This document shows positions 1 to 36,684 of a stretch of DNA of 36,684 nt, piece by piece. The notes beneath the pieces are model-generated. The model saw only the letters and a program-made list of their open reading frames with translations, did not search any database and had not been told where the DNA came from. Every line of letters starts with the position of its first letter. Positions within the stretch are counted from its first letter, which is position 1. The translations under genes and the position numbers were made by a program. The stretch spans positions 1 through 36,684 of IMG/VR virus record IMGVR_UViG_3300025687_000141; one strand, given 5' to 3'. The DNA comes from a virus.

Positions 1-43
1 TACTTTTCTAACTTCTCTGCCCATTTTGCTCTACTCCAGTTAA

Positions 44-130
44 GTTATAACCAGGGCATCAAAAGGATGCCGCTCTGGTGTGGTTGTTAAATTCTCTTAA
101 GTGTTGGCACCTTTTATGCCAGCGTTATGC
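44..130 (+). other. attC-like recombination site A
   Basis: Outer boxes GTTATAAC (44-51) and GTTATGC (124-130) form the complementary R pair. Inside them GGCATCAAAAGGATGCC (54-70) pairs with GGCACCTTTTATGCC (106-120), leaving exactly two unpaired bases, a C and an A, on the plus-strand 5' arm. Such a pair of extrahelical bases in the L arm is the hallmark of attC folding and puts the attC top strand on plus. The roughly 35-nt apical spacer is unpaired. Site B at 1329-1414 is nearly the same sequence. Confidence 0.72.
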
Positions 131-409
131 GTAGCCTTGTTTCTTGGCTTCGGCTTCCCAGTCAATCGTAAATGCCATATGCAGTTCGCAGCATCCCTGC
201 TGCGTCTTGAAAGGGAACCCTTTTAGGTTGCTCATATACCCCTTTTCCGGGTGCTCACACGCGTACCATTGCGGTCCGTATTCAGGGCCGTCTGATTGAT
301 CCATGCAGTGGGTGCAGTTCTCACAAGATGCGAGCACCGGCTTTCCCTCAAAGTCAGGGAGGTGGCCGTCACGCATAACCACACGTTCTTTCTGATTCGC
401 TTCGCTCAC
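125..409 (-). CDS. Cassette gene: Cys-rich small protein, 94 aa
   Basis: Function unknown. The GTG start at 409 follows a good GGAGG ribosome site with 7-nt spacing, and the gene lies 16 nt after the 106-aa gene, so the two are probably co-transcribed. The protein carries CENCTHC, a further YACEHP and a late GCCELH, a set of Cys/His residues that would fit one structural zinc site. No signal peptide or membrane segment is seen. The TAA stop is part of the GTTATGC core box of attC-like site A, as in other genes of this array. Cassette genes of this size usually lack characterised relatives. Confidence 0.8.
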   Translation of the reverse strand: MSEANQKERVVMRDGHLPDFEGKPVLASCENCTHCMDQSDGPEYGPQWYACEHPEKGYMSNLKGFPFKTQQGCCELHMAFTIDWEAEAKKQGYA

Positions 410-425
410 AGCAAAACCTCCATCG

Positions 426-746
426 TTATATTTTCGGCGTATACATACTGAACTGGTCGTCGTGTTCGTCCTTAATTAGTAGTTGTACGCTTTCCGGGTA
501 CTCCCATTCAATACCGTGGAACCACTCGACAAATTCATCAATATCCAGGTAGTTGATAGCCGCCATGAAAACATCGCACTGCATGGCTTTGTTCCCGCCA
601 GCGTGATCGTCAACTTTAACCAAGTACGCCCCGTTATGGTTACGAACAAGGTAAGCGCTGAGCTTGTCGGCGTTTGGGTGGCTATCCTCCACATTCGATC
701 CATCATCTATACTGGTCATAAAAATAATGTCTGCTACATGGCTCAT
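426..746 (-). CDS. Cassette gene: acidic small protein, 106 aa
   Basis: Unrecognised. The start chosen is the ATG at 746, because AGGAG sits 6 nt upstream of it; an in-frame ATG two codons earlier directly abuts that ribosome site. The protein is acidic and soluble, with an aromatic C-terminal half (EWFHGIEWEYPESV) and no visible catalytic motif. It opens a two-gene cassette that ends with the 94-aa gene. attC-like site C lies immediately upstream of its ribosome site, so the cassette boundary is close to position 762. An antisense frame of similar length is probably only a shadow. Confidence 0.8.
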   Translation of the reverse strand: MSHVADIIFMTSIDDGSNVEDSHPNADKLSAYLVRNHNGAYLVKVDDHAGGNKAMQCDVFMAAINYLDIDEFVEWFHGIEWEYPESVQLLIKDEHDDQFSMYTPKI

Positions 747-761
747 TATCATCTCCTAAAA

Positions 762-830
762 ATATAACAAGTTGCTCAAGTTCGTGCTTCGCACGGGACG
801 GCTACGCCGCCCCTTAGCTTGGCGTTAGTT
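762..830 (+). other. attC-like recombination site C
   Basis: Plus strand reads ATATAAC (762-768), then GTTGCTCAAG, then GCCCCTTAGCTTGGC and GTTAGTT (824-830). GCTCAAG (773-779) pairs with CTTAGC (813-818) with one extra C on the 5' arm, the same asymmetry seen in Vibrio-type attC sites whose top strand ends in GGCGTTAG. Two further small hairpins fill the middle (GTGC-TTC-GCAC and GGCTACGCC). This site differs in sequence from A and B, so the array mixes attC families. It separates the two-gene cassette from the lipoprotein gene. Confidence 0.66.
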
Positions 831-1076
831 GCAGTTAGCTACGCAGCTTCTGGCTTGGTAGTAAGCGACGTTGTCGCATTCAGCTACCACTTCATCCCAG
901 TCGTTGTATTTGGTCTGTTGTGGGCCAGCAGGCAACGCTTCCATGCAACGGAAGAATAGCTCTGTCCGTAGCTTCTGGTCGGTTTCCCACTTCTCGGGCT
1001 TCACGCTGTCGCAACCCGCCAGCAAAGCAACTAACAAGCACAAGCAGCCGACTATCAATATTTCCCCGCTTTTCAT
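825..1076 (-). CDS. Cassette gene: predicted lipoprotein, 83 aa
   Basis: The N-terminus has two polar/charged residues, a hydrophobic run and the lipobox LAGC around residues 19-22, so it should be exported, lipidated on Cys22 and signal-peptidase II processed. The mature part is about 60 residues with four more Cys (FRCMEA, AECDNV, RSCVANC), compatible with disulphides in the periplasm. Start is the ATG at 1076, preceded by GAGGA. The TAA stop lies in the AACTAAC core of attC-like site C. Phage-borne small lipoproteins can block superinfection, but that role here is only a guess. Confidence 0.82.
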   Translation of the reverse strand: MKSGEILIVGCLCLLVALLAGCDSVKPEKWETDQKLRTELFFRCMEALPAGPQQTKYNDWDEVVAECDNVAYYQARSCVANCN

Positions 1077-1100
1077 ATCCGTGTTTCCTCGTTTTTAATC

Positions 1101-1136
1101 AGCCGTTGTTGTGGCGGCTGTCGTGGTCGTTATGTG
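1101..1136. other. Possible degenerate attC or intergenic hairpin
   Basis: CAGCCG (1101-1106) and CGGCTG (1116-1121) form a 6-bp stem with a 9-nt loop, followed by GTTATGTG (1129-1136), which matches the right core box of site B's partner sequences. No clear left core box is found, so it would be a shortened or decayed attC. The stop codon of the 61-aa gene lies in the core-like box, as at the well-formed sites. A plain hairpin between two genes is the alternative. Confidence 0.3.
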
Positions 1137-1315
1137 TCCTCTCCAAGCACCCATTTCAGCGCTTGCCTCCGTGCTGCGTGCCGGCCTTGAATGCGTCGGT
1201 ATTCATCCTTCTTTACCTCGGTCATTTCAGGTTCTTCGTTAATGATTCTGTCAATCCTGTCGTACTCGCCTTCCTGAAACCCAATTTCTGCGTTGATCTG
1301 GTCCTCAGTCTTCAT
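1130..1315 (-). CDS. Cassette gene: charged helical protein, 61 aa
   Basis: Unrecognised. The ATG at 1315 follows AGGAGAGGAG, which begins immediately after the core box of attC-like site B, exactly how cassette genes usually start. The product is highly charged and probably all helical (repeated E/D and R/K, e.g. DRIDRIINEEPEMTEVKKDE), a size and composition typical of small antitoxin-like or regulatory proteins, without a specific match. It ends at a TAA inside GTTATG at 1130. No partner toxin can be named with confidence. Confidence 0.7.
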   Translation of the reverse strand: MKTEDQINAEIGFQEGEYDRIDRIINEEPEMTEVKKDEYRRIQGRHAARRQALKWVLGEDT

Positions 1316-1328
1316 AAGCTCCTCTCCT

Positions 1329-1414
1329 CACATAACCAGGGCATCAAAAGGATGCCGTTCCGGTGTGGTTGTTATTTAAGTTAAGTGCTGCCACCTTTTA
1401 TGCCAGCGTTATGC
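1329..1414 (+). other. attC-like recombination site B
   Basis: About 85% identical to site A. CACATAAC (1329-1336) and GTTATGC (1408-1414) are the R boxes; GGCATCAAAAGGATGCC (1340-1356) pairs with CCACCTTTTATGCC (1391-1404), again with an extra C and an extra A on the plus 5' arm, plus one mismatch near the apex. The high similarity of A and B, with a divergent apical spacer, is what is seen among attC sites from one bacterial lineage. Confidence 0.72.
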
Positions 1415-1723
1415 CCCGTACTTTTCCTTCAATCGGGCAAGTTCTTCGCGCTCTCGCTGTTCGGCCTGCTGCGCTCGTTTTGCCTTTATTTTGGCCTGCT
1501 TCTGCTCGTACTCATCAACCGAGATAATTCCAGCATCTCGCTTTATGTAGTCCTCGGCGTCATCGGCAAGCACGAGGTCGTGCGAATCTCCGTAAAACTC
1601 CACATCAAAGTAGGCGCAAGTGCCGTCGGTGAAAAACAGCACAAGGGATTCGTTAGTGTCCACCGAAGTAGCTTTAGCCACTGTTTTGCCTTCCAGTTCA
1701 GAAAGGTCAGTTACAAATTTCAT
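1409..1723 (-). CDS. Cassette gene: acidic protein with coiled-coil tail, 104 aa
   Basis: The ATG at 1723 is preceded by GGAG at 9 nt; a longer upstream frame has no ribosome site and runs through the promoter, so it was not used. Residues 1-60 look like a compact beta-rich fold (VLFFTDGTCAYFDVEFYG), followed by a long charged helix (QKQAKIKAKRAQQAEQREREE). The TAA stop is inside the core box of attC-like site B. First gene after the leftward promoter, so it should be the best expressed of the array. Function unknown. Confidence 0.8.
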   Translation of the reverse strand: MKFVTDLSELEGKTVAKATSVDTNESLVLFFTDGTCAYFDVEFYGDSHDLVLADDAEDYIKRDAGIISVDEYEQKQAKIKAKRAQQAEQREREELARLKEKYGA

Positions 1724-1751
1724 ATTAATCTCCGTCAGGGCTTGTGACTGA

Positions 1752-1780
1752 ACTGTAATACACAAAGTCATACAAGTCAA
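1752..1780 (-). promoter_or_regulatory. Leftward promoter of the cassette genes
   Basis: Minus strand: TTGACT (1775-1780), 17-nt spacer, TACAGT (1752-1757). It lies 29 nt upstream of the 104-aa gene start. The motif TGTAATAC (1754-1761, plus strand) overlaps the -10 box and recurs at other promoters in this window. Confidence 0.55.
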
Positions 1781-1783
1781 CAC

Positions 1784-1818
1784 AAAAAAGCCCCCGGAGC
1801 TGGGGAGCGAACCGGGGG
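1784..1818 (-). terminator. Leftward rho-independent terminator
   Basis: CCCCCGG (1791-1797) pairs with CCGGGGG (1812-1818) around a 14-nt loop, followed on the minus strand by six T (1784-1789). It stands directly before the cassette promoter and would stop stray leftward transcripts, insulating the cassette genes. Confidence 0.7.
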
Positions 1819-1926
1819 AAAAGGTCTCACTTACATCTAGGAACAAACGGAGAATCTAAACTGCTGTCTAAATACGAGCCCTCACTATACCATAGATACC
1901 CAAATACACAACGGTTAACTTACCAC

Positions 1927-1955
1927 TTGCAAAATCCCCGTGTAATACGTATCCT
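1927..1955 (+). promoter_or_regulatory. Promoter of RHH regulator and replicase
   Basis: TTGCAA (1927-1932), 17-nt spacer, TATCCT (1950-1955). TGTAATAC (1941-1948) lies in the spacer just before the -10 box, a position where a bound repressor would block polymerase; this fits autoregulation by the RHH gene directly downstream. Confidence 0.5.
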
Positions 1956-1987
1956 TGTCTTACAATTCCCGAAACTTTGAGGTTTGC

Positions 1988-2176
1988 ATGAAGACGCACG
2001 TAAAAAACGACATGATTACCATGAGGATCGACACCTTCACTAAACTAGATGCTATCGAGATGGCCGCGTCGGACGGGTACAACTCCCTATCGGAGTGGAT
2101 AGTCCACATGCTCAAAAAGGAGCACATTCGTCGCAAACGCACCCAGAAGCGTAGAGCCCAGAAAAATAATAACTAA
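1988..2176 (+). CDS. Ribbon-helix-helix (Arc/CopG-like) DNA-binding protein, 62 aa
   Basis: The segment after Met9 (MITMRIDTFTKLDAIEMA) reads as a beta-strand with alternating residues, then helix A, an SDGYNSLSEW turn with helix B, and a very basic tail (RRKRTQKRRAQKK). This is the RHH layout, a dimer whose paired strand enters the major groove. Start is the ATG at 1988 with GAGG 5 nt before; a TTG at 1955 is less likely. It is the first gene of the rightward replication unit and has an operator-like TGTAATAC in its own promoter, so it is a candidate repressor of the early promoters. Confidence 0.8.
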   Translation: MKTHVKNDMITMRIDTFTKLDAIEMAASDGYNSLSEWIVHMLKKEHIRRKRTQKRRAQKNNN

Positions 2177-2203
2177 GTAAATCAAATACTAATCAATACA
2201 TCA

Positions 2204-2220
2204 CCCCGTACCGGGGTTTT
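2204..2220 (+). terminator. Weak hairpin between regulator and replicase genes
   Basis: CCCCG-TAC-CGGGG with TTTT after it. The short stem suggests partial termination, lowering replicase expression relative to the regulator. Confidence 0.45.
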
Positions 2221-2249
2221 GTGGGCTGTACTAAAATCGAGCAAACCTA

Positions 2250-4673
2250 ATGACTGATAACGCAACACTGTGGGGATCGGTGGCCCTGGCTAACCACTTG
2301 AGTAAGTTGGATGCCGCACTGCTATACGCCAGTCTGGGAATAAAGGTGTTTCCTCTAGCACCTAAGACAAAACGACCCTTACTCAAGGGTAGTTGGAAAG
2401 ACCACGCCACCACTGACCGGGCTCAGATCAAAGAGTGGTGGACAAATCTACCAGAGGCCAACATCGCCGGGGCTATGGGGTTCGACTCCGGTCAGATCAT
2501 AGCAGCGGACCTCGATATGAAGAAGGGTCAAGACGGGTGGCAATCCTACCAACATATAGCGCCCGGACCCGTAACCTCACCCCTACAACAAACCCCCTCC
2601 GGTGGATACCACGTCATCCATGAGTGGGTGCCCGACCTGATAAACTTTACCCACAAAGGTGAGTTCGGCGGCGTCGACATGCGAACCGACAATGGTTACA
2701 TCGTCATGGCCCCTTCGTGGACCGAGAAGTCCAATGATTCAGAAGAGGGGTACTATCAGTGGATCCAGGGTGGTGTACCTCAGATATCAAACGCCCATGC
2801 TGATCAGTACACTCGATGGTCTCAGGAATCTAAGGTTCGCACAAACCTAGACATGCCTGAACCCGCCGACATCGACAACTTAAAACCTCTCATTGACACC
2901 GCCCTACCTCAACGCCATCTCCAGTTTCTTCAGACGGGAGAGGTTGACAACCGATTTGACGGTGACCGCAGTTCTGCGATGCTCGGTGCGGCCGGTGCCT
3001 TGTACCGGATGGGCTTTAATGACTCCGAGGTGCTGGCCTACTTGGAGTCCAGCTACGCGATGGATGTGGCGGTAGAACACAGGCCCCGGGGCGATGCCTT
3101 GGAGTGGATCTGGGAGTATACCTGCCTGAAGGCCAGAGAGTCCCTCCCGCCCCCACCGCCGCCTACGCCAGCGGAAGCCTTCTCCGGCATCCCTACTCCA
3201 GGACAACCGGAATCTCCCGAGGGGGAGGCTGCTGTGAACCCTCAGCGGTTGATACCGGCTGAGTCTGAGAACGAGCGGCTTGAACGACTGGCGGACAACA
3301 TACGACCCGGTGACGACGACGACATCATTAACATCTACATGGCAGCGTTGAAGGTTAACGCGATCTTCGGTGCTCGCATCGCCGACATCCTCTGTCAACG
3401 AGGAGCCTTGACCAAGTCCGCTCTCGCCCAGGCAGCAAAAGAGGCCAAGCGCAATCTCAGAACCCAGAATGCCCAAGGCGCGGAGTTGGGGTACCCGGAT
3501 TTCCCCTTCGTAAACGAGAGTGGCGCACCTCGGGATCACGTCGATAACGTCGTAGCAATATGCAACACTCACGGTATCCACATTCAGCACAATTTGATGA
3601 AGCACAGCATTGAGGTGTTCACCCCAGGAGGGGTATGGGATAACGAGGATCGAATCAACCAACAACTATCCACCATGCGGGACTTCGCTGTCCAGTATGG
3701 TATGCCCCACCAACGAATGGGCGAACACCTCAACACTATAGCCCGACGTAACAGCTACCACCCAATGGTGAGACTGCTGGACTCCGTCCAATGGGACGGG
3801 GTGCCTCGACTGCAGCGAATGCTCGACACGATCAAGACCCCACACCAGGAGGAGCGGAATACCTACGTCACCAAGTGGATGCTGTCCGGTATCGCGGTGT
3901 TGCGCGGGTACGGCAACATCCCGCCCCGTGGTGTGTTCATCTTCACGGGCGCCCAGGCCAAGGGTAAAACCTCATGGCTAAAGTATCTGACCCCTGACGG
4001 GTTGTTCGGCGAGGGTAAGCACCTCGACCTGAATAACAAGGACTCCATCAAGGAGGCTATCAGTTATTACATCGTCGAGTTGGGCGAGTTGGACGGTACC
4101 TTTAACCGGTCGGAGTTGGCTCATCTGAAGGCCTACCTGAGCCGTGAGAACGACACCATTCGACTCCCCTATGCGCCGTCTGAGAGCACCTTCACACGGC
4201 GTACCATCTATGCCGGTACGGTTAACCATATCGAATTCCTTAAAGACCAGACTGGTAACAGCCGATTCTGGCCAATCGAAGTGGACGACATCGACCTGGA
4301 TACCATACGGATCATGAAAGAGCAGGGCGAGATGCTGCAGGTCTGGAAAGAGGTCGAGGCCATGTACTACCGGGGTGACCAGTGGTGGTTAACCCGTGAT
4401 GAGTTGACAAAACTGGAACAACACAATGAGAATTTCCGCGAGGTTAGTGGTATTGAACAGATGCTCCTGGACAAGTTTAACTGGGACAACCCTGACCGGT
4501 GCGACATGACATTAACCGAGGTGGCTAAAATGCTTGACTTGAAATTGAACAGTGGGCGGGATCATCCTGACCTACGCAACGCCCTGGTACGACTGACGGG
4601 CAACCGTCGGGCTGTTCCAAAGAAGGTGGGCGGTAAGACCCAGCGAGTCTGGAAGGTGCCGGTGCTGTTATGA
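2250..4673 (+). CDS. Replicase: PrimPol domain fused to VapE-type SF3-like helicase, 807 aa
   Basis: Residues about 20-190 match the bifunctional primase/polymerase fold: VFPLAPKTKRP near 33-43, the metal-binding DLD at 87-89, SGGYH at 117-121 and GVDMRTDNGYIVMAPS at 141-156. Residues about 500-700 are a virulence-associated-protein-E type ATPase with Walker A GAQAKGKTS (567-575) and an acidic Walker B-like VELGELDG. A Pro-rich linker (PPPPPPTPAEA) near 297-310 joins the parts. It should synthesise primers and unwind DNA at the origin. No replicative polymerase gene is visible in the window. The ATG at 2250 follows a modest GAGC ribosome site. Confidence 0.88.
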   Translation: MTDNATLWGSVALANHLSKLDAALLYASLGIKVFPLAPKTKRPLLKGSWKDHATTDRAQIKEWWTNLPEANIAGAMGFDSGQIIAADLDMKKGQDGWQSYQHIAPGPVTSPLQQTPSGGYHVIHEWVPDLINFTHKGEFGGVDMRTDNGYIVMAPSWTEKSNDSEEGYYQWIQGGVPQISNAHADQYTRWSQESKVRTNLDMPEPADIDNLKPLIDTALPQRHLQFLQTGEVDNRFDGDRSSAMLGAAGALYRMGFNDSEVLAYLESSYAMDVAVEHRPRGDALEWIWEYTCLKARESLPPPPPPTPAEAFSGIPTPGQPESPEGEAAVNPQRLIPAESENERLERLADNIRPGDDDDIINIYMAALKVNAIFGARIADILCQRGALTKSALAQAAKEAKRNLRTQNAQGAELGYPDFPFVNESGAPRDHVDNVVAICNTHGIHIQHNLMKHSIEVFTPGGVWDNEDRINQQLSTMRDFAVQYGMPHQRMGEHLNTIARRNSYHPMVRLLDSVQWDGVPRLQRMLDTIKTPHQEERNTYVTKWMLSGIAVLRGYGNIPPRGVFIFTGAQAKGKTSWLKYLTPDGLFGEGKHLDLNNKDSIKEAISYYIVELGELDGTFNRSELAHLKAYLSRENDTIRLPYAPSESTFTRRTIYAGTVNHIEFLKDQTGNSRFWPIEVDDIDLDTIRIMKEQGEMLQVWKEVEAMYYRGDQWWLTRDELTKLEQHNENFREVSGIEQMLLDKFNWDNPDRCDMTLTEVAKMLDLKLNSGRDHPDLRNALVRLTGNRRAVPKKVGGKTQRVWKVPVLL

Positions 4674-4909
4674 GTGGGAATAAGATGTATTCATGGTGGG
4701 ACGAAGAGTTAACGGATGACGAGGATGTCTTCTTCGCCGCCGACTGGGACGAGGCTAAGGAGTTTACCGCGTTTAGGTTCATGGGTGTGGTTGGTGTACA
4801 AGGCGAATATTACGGGGACCTGTCTATAAAAGATCACAACACAGGGGAGATCAGACGGTTTGAGCTTCGTATTAGCATGACCCCTGAGATTAACTGGAGT
4901 CCGCTATAA
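4670..4909 (+). CDS. Small acidic protein downstream of replicase, 79 aa
   Basis: ATG overlaps the replicase stop (ATGA), so translation is probably coupled. N-terminus is strongly acidic (WWDEELTDDEDVFF), followed by a likely beta-rich part (FRFMGVVGVQGEYYGDLSIKD). No motif recognised. Its position suggests a replication accessory role or a DNA-mimic-like regulator, but nothing in the sequence proves it. It ends 5 nt before a bidirectional terminator. Confidence 0.72.
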   Translation: MSGNKMYSWWDEELTDDEDVFFAADWDEAKEFTAFRFMGVVGVQGEYYGDLSIKDHNTGEIRRFELRISMTPEINWSPL

Positions 4910-4913
4910 AATA

Positions 4914-4935
4914 AACCCGGCCATTGAGCCGGGTT
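4914..4935. terminator. Bidirectional rho-independent terminator
   Basis: AACCCGGC / GCCGGGTT, a perfect 8-bp stem with loop CATTGA. It separates the convergent rightward replication unit and leftward early operon; on the minus strand it is followed by TTTATTTTAT. Confidence 0.85.
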
Positions 4936-4953
4936 CTTCGGGGGTGGGGTTAG

Positions 4954-5343
4954 TTAGTCCTGGGGTCTCTCTATGAGGGACTCCTCCCAGGGTACTGTAC
5001 CCTTGTCCAAGTTGGCGAGGAGTCCGCTTATACGTACCATATACCCGAGTTTGAGATTGTGTCTACGATGACTCTCAGAGGCTACAGGAGGCTCAGTCCC
5101 CCTGTACGCCCACACGCTTCCGTCCCTATCCCGAGCAACCCACCGTATATCCTCGTGCAGTACACTCCAGTCCAGGGTGATGGGTGTGGGTTTGATACGG
5201 TACTTTCCGTTAAAGGATAGCGCCCATCCATTCGTTGGGGTCCACTCCGAACCGTTCCACACCTCTACCCTCGTAGTGTGATTCAGCATGGTCTCAAGTA
5301 ATTCTACCTGCTCTGTCCAGGGTAAATCTTTAAAACTTTTCAT
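4954..5343 (-). CDS. Early-operon protein, 129 aa, unknown
   Basis: Last gene of the leftward operon. ATG at 5343 overlaps the stop of the preceding gene (ATGA). It begins FKDLPWTEQVELLETML and then has an EVWNGSEWTPTNGWALSFNGKYRIKP stretch resembling short phage proteins that describe a WNG-x-W turn followed by a YRIKP strand. No membrane segment or catalytic motif. The KPT segment (IKPTPITLDWSVL) resembles IKPTFLISRVTFNDL in the neighbouring 64-aa protein, so the two may share a fold. Confidence 0.72.
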   Translation of the reverse strand: MKSFKDLPWTEQVELLETMLNHTTRVEVWNGSEWTPTNGWALSFNGKYRIKPTPITLDWSVLHEDIRWVARDRDGSVWAYRGTEPPVASESHRRHNLKLGYMVRISGLLANLDKGTVPWEESLIERPQD

Positions 5344-5534
5344 ATCGGTTCCTCAAAAGTAAAAACATCAAAGTCGGTCCACGTAGTCCCCAGGTCGTTG
5401 AATGTAACCCTCGATATGAGGAACGTGGGTTTGATCTCCTTCCACAGTTTGGCTTCTCTCCACCGATACCACCCTCCCAATAAGGGTCTGTTTCTATCGG
5501 GGTGGTCTCTTGGTAAGTCATTCAGAATCTGCAT
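5340..5534 (-). CDS. Early-operon protein, 64 aa, unknown
   Basis: ATG at 5534 overlaps the stop of the upstream Cys-rich gene (TAATG) and its own stop overlaps the next start (ATGA), so it is embedded in a coupled chain; this chain decides between it and a competing frame in the same place. Contains GGWYRWREAKLWKEIKPT and a TWTDFDVFTF end. No domain recognised; partial likeness to the 129-aa neighbour. Confidence 0.66.
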   Translation of the reverse strand: MQILNDLPRDHPDRNRPLLGGWYRWREAKLWKEIKPTFLISRVTFNDLGTTWTDFDVFTFEEPI

Positions 5535-5812
5535 TAATACGACCCGTGCCTTTCCTTAAAATCGGCCTCCGTGGGGCCTGTGGGGTGGTGGGTACACCAG
5601 GGGCTACTCCCTCGGGCGTGAGGGAACGGAAGTCCATCACATCGGCACGCCCTCCGCTTGTTCCGACCCTTCTCCTTCTCGTCTACCGACTTTAACGTAT
5701 CCCGCTTGCAACAAGGACAGTGGGGTCGGCGGACGTACTGCTCAATCGGTCGCTTCAGGGTCTTCCTGGCCCCGCACGTCCGCCGGATGCTGCATCGGTA
5801 GTTGTATGCCAT
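5534..5812 (-). CDS. Cys-rich zinc-binding-like phage protein, 92 aa
   Basis: Pattern C-x5-C (CSIRRTC), CPCC, CRC and WCTHHP around basic residues (ARKTLKRPIEQYVRRPHC) suggests two zinc sites and nucleic-acid contact. It resembles a small protein family seen in many proteobacterial phages with RxCxCDGxPFPHxxGS; function of that family is unknown to me. The N-terminal YRCS is part of the pattern, so the start at 5812 is kept although it overlaps the upstream gene by 71 nt in another frame. Confidence 0.74.
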   Translation of the reverse strand: MAYNYRCSIRRTCGARKTLKRPIEQYVRRPHCPCCKRDTLKSVDEKEKGRNKRRACRCDGLPFPHARGSSPWCTHHPTGPTEADFKERHGSY

Positions 5813-6005
5813 GGACGGGTGCCCTCAGTCTCAGTAGCCCGGATCGGATCGCCTTCTCCACCTTTACGATGGGTTGATGATCCCATGTTGCAGCCGTGGC
5901 GTCGTTAAGCACCACCTCTGCCGCTTTAATCGCCTCATTCCACACGGCCCGTTGATCGGGCGTCAGGGTACTGATGTACGCTTGGTAATAGGCGGCGGTT
6001 TTCAT
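5742..6005 (-). CDS. Early-operon protein, 87 aa
   Basis: Helical, no Cys, begins MKTAAYYQAYISTLTPDQRAV. Start overlaps the preceding stop (ATGA). The last 23 codons overlap the following Cys-rich gene out of frame, unusually long for this operon, where overlaps are normally 1-4 nt; an ancestral stop may have been lost by readthrough or frameshift. Function unknown. Confidence 0.68.
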   Translation of the reverse strand: MKTAAYYQAYISTLTPDQRAVWNEAIKAAEVVLNDATAATWDHQPIVKVEKAIRSGLLRLRAPVHGIQLPMQHPADVRGQEDPEATD

Positions 6006-6502
6006 GGCTGTTCATCCAACAGACAGTAGGCAACTATACCACGGGATACCATACCGTACCCCCACCACGTGATTGTCCCATTTTTATACTTTATTAAAGC
6101 CCTACCCTCGGGTATCGAATCCCCCTCTTTCCAAGGCACCCAGTTAAGGTGAGTCGGGTGGGGCTTGCATTGGTTCCAACGCTCACCCCCTATGGTTTTA
6201 TGTGGACAACTGTCGTGGTTCTCATAATGGCGATATTTACGTGGTACCCAACGGGAGTACTCATTGTCTCGAACCAATACCAACTCTCCGGTCTTGGGCA
6301 CCCACTCTGGCTTGGTCCGTTCAACCAGTTTCAGGGAGACGGGTAAGCCGTTACGGAACTGACCATACTTGGTGAACTCTTCGTCACGCAGGGCACCGAA
6401 GAACCGCACCCTCATAACGTCCCCGTTTTTGAACTCAACCACTTCGCCCTCGCCAAAAGTGTCGCTGTGTACTTTGTCACCTTTTTGGAATTCAATAGTC
6501 AT
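6002..6502 (-). CDS. Early-operon protein, 166 aa, unknown
   Basis: Begins FQKGDKVHSDTFGEGEVVEF followed by VMRVRFFG, which looks like an SH3/KOW-type small barrel (KGDKV...GEGEVV...VRF), often involved in binding nucleic acid or protein. The second half is Trp/His-rich (ENHDSCPHKTIGGERWNQC) and ends with a WVPWKEGDSIPEGRALIKYK motif. Start and stop both overlap neighbours by 4 nt. No enzyme motif. Confidence 0.75.
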   Translation of the reverse strand: MTIEFQKGDKVHSDTFGEGEVVEFKNGDVMRVRFFGALRDEEFTKYGQFRNGLPVSLKLVERTKPEWVPKTGELVLVRDNEYSRWVPRKYRHYENHDSCPHKTIGGERWNQCKPHPTHLNWVPWKEGDSIPEGRALIKYKNGTITWWGYGMVSRGIVAYCLLDEQP

Positions 6503-6714
6503 CTCGGTACCCTCTTCAAATTACCACGTTCATCACATTCTAAAAAGATCCCGTTGTCGTTCAGATGGTGACAAGGAACCCCTATGGTGACCACGATCTC
6601 CTCCCCCGCGTCGTTAGTTATACGCACCATGCGATAGAGAGATGGGGTGGCGTTGTACACCTTCCCAGGGGTGATCGTTGACTCACTTATACAATCGGTT
6701 TTTATATACCTCAC
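6499..6714 (-). CDS. Early-operon protein, about 71 aa
   Basis: Two starts are possible: ATG at 6774 (91 aa) or GTG at 6714. The GTG is preferred because it forms a GTGA overlap with the stop of the 35-aa membrane peptide and has GGGAG 8 nt before it. Sequence PGKVYNATPSLYRMVRITNDAGEE with GIFLECDERG resembles small phage beta-barrel proteins of unknown role. Its stop overlaps the next start. Confidence 0.62.
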   Translation of the reverse strand: MRYIKTDCISESTITPGKVYNATPSLYRMVRITNDAGEEIVVTIGVPCHHLNDNGIFLECDERGNLKRVPR

Positions 6715-6818
6715 TTCAGTATCTCCCAGACAGCCCACCAACTGAGTAGACTGATCGTAATAGCGGCTGACCATACGATCAGCATCTCCCGGCCTGTCGG
6801 CTTGTCGTTGCGCGGCAT
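6711..6818 (-). CDS. Single-pass membrane micropeptide, 35 aa
   Basis: ATG at 6818 has an excellent AAGGAG ribosome site (AAGGAGAATAAG-ATG). After a polar N-terminus (MPRNDKPTGREM) comes a hydrophobic helix (LIVWSAAITISLLSWWAVW) and a short tail. The stop couples to the next gene. It reads as an inner-membrane peptide; a role in membrane potential, exclusion or lysis timing cannot be told apart. Confidence 0.62.
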   Translation of the reverse strand: MPRNDKPTGREMLIVWSAAITISLLSWWAVWEILK

Positions 6819-6883
6819 CTTATTCTCCTTCAGTAATCAAGAATGTTGACAAGATTAGGCGCTAGTGGATTGTCGCCCATAAG

Positions 6884-7105
6884 CTACCACTCCTTTAGAA
6901 TCTGTAACACCTCGGTACGGTTTTCTTCTAGCCATTTAATTAAGTCTTCAAAATGAACATATGAGTAGGCTGTGTTACCGTAAAGTTTGTTGTTGTCGTA
7001 CCAGCCATCGAGGTCCAGTTTGGCTTGGTGCGCATTCGCGGCCTTTTTTTCTTGGAAGATTTCACCGTCGGAAGTCTTAAAGGCGTTGATTTTTTCGATG
7101 GTCAT
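6884..7105 (-). CDS. Early-operon protein, 73 aa
   Basis: Start overlaps the stop of ninX (ATGA-type). Begins with a short beta part (AFKTSDGEIFQEKKAANAHQ) and ends with an amphipathic helix (FEDLIKWLEENRTEVLQIL). The F-x-TSDG-x-x-F-x-x-KKxA-x-x-HQ arrangement occurs in small uncharacterised proteins of several phages. Function unknown. Confidence 0.74.
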   Translation of the reverse strand: MTIEKINAFKTSDGEIFQEKKAANAHQAKLDLDGWYDNNKLYGNTAYSYVHFEDLIKWLEENRTEVLQILKEW

Positions 7106-7500
7106 TTAATTAGTTCCTCTGGTACATCCACTTCATCACCTAGTTTACGGGTCACGTAACAGCGCATAGCAGCGATCAGGGGTGTGGGGCCATATTTTAA
7201 GTAACCGCCTGCAGTTGTTCGCGCCCAACATATTATGTCTCGGTCAAGTAGGTTGCAATACGCAGGATCGCATTGGTATCGATATCCAATACACAGCTTC
7301 TCCCGCTCAATGATTGGGCCTCCTTGTGCCCAATCTGTAGAGTAGTAAGGTAACTCTTCATATTCGCCCCCCTTACTTAACCACCAACCGCGCCATATGC
7401 GACCATGGCTGTGCATGTCATACAACGGCGCTCTGCCCTCACACGTAGCCACTGCCCAGTCGAGCGCCCTACCTGTTAACTCTGAAGTCTTCACTCTCAT
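7102..7500 (-). CDS. ninX: NinX-like protein (DUF2591), 132 aa
   Basis: Opens with MRVKTSELTGRALDWAVATC and carries YSTDWAQGGPIIEREKL and the C-terminal GPTPLIAAMRCYVTRKLGDE block, the recognisable signature of DUF2591/NinX proteins found in the nin-type regions of lambdoid and other phages. Length is normal for the family. Biochemical role is not established. Start ATG at 7500 has GGGG 7 nt upstream. Confidence 0.9.
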   Translation of the reverse strand: MRVKTSELTGRALDWAVATCEGRAPLYDMHSHGRIWRGWWLSKGGEYEELPYYSTDWAQGGPIIEREKLCIGYRYQCDPAYCNLLDRDIICWARTTAGGYLKYGPTPLIAAMRCYVTRKLGDEVDVPEELIK

Positions 7501-7504
7501 ATCA

Positions 7505-7672
7505 TCACCCCGCTTGTCTCAGATAACGTAGTGCTTCCAACTGGCGAGCCAGACGATAAAGCCCTAGGGGTACGCCACGGCGTTCGCAGTAGCGTCGAGC
7601 GGCGAACCGCCCCCATGATTTAACATTCTTTGCGGCTCGAACTGCGTGGTGTGCTTGTGGATGTAGGTTCAT
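7505..7672 (-). CDS. Small basic protein, 55 aa
   Basis: ATG at 7672 follows GAGGA with good spacing; stop is 4 nt before the ninX start. Rich in Arg and His (HHAVRAAKNVKSWG, ARRYCERRGVPLGLYRLARQLEALRYLR), giving two probable helices with a strongly positive surface, compatible with RNA or DNA binding. Similar short Arg-rich proteins are seen near ninX in other phages. Function unknown. Confidence 0.74.
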   Translation of the reverse strand: MNLHPQAHHAVRAAKNVKSWGRFAARRYCERRGVPLGLYRLARQLEALRYLRQAG

Positions 7673-7703
7673 GACTCGTTCCTCGTTTTTGTTAAAGGTT
7701 GTA

Positions 7704-8078
7704 TTACAAGACTACCAACGCGATAAGCAAGAATACGTTGAGAGCTAGGCTCAGTGTGAGGTACAGGAGCGCCTTCTCCAACTTGGCACCCCTGTCGAGT
7801 ATCACCCTCTCAGAAATCCTACAATAAATGTTAAGTTGGCTCATACGGCTGAGGGTACGCTCTGCAGCTTGGCGTCGCATATCCTGTCCGGCGTGGCTCT
7901 TATTCGACATAGTTATCGCCTTAGTATTCGATTTTATGATTGGGGCCTTCATATACTCCGCTATGTAACGAAGTCGCTCCTGTTCGTCCCAGAGGGTTGA
8001 CCCTTGGGCGTGTTCAGGTGCGGTTCCACATTTAAACCACAAACTGGCAAACAACGATTCATCGGTACTGTGTGTCAT
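7704..8078 (-). CDS. Tail-anchored membrane protein, 124 aa
   Basis: Soluble N-terminal 100 residues rich in charged helices, then one C-terminal hydrophobic segment of about 21 residues (LTLSLALNVFLLIALVVL end), so the bulk should face the cytoplasm. ATG at 8078 has GGAGG 9 nt upstream. A copy of GTATTACA (7701-7708) overlaps the stop region. Function unknown. Confidence 0.72.
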   Translation of the reverse strand: MTHSTDESLFASLWFKCGTAPEHAQGSTLWDEQERLRYIAEYMKAPIIKSNTKAITMSNKSHAGQDMRRQAAERTLSRMSQLNIYCRISERVILDRGAKLEKALLYLTLSLALNVFLLIALVVL

Positions 8079-8084
8079 GAGTGC

Positions 8085-8264
8085 TCACCTCCAACCTTTT
8101 GATAGTGCGGAACGATGAATCATTTGACTGATCACAGGCCCATCGGTGAAATAAACGCAGACCATTCCATTTGTTCCTATCACTTCTGCAAGAACATTAA
8201 CACCGTGCCGATCGTGATATTTTTGATGCGTTGACGGTTGATTAATCCATGCTCGGTATAACAT
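8085..8264 (-). CDS. Early-operon protein, 59 aa
   Basis: ATG at 8264 overlaps the stop of the preceding gene (TAATG). Product has a small beta-rich core (GVNVLAEVIGTNGMVCVYFTDG) and a basic end. No family recognised. It ends 6 nt before the tail-anchored membrane gene, whose GGAGG ribosome site lies over its last codons. Confidence 0.68.
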   Translation of the reverse strand: MLYRAWINQPSTHQKYHDRHGVNVLAEVIGTNGMVCVYFTDGPVISQMIHRSALSKGWR

Positions 8265-8515
8265 TAGGACTTCTCCACATATACGCTTGATAGTCTCTTG
8301 ACTGTGCCGATCTCACGTTGACGGATGCCTGCGGCGTGATAGCGTTGGCGCTTGGCTCCCGTTCGAGACGTGTAGCCGGTAGGCTCTTCGCCGTCTATCA
8401 GCAACACATCATCCACGATCAGCATTTTAGGGGATCTGTGATGCGCGGCTGCCGTGATGGTTACAGGACGCCAGCCTGCAGATGTGTATACGCTGGTGTT
8501 GTATTCGATTTTCAT
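8264..8515 (-). CDS. Early-operon protein, 83 aa, probable Hint/beta-fold fragment of unknown role
   Basis: Start ATG at 8515 chosen because AGGAG lies 8 nt upstream; a longer frame overlaps the previous gene. The sequence SVYTSAGWRPVTITAAAHHR then KMLIVDDVLLIDGEEPTGYT alternates strands and turns, reminiscent of small Hedgehog/intein-like or OB-like pieces, but no catalytic Cys is present. The C-terminus is Arg-rich. I do not assign a function. Confidence 0.66.
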   Translation of the reverse strand: MKIEYNTSVYTSAGWRPVTITAAAHHRSPKMLIVDDVLLIDGEEPTGYTSRTGAKRQRYHAAGIRQREIGTVKRLSSVYVEKS

Positions 8516-8519
8516 GATT

Positions 8520-8717
8520 TTAGCTCCTATGGACGTAGCCATTAGCATAAACCGTAAAACCTGACTGGGTGCATACCCTCTGGTAAACATCCGTGGTCTT
8601 CGTTGCTATGACGACATCACCCAGGCCTTCGACGAACGCTGTGAGATCTCCAACGCTGCGGAGGTTCGTTGATACCTCATTAGGTAGGAATCGGTTTTCG
8701 TAGTCTGAAAGTTTCAT
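8520..8717 (-). CDS. First gene of leftward early operon, 65 aa
   Basis: ATG at 8717, GAGG upstream. Probably helix-strand mixture (RSVGDLTAFVEGLGDVVIA, then QRVCTQSGFTVYANGYV). It is closest to the leftward promoter (8750-8778) and so should be among the earliest and most abundant products; the usual position for small host-takeover proteins. Nothing recognisable in the sequence itself. Confidence 0.7.
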   Translation of the reverse strand: MKLSDYENRFLPNEVSTNLRSVGDLTAFVEGLGDVVIATKTTDVYQRVCTQSGFTVYANGYVHRS

Positions 8718-8749
8718 CTCGACGTCCTCGTTTTTGTTAATGTAAGTTT

Positions 8750-8792
8750 AATCTACTCCAATCGTATTACATTGTCAACAAGTTTGTAATAC
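8750..8792 (-). promoter_or_regulatory. Leftward early promoter with palindromic operator
   Basis: Minus strand TTGACA (8773-8778), 17-nt spacer, TAGATT (8750-8755). A perfect inverted repeat GTATTACA (8764-8771) / TGTAATAC (8785-8792) with 13-nt centre flanks the -35 box. This is the clearest operator in the window. Confidence 0.75.
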
Positions 8793-8795
8793 ATT

Positions 8796-9614
8796 TTATT
8801 TGAACTGCCCCCCCACTCTCAGGGCGTAGCGGATCCCTCGGGCCACGTTTCCACCGCCGATCCTCTCAACGTAGTCATACTGCTCCTGGCTCAGGCGTAT
8901 CGACTCCTTGGCCGTTAACCGGTAGTCGGGTTGTTTCTCCACGTCGATCTGCTTCCTGGGATCCAGGGGGGTCTCGATCAGTCGATCGATCACGTAACGC
9001 ACCCCGCGACTGGCTGAGGCCATCGGCTTACCTGTAGGGGTACGGGCTCCAGGGATCTCACCCAGGCGCATCGCGGTGTTCAGCTCCGCGTTAGTGAGGC
9101 TGGCCGTGGTTACTTTCCGAGGCGGTGGTGGTGGCTCTGGGGTGTACACGGTACCCACCTCGGCGTCGATGACGGCCTGGGGGAACAGGCGCACGGCAAT
9201 CCGCAGGCCTCTTGCCACGTTACGATAGCCCAGGCTCATGGCCTGTTTATAGAGTACCTGGGTCAAGGTGACGTTAAAGGGGCTCTTCACCATGGGCTCT
9301 GGGTCGATATCGTCCTGGCGTCTCAGGGCCTCGGCATCAAAGATCACAGGGGGTGGGTAGGTGTCGAGGCCCAGGACGTGGACGGCTCGGCGGAGACCCA
9401 CCTGTAGATCACCCTGGCCGATTTTAGTAGCTTTTGTGATGACGGAACGCGTCAATCGGACAGACACATTCTTAGGTTTTTGCCTCGTGTCTTGGCCTGT
9501 TCTATAGCGCCCCGGAGGCATGGGATCAATAGAACGGGGAGCGATCGGAGGGGGAATTACGGGGTTCATTACTTTATACCATGGGTTATGAGTCATATTA
9601 TATAGTGTATTCAT
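8796..9614 (-). CDS. Protein with four tandem RHH-like units, about 272 aa
   Basis: Four units share a strand, a helix and a helix ending in the consensus N-V-x-R-G-L-R-x-A-V: about residues 50-82 (LQVGLRRAVHVL), 113-144 (RNVARGLRIAVRLF), 168-212 (SASRGVRYVIDRLI, with an insertion) and 237-267 (GNVARGIRYALRV). RHH proteins normally supply one unit and dimerise, so this chain could form two internal pseudo-dimers. Pro-rich linkers separate units. It lies beside the main control region, so a DNA-binding regulator or origin-binding protein is likely. The start is uncertain: no good ribosome site precedes the ATGs at 9614, 9596 or 9569. Confidence 0.74.
   Translation of the reverse strand: MNTLYNMTHNPWYKVMNPVIPPPIAPRSIDPMPPGRYRTGQDTRQKPKNVSVRLTRSVITKATKIGQGDLQVGLRRAVHVLGLDTYPPPVIFDAEALRRQDDIDPEPMVKSPFNVTLTQVLYKQAMSLGYRNVARGLRIAVRLFPQAVIDAEVGTVYTPEPPPPPRKVTTASLTNAELNTAMRLGEIPGARTPTGKPMASASRGVRYVIDRLIETPLDPRKQIDVEKQPDYRLTAKESIRLSQEQYDYVERIGGGNVARGIRYALRVGGQFK
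9597..9602 (-). promoter_or_regulatory. Candidate -10 box of the tandem-RHH gene
   Basis: Perfect TATAAT on the minus strand, but no matching -35 at 16-18 nt. If it is used, translation would begin at the ATG at 9569 rather than 9614. Confidence 0.3.
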
Positions 9615-9638
9615 TTGGTGTAGGGGAGTCAACGTCGT

Positions 9639-9676
9639 GGTTTGACGTCACGGTCATGTCACGGTTTGACGTCACG
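9639..9676. repeat. Two direct repeats GGTTTGACGTCACG
   Basis: Copies at 9639-9652 and 9663-9676, 24 nt apart centre to centre (about two helical turns), each holding the palindrome TGACGTCA. Spacing and location just upstream of a regulator gene suggest a protein-binding pair. Confidence 0.7.
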
Positions 9677-10110
9677 TCGTGTTTTCGTTACATCGTTTCG
9701 CGTTCTGGGTTGGGGATTTAAATTCGTCTCTCGTTTTGAGGGCTTCGGTATGAACTAACGTAACTATTTTAGGGGTAGGTAAGTCATTGATTTTTAAAAA
9801 ATAACGTCGTTTCACGACACGCTTTATTTAGGGGGTGTAACCTAAAGTTGTGTTAAAAATCAATGACTTAGAGCCCGGTTACAGGTGGTGGGAGGGTTTA
9901 CACCTCTGTGGAGACTATATACCTTTAAAAGATATATCCTATTATTCATACTATTAATATTACTATACTACTGTAACTACTGTAGTAGGTTAGTATAATA
10001 GTAAAGGTTTCAAAGACTTAGAGAGGTTGACAGGGGTTGACGGGTTACGTTTAGGTGTAACCGTAGTGAAATGGTGACATATTGCGAAACGAGTATACGG
10101 GTCAAGTTAG
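9677..10110. other. Non-coding divergent control region, candidate replication origin
   Basis: No open reading frame with a ribosome site. Holds an 18-bp inverted repeat (9780-9870), a nested stem TTTAGG/CCTAAA (9828-9846 region), and an AT-rich stretch near 9917-10010 with TACTAC/GTAGTA and other dyads, followed by two TTGAC(A/G) boxes near 10027 and 10037. Divergent transcription leaves from both sides. Such a dyad plus AT-rich unwinding segment is what a PrimPol/VapE-type replicase would use, but origin function is inferred. Confidence 0.5.
9780..9870. repeat. 18-bp perfect inverted repeat
   Basis: TAAGTCATTGATTTTTAA (9780-9797) and its exact reverse complement (9853-9870), 55 nt apart, able to form a cruciform. 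Two smaller hairpins lie in the loop: GTCG/CGAC and TTTAGG/CCTAAA. Confidence 0.9.
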
Positions 10111-10139
10111 TTGAGATGGTGTATTGCGTTTTGTAATAC
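10111..10139 (+). promoter_or_regulatory. Rightward early promoter with operator half-sites
   Basis: TTGAGA (10111-10116), 17-nt spacer, TAATAC (10134-10139). GTATTGCG (10121-10128) and TGTAATAC (10132-10139) form an imperfect inverted repeat over spacer and -10 box. The -10 box is weak (3 of 6), so other boxes upstream (TTGACA near 10027) could also drive this operon. Confidence 0.45.
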
Positions 10140-10192
10140 GGCGGTGTAGACTATAGGCTCGAATGTTTTTAGTTAACGAAGGGGTGAATAAG

Positions 10193-10555
10193 ATGAACGG
10201 GACAGACAGTTTGAGAGAAGACGTGACGACGACCTTGAGTGACCGGGAGCGATTCCTCATGAGACGGCAACATACCTATGACGAGGCCCGTGCGTTCTAT
10301 TCGGGTCCAGATTATAAAGGGGGCGACAGAGAGGGAGCCCTTGCTGACGTAATGACTCGGTTAGATAAGCATTTCGCTCAAGTCGAGACGCTCGACGATG
10401 ATACGTTCGAGGAGATTATGTTGATGGAACAGACGTTCCGTAATGGTACTGCTGCGTCGATCCTGGTGGACTTGTACGCTCGTATCGTCGACCTGGAGCA
10501 GAAAGTGGTTACCTTGTTGCACACAACGCCTGAAAACGGCGATTTTGGGGTCTGA
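10193..10555 (+). CDS. Rightward early protein, 120 aa, unknown
   Basis: ATG at 10193 has AAGGGG 9 nt upstream; the ATG at 10163 has none and was not used. Acidic, helical throughout, with a Leu-rich C-terminal helix (LVDLYARIVDLEQKVVTLL) likely to be a coiled coil. No domain recognised. First gene of a three-gene operon. Confidence 0.75.
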   Translation: MNGTDSLREDVTTTLSDRERFLMRRQHTYDEARAFYSGPDYKGGDREGALADVMTRLDKHFAQVETLDDDTFEEIMLMEQTFRNGTAASILVDLYARIVDLEQKVVTLLHTTPENGDFGV

Positions 10556-10556
10556 G

Positions 10557-10808
10557 ATGTACAAATACCAGGATGAGAAGGTGACGATATTCACTGACCA
10601 GGGTCAGAGGCGGTTCTTAGCTATCCGTGATCATGTGAATAAGCTGTTGGATCAGGCGGGTGCGGTTAGATTACAAGAGGCCATAAGCCCCCTGACGGGG
10701 TGTACTTGGCATTTGATGGCCTGTGTTGACCGAATGGTGGAACTCGGTGAGCTGCGTGAAGTAACCGACTCGACTGTTGCCGGACAACACCGAATCTTTA
10801 CTCGATGA
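10557..10808 (+). CDS. Winged-helix-like protein, 83 aa
   Basis: Start ATG at 10557, 1 nt after the preceding stop. The C-terminal half WHLMACVDRMVELGELREVT followed by VAGQHRIFTR is the usual look of a short winged helix: recognition helix, then a two-stranded wing. Similar short proteins are common in phage early regions. Probably DNA-binding; no target known. Confidence 0.7.
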   Translation: MYKYQDEKVTIFTDQGQRRFLAIRDHVNKLLDQAGAVRLQEAISPLTGCTWHLMACVDRMVELGELREVTDSTVAGQHRIFTR

Positions 10809-10835
10809 TCGACTTAAACAACCGGAGATATACCA

Positions 10836-11018
10836 ATGAACTTAAAGAGTTGTAATGGGTGCGGGGTTGTTCTGGATAAGGACAAGCTACAATTCCCGAC
10901 TGAGCTTTATGACCGCGATATGGGTGTTGATGAGAAACGGGCCATATGGAATGGTGACGCATGGGTGGCAGTAGTGCCCTGCCCGGTGTGCTCCTCACCT
11001 ATTCTTGAAAGCGCTTAA
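10836..11018 (+). CDS. Zinc-ribbon-like protein, 60 aa
   Basis: CNGC near residues 6-9 and CPVC near 49-52 form one zinc site around a compact acidic middle with WNGDAWVAVV. ATG at 10836 has CGGAG 8 nt upstream. Small two-CxxC proteins of this kind occur in many proteobacterial phages without known role. Confidence 0.78.
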   Translation: MNLKSCNGCGVVLDKDKLQFPTELYDRDMGVDEKRAIWNGDAWVAVVPCPVCSSPILESA

Positions 11019-11152
11019 CCGCCGATTGACAGCACCCCGAGTACGAGGGTAGTGTGATGTCACTACTCCGAAGGTAGCCCATCAACTAACCGACCAGACA
11101 GGTGAGCAATATGAAGTGAATCAAAGACCCATAGTGCAAAAATCCAAACCTA
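11019..11152. other. Intergenic gap before early terminator
   Basis: No credible gene. A hairpin GTAGTG-TGATGT-CACTAC is present near 11050-11067; the rest shows nothing recognisable. Confidence 0.4.
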
Positions 11153-11177
11153 AACCCGCATAATTGCGGGTTTTTTA
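11153..11177 (+). terminator. Strong terminator of rightward early operon
   Basis: AACCCGCA (11153-11160), loop TAAT, TGCGGGTT (11165-11172), then a T-rich tail. Isolates the early operon from the late one. Confidence 0.9.
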
Positions 11178-11193
11178 TTGCCTAAAAGTGTTA

Positions 11194-11203
11194 CGTTATA
11201 ACG
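11194..11203. promoter_or_regulatory. Palindrome CGTTATAACG
   Basis: Perfect 10-bp palindrome between terminator and late promoter; its AACG/CGTT arms recur in each 36-bp repeat downstream. Confidence 0.4.
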
Positions 11204-11233
11204 CTCGTATACAGCAAGTGTATAGCAGGATAC

Positions 11234-11262
11234 TTGACCGTGGTAATACTCAGATCTGTAAT
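11234..11262 (+). promoter_or_regulatory. Late promoter
   Basis: TTGACC (11234-11239), 17-nt spacer, TGTAAT (11257-11262), each 5 of 6 to the sigma-70 consensus. GGTAATAC (11242-11249) in the spacer resembles the early operator motif. No other good promoter precedes the head genes. Confidence 0.68.
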
Positions 11263-11273
11263 GGTGCTATTAT

Positions 11274-11359
11274 AACGAAACGTTACATTGTTGACTTTGG
11301 CAACTATTGAACGAAACGTTACATTGTTGACTTTGGCAACTATTGAACGAAACGTTACA
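11274..11359. repeat. 36-bp tandem repeat, 2.4 copies
   Basis: Identical copies at 11274-11309 and 11310-11345, then 14 bp of a third. Each contains the dyads AACG-AAA-CGTT and GTTG-N7-CAAC. It lies between the late promoter and the small terminase start, so it may be a TerS packaging-recognition site or a set of operators. Confidence 0.88.
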
Positions 11360-11381
11360 ATTCTTGCAACCGGAGCGGGTC

Positions 11382-11879
11382 GTGGCTAAGAAAGAGTTAA
11401 GCGTTAAAGATCAGATTGTTATGGATGAGATGCTGCAGGGGTATAGCGTCGCTGAGGCGTCACGTCGTACTGGGTTTCCCCTCATGACGTGCTACCGAGC
11501 GGCATCCAAACCGCAATTCAAAGAAGAATTGAAGCGTCGTCAAGCGATCATCACCGATAAGGCGCAAATCGATGCGGAGTATGTACTGCGGCAGTCCGCG
11601 AAACTTCATCAACGGTGTATGCAGGAGCTCAAACCGAGTATTGAAGATCATCCGTCCCTGGGTCCTGATGGTGAGATCGAAGTAGATGAAGACGGAAACA
11701 AAGTCTATATACGAGAAGTGACATTCTCGTTTGATTCGACTGGCGCGGCTCGGGCTCTCGACCTCCTGGCTAAGAATAAATTGGTGAAGGCGTATGACAA
11801 CACCCAGATCCACGAGGTGAATGTTGATTTCGTTGATGTCCTCGAAGCGGCGCGAAAACGTGTCGAGCGTGAAAAGTGA
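11382..11879 (+). CDS. terS: Terminase small subunit, about 165 aa
   Basis: GTG at 11382 has GGAG 6 nt upstream; a TTG at 11343 would run through the repeat and is less likely. The N-terminal region GYSVAEASRRTGFPLMTCYRA is a helix-turn-helix for recognising the packaging site; the rest is helical and acidic, as needed for the oligomeric ring. Its stop overlaps the GTG of the large subunit. Position directly before TerL supports the call. Confidence 0.8.
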   Translation: MAKKELSVKDQIVMDEMLQGYSVAEASRRTGFPLMTCYRAASKPQFKEELKRRQAIITDKAQIDAEYVLRQSAKLHQRCMQELKPSIEDHPSLGPDGEIEVDEDGNKVYIREVTFSFDSTGAARALDLLAKNKLVKAYDNTQIHEVNVDFVDVLEAARKRVEREK

Positions 11880-13321
11880 AGGGCTCACCCTTAACGAGTA
11901 CCCAGGAATCCGAGCTGCTGCACGATATTTCGGGCTTTTACGCCGATATCTTCGGTTATGTGATGTACGCCTTTCCGTGGGGAGTACCCGGCGGACCGCT
12001 TGAAGATCACGAAGGGCCAGACGAATGGCAGATCTCTCAGCACCTCTACATTGAGGATCAGATACTCACCAACCCCCTGGGTAGGATCATGGATGCCACG
12101 GCGTCAGGTCATGGTATTGGAAAATCGACCGAAGTAGCCTGGATCATATTATGGGCAATGAGTACCCGTCCGCACCTCAATGGTGTAGTCACGGCGAATA
12201 CATTCCCCCAGCTCAACACCAAGACATGGCGAGAGCTGGCGTTGTGGCATAAACGAGCCATCAATTCCCACTGGTTCGAGTGGACGGCCAAGAAGTTCTT
12301 TCATAAAGACCACCCCGAGACCTGGGCCGTGTCACCCATTGCGAATAGTGAGCACAACTCCGAGGCGTTCGCCGGTCAACATGGTGCCCATTCCTTGGTT
12401 ATCTATGACGAGGCATCGGCAATACCCGACGTTATCTGGGAAGTATCGAGTGGTGTGAACGATCCCAGGGCCATGTGGTTCGTGTTCGGTAACCCCACCA
12501 AGAACACCGGGCGGTTCAAGGAGTGTTGGGGTAAGTTCCGTGATCAGTGGCACACCCGGCAAGTAGACTCCCGAAGCTGTAGGATGCCGAATAAAGAGTC
12601 GATTCAAAAGGACGTCGATGCGTGGGGCGAGGACTCGGATTTCGTCCGCGTTCGTGTTAAGGGAGAGTTCCCCAGGGTGGGCGATACCCAGTTTATCAGC
12701 ACGGAAGTGGTCGAAAAGGCGACGCTACGTGAAATCGACGTGACTCATGGTACGCCAAAGCTGTTAGGTGTGGACGTAGCGCGATTTGGATCCGATCAAA
12801 CCGTGATTTGTCGCCGCCAGGGTAGGAAAGTCGAACCTTTGATAAAGTTACGAGGTCTCGACACCATGCAGGTCGCGGCTCGAGTAGCCGAGGAAATCGT
12901 CAAAAACAACATCGATGTTACGTTCGTCGATGGTGTGGGCCTGGGCGCCGGGGTGGTGGACCGGTTGCGCCAGCTGGGATTTCCTTGCGTTGAGGTGCTT
13001 TCTGGTTCAAACCCCGATGTTGAGAATAAAGACACGGCGTTCAATAAACGCGCCGAGATGTGGATGAGAATGCGGGAGTGGCTCGTGGGGGCTGACATCC
13101 CCGAGGATGCAGAGCTACGAGATGATCTGACCGGCATCGAGTATTTCTTCGATACCAAGCAGCGGATCCAAATGGAGCGTAAGGAAGACATGAAGAAGCG
13201 CGGACTGCATTCCCCAGACTGCGCTGATGCCTTGGCGCTTACATTTGCTCAGATCACGCCCATGACGAAAATCGATTATAACCGCGCCGATTTGGTGCCA
13301 GAGTTGGTGGAGGACTACTAA
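11876..13321 (+). CDS. terL: Terminase large subunit, 481 aa
   Basis: ATPase: Walker A-like SGHGIGKST (77-85) and Walker B SLVIYDEAS. Nuclease, RNase H fold: LLGVDVARFGSDQT with the first catalytic Asp, FVDGVGLGAGVVDRL with the second, and HSPDCADALALTFA with the C-terminal one. Together these give a packaging motor that cuts concatemers and pumps DNA through the portal. GTG start overlaps the terS stop. Length is normal for the family. Confidence 0.95.
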   Translation: MKGSPLTSTQESELLHDISGFYADIFGYVMYAFPWGVPGGPLEDHEGPDEWQISQHLYIEDQILTNPLGRIMDATASGHGIGKSTEVAWIILWAMSTRPHLNGVVTANTFPQLNTKTWRELALWHKRAINSHWFEWTAKKFFHKDHPETWAVSPIANSEHNSEAFAGQHGAHSLVIYDEASAIPDVIWEVSSGVNDPRAMWFVFGNPTKNTGRFKECWGKFRDQWHTRQVDSRSCRMPNKESIQKDVDAWGEDSDFVRVRVKGEFPRVGDTQFISTEVVEKATLREIDVTHGTPKLLGVDVARFGSDQTVICRRQGRKVEPLIKLRGLDTMQVAARVAEEIVKNNIDVTFVDGVGLGAGVVDRLRQLGFPCVEVLSGSNPDVENKDTAFNKRAEMWMRMREWLVGADIPEDAELRDDLTGIEYFFDTKQRIQMERKEDMKKRGLHSPDCADALALTFAQITPMTKIDYNRADLVPELVEDY

Positions 13322-13480
13322 ATGGCTGATATCCCTGTAAATACGACCACAAAGACGATAGACTGGCGCACATTGGTCTACACGACCCAGAAGCCAGAGC
13401 CGACTCGTGATGCTTACGAGTTCTCGAATGGCCGAAAGTTTAAAGAAGACGACAAGTCGGGGGTCTACGATGCAGAGTGA
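13322..13480 (+). CDS. Small protein between TerL and the 114-aa gene, 52 aa
   Basis: ATG directly follows the terL stop (TAAATGG). Product begins MADIPVNTTTKTIDWRTLVY and ends in acidic KEDDKSGVYDAE; its last codons overlap the start of the next gene. No domain. Small genes in this place are common in podovirus-like late operons and may be packaging or head-completion accessories. Confidence 0.66.
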   Translation: MADIPVNTTTKTIDWRTLVYTTQKPEPTRDAYEFSNGRKFKEDDKSGVYDAE

Positions 13481-13814
13481 TCTAATCATCACCCCGGAGA
13501 CACCAACCGAGTCGTTATTACGTAAGAATCTACTCGACACCTTAAACCGCCACTACCCGCACATGAGTGGCGCATGGGTTATCGACATTGACTCGAAAGG
13601 CGGGATCATACAGGTCAGAAACCTTGCATTGTCGGGGCGTATGGGCTTTGTGATGCACATCAATAAAATCGACCCGGACTTTAAGAACGTGGTCAGATTC
13701 GGTGGCGAACTCCTGGAGCGTTACAACATCGCCAGACAACGAGGTCTGGATATGCGGGATCAATTGAGCAACCTGAGACGGAATGCTCTTGGTGAAGCGA
13801 TCCACGAGGTATAA
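13470..13814 (+). CDS. Protein between terminase and portal, 114 aa
   Basis: ATG at 13470 preceded by GGGGG; a longer upstream frame overlaps the 52-aa gene fully and was rejected. Alpha/beta: GAWVIDIDSKGGIIQVRNLALSG then a helix-rich end (LLERYNIARQRGLDMRDQL). The WxIDID-x-GxxxxRN look is frequent in small phage proteins next to the terminase genes. Function unknown. Confidence 0.75.
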   Translation: MQSDLIITPETPTESLLRKNLLDTLNRHYPHMSGAWVIDIDSKGGIIQVRNLALSGRMGFVMHINKIDPDFKNVVRFGGELLERYNIARQRGLDMRDQLSNLRRNALGEAIHEV

Positions 13815-13818
13815 CCCT

Positions 13819-15975
13819 ATGACGATGTACACAGCCGGTGACAATAAGCGAGATCCGGGACACACCACCCCCCAGTCCCAGATCGATTCAGAAAAGGATG
13901 ATTGGTTGGATATTGCGCGTTCTGCGTTTGAGACGTCAGACAGTTGGTTCGACGCGTCTGTTCGTAAGTCCATAGAGCGGAATATTGCCCATTTCAACAA
14001 CACCCATGCCCCAGGGTCGAAATACTTTTCAGACGCCTATAAGTTCAGGGCTCGGGGTTTCCGTCCAAAGACTCGGTCCGTGTTGAGAAAGCGGGACGCC
14101 TCGGCGGCAAAAGCCCTGTTCTCGACCTCTGACGTTGTGACGGTATCTGCAGAGAACGACGGCGACGAAGCCCAGGTGCTGAGTGCTGAGATCTGTCAGG
14201 AACTGCTGCAGTACAGGCTTGAGAACACGGTACCCTGGTACAAGATTGCTATCGGTGCGTTCCAGGATGCCAATGTCGCCGGGGTGTGTATCAGCCACCA
14301 ATGTTGGGATTACACCGAGATCACCGACAAAGAGCCCGCTATGGATGATCAAGGTGGCTACGTCATGGATGAGATGGGCGAGCCGGTCTATAACGAACGG
14401 TACACCCGGGTCAAGGATACCCCGCGCATCGAGTTACGCCCGGTTGAGAATATCAGGTTCTCCCCATCGGCGGACTGGGATGATCCGTTGGGCACCTCGC
14501 CGTACATCATTGACCAGATGCCCATGGAAATTGGCGAGGTTAAAGAGCGCGGCGTAGCGGACCTGAAGAACCCCGTACCTTGGTTCGAGGTGGATGATGC
14601 CGCTCTACAGCAGGGCCTCACGACGGATTACGACAGCCTGAGATCCCAACGATCCAAGGGTCGCCAGGATGCGAATGACGTGCAGCACAGCTTTACAGAC
14701 TTCGATACCGTGTGGGTGCATCGAAACATCATCCATAAGAACGGCCGAGACTGGGTTTACTACACCTTGGGCGTTCACTTCAGACTATCGGATCCCGTTC
14801 CCCTGGAGGTCGAATACCCGTGGCTTGCCCCTGGTGAACGTCCTTATGTGCTGGGTGTGTCAAACATCGAGTCACATAAGAACTACCCCGAGTCTCTTTC
14901 GGGTCTGAGCGCACCACTGCAGCAGGAAGCGAACGACATCAACAACCAGCGACGTGACAACGTGATGTTGGTGCTGAACCGTCGTTACTTCGCTAAACGG
15001 GGATCGTCAATCGATTTCCGGTCATTGAGTCGCAACGTTCCGGGCTCTGTTACGTTGATGGATGACTTGGCTGACGTGAAGTCAGAGACTATGCCCGAGG
15101 TTACAGGATCCAGTTACCAGGAGCAGGACCGGGTTAACATGGACTTCGATGAGATCGCGGGTAGTTTCTCCAACAGCTCGGTTGGTTCAAATCGACAGTT
15201 GAATGAAACCGTGGGCGGTATGGAATTACTCTCTGGTAATTCCGATGAGTTGACGGAGTTTGACCTTCGGACCTGGGTGACCACTTGGGTTGAGCCGGTT
15301 CTTAAGCAGGTCATAAAACTGGAGCAGTATTATGAAAGCGACGAGGCCATCCTGTCCGTCGTGTCGAATAAGGTTGGATTGTGGCAGCGTTACGGCATGG
15401 ATCGAATCACGGATCGGTTGTTGATGGGTTCCATGACGGTTGAGGTTGACGTGGGCTTCGGTTCCACCAACCCCAACCAGAGGATACAGCGCATCGTCAA
15501 CGGTATGGGCGCGGTGTTCAACATCGTCCCAGAGATGCGCGGCCGCATGGGTGAGAAGGGTGCGGAGGCCGTCGTTAAGGAGATCTTCGGTGCTATGGGC
15601 TTCCGTAGCACAGAGCGGTTCTTCCCACCTGCTGACCCGAACAACCCACCACAGCCCCAGGTTGATCCTCGTATGGAACTGGAGAAGTTCAAAGCCGAGG
15701 CGGCGCAGCAGCGTGAACAGATGAAAGCCGAGCTGGAGCAGATGAAGATCGAATCCAAGATGCAGAGCGAAGACCAGGAGCGCAAGTTGAAGTATGTTCT
15801 AGCTCAGATGGAGCGAGACGGCGATGTGATGGAACTAGCCGGTAAGCGAGAGTTGAGTATCGAGAACATCAAAGCCAAGTTAGGAGAGTCGGCGATGAAA
15901 GAGCGCGGTCAGAATGAGCGGTTCCTGGCGGAGCGAGAGTTCGCCGTAGGACCCGGCAACGGTCGTGGGTTATGA
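13819..15975 (+). CDS. Portal protein, 718 aa
   Basis: ATG at 13819 has GAGG 9 nt upstream. Size, place right after terminase and content support a podovirus-type portal: helical wing at the start (WFDASVRKSIERNIAHF), a YKFRARGFRPKTRSVLRKRDA segment, GTSPYIIDQMPMEIGEV, and a long C-terminal coiled coil (about 615-700, rich in E/K/Q) that could form the barrel. Twelve copies would make the DNA channel bound by TerL and adaptor. Large C-terminal coiled coils are usual in podoviral portals. Confidence 0.88.
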   Translation: MTMYTAGDNKRDPGHTTPQSQIDSEKDDWLDIARSAFETSDSWFDASVRKSIERNIAHFNNTHAPGSKYFSDAYKFRARGFRPKTRSVLRKRDASAAKALFSTSDVVTVSAENDGDEAQVLSAEICQELLQYRLENTVPWYKIAIGAFQDANVAGVCISHQCWDYTEITDKEPAMDDQGGYVMDEMGEPVYNERYTRVKDTPRIELRPVENIRFSPSADWDDPLGTSPYIIDQMPMEIGEVKERGVADLKNPVPWFEVDDAALQQGLTTDYDSLRSQRSKGRQDANDVQHSFTDFDTVWVHRNIIHKNGRDWVYYTLGVHFRLSDPVPLEVEYPWLAPGERPYVLGVSNIESHKNYPESLSGLSAPLQQEANDINNQRRDNVMLVLNRRYFAKRGSSIDFRSLSRNVPGSVTLMDDLADVKSETMPEVTGSSYQEQDRVNMDFDEIAGSFSNSSVGSNRQLNETVGGMELLSGNSDELTEFDLRTWVTTWVEPVLKQVIKLEQYYESDEAILSVVSNKVGLWQRYGMDRITDRLLMGSMTVEVDVGFGSTNPNQRIQRIVNGMGAVFNIVPEMRGRMGEKGAEAVVKEIFGAMGFRSTERFFPPADPNNPPQPQVDPRMELEKFKAEAAQQREQMKAELEQMKIESKMQSEDQERKLKYVLAQMERDGDVMELAGKRELSIENIKAKLGESAMKERGQNERFLAEREFAVGPGNGRGL

Positions 15976-16262
15976 CGGATAAGGTCGTATCGCTAGACGC
16001 GTACCGGTCGGATCCCCATTTCTCAGGGACTATGATCTGTCTGGTTTGTGACCACGAGTGGGTGGGTGTGGCTCCGGTAGGTACAGAGTGGTTGGAATGT
16101 CCGCAGTGTCACACCCATCGCGCCACACCGATGTACCCGGTGCAACGTTCAGATGAGCTACATCTCACCTGTATGTGTTGTGGTAACGGTCTGATGGCGG
16201 TCACCCCGGGCATGATCTACTGCACCCAGTGTGGTGCCAACGTTATGGAGTTTGAAGAGTGA
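15972..16262 (+). CDS. Double zinc-ribbon protein, 96 aa
   Basis: Two CxxC pairs (CLVC...CPQC) around residues 22-48 and two more (CMCC...CTQC) around 66-86 make two zinc ribbons in tandem. ATG overlaps the portal stop (ATGA). Zinc-ribbon proteins inside a head operon are uncommon; a structural or late-transcription role is possible but unproven. Confidence 0.78.
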   Translation: MTDKVVSLDAYRSDPHFSGTMICLVCDHEWVGVAPVGTEWLECPQCHTHRATPMYPVQRSDELHLTCMCCGNGLMAVTPGMIYCTQCGANVMEFEE

Positions 16263-16552
16263 GTGAACCAGATTACGAAATGATGCAACTGGATGCGGCT
16301 AAGTTGGGTATAGAGGCGGAGGGCTTCCTCGCCTCGTCTCTAGGCCGTTATCTTGTTGAGCGTGCCGACCTGGAGATTGAGAAGCTGACGGAAAAACTGA
16401 TCTGGTTGAGCCCAAGCGACATAACGGCAAACACAGACGTCCGTACTGAAATCCAGGTGTGCATAAAGTTTAAACAGTGGTTGATCGAGGCTATTAACTC
16501 GGGTCGCGTCGCTGCTAGAAACATCCAAGAATCCGAGGCGGTAGACCGATAA
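16259..16552 (+). CDS. Helical protein in the head operon, 97 aa
   Basis: GTG at 16259 overlaps the previous stop (GTGA). All-helical, DLEIEKLTEKLIWL and a KFKQWLIEAI segment suggest a coiled coil. No domain recognised. Position between portal and scaffold genes suggests a head-assembly accessory. Confidence 0.72.
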   Translation: MSEPDYEMMQLDAAKLGIEAEGFLASSLGRYLVERADLEIEKLTEKLIWLSPSDITANTDVRTEIQVCIKFKQWLIEAINSGRVAARNIQESEAVDR

Positions 16553-16599
16553 GCCTCACAACCCAAGATGCCCATCGAAAGACGGCAGGAGTATTACAA

Positions 16600-17709
16600 A
16601 TGAGTAAAGATACCAGTGACACATCACCCCGTACCGAGACCTTCGTTAAAGAAAAGGTTATGGTCGGAGAAAAAGATTCGATGTATTACAACGACTTAGA
16701 GTCAAAAGATGGTGGACAGGAGGGGGGTTCTGATGTATCTTCCACACCAGAAGAGTCACTCGATCCCAGAGAGGCAATTGCCCGTAAATACGAGCAGCGT
16801 CGATCCGGGACCCAGGACACTGAATCTACCGATGTTGACGACATCAAGGACGAGGACGGTAAGGACGAGGTAACCCCTCCACCCGCTACCAAAGAGCCCG
16901 TACTGATCGAAGTCAAGATCAATGGTCGAGTACGACAGGTTGACCAAGCACGGATCGACGCCGCTGGCGGAGTCGAGAACTACCAGAAAATGGTAACTGC
17001 GAACGAAGGTTTGCAGGAGCTGGCAGCCGAACGTAAACGACTCGAAGCGGAGGATGCTCGGATCAAAGCCGAGACCCAACGCCTCAAAGAGTTACAGAGT
17101 AGGGCTCTATCTCAACCCCGAGACGAGTCTGAGAGAAATCTAGGTCTACCCAACAGCGGCGACCAACAAGCGAAAGTAGCCGAAGCGGCGCGTAAGTACC
17201 GCGAGGCATTGTTGGATGGTGAGGATAAGGTTGCAGATGCGGCGCTTATCGAGCTGTTGAGTCTGAGTAACACACCCACGACCCCGCAGATCGACCAAGA
17301 CCAAATCGTCAACCGTGCCGTAGAAGGCGCACTCCAAACCGTAGAGCAGAAACAGAAGCAACGCGACCTTGAGTTGGCCGGTGCGAGTTTCGCTGAGACG
17401 TATTCCGACATCATGAACGACCCACGCCTCTTCCAAATGGCGGACATCGAGAGTGATGTAGTTGCAAGAGAACACCCAGGTTGGACCCCGGAACAGATAT
17501 TCACCGAGGCAGGCGACAGGGTACTCAAGTGGCGCAACGGAACGGCTACAACGAACCAACCCCCAACCAGAGACCGCGAAGCCGAGAAACGAGCCCTGCG
17601 GACCCCGAGAGCGTCATCTGGTAAGTCCCAACCAAAGCCAGCGCCGAAACCAGAGACCAACTCCGAGTATATCGCCAGAATGCGAAAAGCTCGTGGTTTG
17701 GAAGTCTAA
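16600..17709 (+). CDS. Scaffolding-like protein, 369 aa
   Basis: Acidic, disordered N-terminus (SKDGGQEGGSDVSSTPEES), a VKINGRVRQVDQARIDAAGG segment, then a long coiled coil (LAAERKRLEAEDARIKAE) and a basic Pro-rich C-terminus (SGKSQPKPAPKPE). This layout, just before the capsid gene, is typical of podovirus scaffolds: the acidic arm and coiled coil shape the procapsid and the basic end binds the coat. No protease domain is seen. ATG with GGAG upstream. Confidence 0.78.
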   Translation: MSKDTSDTSPRTETFVKEKVMVGEKDSMYYNDLESKDGGQEGGSDVSSTPEESLDPREAIARKYEQRRSGTQDTESTDVDDIKDEDGKDEVTPPPATKEPVLIEVKINGRVRQVDQARIDAAGGVENYQKMVTANEGLQELAAERKRLEAEDARIKAETQRLKELQSRALSQPRDESERNLGLPNSGDQQAKVAEAARKYREALLDGEDKVADAALIELLSLSNTPTTPQIDQDQIVNRAVEGALQTVEQKQKQRDLELAGASFAETYSDIMNDPRLFQMADIESDVVAREHPGWTPEQIFTEAGDRVLKWRNGTATTNQPPTRDREAEKRALRTPRASSGKSQPKPAPKPETNSEYIARMRKARGLEV

Positions 17710-17731
17710 CCCAATTTAAGAGGATCCTGTC

Positions 17732-18679
17732 ATGCCAGGACAAGTTTGGAATACCAATACCGCAGGCGGGTATATGTACAGCGACGAGCTGTCCAGTACC
17801 CTCCGTAATGCTCTTCAACCTATGACCCGATTCATTCAGCACTGCGATGCTGACGATCAGACCGACAAGGGGCTCCACGCAGGCGATGCGTTCCATTGGA
17901 ACATCTACAGTGATGTAGGTACCCAAGGTGGACGTCTGGCTGAGAACCAGCGTATGCCTGAGACCGGGTTCACCGTTGCCCAGGGATCTGGTCAGATCTA
18001 CGAGTTCGGTAACTCCGTACCTTACAGCGGTCTACTCGACGACCTGTCTTTGCATCCTGTGAAGCAGATCATCAATAAGGCCCTGAAGAACGACGCTGCT
18101 AAGGCGTTCGAGATCGAGGCGCGTGCTCAGTTCGCTGCTACACCTCTGGTGGTAACGCCAGCATCGGGTACCAGTGCGACCGCAATCACCCTGGAGACCG
18201 GGGGTAGTGCTACCGCAACCAACAACTTGGCAATGAACAACGTTCACGTCAAGCTGATCTCTGACGAGATGAAAGAGCGGAACATCCCAACCTATTCAGA
18301 TGGTAACTACCGCTGCATCGGTCGGCCTAAGACCTTCCGTGACTTCAAGGACGATCTTGAGGCAATTCACTCCTACGTTGATCAGGGCTTCGGCATGATC
18401 CTCAATGGTGAGGTAGGTCGGTCATACGAGGGGGTTCGTTTCTTCGAGCAGACTGCTATCGCCAGCCAAGGTTGGTCCAACGGTAAGTCCGACGAAGCGT
18501 TCTTCTTCGGAGAGGATACCGTGATCGAGGGCATCGCAATCCCGCCTGAGATTCGTGGTAAACTCCCCGGTGACTTCGGTCGTGACAAGGGTGTAGCGTG
18601 GTACGCACTGGAAGGTTTCAGTCTGGCTCACACCGTCGCTGCTAATGCTCGAATCATCAAGTGGGCATCTGCCGCTTAA
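17732..18679 (+). CDS. Major capsid protein, 315 aa
   Basis: Highest-quality ribosome site region of the head operon (AAGAGGATC). Position right after the scaffold-like gene and a length of 315 residues fit a HK97-fold coat. Contains FHWNIYSDVGTQGGRLAENQ then YEFGNSVPYSGLLDDLSL and a late GVAWYALEGFSLAH segment, features of podoviral coat proteins in which a GNSVP-type strand precedes the spine helix. I could not assign it to one named capsid family. Confidence 0.82.
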   Translation: MPGQVWNTNTAGGYMYSDELSSTLRNALQPMTRFIQHCDADDQTDKGLHAGDAFHWNIYSDVGTQGGRLAENQRMPETGFTVAQGSGQIYEFGNSVPYSGLLDDLSLHPVKQIINKALKNDAAKAFEIEARAQFAATPLVVTPASGTSATAITLETGGSATATNNLAMNNVHVKLISDEMKERNIPTYSDGNYRCIGRPKTFRDFKDDLEAIHSYVDQGFGMILNGEVGRSYEGVRFFEQTAIASQGWSNGKSDEAFFFGEDTVIEGIAIPPEIRGKLPGDFGRDKGVAWYALEGFSLAHTVAANARIIKWASAA

Positions 18680-18694
18680 TCTGGAGGATTTAGA

Positions 18695-19054
18695 ATGAGT
18701 TATTCAAACCCAACCTCTGCAGTGTACCGCTTTCCAGCGGCTACCCTATCTACCGCTGCTATCATTGGCCGCATCGTAGGGCCTGCAGGTAAGTCCGGTC
18801 GTCTGATCGACATCGGTAACGTAGTAACTACCGGTGTCACCGTTGCGGCTAACACCATTGACGTGGGCCTGACGGCTGACGTGGATGCGTTCGGAACGCT
18901 GTCCGTTCCGGTTTCGTCCGCCGGTGCCGTTGCCAACGGGATGACCCGTGGCACGGATGACGACATCCCCGCCGACACCGTAGTTGAGGTGTCCACCAAT
19001 GGTGAATGTACCGCTGGTGCTGGCGATGTTCTTGTCACCATTGAGTGGTACTAA
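18695..19054 (+). CDS. Capsid decoration-like protein, 119 aa
   Basis: Small Ala/Thr/Val-rich beta protein (ATLSTAAIIGRIVGPAGKSG, then VTVAANTIDVGLTADV) directly after the coat gene with GGAGG 6 nt before its ATG. Composition and place fit a head-decoration or fibre-base protein. No Cys motif. A late structural role is inferred from location. Confidence 0.65.
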   Translation: MSYSNPTSAVYRFPAATLSTAAIIGRIVGPAGKSGRLIDIGNVVTTGVTVAANTIDVGLTADVDAFGTLSVPVSSAGAVANGMTRGTDDDIPADTVVEVSTNGECTAGAGDVLVTIEWY

Positions 19055-19065
19055 GGAGATCCATC

Positions 19066-19215
19066 ATGAGTGTTAACGAGAAGGGTCTGACTGAACAGAC
19101 CAAATTCGACGAGAAAGCAAAGCTGCGCCAAGAGACCGATGAAAAGTCTCAACGCCCGGTAGCGCAGACCAAGTCGATTAAATCGGATCGTGGTACTTTC
19201 AAAGACAAGTGCTAA
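19066..19215 (+). CDS. Small charged head-operon protein, 49 aa
   Basis: ATG at 19066 with AAGGAG 8 nt upstream. Very polar, Lys/Glu-rich (EKGLTEQTKFDEKAKLRQE) and probably disordered, ending in FKDKC. Followed by a stem-loop at 19224-19245. Function unknown; could be a minor capsid or assembly peptide. Confidence 0.65.
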   Translation: MSVNEKGLTEQTKFDEKAKLRQETDEKSQRPVAQTKSIKSDRGTFKDKC

Positions 19216-19223
19216 TCTGAATA

Positions 19224-19245
19224 GCGGGGGGCTTCGGCTCCCCGC
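19224..19245 (+). terminator. GC-rich hairpin within the head operon
   Basis: GCGGGG / CCCCGC stem extending into GGC-TTCG-GCT, with no T tract. May stabilise the upstream mRNA or give weak termination after the coat genes. Confidence 0.45.
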
Positions 19246-19266
19246 ACCTCCACCCTGGAGACAACT

Positions 19267-19452
19267 ATGAAGACGATCCGATATACCCCGTACGGAGAAC
19301 CCGAGGTTATCCCGAAGGGCCACTCCCATCGTAAAGACTATGAGGTCGGAAGCGGTAACCGTAATGGTACTGCAGATCGCAGCCGTGAATCCGAACTCAA
19401 AACTGGTAACAGCCCCGTTGACGAAGGGCTTAACTACAAGGCACCCCTATGA
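19267..19452 (+). CDS. Small polar protein, 61 aa
   Basis: ATG at 19267 with GGAG 7 nt upstream. Mostly polar and disordered; the GSGNRNGTADRSRESE region is Gly/Arg-rich. Overlaps the start of the next gene by 4 nt (ATGA). No family recognised. Confidence 0.68.
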   Translation: MKTIRYTPYGEPEVIPKGHSHRKDYEVGSGNRNGTADRSRESELKTGNSPVDEGLNYKAPL

Positions 19453-20024
19453 CTATTCGATTGAACTTGGACAGACCTTACGGTCTTATCTCTGGTACAA
19501 CCCCTAACAACGCCAGATACATTCAGGACGGCGTAGAGTTTACCCCGGACAAGAAACCTATCCTCGAAGGCTTCTCTGCCGAGAAGTTGGCAGAGCTGGA
19601 GGTTCGCGCTGACCAGGAAGCTGAGGCCGCACGTCTGAAGTTGAAGGCCCAGGAAGAACTCGAAGCGGCGGCTAAAGCCGCAGTAGCTGATACCGTGGTT
19701 GATAACGCCCCGGTCACCAAAGAAGCGAGCGCCGAAGACATCGAGCGATTGACCCGACGTAGCAACGAGGCTAAGGCCCGTAAGGCCGCAGAGATTGCAG
19801 CCGCTGCTGACAACGCGCCTGTTGAAGCTCCGGCCCCCGATGTTGCACCAACTCCACCCATTCCCCAGGGGATAGCTCCGGCTCCCCCTACCAACCCCAG
19901 TGTAAGCCAAGGAGGTGATCTCGAAACCATGCACCACATGAAGCTGAAACAGAAGGTTAAAGAGGCGGGTGGTGAGTACGTCGACCGTGATCAGGCAGTG
20001 GCTTTCCTGAGGTCAAACGGGTGA
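19449..20024 (+). CDS. Head or neck accessory protein with C-terminal HeH-like motif, 191 aa
   Basis: Begins with a short ordered stretch (MTIRLNLDRPYGLIS), then a long Ala/Glu coiled coil (KLAELEVRADQEAEAARLK), a Pro/Ala-rich linker and a final HHMKLKQKVKEAGGEYVDRD helix-extension-helix-like element, a short nucleic-acid-binding fold often found at the ends of phage structural proteins. Overlaps the adaptor gene by 4 nt. Confidence 0.6.
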   Translation: MTIRLNLDRPYGLISGTTPNNARYIQDGVEFTPDKKPILEGFSAEKLAELEVRADQEAEAARLKLKAQEELEAAAKAAVADTVVDNAPVTKEASAEDIERLTRRSNEAKARKAAEIAAAADNAPVEAPAPDVAPTPPIPQGIAPAPPTNPSVSQGGDLETMHHMKLKQKVKEAGGEYVDRDQAVAFLRSNG

Positions 20025-20686
20025 CATTCCTAGAACTCTGTGTAGAGTTGCGTCGGCTGGCCGGTATCAGTGGTACCGGTCCGGCTGATGTCACACTCCA
20101 AACCGGAGAGTACGGACGTGTGGTCCAATGGATCACTGACTCATGGCTCAACATTCAGTCTAAATTCCAGGGTGAGTGGGACTTCTTGTGGAGTGAGTTC
20201 TCCAAAGTAACCGTGGCCTCGACACGAGATTATGAATACCGGACATCGTCCGGCATCGCTAAGTTCGACAACGAGTCTTTCACCATCTACCTGACGGCTG
20301 ATGGGGTGTCGACCAGACGTGCGCTGCAGTACGTACCCTATGACGAGTTCAAGGACGTTTACTGGGATGCCGTAAGTGAGGACTATCCGTCGGTTGTTAC
20401 GATCCTACCCCGTGGTGGGTACCGACTGTACCCAACCCCAAACGACGTCTACACCGTGCAGGCGATAGGGTTCGACGTTCCGGTAAGGTTCGCAGCTAAT
20501 GACGACACCCCGACGTTGCCCGAAGAGTTGCACATGGTCATCGTCTACAAGGCGTTGATGGACTACGCCGGTTACGAAGCCAGCCGAGAAGCCCTGGACG
20601 ACGCACGACTCAAGTTCGGGGACCTTTGGCCCGACGTCTTGAAGTTGCGATATCTACCAGAAGACATGGTAGTGAGACCCCGGTAA
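20021..20686 (+). CDS. Head-tail adaptor, 221 aa
   Basis: GTG start overlaps the previous stop. Starts TFLELCVELRRLAGISGTGP, the usual first helix of podovirus adaptors, has WITDSWLNIQSKFQGEWDFL and ends in the EELHMVIVYKALMDYAGYE helix. Length matches the family. Twelve copies would sit under the portal and receive the nozzle protein, encoded next with a 1-nt overlap. Confidence 0.83.
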   Translation: MTFLELCVELRRLAGISGTGPADVTLQTGEYGRVVQWITDSWLNIQSKFQGEWDFLWSEFSKVTVASTRDYEYRTSSGIAKFDNESFTIYLTADGVSTRRALQYVPYDEFKDVYWDAVSEDYPSVVTILPRGGYRLYPTPNDVYTVQAIGFDVPVRFAANDDTPTLPEELHMVIVYKALMDYAGYEASREALDDARLKFGDLWPDVLKLRYLPEDMVVRPR

Positions 20687-22170
20687 TGCCAGTAAAGACC
20701 AAATACTACCCACTCGGAGGAGGCCTCGATTTAAAGACCCCCGCCGTATTGATGGATCCTGGAAAGTTGATCCAGTCTCAGAACGTTGAGCAGAAGCTGT
20801 CGGGTGGGTATGCTCGCATCGCTGGGTACGAAAAGTTTGATACCAACGAGGTCCCAGGAGAAGGCGCACTGTTGGGGGTTTGGTACTTCAACAACAAGGT
20901 GTACGCCTTCCGTAACGCGGTGGGTGGTGCCACGGCCGAGATGCACGAATCCGTTGGGTCAGGTTGGACCACTAAGAAGACCGGGCTGGCACCCGATGGT
21001 GATTATGAGTTCGTGAACTATAACTTTGCTGGAGCCTATAAGATGTATGGGGCGTCCGGTACTCATAAAGCGTTCGAGTGGGACGCCACGACGTGGACCG
21101 ACATCACTACGGGCATGACTACCGATACCCCTGAGCACATCATCGCTCACAAGAAGCATCTGTTCCTCTCATTCGACTATTCCGTACAGCACTCCAGTTT
21201 GGGGTTGCCCACCACGTTTAGCCCGATCACAGGGGCGGCGGAGATGACAGTCGAGGATGGGGTAACAGGGTTCATGCAACTATCAGGTGGTGTGTTGGGT
21301 GTGTTCGGGCGTAACTCAACGAACCTGTTACAGGGGTCGTCCAGCGCCGATTGGACCAACACCGCCCTGGTGGAGCACGGTAATAAGATCGGTGCTATAT
21401 CTGGAACCCTCCAACAGTTGGGGTCTCGGGTCAAATACCTGGATGATCGAGGGGTTGTAGACTTCTACACCTCCCAGAACTTCGGTGACTTTGCTGACGC
21501 TACGATCAGTCACGATATCCAAGAGTTGCTGTTAAGTAAGAAGGGTATCGTTTCTGCCTCGTGTATCGTCAGGGAAAAGTCACAATACCGCTTATTTTTC
21601 TCCGACGGCACGGGGTTATACTTCACATTCCGAGGATCTAAGTTGGCAGGCGTAACCCGCGTGGTGTTCCCTGACCCAGTTAAGCGGGTTGTATCTACTG
21701 AGGATGGTAGCGGAAACGAACTCATCCTGTTTGGTTCAGATAGCGGCTACGTGTACAAAATGGAGTCAGGGGATACCTTTGACGGGGCCGCTATAACTTC
21801 GTACATGCGGGTTGCCTATAACCACCTCGGTTCCCCCCGTCAGCGTAAGCGATTTCGTAGAGCGGTGTTCGACATCAAGGCGACAGCGGCCGTGGCACTG
21901 CGTGTAAAACCTGACTTTAAATTCGGATCCGATGGTATAATCCCCCCTGTTGGATTTACGGATCTTGCCGTGGGCGGGTTAGGTTCTCAATTGGGGTCAG
22001 GTCTACTTGGGTCGTTTACTCTTGGAGCCGCTTACATATTGGAAGGGCAGGTCGACCTGCCAGGACACGGTGATTATGTGAGCCTCTTCTTCTATTCCGA
22101 CGCCATCGGATCTGCGTGGGAAGTTGACGGTGTCTTATTTGAATTCATACCCGGTAGAGGGCGTAGATAA
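20686..22170 (+). CDS. Tail nozzle / DNA stabilisation protein, 494 aa
   Basis: ATG shares its first base with the adaptor stop. The opening YYPLGGGLDLKTPAVLMDPG followed by GGYARIAGYEKFD is the recognisable start of podoviral beta-propeller nozzle proteins (P22 gp10-like). The middle has repeated WxxxF blade-like segments and a VVDFYTSQNFGDFAD stretch. Should form the tail tube closing the packaged DNA. Confidence 0.82.
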   Translation: MPVKTKYYPLGGGLDLKTPAVLMDPGKLIQSQNVEQKLSGGYARIAGYEKFDTNEVPGEGALLGVWYFNNKVYAFRNAVGGATAEMHESVGSGWTTKKTGLAPDGDYEFVNYNFAGAYKMYGASGTHKAFEWDATTWTDITTGMTTDTPEHIIAHKKHLFLSFDYSVQHSSLGLPTTFSPITGAAEMTVEDGVTGFMQLSGGVLGVFGRNSTNLLQGSSSADWTNTALVEHGNKIGAISGTLQQLGSRVKYLDDRGVVDFYTSQNFGDFADATISHDIQELLLSKKGIVSASCIVREKSQYRLFFSDGTGLYFTFRGSKLAGVTRVVFPDPVKRVVSTEDGSGNELILFGSDSGYVYKMESGDTFDGAAITSYMRVAYNHLGSPRQRKRFRRAVFDIKATAAVALRVKPDFKFGSDGIIPPVGFTDLAVGGLGSQLGSGLLGSFTLGAAYILEGQVDLPGHGDYVSLFFYSDAIGSAWEVDGVLFEFIPGRGRR

Positions 22171-23210
22171 TGCCAGTAAACAGTTTTTTTAATAACTCCA
22201 AAGTCGACGGCGAGGAATACGAAGCCGCTGATGTGGAGGCCATAGAGCAAGGCTTTTACGATGTAGAGCAGGCAATGGTCAAGTCGACAAACAACCTGAG
22301 TGATGTGGCCAGTGCGTCAGCCGCACGAACCAACTTGGGACTGGGTGGAGCTGCCATTCTATCGGTGGGCACCACAGCCGGTACTGTGGCTGCAGGAGAC
22401 CATAACCACACCGGGGTATATGAGGCGGCAAACGCCAACATTCAGGCCCATGTAAGTAGCACGTCGAATCCCCACAACACAACCAAGACTCACGTCGGCC
22501 TGGGTAACGTAGATAACACCAGTGACGCGGATAAGCCCGTCAGCACGGCACAACAGACCGCGTTGGACGGGAAAGAGGCGTCTATTGGGGCTAAGGGTAC
22601 GGCGTTCAACAAGAGCTTCGGCACCACGGCTGGTACTGTATCCGAGGGCAATCACACTCACTCTGGAACCTATGAGCCAGCACAAACGGCAGCCTCTCAA
22701 GCAGAGATGGAGGCGGGTACTGAAACCGCCTTACGATCCATGTCCCCCATTAGAGTTAAACAAGCGATTGACGCCCTTGCGTCGACGGGACTCTCTGATG
22801 ACTCGGTCACACTGGCAAAACTAGCACACGGCACAGCCGGTAATCTGATTGCTTTTGATGCAACCGGTGCGCCTGCTGCTGTTGCTACGGGCAGTAGTGG
22901 GCAGGTGTTAACGTCCAATGGTGCTGGCGCTGCGCCCACGATGCAGGCAGTCGGCGGCGCACAGGTAGCTATAGGTGCGGGAACCATCGCTCATGGCGGA
23001 ACCATTCCTCTCCCATCTGGTTACACGGAAGGGCAGTGCAAGTGGATGGTGAGTATGAATAATACAGGTTATGGTTCAGGCTTTACCTTATTAGAGTTAG
23101 ACGTATCAGCGAATGGTACTCGCACTGTTAATTGTCGTGCTTTTCGTGCTGGCGATCCGAGTAGCTGGGAAAATCACACTGCAAACTACATCATCATAGG
23201 AGTTAAATAA
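22170..23210 (+). CDS. Tail fibre, 346 aa
   Basis: N-terminal part (MPVNSFFNNSKVDGEEYEA) likely docks to the nozzle. It is followed by fibre repeats: SNPHNTTKTHVGLGNVDNTS with SDADKPVSTAQQTALDGKEA, the standard trimeric fibre repeat, and two GTTAGTV-H-x-H blocks. The last 80 residues (about from 22970) are AT-richer and form the tip, with a YIIIGVK end. Receptor binding is inferred. The next gene is a probable fibre chaperone. Confidence 0.85.
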   Translation: MPVNSFFNNSKVDGEEYEAADVEAIEQGFYDVEQAMVKSTNNLSDVASASAARTNLGLGGAAILSVGTTAGTVAAGDHNHTGVYEAANANIQAHVSSTSNPHNTTKTHVGLGNVDNTSDADKPVSTAQQTALDGKEASIGAKGTAFNKSFGTTAGTVSEGNHTHSGTYEPAQTAASQAEMEAGTETALRSMSPIRVKQAIDALASTGLSDDSVTLAKLAHGTAGNLIAFDATGAPAAVATGSSGQVLTSNGAGAAPTMQAVGGAQVAIGAGTIAHGGTIPLPSGYTEGQCKWMVSMNNTGYGSGFTLLELDVSANGTRTVNCRAFRAGDPSSWENHTANYIIIGVK

Positions 23211-23644
23211 TGCCTTCAATTATTAAAGATGGAGTAGTTATTGCTACTTGTGATTACACTCCTGATGCAGGTGAATTATCAAGTAGAGGGGAAACTATCG
23301 TTACTGGGCTTGGTGTTGTAGGGCAAACATGGGATGGGTTCTCTTTCTCTGATCCCGTAGTAACCCTGTCTACCGCAGATAAACTCGAAGCTATCAAATC
23401 CGCAGTGCAGTCCCAGCTAGACAGCATAGCTAAAACCTATGGCTACGATTCCATTCTTACTGCTGTCACTTATGTAGGCTCTCCGGTGGTTAAGTTTAAC
23501 GGTGAAGCTATAGCGTTTAGGAACTGGCGAGCTAACTGCTGGGACACTTGCTATACCCTTTTGGCTCAATGGCAAGCTGGGCAAATCAACGAGATGTCAC
23601 CTACCGAAGTGGTGGCGGTACTACCTTTATTTGTGGAGCCGTAA
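23210..23644 (+). CDS. Probable tail fibre assembly chaperone, 144 aa
   Basis: ATG overlaps the fibre stop (TAATGCC). The C-terminal half TYVGSPVVKFNGEAIAFRNW then ANCWDTCYTLLAQWQAGQ and VVAVLPLFVEP matches the pattern of many tail-fibre assembly proteins. Same lower GC content as the fibre tip, so tip and chaperone probably moved together. It would help trimerise the fibre. Confidence 0.66.
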   Translation: MPSIIKDGVVIATCDYTPDAGELSSRGETIVTGLGVVGQTWDGFSFSDPVVTLSTADKLEAIKSAVQSQLDSIAKTYGYDSILTAVTYVGSPVVKFNGEAIAFRNWRANCWDTCYTLLAQWQAGQINEMSPTEVVAVLPLFVEP

Positions 23645-23970
23645 TGGAAATACTACTTCTACTTTTATCCGGTTACACGCTGTTCCTCCTGACATGGGTT
23701 TTCTATCTGGCATTGATGAACTTAAAGAAGGTCCGGCATTCACTACACCCGGTTGCCAAAGCGCAAGCATACGTCTTACTGTTCATTGGGTACATTTTAG
23801 ATGTAGCCCTGAACCTCACGGTAGGTACAGTGATTTACGCCGACCTACCTAGGGAATTGCTATTCACAGCGCGACTTCAGCGACTGAAAAAGAAAGGCGG
23901 GTGGAGGGGAGATGTGGCGCGGTGGATGTGTGACCACTTACTGAATCAATTCGACGTAGGGCACTGTTGA
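23644..23970 (+). CDS. Small membrane protein, 108 aa
   Basis: Two hydrophobic segments (LLLLLSGYTLFLLTWVFYLA near 5-24; YVLLFIGYILDVALNLTVG near 43-62) and a conserved-looking cytoplasmic tail LFTARLQRLKKKGGWRGDV with WMCDHLLNQFDVGHC. Similar two-TM proteins occur in many proteobacterial phages and prophages without proven role. Lies before two further membrane genes; a lysis or envelope function is plausible. Confidence 0.76.
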   Translation: MEILLLLLSGYTLFLLTWVFYLALMNLKKVRHSLHPVAKAQAYVLLFIGYILDVALNLTVGTVIYADLPRELLFTARLQRLKKKGGWRGDVARWMCDHLLNQFDVGHC

Positions 23971-24260
23971 TGGCTGATATAGAAGACAGAAGGCATTGGC
24001 ATTTAGACAAGAAGGTAAACCTAAGCCACATGGTGGCCACTCTAGGTTTGGCGTTCGCCCTGTTCACCTGGGCCAACACCGTGGAGCGTAGGATCGACGC
24101 CAATTCACTTGGGATCATCCATAGTAAGGAGTTGGTTGAGTTGGAGAATCGTAATGTGAAGGCCGCAGTAAACAGGGTTGTCGCCAAGGTGGATCAGGTT
24201 AATGACAAGTTGGATAAGTTGATCGAGGCCAACACATCGTATCCCACGAGGGGTAAATAA
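23970..24260 (+). CDS. Membrane-anchored coiled-coil protein, 96 aa
   Basis: ATG overlaps the previous stop (TGATGG). N-terminal polar part, one hydrophobic segment (MVATLGLAFALFTWANTV) and a C-terminal coiled coil (RVVAKVDQVNDKLDKLIEA). Layout resembles haemolysin XhlA-like or holin-accessory proteins. Role unproven. Confidence 0.72.
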   Translation: MADIEDRRHWHLDKKVNLSHMVATLGLAFALFTWANTVERRIDANSLGIIHSKELVELENRNVKAAVNRVVAKVDQVNDKLDKLIEANTSYPTRGK

Positions 24261-24436
24261 TGGCCGACGATAAGTTCAGAGAGCGGAAGTTCATCCTATC
24301 TATGTTGTTTACGTTAACGGGGTGCGCGGGTCTATTCTTCGGGTATATCCTATCCGAACACTTCTACTGGTTAGCAGGGGCTGTGTTGGGGGGGTACGGG
24401 TTTAATAAATGGGCAGAAAGGCCCGAAGATAAGTAG
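24260..24436 (+). CDS. Holin-like protein, 58 aa
   Basis: Two closely spaced hydrophobic segments (ILSMLFTLTGCAGLFFGYIL and WLAGAVLGGYGFN) between charged ends (MADDKFRERK, WAERPEDK), the form of a class II holin. ATG overlaps the preceding stop (TAATGG). No endolysin gene is found next to it, so the lysis assignment is tentative. Confidence 0.62.
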   Translation: MADDKFRERKFILSMLFTLTGCAGLFFGYILSEHFYWLAGAVLGGYGFNKWAERPEDK

Positions 24437-24489
24437 GCTACTTACCATGTTTATAGTACACTGTCCATATATTAACCTGGGTAACTATT

Positions 24490-25359
24490 ATGTCACTACT
24501 TGACCCACCTGAGTATAATCCCAACGCAACGGGTGCAGAGGCCCCTACTTTAACGCCGATGCCGGGAGCGTCTGATATCAATCAGGCGTCCGCCAGTACC
24601 TATTCCGCCGATCAGATAACCGTCGATCCTAAGTCCACGGTATCTGGGCAACTTGAAGGGTTGCTGTCTAAGAGCAATCCCTACATCGGTCGAGCGCGTA
24701 CAAGTGCCGCTCAGACGGGTAACGCCAGAGGTCTACTCAACAGCTCTATGTCCGCCGGAGCGGGAGAGGCTGCTGCTATTGATGCCGCCATGCCGATCGC
24801 TACCCAAGACGCACAGACCTACGGTCAATCCCAGCTAGCCAATCAGCAGGCTACGAACGCAGCCCTTGGTCAGAACGCGCAGCTCACCACGGACGTGAGT
24901 AAGGCCAACACGGATGCTCTCAACGTAATCCCCAACGCCAACGTTCAGTTGTCGTCATCTCAGCAACTAGCACAACAACAAGCGGGGTTGCAAGAGCAGA
25001 TCAACCAACAGGACTTCAATCGCAACCTGGGGACCATGGAAGCCGATGTCGCGGCCAAAGAGCAATTCGCCACCTTTGACGCCAACATCCGAACCCAGTT
25101 GGCAGCGATTCAACAGGACTATGCGGTCGAGCTGGAGACGTTGAGTCAAAACTACGAGATCCAAAAGAATTTGGACACCTCCATGGGATCGATGTACGAC
25201 GGTGCCTTGAGGTCAATATCAAACGTGTTGGCGGATCCCGGAATGACGACCGCACAGTCCACCAATGCGGTCAAGGTAATCATCGACAACCTGGGCTCCG
25301 GATTGAACTTCTTGGCCGGGATCAGTGGTAACACCCAAGGTGTTGGGTACGGCGCATGA
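24490..25359 (+). CDS. Internal virion / ejection protein, 289 aa
   Basis: Gln/Ala/Asn-rich, largely helical protein (NQQATNAALGQNAQLTTDV; QQLAQQQAGLQEQINQQ), with a polar Pro-rich N-terminus. Composition and position at the head of a cluster of large virion genes match podoviral ejection proteins that leave the head before the DNA. No enzymatic motif. Confidence 0.7.
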   Translation: MSLLDPPEYNPNATGAEAPTLTPMPGASDINQASASTYSADQITVDPKSTVSGQLEGLLSKSNPYIGRARTSAAQTGNARGLLNSSMSAGAGEAAAIDAAMPIATQDAQTYGQSQLANQQATNAALGQNAQLTTDVSKANTDALNVIPNANVQLSSSQQLAQQQAGLQEQINQQDFNRNLGTMEADVAAKEQFATFDANIRTQLAAIQQDYAVELETLSQNYEIQKNLDTSMGSMYDGALRSISNVLADPGMTTAQSTNAVKVIIDNLGSGLNFLAGISGNTQGVGYGA

Positions 25360-25778
25360 TCCGACGGGCTAAAATGAGCGACTTCGACCATCTGGTCCCA
25401 TTACTCCCACTCGTCCACCAACGGAGTCCGTTTAAAGACATCCCGTTGGATGACGACCACATGAGGCGGACGTTCGCCATGGCAGTGGCAATGCCTGCGT
25501 TCTTTTGCGAGGTGTCGGTGGACGATGAAGATAAACCTCGTGGGCTGTTCGCCGGGGGAATTGACGTTAACGTTTGGGGTGCTAGGGTGGCCACCGACGT
25601 CTTAGTGTTAGAGGGTCGAGAGACGAACGTTCTAATCAATAGGTTCTACGATTGGGCTAAGAGTGTCGGTGCTGACATCGTCACTCTAACAGAAGTTACG
25701 AATAACCCAAGGTACAAGAAACTCATTAAACTATCTGAATTCAGCCGTATCGGTACGGTTTACTCTAAGGAGATATGA
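25356..25778 (+). CDS. GNAT-like acetyltransferase-fold protein, 140 aa
   Basis: ATG overlaps the previous stop. Order of elements fits GNAT: an N-terminal MIRRAKMSDFDHLVPLLPLV, a central strand pair (PRGLFAGGIDVNVWGARVAT, then DVLVLEGRE), a helix (NVLINRFYDWAKSVGADIVT) and a last strand near FSRIGTVYSKEI. The acetyl-CoA loop (Q/R-x-x-G-x-G/A) is not clear, so activity is uncertain. Similar genes sit among ejection proteins in other podoviruses. Confidence 0.66.
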   Translation: MIRRAKMSDFDHLVPLLPLVHQRSPFKDIPLDDDHMRRTFAMAVAMPAFFCEVSVDDEDKPRGLFAGGIDVNVWGARVATDVLVLEGRETNVLINRFYDWAKSVGADIVTLTEVTNNPRYKKLIKLSEFSRIGTVYSKEI

Positions 25779-25779
25779 T

Positions 25780-26595
25780 ATGGCCCCCATGGTGGTAACG
25801 TTTTTAGCAAAAGCTGCCGTAGGTATGGTGGTTAGTAAAATAGTCGGTAAGATAACCGGTTCAGAGTTGCTGGGAGCATTGGCCGGCGGGTTTGTCGGTG
25901 CAGGCTTCGGGTTTGACTCAGCCACAGGAGCCATGAGTTGGAGTAACCCTCTCGAAGGTTTAGGGGCGGCTAGTGCTAGCTCTGGAGTTGCATCCGTTGG
26001 TGTAGACCCTGCGGGGTTGGTGGGAGACGCTATGGGTGGGGCTTCAGACTTTACGATGGGTGCTGTCACTGGAGGGGCGGATCTGTCAACTGTGAACATG
26101 ATGGGTGGTGCTATAACGGACACCGTATCCTCCGGCGCGGGATCGGGCATCGCTTCAATGGGTAGTCAGACACTGATGGGAGCTGCAGCTCCCAGTGTAG
26201 CGGCTGCCGCCGCCCCAGCCTCGGGTGGCATGTTGTCAGACGCGACGGGTTGGCTGGACAAACACCCCACTTTGGCTAAGATCGGGGGAGACCTCGTGTC
26301 AGGCGCGTTAAGTCCTGACAAGATCGACATGATCGAAGCCCAAGGGGACCAGGATAGACTCACCCTTATCGAGAGGCAGAAGCAAGAGCTGGCAGCCAAA
26401 CAGGCCGTAGATCCTAATGCTTTGGCTGGACGACTCGACTCCGTCAACCAGGGCGTCTTCGCTGGTGGGTATCAACCAGGGTCGTTACAGTCAGCACTTA
26501 GTGGCTTTACTCCAGGTTATTCAACTATGAATTCACCAAATTACGACAGTCGAGTGAACGCCGTCTACACCATCCCAAGTAAGGAAGAGGTATAA
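25780..26595 (+). CDS. Gly/Ala-rich virion protein, 271 aa
   Basis: ATG at 25780 with AAGGAG upstream. Hydrophobic Gly/Ala-rich stretches (LLGALAGGFVGAGFGF) and (AAAPSVAAAAAPASGG) could cross a membrane; the C-terminal 80 residues are polar (IERQKQELAAKQAVD). Such low-complexity proteins in the ejection cluster are thought to help form a conduit in the host envelope. Function inferred from position. Confidence 0.7.
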   Translation: MAPMVVTFLAKAAVGMVVSKIVGKITGSELLGALAGGFVGAGFGFDSATGAMSWSNPLEGLGAASASSGVASVGVDPAGLVGDAMGGASDFTMGAVTGGADLSTVNMMGGAITDTVSSGAGSGIASMGSQTLMGAAAPSVAAAAAPASGGMLSDATGWLDKHPTLAKIGGDLVSGALSPDKIDMIEAQGDQDRLTLIERQKQELAAKQAVDPNALAGRLDSVNQGVFAGGYQPGSLQSALSGFTPGYSTMNSPNYDSRVNAVYTIPSKEEV

Positions 26596-26597
26596 TC

Positions 26598-27203
26598 ATG
26601 GGCATGCTAAGTGACATAATGCCGAGGAGCCAACAGGCCCAAGGTCAGAACCCTCAAGGTCCGGGGTCACCAGCTCCTGAGGCTCAGGCACCTCAAGGCT
26701 CGGGTGGTGATGTACAAGCCCTGGTTAAACGGGCGATCCAGTTACTCTATGGTGATAACTTCGAGGCGATGGTTCAGATGTTCCAGAAGCATGGCAAGGC
26801 CGGGTTCCCCCAGGCTATGGCCATGGCTGTTAACGGGGTGCTTGACCGACTGGAGAAGGACCAAGGTGGCCCCTTGGATGCAGAGACGGCAGCCCAGGTT
26901 GGCGTGGCTGTGTTCGAGGCCTTGTTGCAGGATCTCTCTGAGGGGGGTGTTCTGCCGGACATCGACAAAGACTCTGTGCTGCAGTCACTGGAAGCTATCC
27001 TGAGACTGTGGACTAAGAACCACCCCGATCAGGCGGATCCAGAGCAGATGAAAAGCGTCATCCAGCAACTGGCCCAACAGATGTCCCAAGAGGGGGCTCT
27101 GGAGGATGGTCAGATCATGACCCCGTCTGAACGAGCAGCAGCAGGACAACAGGCCCCGGGTACCGCCCAGGCGCAGCCCCAGGCCCCGACTCAAGGAGTG
27201 TAA
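26598..27203 (+). CDS. Virion-cluster protein, 201 aa
   Basis: Pro/Gln-rich disordered ends (QQAQGQNPQGPGSPAPEA; QAPGTAQAQPQAPT) around a helical core (VKRAIQLLYGDNFEAMVQMF; AAQVGVAVFEALLQDL). ATG follows a short GAGG site. No match recognised. Likely an internal virion or assembly protein given the neighbours. Confidence 0.7.
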   Translation: MGMLSDIMPRSQQAQGQNPQGPGSPAPEAQAPQGSGGDVQALVKRAIQLLYGDNFEAMVQMFQKHGKAGFPQAMAMAVNGVLDRLEKDQGGPLDAETAAQVGVAVFEALLQDLSEGGVLPDIDKDSVLQSLEAILRLWTKNHPDQADPEQMKSVIQQLAQQMSQEGALEDGQIMTPSERAAAGQQAPGTAQAQPQAPTQGV

Positions 27204-27206
27204 CCG

Positions 27207-28187
27207 ATGGGTAGCCTGATGAGAGCCCTTGGTAAAGGTGTGGCCAGCGCGGCGTCTGGAATCAGCGAACGTGCGGGTAAGCAGTTGGACTCCCAACTCG
27301 AAGAAACCCGTCGTAAGCGACTGGCTGAATACGCTATCGCGGCCGAGGATAAGGCCTACTCCAAAGGTCAAGAGCGCCGTAAGGCGGAGCTCTCGGATCC
27401 CAACAGCGCGTGGTCAATGGAGCAGAAGTTGATCAAAGAGAACGCCGGGATGGAAACCATTACCGACGCTGAGGGTAATGTTCTACAGCGTCGTAAAGGG
27501 AGTTCTGATGCTTACACCCAGGCTCAGGTAAACAGGGATGGGTTGCTAACCGGCGTGAAGTCGGGAACGAAAAAGCCGACGGACAAGAAGTACAACTTTG
27601 GCGGCGTTGAGTTGACAGCACCTCAGTTATTCAAAGCGTTCGAGTCTCAGAACAAGGCGGCGTCAGAGAAGGGTGAACCTACCCAAACTTTCCCAGAATT
27701 TATGAAGTCCATAACAGGTGGTGGGGATCAGGTTACACTACGTCAGGCAAGGCCGGAACTGATCGACGCTTGGCGTAAGGCCAACCCTAATGGTACACAA
27801 GAGGACTTCATAGCAGAGGCCGCATCCAAAGGGTACGACGCGTCTGGGCTAACTTGGGATGAACCCACGGAACTGCCCACAAAAGACGAATCTCCAATCC
27901 AATCAAAAGACGAACCTAAGTCTAGTTTAGGCTATGACAAGGTCAAAGATCTATTGTCTGATAAATTCTCTTGGGGCGGAGTGTTTGGGTCTCACCAGTC
28001 GAGGATGGCCTCTGATCAAAACGAGCGGGTCGACGGGGTAAAGAAGGTGCTTTCTAATTGGAACCAACTATCTTCCGACATGAGCCCACAAGAGAAGTCT
28101 GATATAATTATGAGCATGAAGGAGGTAGCCGATAAAGTTGGCGACGCCACCCTTATGGCTCGTATAAAACGATTAGAGAGTAACTAA
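27207..28187 (+). CDS. Virion-cluster protein, 326 aa
   Basis: Begins MGSLMRALGKGVASAASGIS and has a charged helix (SQLEETRRKRLAEYAIAAED), a PELIDAWRKANPNGTQEDFI segment and a polar C-terminus. Stop directly abuts the ATG of the 1935-aa gene (TAAATGG). Predicted internal virion or chaperoning partner for that protein. Function unknown. Confidence 0.74.
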   Translation: MGSLMRALGKGVASAASGISERAGKQLDSQLEETRRKRLAEYAIAAEDKAYSKGQERRKAELSDPNSAWSMEQKLIKENAGMETITDAEGNVLQRRKGSSDAYTQAQVNRDGLLTGVKSGTKKPTDKKYNFGGVELTAPQLFKAFESQNKAASEKGEPTQTFPEFMKSITGGGDQVTLRQARPELIDAWRKANPNGTQEDFIAEAASKGYDASGLTWDEPTELPTKDESPIQSKDEPKSSLGYDKVKDLLSDKFSWGGVFGSHQSRMASDQNERVDGVKKVLSNWNQLSSDMSPQEKSDIIMSMKEVADKVGDATLMARIKRLESN

Positions 28188-31100
28188 ATGGGCAAGTCCC
28201 TATGGGATCAAGATTGGAGCGCACCCCAGGGTGACGCTCCTGTTGCTTCAAATTCGTCCGACATGTGGTCAAGAGACTGGTCCATAGATGCCGTAGAACC
28301 CTCAGTTGCAGACCCAGAGATGGGAGACACTGTAGCTGGCGCAAACTCAGGCTTGGAAGGACTGAAGGGGTTGTGGCAGTATGGGAAGGCTGGCTTCGGC
28401 CAGATGATAAAAAACCCTGAGATGTTGAAGGAGGGGTTGGCTGCCGCTAAGGAGCACGAGCGTAAGGCCGCAGAGTATGGCCAGGGGCGCATTACCAATT
28501 GGGACGACATAACCGATTTCGACAAGGACCCCATCCAGTTCGCTAAGGACTTCGCTGACTACGCTCAGTTCGGTATGGGTACGCTTGCCCCGCACGCTGC
28601 AGAGTCAGCGTTAAGTGCCATAGCAGGCGGCGTCATTGGTGCGGCCACAACGGGTGGCGTCGCTACAGTCCCCGGGTTCTTCGGTGGCCTCCTTACAAAG
28701 CAGGCGATGAAGGAAACCCTCAAAGCCTACGCGAAGCACGAACTCAAAGACGTCGGTAAGGATAAACTCAAAGCCCAGGTAGAGAAGGACTTCGCTGAAT
28801 ACGCTGCCGGAACCCTGAAGGACGAAGCCAAGAAGCAAGTCATCCAAGGTAGTATCAAACGAGCCGGCGCATCGATCGGTGCCAAGGCCGGTGCCTTCGG
28901 GGCAGGTACGTCCACGGGCTTTGGCGATCTGTACAGCAACACGGTTGTCGACGGTGAGGGTTCACCTTACATGGCGGCGGCAGGGGCACCGATATACGGA
29001 GCACTGGACCTGATACCCGAAGCTATGGGGATCGATCGGATCATGAAGTCCGGTGCCGGATCACGGCTTGGAAACTTCGTCAAGGGTTTGTTCACGCAAG
29101 CCCCGGTCGGGTCTGTGACAGAGATGTCCCAGGAGGAGATGAACATCCAACTCCAGGCCCTCCATGACCCGAACTACGACCCATGGGGTGAAGACGCCTG
29201 GGTTAGACGTCGCGAGTCTGGGATCCTCGGCTTCATGGGCGACGGCGTGCTCGGTGGTGCTACTGGCGCTCTGCAGAAACCCGTGTCCGAGGCGCAGAGT
29301 GTCGACGAGGCGATTGCCCTGGCTGATCAACACGCTGGTATGGTTCTCCACGGAGCGCGTCAGCAGCAGGCCAATCAATTGTCTGCCATACAGTCGATCA
29401 TAGGTGCCAGTGACGTATCTCTGCAGACGATGCCCACCAGTCAGGAGGATGCGTACCGAGGGGTCGTCGAGTCCATATTCAACGACGCCAAGCAGAACCT
29501 ACCGATCTCTCAGGAAGAGCGTAACCAAAACGTCATAGATCAGACACCTACTGAGTTGACCGAGGGTGAATTGGCACCGGCTCGTCAATTGGCGGCTGAT
29601 GCTGATATGCGTCAACGGTTGGCGATTAACGAGAAGGAGCCACCCGAGGCAGCGCAAACCCGACAGGAGGCTCAGGCCAGTTGGATCGACGATCTACAGG
29701 CAGAGAGTGCCGTTGACAAAGCCCCCATCAATAAGGCCATGGCCGATGCCCTGGCTAAGGCTGGCGTTGTAACTGAACAGCAGGCCGCTGATGCTGGGGT
29801 TAAATTCTCCTCAGAGCAGTTGGCCGAGCGGGCGAACCAAGCAGCGACGTCTGACCTAAACGACCTAAACCCCCCCACTGAAGCACAGAAGGAGGCGGGT
29901 AACTATAAGGTCGGTAAGATCACGTTGAATGGCTTAGGGGTGAGTATTGAGAACCCCAAGGGCTCACTACGCGAGGGTACGGATAAAGACGGGGTCAAGT
30001 GGTCTCAGAAGCTGGGTGCCCATTACGGTTATATCCGAGGTACCGTAGGTGCCGATAAGGATCACGTCGACGCCTTCCTCACGGACAACGCCTCGGATGC
30101 TAATGCCCCGGTATTTGTTGTGGATCAGGTTACCCCCGGAACCACGAAATTTGATGAACATAAGGTTATTCTCGGGGCAAAATCGGAACAGGAGGCCGTT
30201 GACACCTACCTGTCTAACTATGAGGCGGGTTGGAAGGGTTTGGGTAGTATCACCCAAATGGACCAAGCGACGTTCAAAGAATGGGTTAAGGATCCTAAGA
30301 ATACGGCTCGTCGGTTAAGTATAAGACCTTATAAGGGGACTCGTAATGTCAGAGAAGATTCCAAGCTATACGTCGGGGAACCCTCCTCGGACCAGGAGTT
30401 TCAAACCACCCAAGGCTCAGTCGACTCACCCGAGTCCACCGGAGTACAAAACGGGAGCAGAGGAGTTGAAGACACATTCCTCGCAAACTACAAACACGTC
30501 CCGACAAAGACCGTAAAGGTAGGTGTTGAGAAAGTCACCACTCCTGAGGAGGCCGCTCATGTCCTGAGTTCGATCCGTAAGGGGGCTCAAGAGGTTTTCT
30601 ACGCATTGGTCTTGGGAGAGGACGGTCGGATCCTAGACATCCAGAACCTAACCAAAGGGGATCGTTCGGGAGCGTCCGTTCCCCCCAACGTCGTGGGGCC
30701 TTCGATTGCATCAGTTCCTGGGGCGGCTCAGGTCTACTACGGCCACAACCACCCCTCTGGCGAATCGAGTCCGTCCTCCGCAGACTTAGCTATAACCAAA
30801 GCGTTGGACGAGTTCCTCGATGGAAGTGGGATAACCCCCAAGGGTCACGTCGTGATAGCCAGTGGTGGGTCCGCTCATTTCATCGGGACGGACTCGTCTC
30901 AGACCCCGGTGAAGATTAAACCCCGGTTGCGTAAGCGTACGGTATCTGTGACAGAGCGAGAGGTGCGTAAACTCCCCCCCAAGGACCGGACTTCTATAAC
31001 CTCAGAGTCCGTCGGACGAGAGGTGTTAAAAGACCTACCCAGCGACAGTCTGGCGTTATTGGATAACAAACATCAGTTGGTAGGGTCGGTCAACCTAACC

Positions 31101-33995
31101 CCCAGAGAGATGGAATCTTTGCGTGACGGGGTCCAGGTAAAGCGCATTCTGACCGCCATTGATAAGACCAACGCTAGCGCAGGGTTCATAAAATCCACCG
31201 ACGTCGAGGCAGCTAAGAACCTGACGCGATTTATAAATGAGGGTTCTAAGCTAAGACTCCTTGACGCGCTGGTCGAGGGTAAGTCGGCGGGTATAGCAGA
31301 AGATCGGGGTATGTGGTTCTCGCCCCGCCAGAAGGCCGACAAGGTAAGTACAACTTCCCGGGTCGCGTTCGAGGTTGCCCCGGATCCTACCAATGTAGAG
31401 TTGAAGGGTAAATGGGACGGCCTGTCGGATGAACAACGCACCTCGGGTAGCCGTAAGGTGGCCGAGGCGATCGTACCCAAGGTATTGAAGCGTCTGGGGA
31501 TCAAGGGGGGTATCACCGATCAGGTGGGTGGTTACCAGGACGACACGAACCCCAGCTTCGCCCTTAACTTCGAGGGGAGCGTAACTGAGGCTCAGGTGGA
31601 GGAGGTTACCCGGTTACTGGGTCACGTTCTGTCCCAAGAGTCAATGATGACCACCAGCGAGGTAGAGCTACCTGGATCAGAGGAGGTGGGTGCGGTATCC
31701 ATCAAACTCCCTAAAGGGCTCACCACGGACGAGATACGAAATATCTACAACAACCTGCGTAAGTTGAAGGTTCGCGGTAAGCAGGTTATTGAAGGCCACA
31801 GCACACGAGACGGTGTGATGGACATCCTCAACTACTCCGACGTTCCGACCAAGGAGTTGGTTGGGTTGGTGCGTAATAAGCTGTTGGGTAAATACCCAGT
31901 CACCAGCAAGACCTTGTATTCGATATTCCCAGACAATAAGAGTTACGGGTTCGACAACGACGCTGAGGCTAATGCCCTGCGTGACGAGGCCACGTCTAAA
32001 GTCCAAGCGTTATTCGATGACGAGGGCGTCGCGTTTTCACCACGGTCGGTAGCACTGAAGGACGAGATCCCGGGCTTTAAGGCCCTGTATCCCTACCTCA
32101 CAAAGGCCGAGCGAGAGAACCTTACCCGTAAGTCCGCCGCTACCTTGGTGGAGATATTCGAGTCCATGCCGAACCCAGCAGAGGTGGCGTCTGTCGCTTA
32201 CGCGGGTCGTGCTAAACGGGGTTGGTACAAGAACTCCGCTCGGGCCTTGGTCGAAGTCTTCGGTGCCGTTGATGCGCCCCGGTTTGCGGGACTCCTCGCC
32301 GCGATGTCCCCCCAGACCTCGGTCGAGAATAACGCGATTAACGCGCTCAACACTTGGGCCAATTGGATAGCCGAAGGTCGACCCACGGAACGAGAGGCTA
32401 TCATCCAGGTTATGGGTCGTAGCGTCCAAGGTAACAAAGGGGTTGACTCCATACTAGACGCCTGGATTAACAACTCAGTCCGGGCTCTAACTGCGACGGA
32501 TCCTACCGAAATCATGTTGTCTGGACCAAAGGTAAACAGCTTCATGCTGAACCTGCGGGACGAAGTCAACGAAGTTACCAATGACGCGTGGATGGCAAAC
32601 TACTCAGGTGTAGATCAGATCCTATTCTCCGGGTCCGCCACCAAATCAGGCCCTGGTAAACGCCCTGGGTATCTAGCTATGTCGGCTACGGTGCGTAACG
32701 CCGCTAAGATTGTGAGTAAGAGAACCGGAGAGAAGTGGACCCCAGCTGAAGTTCAGGAGACTGTGTGGTCGTGGGCCAAGGCGTTGTACGAACTGCGGGA
32801 CTCTCGTACCAACAATGCGACCATTGCTGAGATACTCGCCGCAGGGGACCTCACCCATGATATGATCAATGACACCCCCGACTTTGAACTGGTGTTCATC
32901 GGTGGGGTATACAGAAACATTTTAGAGGGTGCCGGATATGGAAAAGAAGTTGCAGAGGTCGAGCGCGTTGTCAAGAGCCGCCTTGCGGACAACCAAGGCG
33001 ATGGGAGAAGAGCGCATGTTACAGATGCCGAAGGAGCAGGCGTTGCTCAAGACACTTTTGAGCGGCACCTCGGGAGGGCAGGAGAGCGACTTGAAAAGCT
33101 CAGAACCGTCCGACGGGGAGGCGTAAGTCTATCAACCAGACAAGAGGTACTAAGTGATGGCAAACCAGTCACATCTGGAGGCAGAGCTACAGAGGCTGCG
33201 AAGACTCTCGGCCGACGACTTGGCCTCGGAGAAGACGCCTATGTCGAGGTTGGAGTGCGGGATGCCACTACTCGAACCTTCGTCGACACCTTCGTCGAAA
33301 AGATCCTCGGAAAGCGGGTCGTGTTCTTTAAGAACGTTAGTGAAGAAAACCCAAAGTTCAACGGCGTTGTGCTGCGGGAGACCGCTGATACCATCTACCT
33401 CGACGCAGACGGAGACAGAGCCCACCTAGTTACCCTGGGACACGAGTTGTTACATGCCATGAAGTTGGACTTTCCGACTCTGTATGAAGACTTGAGATCG
33501 GCTCTGATGCCCCTGCTTAACGACTATGCCCCGTACAAGAAGTTCATCAATAAACCCCGTAGTAAGTTGGGGATGGGCGACTTGAGCGAGGAGGCTGTAA
33601 TCGAGGAGTTGATCGGAGATCTGATGGGTGACGGGTTTGCCGACCCACAGTTCTGGGCTAAGGTCAACCAGAAGTCACCAGCTCTATTGGTAAAAGTAGC
33701 CACAGCTATTAAGACTTTCCTTGACAGTGTGCTGGAAGTTCTGGTAGGGAAACAGCTACAGGGCACCAAATACTACAGCGATTATAAAAAAGCAAGAGAC
33801 TTTGCGGCCCTTGCTATGGCAGAATACGCAGATAAGCGGGTTAAGTCCCTGGACCTAATCAAGGTCACGGAGGATTTGGTGGTAGAGGAGACGGGTGAGC
33901 GCATCACGTTGGAGACCCCGGCGTCGGTTATGTTGGAGCAGTCCGATAACCGAGTGAACGCGCTACGTCAACTCCAAAGGTGTTTGTCATTATGA
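28188..33995 (+). CDS. Giant multidomain (polyvalent) virion protein, 1935 aa
   Basis: Order of parts: hydrophobic Gly/Ala stretches (about 140-165, 265-285) possibly membrane-active; about 590-710 a pyrophosphatase-like module (AHYGYIRGTVGADKDHVDAF, then KFDEHKVILG and WKGLGSI); about 770-900 a RadC/JAB-like module with H853, H855 and D866 in GHNHPSGESSPSSADLA; about 1287-1600 an unassigned helical domain (AAMSPQTSVENNAINALNTW); about 1700-1850 an HExxH zincin (H1752, E1753, H1756), then EEAVIEELIGDLMG. Known polyvalent phage proteins string such domains together and inject them with the genome to counter host defence. Short F-S-x-R-like linkers lie near 1044, 1283 and 1649. Confidence 0.85.
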   Translation: MGKSLWDQDWSAPQGDAPVASNSSDMWSRDWSIDAVEPSVADPEMGDTVAGANSGLEGLKGLWQYGKAGFGQMIKNPEMLKEGLAAAKEHERKAAEYGQGRITNWDDITDFDKDPIQFAKDFADYAQFGMGTLAPHAAESALSAIAGGVIGAATTGGVATVPGFFGGLLTKQAMKETLKAYAKHELKDVGKDKLKAQVEKDFAEYAAGTLKDEAKKQVIQGSIKRAGASIGAKAGAFGAGTSTGFGDLYSNTVVDGEGSPYMAAAGAPIYGALDLIPEAMGIDRIMKSGAGSRLGNFVKGLFTQAPVGSVTEMSQEEMNIQLQALHDPNYDPWGEDAWVRRRESGILGFMGDGVLGGATGALQKPVSEAQSVDEAIALADQHAGMVLHGARQQQANQLSAIQSIIGASDVSLQTMPTSQEDAYRGVVESIFNDAKQNLPISQEERNQNVIDQTPTELTEGELAPARQLAADADMRQRLAINEKEPPEAAQTRQEAQASWIDDLQAESAVDKAPINKAMADALAKAGVVTEQQAADAGVKFSSEQLAERANQAATSDLNDLNPPTEAQKEAGNYKVGKITLNGLGVSIENPKGSLREGTDKDGVKWSQKLGAHYGYIRGTVGADKDHVDAFLTDNASDANAPVFVVDQVTPGTTKFDEHKVILGAKSEQEAVDTYLSNYEAGWKGLGSITQMDQATFKEWVKDPKNTARRLSIRPYKGTRNVREDSKLYVGEPSSDQEFQTTQGSVDSPESTGVQNGSRGVEDTFLANYKHVPTKTVKVGVEKVTTPEEAAHVLSSIRKGAQEVFYALVLGEDGRILDIQNLTKGDRSGASVPPNVVGPSIASVPGAAQVYYGHNHPSGESSPSSADLAITKALDEFLDGSGITPKGHVVIASGGSAHFIGTDSSQTPVKIKPRLRKRTVSVTEREVRKLPPKDRTSITSESVGREVLKDLPSDSLALLDNKHQLVGSVNLTPREMESLRDGVQVKRILTAIDKTNASAGFIKSTDVEAAKNLTRFINEGSKLRLLDALVEGKSAGIAEDRGMWFSPRQKADKVSTTSRVAFEVAPDPTNVELKGKWDGLSDEQRTSGSRKVAEAIVPKVLKRLGIKGGITDQVGGYQDDTNPSFALNFEGSVTEAQVEEVTRLLGHVLSQESMMTTSEVELPGSEEVGAVSIKLPKGLTTDEIRNIYNNLRKLKVRGKQVIEGHSTRDGVMDILNYSDVPTKELVGLVRNKLLGKYPVTSKTLYSIFPDNKSYGFDNDAEANALRDEATSKVQALFDDEGVAFSPRSVALKDEIPGFKALYPYLTKAERENLTRKSAATLVEIFESMPNPAEVASVAYAGRAKRGWYKNSARALVEVFGAVDAPRFAGLLAAMSPQTSVENNAINALNTWANWIAEGRPTEREAIIQVMGRSVQGNKGVDSILDAWINNSVRALTATDPTEIMLSGPKVNSFMLNLRDEVNEVTNDAWMANYSGVDQILFSGSATKSGPGKRPGYLAMSATVRNAAKIVSKRTGEKWTPAEVQETVWSWAKALYELRDSRTNNATIAEILAAGDLTHDMINDTPDFELVFIGGVYRNILEGAGYGKEVAEVERVVKSRLADNQGDGRRAHVTDAEGAGVAQDTFERHLGRAGERLEKLRTVRRGGVSLSTRQEVLSDGKPVTSGGRATEAAKTLGRRLGLGEDAYVEVGVRDATTRTFVDTFVEKILGKRVVFFKNVSEENPKFNGVVLRETADTIYLDADGDRAHLVTLGHELLHAMKLDFPTLYEDLRSALMPLLNDYAPYKKFINKPRSKLGMGDLSEEAVIEELIGDLMGDGFADPQFWAKVNQKSPALLVKVATAIKTFLDSVLEVLVGKQLQGTKYYSDYKKARDFAALAMAEYADKRVKSLDLIKVTEDLVVEETGERITLETPASVMLEQSDNRVNALRQLQRCLSL

Positions 33996-34369
33996 ACAAG
34001 ACGATCAGCGCATCCAAACTGAAGACACTCGAATCGAGTGGTGCAAAGGTGCGTCGTCCGATCAAAGAACCCCAATCGCCCGAAGCCCCAGAACCTGCGG
34101 TTAAAGCCGTCGTGCCGAAAACCCCGCAGCCTGCACCAGAAGTCCTAGCGATGGCAACCGCCACAATGGAGCGCACGGAGCAGATGCTATCCACCTCGTT
34201 AGTGGCTAACGAGGGTAACATGCGGAATTTGGTGGAGGCGTTACGTACCGCGTTGGCGGATAACGCCAGAACGTCGGATCCCGTCCCTTATGAAGTCGAC
34301 GTGGTCAGACGACGTGACGGACTGATTGATAAGTTTAGAATAACCCCTGTAAAACCGAACCTACATTAG
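33992..34369 (+). CDS. Protein after the giant virion gene, 125 aa
   Basis: ATGA overlap with the preceding stop. Pro-rich disordered middle (PQSPEAPEPAVKAVVPKTPQ), helical segment, and an end PYEVDVVRRRDGLIDKFRIT with alternating strands. Resembles short proteins between ejection and tail genes of other phages. Function unknown. Confidence 0.72.
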   Translation: MNKTISASKLKTLESSGAKVRRPIKEPQSPEAPEPAVKAVVPKTPQPAPEVLAMATATMERTEQMLSTSLVANEGNMRNLVEALRTALADNARTSDPVPYEVDVVRRRDGLIDKFRITPVKPNLH

Positions 34370-34385
34370 AGAGCGAGGAATTAAA

Positions 34386-34574
34386 ATGGCACAACACATC
34401 TACCTTGAAACCAAGACGGGTTCAGGCAAATTCAAATACCGGGGTGAGGCTTCGGCGAATGATGACCCGCGTTCTTTTGCCAAAAAGATGGCAGAAGGGG
34501 GCTTGCGTGTTGATATCAGCGATACGTTCAAAGGCCTTGAGTACGTTAAACCTACAGAAGAGGAGGCTAACTAA
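34386..34574 (+). CDS. Small protein, 62 aa
   Basis: ATG has GCGAGGAATTAAA upstream. Short beta/alpha fold guess (IYLETKTGSGKFKYRG; FAKKMAEGGLRVDIS). Stop overlaps the next ATG by 1 nt. No family recognised. Confidence 0.7.
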   Translation: MAQHIYLETKTGSGKFKYRGEASANDDPRSFAKKMAEGGLRVDISDTFKGLEYVKPTEEEAN

Positions 34575-34975
34575 TGGCCGGTTTTCTCCCAGATGAGGGC
34601 GAGACATTAATCGCCAATCAAGTATTCAAAAACGCCGACGCTGACCGAGGCACGGGTCTTGAACTGTTACTGTTCACCAATGTAGCCCCCGGTGAAACGA
34701 TCACAGCCGCTACACTGACTGAGCCAACAGGTACGGGTTACGCTCGAATCCAGTTGACCGATGGTAGTTGGTCTGTCACTGCGGGTGTTGCCAGCTATGC
34801 GCTGCAGACCTTTACAGCAGGCTCGGGTGGCTGGACTGGATCGGTGCAGGGTTACGCGGTTGTCACCAAGGGTACAACCCCGAGGATCGTTGCCATTGAG
34901 GTTGACGCTATCGGACCCTACACCTTTGCCGCGAACGACACTTACGACGTGACTCCTCAGGTTACGGTCGCGTAA
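34574..34975 (+). CDS. Beta-rich structural protein, 133 aa
   Basis: Start shares a base with the previous stop. Thr/Gly/Val-rich beta protein (PGETITAATLTEPTGTGYAR; YALQTFTAGSGGWTGS) without motifs, like small minor tail or fibre-adaptor proteins. Opens the AT-richer right-hand module. Function inferred. Confidence 0.68.
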   Translation: MAGFLPDEGETLIANQVFKNADADRGTGLELLLFTNVAPGETITAATLTEPTGTGYARIQLTDGSWSVTAGVASYALQTFTAGSGGWTGSVQGYAVVTKGTTPRIVAIEVDAIGPYTFAANDTYDVTPQVTVA

Positions 34976-34980
34976 TAAAG

Positions 34981-35262
34981 ATGATTAGCTGGCTCGCCCG
35001 CTGGTTTGGCTGTCGTTCCAACTGTGTGATGTTCGCGGTTGGTCGGTATCTCCGCGATGGGGGGTATCTACTCTTCGAGCGATCGCCACTGCCGGGAGGA
35101 TTGATTAGAGCTAGCTGGTCGCCTGATTTTAAATGCTGGTATAGCTACCATGCCCATGGTGTCAAAACATGGTCAAAAGTGCGGGTAGCGATTAATCAGA
35201 TATGGTTTAAAGGATATGTGCGGGAGTACCGCCGCATTAATGTTGGATCAACCCCTGATTAG
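34981..35262 (+). CDS. Small aromatic-rich protein, 93 aa
   Basis: ATG at 34981, 6 nt after the previous stop. Trp/Tyr/Arg-rich (SWLARWFGCRSNCVMFAV; YSYHAHGVKTWSKVR). Not a signal peptide. Composition differs from the neighbouring structural genes. Unrecognised. Confidence 0.6.
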   Translation: MISWLARWFGCRSNCVMFAVGRYLRDGGYLLFERSPLPGGLIRASWSPDFKCWYSYHAHGVKTWSKVRVAINQIWFKGYVREYRRINVGSTPD

Positions 35263-35271
35263 GTAGAGGAC

Positions 35272-35715
35272 ATGCCAAATTACGCAGAAATAGCAGATCG
35301 AGCAGTCGAGATAATCGGCAGTGCTGACCCTGCACAATACCAAACCGCGTTTGATGTGATGGTCGCAGAAACAGTCTCCATAACAAAGGATATCGACACG
35401 GCTGATATTAAAAAATATTTGATCCTAGCTGATAAATGGCTACCGATAAAGATCAGTACAGAGGTGGCCGCGCATATCACGATGGATGCGCTCAGCGTCT
35501 TTGAATCTTTCCGCTTAACTGACCCAGTGACCGGGCAGATGGTCTCAGCAAAACTTGAATCAATGATGGATGCACTGATTACCGCCGGTCTACTTAATAT
35601 AGATGACAAGACAGAGATCATGTCTATGGGTAATAAATCACAGCCGAAATGGTCGGGATTGAAACCGGGCCACGTACAGAACGCGCTTGAATACAGAGCA
35701 GGAGGGTCGGTTTAA
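35272..35715 (+). CDS. Helical protein, 147 aa
   Basis: ATG with AGAGGA upstream. Probably all-helical (MPNYAEIADRAVEIIGSADP; KKYLILADKWLPIKISTEV). Ends in GHVQNALEYRAGGSV. Overlaps the next gene by 1 nt. Possibly a fibre or baseplate-like adaptor; not recognised. Confidence 0.7.
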   Translation: MPNYAEIADRAVEIIGSADPAQYQTAFDVMVAETVSITKDIDTADIKKYLILADKWLPIKISTEVAAHITMDALSVFESFRLTDPVTGQMVSAKLESMMDALITAGLLNIDDKTEIMSMGNKSQPKWSGLKPGHVQNALEYRAGGSV

Positions 35716-36152
35716 TGGCTACAGGTGATGCGATTTATTCAGCAGGCACTCAGACCACGGTCATCACAGGTGGTGCTACTAGGGCGACAGGTGCTTTCTC
35801 TACGTCTGGTGAGGTCACGGCGTTGTCATCTAACACCTATCCTATCGGGGATGCTGTTTTATCTTGTTCGTTCTCGGTTGCTCCCACTGAGGGCGACAGA
35901 GTACACCTGTACCGCAGAGATATAAACATAGACTCTACGAACGATGCTACAGCCCCAGAAGCTGGATATGAACATATTTATTTAGGCTCGTTTCCGGTTA
36001 AGGATGTAACCAGCCAGCAGTATATTCCGTTACCAGGGATTCCGTTGGCGTATGGCGACCAGGAGTTTTACATTGAAAATGACGCAGACCAAACAATGGA
36101 TGCTGATTACACGGTTAAAATCACTCCATTGACCTATAAGGCGTCTGCGTGA
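35715..36152 (+). CDS. Beta-rich tail-module protein, 145 aa
   Basis: Thr/Ser-rich beta protein (TTVITGGATRATGAFSTSG; EDFPVKDV-type turns; QYIPLPGIPLAYGDQEFYI). Its stop overlaps the GTG of the adhesin-like gene. Fits a fibre-anchoring or minor structural role. Confidence 0.68.
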   Translation: MATGDAIYSAGTQTTVITGGATRATGAFSTSGEVTALSSNTYPIGDAVLSCSFSVAPTEGDRVHLYRRDINIDSTNDATAPEAGYEHIYLGSFPVKDVTSQQYIPLPGIPLAYGDQEFYIENDADQTMDADYTVKITPLTYKASA

Positions 36153-36684
36153 GTTTAGTTATTCCTGACCCAAGGTGGGAAAGGCCGGAATTGTTATATC
36201 CAGCCCGTCAACCAACTTGCCCGGTAACAATTGACTGGTCTGACCCTATCACTGAAGGTCTAAAGGCTTACGTACTCTTAGGTAATGGCGTCCACGATCT
36301 TGTATCAGGGCATTATGCTACCGTAAAAAGTGTTACCAATCGAGGTACGTTGTATGACAGCATAGATGCACAAGGGCGTTGCCTATTTTCTGACATAAGC
36401 TCTAATCCACGCATTTTTTATCATCGGTTAATGACGCTGCTCAACGATAGTGCAGGGACGCTATTGTGTGTGGGCCGTTTGTTTAGTCACTCCACGGCCG
36501 TCGAAACTCAGTATCCATTCTCGGCTCGCGAAAGTACGTCAGGTGGCAATGGGCGGGTGTATTGGGGTGTTGCTGGTTTCTCAGGGAATAATGGCAAAAT
36601 TTCTTATAGCTTAGAAGATTATACAGCAACCGACACAGGTGTGAGTTTTGAGCTTAACAAAGATCTGGCGTTCGGTTTAAGCTG
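36149..36684 (+). CDS. LamG-like adhesin or tail spike, partial
   Basis: GTG at 36149 overlaps the preceding stop (GTGA); open to the window end, 178 residues seen. After a short N-terminus (ERPELLYPARQPTCPVTIDW) the sequence DPITEGLKAYVLLGNGVHDLV is the usual beginning of a LamG/concanavalin-like jelly-roll module, seen in phage receptor-binding proteins, and the following GTLLCVGRLF strand pattern agrees. The gene is cut by the window, so catalytic parts may lie outside. Confidence 0.7.
   Translation, partial: MSLVIPDPRWERPELLYPARQPTCPVTIDWSDPITEGLKAYVLLGNGVHDLVSGHYATVKSVTNRGTLYDSIDAQGRCLFSDISSNPRIFYHRLMTLLNDSAGTLLCVGRLFSHSTAVETQYPFSARESTSGGNGRVYWGVAGFSGNNGKISYSLEDYTATDTGVSFELNKDLAFGLS

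Follow-up and report, generated by a model that had tools for sequence, protein, structure and literature searches.

Antisense small genes beside a cluster of predicted attC sites in a tailed-phage genome suggest a phage kind of gene cassette

The left end of a tailed-phage genome carries a cluster of predicted attC sites whose accompanying small genes all run antisense to them. The genome is a 36,684-base virus record, IMGVR_UViG_3300025687_000141, which we analysed over its whole length and refer to as the window. In bacterial integrons, a cassette gene lies in the sense direction of its own attC site. All five genes of positions 1-1723 of the window are instead encoded on the minus strand and run antisense to the sites, and this reversal of gene direction relative to bacterial integrons, found here and in most attC-bearing phages, suggests that phages have exchangeable gene cassettes of a type of their own. 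We consider it probable that small phage genes are exchanged as antisense cassettes by what we infer to be a host integrase acting in trans. Clusters of attC sites in phages have already been published (Qi et al. 2023), and what is new here is the polarity; a search of the open-access literature, with subscription papers and preprints outside its scope, returned no report of antisense polarity in phage cassettes.

A cluster of attC sites at the left end of the window

The record has the markers of a tailed phage, namely TerL and a major head protein (both PHROGs) and an SU10-type portal, and it encodes a Prim-Pol/VapE primase. The closest relative that we found, G335, shares 77% amino-acid identity in the major capsid protein and 68% in TerL. 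No DNA relatives were found by megablast of the window against the phage collection, and a peptide-pattern search for viral relatives of the window primase found none. Elsewhere in the window, positions 28188-33995 encode a 1935-aa virion-type protein with inorganic pyrophosphatase (InPase) and RadC-like JAB domains, and a homologue of phage P22 NinX lies on the minus strand at 7102-7500, inside a second block of small genes (4954-9632).

Because we wanted an independent test of the sites, we restricted our covariance model to chromosomal attC sites, building it solely from those that adjoin integron integrases (TIGR02249) in bacterial genomes. The genomes were one Denitromonas, reached through the 21-base core shared by sites A and B (see below), and 299 genomes sampled from the same phylum. 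A simple motif rule supplied the candidate sites; once two with doubtful boundaries had been set aside, 43 lay in the expected direction and 2 in the opposite one. The model alignment comprised 27 attC sites. In arrays held out of or unused in the model, all 55 of the listed matches, at 15-42 bits, fell on the expected strand. A strict motif finder gave no matches at threshold in 1.1 Mb of shuffled window sequence searched on both strands; in the window it returned A and B without any relaxation, and C once the setting was loosened slightly. An initial motif finder was set too tightly to admit site C, and the looser finder and the covariance model took its place.

The best three model matches in the window were sites C (762-830; 32.8 bits, E 6e-5), B (1330-1414; 31.9 bits, E 9e-5) and A (45-130; 28.1 bits, E 5e-4), all on the top strand and within 1.4 kb. 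In site A, R'' occupies 45-51 and R' (GTTATGC) 124-130. The fourth match reached only 13.8 bits (373-431, plus strand; E 0.42, not significant) and may be a decayed attC site between genes 1 and 2. All three sites have paired R and L boxes with an extrahelical base in the 5' arm, and they contain every position that is invariant in the 27 bona fide chromosomal sites (AAC-N7-TCAA ... TTA-N7/8-GTT, plus the extra C in the 5' arm). The first-pass annotation had described three elements with attC anatomy at 44-130, 762-830 and 1329-1414, and they are present at essentially those coordinates; where it had estimated A and B to be about 85% alike and C to be a different member, we measured 89% identity between A and B and found C to be another attC type. 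It had also proposed a covariance-model search of both strands, in which all three sites were matched on one strand.

An Rfam search gave no match, to an attC family or otherwise, and blastn of A/B and of C against plasmids and phages returned short partial matches only. In silico, site C folds weakly, and the bottom strands of A and B fold no better than the top strands; folding does not single the bottom strand out, and we dropped its identification through single-strand folding alone. On the strength of the model, the held-out arrays and the shuffled sequence, we take A, C and B to be genuine attC sites of reliable direction, and predict that they are integrase substrates. The absence that the first-pass annotation had noted extends to the profile level: the integron integrase profile TIGR02249 has no match in the record, which is possibly incomplete, so that the array is, by its defining features (at least two attC sites close together and no integrase), predicted to be a CALIN, that is, an attC cluster lacking an integrase. 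It is not a complete integron, with intI, attI and Pc, as no intI is found in the record.

The five minus-strand genes are small. Gene 5 (1409-1723, 104 aa), which is promoter-proximal, matches PHROG 14651 (E 1e-4), and gene 4 (1130-1315, 61 aa) matches PHROG 14829 (E 4e-4). Gene 3 (825-1076, 83 aa) encodes a lipoprotein-like phage protein of PHROG 10627 (E 4e-14), with homologues in Xanthomonas phage X1, Pseudomonas phages Bitten and KoPa-4, and Erwinia and Cronobacter phages; a model search around three of these homologues found no attC sites, and the genes there stand in ordinary operons. Gene 2 (426-752, 108 aa) has AGGAG before an ATG near 746 and a weak tblastn match to a Klebsiella phage (E 4e-3), and gene 1 (125-409, 94 aa) has a GTG start at 409, an internal ATG near 376 and a weak PHROG match (E 0.33). 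Given the phage family of gene 3, with its relatives in ordinary operons, and the weaker PHROG matches of genes 4 and 5, at least part of the cassette content is ordinary phage genes. PADLOC found no match among the five cassette proteins.

The genes are tightly fitted to the sites. For genes 1, 3 and 5, the TAA stop falls within an R' box (G^TTA), that of A, C and B, respectively. Genes 2 and 4 also stop in a CGTTA, though one that is not followed by a good attC site, and these ends are perhaps lost sites. None of the units has the canonical cassette layout, with the gene sense to the attC site and the site downstream, as all five genes are antisense. The first-pass annotation had recognized the cluster, which stands, but had left this polarity unremarked, and it had placed five small genes between the sites, which holds for four of them, the fifth (1409-1723) lying beyond B. 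Upstream of gene 5, a consensus scan marked a promoter-like site for the minus-strand operon (1752-1780, minus strand), although such sites were not above chance in that scan (2 found, 2.4 expected). A terminator-like hairpin with a T-run lies just upstream of gene 5 and ahead of the promoter-like site (1790-1808, minus strand).

Gene direction in viral and bacterial arrays

We scanned IMG/VR with a generic attC pattern, which is neutral on polarity since it requires one box to contain TAAC and the other GTTA. The scan yielded 93 contig stretches, of which 80 loci were retained, and the covariance model gave 160 matches at E ≤0.5 on those loci. In this viral sample, which rests on one pattern plus a small second pattern and consists of predicted viruses, partly fragments, with genes called by a simple script, the longest ORF between neighbouring attC sites was sense in 31 cases and antisense in 65, compared with 51:1 in chromosomes. 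ORFs of at least 40 aa with a stop flush in an R box were sense to antisense 33:3 in bacterial arrays and 26:73 in viral ones; at 73 of the 146 viral attC sites, the stop of such an antisense ORF coincides exactly with G^TTA. When each contig was scored by its majority, chromosomes were 14:0 and viral contigs 8:30 (Fisher p 2e-7). Among genes with an ATG and a good Shine-Dalgarno sequence, the bacterial ratio was 17:2 and the viral ratio 4:71. Expressed as antisense to sense, 71:4 in phage versus 2:17 in bacterial arrays marks phage cassettes as a distinct class rather than stray host cassettes. The second pattern, in which apical loops could be long, matched mostly by chance, and the model confirmed few of its matches; its contigs were antisense in five cases and sense in two.

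A TerL gene was detected with one profile in 14 of 31 attC records, which indicates that many of these records are true phages. A bona fide intI was present in one of the 34 viral records with several attC sites, that of L104. Two of the sense viral contigs, L087 and L104, resemble host integron arrays, and neither has TerL. Several genes of the other antisense arrays match PHROGs.

Published phages fall on both sides of this division. CALINs have been described in phages TJE1, PH101, MW202573 and P12002L, where the arrays are called typical and gene polarity is left unremarked, and IntI1 was shown in an assay to recombine the attC sites of PH101 and TJE1 (Qi et al. 2023; PMC9892861). Like the array in the window, these are integrase-less attC clusters in tailed phages, some of them virulent. 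We found PH101 (deposited as H101) and MW202573 to be antisense, as in the window, judging mainly by operon direction; for the most part, their gene stops do not lie flush. TJE1, by contrast, carries sense cassettes according to the covariance model, and the antisense rule is therefore not universal.

Distribution and movement of the cassettes, and other explanations

The presence of attC sites is sporadic among relatives. G335 has one clear attC site (31.0 bits), placed elsewhere than those of the window and also antisense, plus an 18.6-bit candidate. Among the contigs that carry a relative of the L118 helicase gene, attC sites occur in only 2 of 21, L118 itself counted, and both (L118 and L306) are antisense. 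The array is thus not positionally conserved, which speaks against the counter-reading raised in the first-pass annotation, that the elements are ordinary terminators held at fixed positions. A related explanation is that the sites are attC-shaped RNA signals, either terminators or processing hairpins, that precede every ribosome-binding site, with recombination incidental. The antisense layout does have the attC bottom-strand sequence transcribed just 5' of each Shine-Dalgarno sequence, and extra hairpins would then sit in the mRNA. However, a search of the minus strand at the three sites revealed no T-tract terminator, the invariant AAC, TCAA, TTA and GTT with the bulged base fit integrase contacts and not a terminator, and in addition to the sporadic presence among relatives, one cassette is exactly present or absent within GTTAT in a pair of phages described below. 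We regard an RNA signal as very improbable.

The 21-base core of A and B occurs in only 2 of about 85,000 species genomes, a Denitromonas provirus and Anaerotignum; the Anaerotignum match was rejected as a chance match within a coding gene. In Denitromonas halophila, contig NZ_VMNK01000014, positions 1-8000 (L006/L003) are a predicted provirus with attC matches at 354-476, 706-790 and 1631-1688, which adjoin small minus-strand genes, and one of these sites is 84% identical to B. The D. halophila genome also has four integron integrases, and the attC sites of its array are not of the A/B type. An ordinary origin for the window array could be drawn from this: a piece of a chromosomal integron captured by illegitimate recombination and kept as a passive remnant, its antisense genes being due to chance or to unusual host cassettes. 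The full bacterial attC anatomy of A, B and C fits such a capture, as do the four integrases in the organism whose provirus has an A/B-like site and the integron fragments known in Vibrio phages (PMC9892861). It is nevertheless quite unlikely, as a host fragment would retain sense genes, which prevail 33:3 in hosts, whereas phage arrays are antisense. Gene 3 is a member of a phage protein family, several genes in other antisense arrays match PHROGs, the Denitromonas array lacks A/B-type sites, and of the two genomes with the core, one holds it in a provirus and the other in the chance match.

Movement of a whole unit could be seen in phages other than that of the window. The phage contigs L098 and L114 are 97.6-99.8% identical on both flanks of a single difference, a 253 bp segment (1486-1738 in L114) that is missing from L098, and the junctions share GTTAT, which contains the integrase cut G^TT. 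The segment holds a 63-aa minus-strand gene with a Shine-Dalgarno sequence and a TAA stop at the junction, plus a 31-bit attC site; it is exactly one antisense cassette, and it is here that a unit-wise cassette difference at G^TT was observed. The L098 junction has no attC site upstream and coincides with a stop codon, which implies that either the cassette came in at a bare G^TT spanning the stop codon or the reverse took place. A search for more relatives of L098 and L114 found none. L079 and L105 share blocks of small genes in different order around a common attC site, which lends weak support only, as the block breaks are not exactly at G^TT.

The same junction is compatible with another process, in which circles carrying only an attC site insert at the TAAC stops of an existing phage operon and the polarity is a by-product of gene-sparing insertions. 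The antisense stops placed exactly at G^TTA at half of the viral sites (73/146) would follow from it, A and B are near-identical yet stand beside different genes, the L098 junction lies at a stop codon without an upstream attC site, and insertion at attG (a non-attC G^TT) is documented by Loot et al. 2024, as cited in PMC11023631. Against this, the sole clean event, that of L098 and L114, moved a gene and an attC site together, and no attC-only insertion was seen; we consider insertion in place doubtful. The attC x attG reaction, as Loot et al. 2024 are cited in PMC11023631 and PMC12901181, would through scattered G^TT entry also explain the L098/L114 junction on our preferred reading of whole-cassette exchange. 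In those citing accounts the reaction is described in bacterial genomes, whereas here it would take place in phage genomes and at stop codons.

A proposed route of cassette exchange

On the reading that we favour, the units between the attC sites at the left end of the window would be antisense cassettes of small minus-strand phage genes. In the coding direction, each mobile unit would consist of the attC bottom-strand sequence, a ribosome-binding site, one or more genes and TAA; genes that adjoin an attC site have their TAA within the R' box, which puts the integron cut G^TTA immediately behind the stop codon. Transcription of the minus strand by the phage itself, from a putative operon promoter rather than an integron promoter, would read the cassettes as an operon. 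An integron integrase supplied by the host or by a co-resident element would act in trans on the folded bottom strands of the attC sites, with the result that cassettes may be gained, lost and reordered. New cassettes could enter at an attC site, or at a G^TT overlapping a TAAC stop codon, leaving the upstream gene intact.

We infer two reasons why the antisense polarity might be kept. Insertions at stop codons would be tolerated, as the gene survives a cut at TAA|C. In addition, the recombinogenic bottom strand would be the coding strand, exposed during transcription, and it would also be the lagging-strand template if replication and transcription are co-directional. In V. cholerae, cassette excision is higher when the bottom strand is on the lagging strand (PMC11023631), and the attC of PH101 was recombined with attI1 by IntI1 with a preference for the bottom strand (PMC9892861). 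Exchange from phage to phage looks more likely than spread between integron-bearing hosts, given that an antisense cassette at a host attI would oppose the direction of the integron promoter.

The comparison with sedentary chromosomal integrons of bacteria shows where the likeness ends. The window shares with them the R''/R' boxes, L boxes whose 5' arm has an extra base, a variable apical part and the G^TT junction; they have intI and sense cassettes expressed from Pc, whereas the window has no intI and antisense genes that would be read with the phage operon. Tentatively, we would extend this to a widespread and separate phage pool of antisense attC cassettes, cut after the stop codon, in which polarity may be maintained for two effects: the attC strand that recombines coincides with the coding strand, which transcription exposes and which serves as lagging template, and the genes stay within the phage operon. 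If true, phages would exchange genes by way of host integrons that serve as the recombination machinery, and the antisense pool would be largely silent once captured by a host integron. From the polarity rule it would follow that accessory genes of phages are reshuffled by host integrases, and attC arrays carried by phages could be tested simply by their polarity. The rule is also relevant to the question of how cassettes originate, since cutting right after stops would turn existing phage genes into cassettes. As to cargo in other phages, antisense cassettes of L124 (3903-4595) and L105 (1340-2116) carry DNA methyltransferases (PHROG 67), likely as anti-restriction cargo.

Follow-up and report, generated by a model that had tools for sequence, protein, structure and literature searches.

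We describe a phage protein, P0001, that we read, with a probability of roughly 0.6, as an early-region DNA-binding regulator built from four ribbon-helix-helix (RHH)-like units in one chain, with its own promoter as first target. RHH proteins usually reach DNA as dimers, which then multimerise. Units that would be homodimeric in single-unit relatives would here be joined by long, partly proline-rich linkers, and P0001 would need no dimerisation to read DNA. The RHH-like character of the units is supported by a profile match between their family and the Pfam family RHH_1, by the predicted model of units 1 and 4, and by matches of that model to solved structures.

The DNA analysed, called the window throughout, is a stretch of 36,684 nucleotides from a virus record with a tailed-phage structural module. 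Its terminase shares 39.9% identity with its counterpart in Salmonella phage epsilon15; with others in the phage collection, identity reaches 51.1%. The P0001 gene opens a leftward series of small early genes and is separated from the rightward genes by an intergenic stretch of about 550 bp. The coordinates first proposed for it, 8796-9614, are correct, with the frame on the minus strand. Alternative starts exist upstream (TTG at 9632) and internally (ATG at 9596 and 9569), and none of them affects the units. The protein is made of repeated beta-alpha-alpha units, laid out as follows:

8796-9614, minus strand: gene of P0001, 272 residues from an ATG at 9614 to a stop codon whose last base is 8796 (open reading frame and translation)
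9369..9485, minus strand: unit 1, residues 44-82; seen by self-repeat, family HMM (21.2 bits) and AF2 (strand 48-55, helices 56-65 and 70-80)
9177..9299, minus strand: unit 2, residues 106-146; seen by self-repeat, family HMM (16.0 bits) and AF2 (helices modelled, strand not)
8967..9137, minus strand: unit 3, residues 160-216; probable degenerate copy, family HMM on its first half (9.2 bits)
8799..8927, minus strand: unit 4, residues 230-272; seen by self-repeat, family HMM (21.7 bits) and AF2 (strand 234-241, helices 243-252 and 257-271, pLDDT mostly above 90)

When P0001 is compared with itself, off-diagonal BLOSUM62 scores of 58 (unit 2 against unit 4), 47 (1 against 4) and 39 (1 against 2) appear at offsets of 124, 187 and 63 residues, respectively. 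Over 300 shuffles of the protein, the best score per shuffle averaged 30 (standard deviation, 4.6) and reached a maximum of 45; thus, the two higher scores exceed the best of every shuffle, and the third lies about two standard deviations above the mean. Units 1, 2 and 4 are clear as repeats, and unit 4 is the most canonical copy. Since a repeat search detected no long DNA repeats beneath the units, their similarity is kept at the protein level. According to the original prediction, each unit ends in an NVxRGLRxA-like helix; this motif is literal in units 2 and 4 only, while units 1 and 3 deviate from it (DLQVGLRRA and SASRGVRYV, respectively).

Full-length P0001 has no match in IMG/VR viral contigs, INPHARED phage records, Pfam, PHROGs, NCBIfam or PADLOC. 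Because the whole protein was without a database match, we gathered relatives by scanning viral contigs for a degenerate DNA pattern that encodes the second-helix motif alone, GxGN-x-[SA]-x-G-x-R-x-A. Most of the matches are open reading frames with a hydrophobic strand and a first helix spaced as in the window units, and this half was not part of the selection. A family HMM built from 31 rows (alignment A4), with the window rows excluded, finds units 1, 2 and 4 of P0001 with a total E value of 1.4e-18 in a set of 59,614 open reading frames. Some caution is due, in that an earlier family HMM and the rows descended from it had been filtered loosely for a strand of hydrophobic-x-hydrophobic type. 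To check for circularity, we built an HMM from only the unselected left half of the family; it matches P0001 at units 1, 2 and 3, and in 2000 shuffles a score as high came up once and any score at all in 1274. The family is marked by the motif G-x-G-N-x-[SA]-x-G-[ILV]-R-x-A, preceded by a strand at fixed spacing, and by their HMM matches units 1, 2 and 4 belong to it. The family consensus reads V-x-L-[STD]...A-x-x-L-G-x-G-N-x-S-x-G-[IV]-R-x-A, and its R-x-A helix motif is conserved across 34 family sequences.

After two further pattern scans, the family HMM gathered 259 open reading frames in 254 loci at E <1e-5, a set in which the window gene is counted twice (in the window and in L001), near-identical contigs are unmerged and loci L228-L309 are left out. 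As these sets were collected by motif patterns, among the matches listed, their proportions are not a census. Apart from the window gene, two units occur in one protein of the 259-member set, and one detectable unit occurs in each of the rest. The natural two-unit relative (5470-5793, minus strand, of locus L383) has its units 49 residues apart; its gene lies directly downstream of a primase/helicase gene, and the protein is possibly a replication-module regulator. At least 4 of 398 genomes from one bacterial phylum hold a single match each, with a limited number of candidates scored per genome. By its sequence, then, P0001 is a member of a small, mostly single-unit phage family. The relatives are homologues of its units with equal strand-helix-helix spacing, yet all but one of them carry one detectable unit per protein, against four in P0001. 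Family members, matched weakly in Pfam and PHROGs, are barely covered by these standard libraries. Taken more broadly, loci L052-L171 and L310-L476 hold mostly single-unit RHH-like phage proteins with the consensus LGxGNxSxGIRxA.

Other searches for relatives came back empty within their scope. No recognisable copy of the P0001 gene was seen at 50 loci of the relatives of the window terminase, which is weak evidence, many of these loci holding little upstream DNA. By tblastn, unit 4 gave matches at E >1 only in phages and plasmids, and two single-unit family members gave none in the phage collection. Profiles of the units or of the family found nothing convincing among PDB sequences, and the narrower motif NVARGhR retrieved no true relatives from viral and genome contigs.

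The count of units turns on the third segment, in which a strand and first helix like those of the other units are followed by a loop of about 13 extra residues, inserted between the two helices of the unit, and then by RGVRYVIDRL. Its strand/helix-A half scores 9.2 bits with the independent family HMM, and none of 2000 shuffles was as good. On its own, the RGVRYV half is not significant: 85 of 2000 shuffles did as well under the family HMM, and 57 of 2000 did so under an HMM made from units 1, 2 and 4. The whole segment was equalled or beaten by 2 of 2000 and 20 of 2000 shuffles with the same two models, respectively. It may be argued that only three units are real, the third segment being a linker of chance resemblance and the protein a one-chain pseudo-dimer formed by units 1 and 4, with unit 2 as a spare. 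The insignificance of the second half fits this proposal, as does the failure of the family HMM to find unit 3 as a domain; yet the performance of the first half, and of the segment as a whole, against shuffles speaks for a real unit, and the model places two helices (175-183 and 201-213) at the right positions. We consider the three-unit proposal unlikely, and residues 160-216 a probable degenerate fourth unit, with support mainly from the first half. The observation of four units in one chain therefore holds, with units 1, 2 and 4 clear and unit 3, first placed at residues 168-212, weak and degenerate. A more radical doubt, namely that chance or low complexity produced the repeats, or that the frame is not a gene, could draw on the want of any homologue of the whole protein. 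It is already contradicted by the family matches, which extend to more than 250 other viral open reading frames, as well as by the shuffle controls and the missing long DNA repeats, and we give it almost no credence.

Standard models do not place this family among RHH proteins. None of the models in Pfam, PHROG and NCBIfam names P0001 or its units as RHH. For the protein and its units, hmmscan gave no match to Pfam RHH_1 (PF01402) at E values up to 10, the Pfam scan gave none to a TraY model, and RHH_1 is absent from the 10 Pfam families matched by any of the 34 family members at E up to 1. Because those Pfam models do not match, we do not file P0001 under RHH_1 or TraY. The commonest weak Pfam match among the 34 members is CcdA (3 of 34; best E, 0.13), which is itself RHH-type. 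A relationship emerges when profiles are compared. In hhalign, the family profile (31 rows) scores 19.1 against a profile built from 30 RHH_1 members taken from genomes, out of 43 listed matches (E, 2.7e-4; probability, 42%; 36 columns), with the two strands in register and the R-x-A of the family placed on R-x-A-L. Column-shuffled RHH_1 profiles, 100 in all, scored no higher than 13.4, the reversed profile reached 11.3, and a control against the 30 PhdYefM members with loci scored 9.1. For the window units alone, the score against RHH_1 is 11.9, which falls within the shuffle range (maximum, 12.4) and is not significant. The phage family thus aligns with the RHH_1/CopG family from the strand through R-x-A-L; it differs in a helix A/turn that is 3 residues shorter and lies below Pfam detection.

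The predicted structure agrees with this assignment for the outer units. Without an alignment, the AF2 model was useless (mean pLDDT, 37.8); with 45 homologues (alignment A5), mean pLDDT rose to 67.6, with a pTM of 0.39. In this model, the strands of units 1 and 4 are each followed by two helices, with pLDDT mostly 77-96. Strands of at least three residues occur in these two units only, and units 2 and 3 are modelled as helices only. A strand plus two helices in the repeats, on which the original prediction staked its RHH reading, is accordingly seen in units 1 and 4, whereas units 2 and 3 lack a modelled strand. In an earlier 32-row display, the homologues were all aligned on unit 4; the pairing of units 1 and 4 may be an artefact of where the alignment was deep.

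Foldseek searches of PDB and BFVD gave the model no match with an E value of 0.001 or lower; some BFVD rows at E 0.5-2.2 bear RHH names. VIA-align, run over 52 chains, gave two joint-best matches with a Z score of 6.0, a level at which, by the tool's own warning, the likeness may reflect no more than a common arrangement. One is the permuted single-chain Arc (1u9p; rmsd 3.1 over 76 residues); the other is chain G in the F relaxosome entry 9f11 (rmsd 3.9 over 85 residues), which we read as probably TraY. Both span model residues 45-272 and hence both modelled units, and the next entry falls to Z 3.6. Permuted single-chain Arc resembles P0001 in holding an RHH dimer in one chain; it differs in being an engineered protein of two units. 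Together with the RHH_1 profile match and the model of units 1 and 4, these structural matches support a predicted RHH-type pseudo-dimer inside the P0001 chain, as first suggested. The broader RHH interpretation is upheld in part, for the RHH-like identity of the units and for a predicted pseudo-dimer within the chain; its double pseudo-dimer, the bridging of two operators and the holding of an origin stay putative.

We advance the hypothesis that unit 1 pairs with unit 4 and unit 2 with unit 3. Units 1 and 4 would form the main reading head, in which the outward strand residues, by the RHH register, would be N49/S51/R53 in unit 1 and K236/S238/R240 in unit 4, which are similar sets. In units 2 and 3, the corresponding strand positions carry small, polar residues if the RHH register is assumed for the sequence; these units would pair within the chain as a second head, different or weakened. 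That P0001 thereby carries two different built-in RHH pseudo-dimers in one polypeptide, an outer 1+4 and an inner 2+3 with different reading strands, is a tentative idea about which we are rather doubtful.

Three features of the DNA at and upstream of the gene start bear on its possible targets:

9634..9681, no strand assigned: candidate own operator, with GGTTTGACGTCACG twice plus GTC(A/G)(C/T)G elements (repeat search, motif positions, shuffles)
9604..9632, minus strand: sigma-70-like promoter, TTGACT-17-TACACT, 9 of 12 matches in a consensus scan, adjoining the repeat cluster
9780-9797/9853-9870, no strand assigned: perfect 18-bp inverted repeat with a 55-bp spacer, a neighbouring feature

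The copies of GGTTTGACGTCACG start at 9639 and 9663, 24 bp apart, and the GTC(A/G)(C/T)G elements lie at 9634, 9647, 9653, 9658, 9671 and 9676. When the intergenic region was shuffled 300 times, a direct repeat of this length, 14 nt, appeared once; outside this site, the window shows no enrichment of the candidate operator repeats. GTCACG as a statistically special hexamer cluster was rejected, its maximum of 3 copies being reached in 56 of 300 shuffles. The promoter-like element is weak, with 4 such sites in the region against 2.1 expected, which is near chance. The inverted repeat is by far the longest perfect dyad in the window (the next is 10 bp), and perfect-dyad content peaks in the 500-bp bin at 9500 (34, where the mean is 5.7); the gene does sit beside the densest dyad region, as first noted. 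The 18-bp dyad is possibly a replication or attachment site and is the putative main alternative target of P0001.

Single-chain RHH proteins with two units are known, and P0001 is predicted to work like a one-chain RHH protein. According to PMC12117103, F TraY is a monomer with a whole RHH dimer fold in one polypeptide, and its two-stranded ribbon enters the major groove. The likeness lies in that single-chain fold and in the F relaxosome chain 9f11_G being a joint-best solved match of the P0001 model; TraY differs in having two units rather than four and in being part of a conjugation relaxosome. AvtR of Acidianus filamentous virus 6 carries, according to a review (PMC5569661), a tandem pair of RHH motifs with a linker between them; it acts as the repressor of its own gene and shields a stretch of about 100 nucleotides separating two promoters. 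It is likewise a virus regulator with tandem, linker-joined RHH motifs in one chain; it differs in having two units and in coming from an archaeal virus, and it has no known sequence relation to P0001. It is by analogy with the two-unit AvtR that we propose an autoregulating early-region regulator. Autoregulation would probably proceed through the repeats at 9634-9681 in the P0001 promoter as first target, repressing or tuning leftward early transcription, and the other head would engage a site of its own, either neighbouring or separate.

Two other functions have to be weighed against this proposal. A multi-unit RHH protein could instead be a DNA-organising or origin/partition factor acting at the inverted repeat 9780-9870 rather than a promoter regulator, as the position of the gene next to the longest dyad of the window would suggest. 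The two-unit relative, encoded directly after a primase/helicase gene, agrees with such a role, and so does F TraY, for which PMC12117103 describes an RHH fold in one chain and the binding of its molecules to three sites at an origin of transfer. Yet the scan of early proteins turned up neither a relaxase nor a partition ATPase, the primase/helicase encoded in the window is about 4 kb away, and the repeats nearest the gene start fit autoregulation; we judge an origin or partition role improbable. The beta-alpha-alpha modules might, on the other hand, not be DNA-binding RHH dimers at all and instead make up a protein-protein interaction array, an antitoxin-like factor or an anti-host factor. 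The silence of the databases on P0001, the long linkers, the degenerate unit 3 and the small polar strand residues of units 2 and 3, which are less typical for base reading, would all suit such a role. It is at odds with the profile match to RHH_1, with the structural matches to DNA-binding single-chain RHH proteins and with the conservation of the R-x-A helix motif, and we hold it to be quite improbable. An early-region regulator acting on its own promoter remains our preferred reading of P0001.

In the open-licence papers searched, we found no report of a four-unit RHH chain, and such a chain looks new. If the two-head arrangement is true, a single monomer could grip two different operators at once, or one operator together with a replication site, and P0001 would be the first natural four-unit RHH chain known to us. 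Such a chain would show evolution fixing a dimer of dimers in one gene, with the reading strands free to diverge, and would offer a natural template for proteins that bind DNA at several sites.

A further repeat may belong to the regulatory DNA of this phage. The TGTAATAC repeat of the original prediction is real, with 8 copies in the window against 0.77 expected:

8764-8792 (pair), 1754, 1941, 7701, 10132, 16591 and 16683: copies of TGTAATAC

The pair, 8764-8771/8785-8792, is inverted and spans a perfect TTGACA -35-like box; from its sequence, it looks like the operator of another phage regulator. As first choice for the operator of P0001, TGTAATAC was rejected, none of the 8 exact copies lying in the P0001 promoter and one lying near an Arc-like gene. 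That gene (1985-2173, plus strand) encodes a 63-residue protein with an Arc-like RHH pattern and a weak PHROG match to an Arc-like repressor (E, 0.073); a copy of TGTAATAC lies just upstream of it and the primase/helicase gene just downstream. The 63-residue protein is a candidate TGTAATAC-binding regulator. Elsewhere in the window, the open reading frame at 28188-33995 (plus strand) encodes a giant multi-domain phage protein of 1935 residues with an inorganic-pyrophosphatase-like domain, a RadC-like JAB domain and DUF7178.
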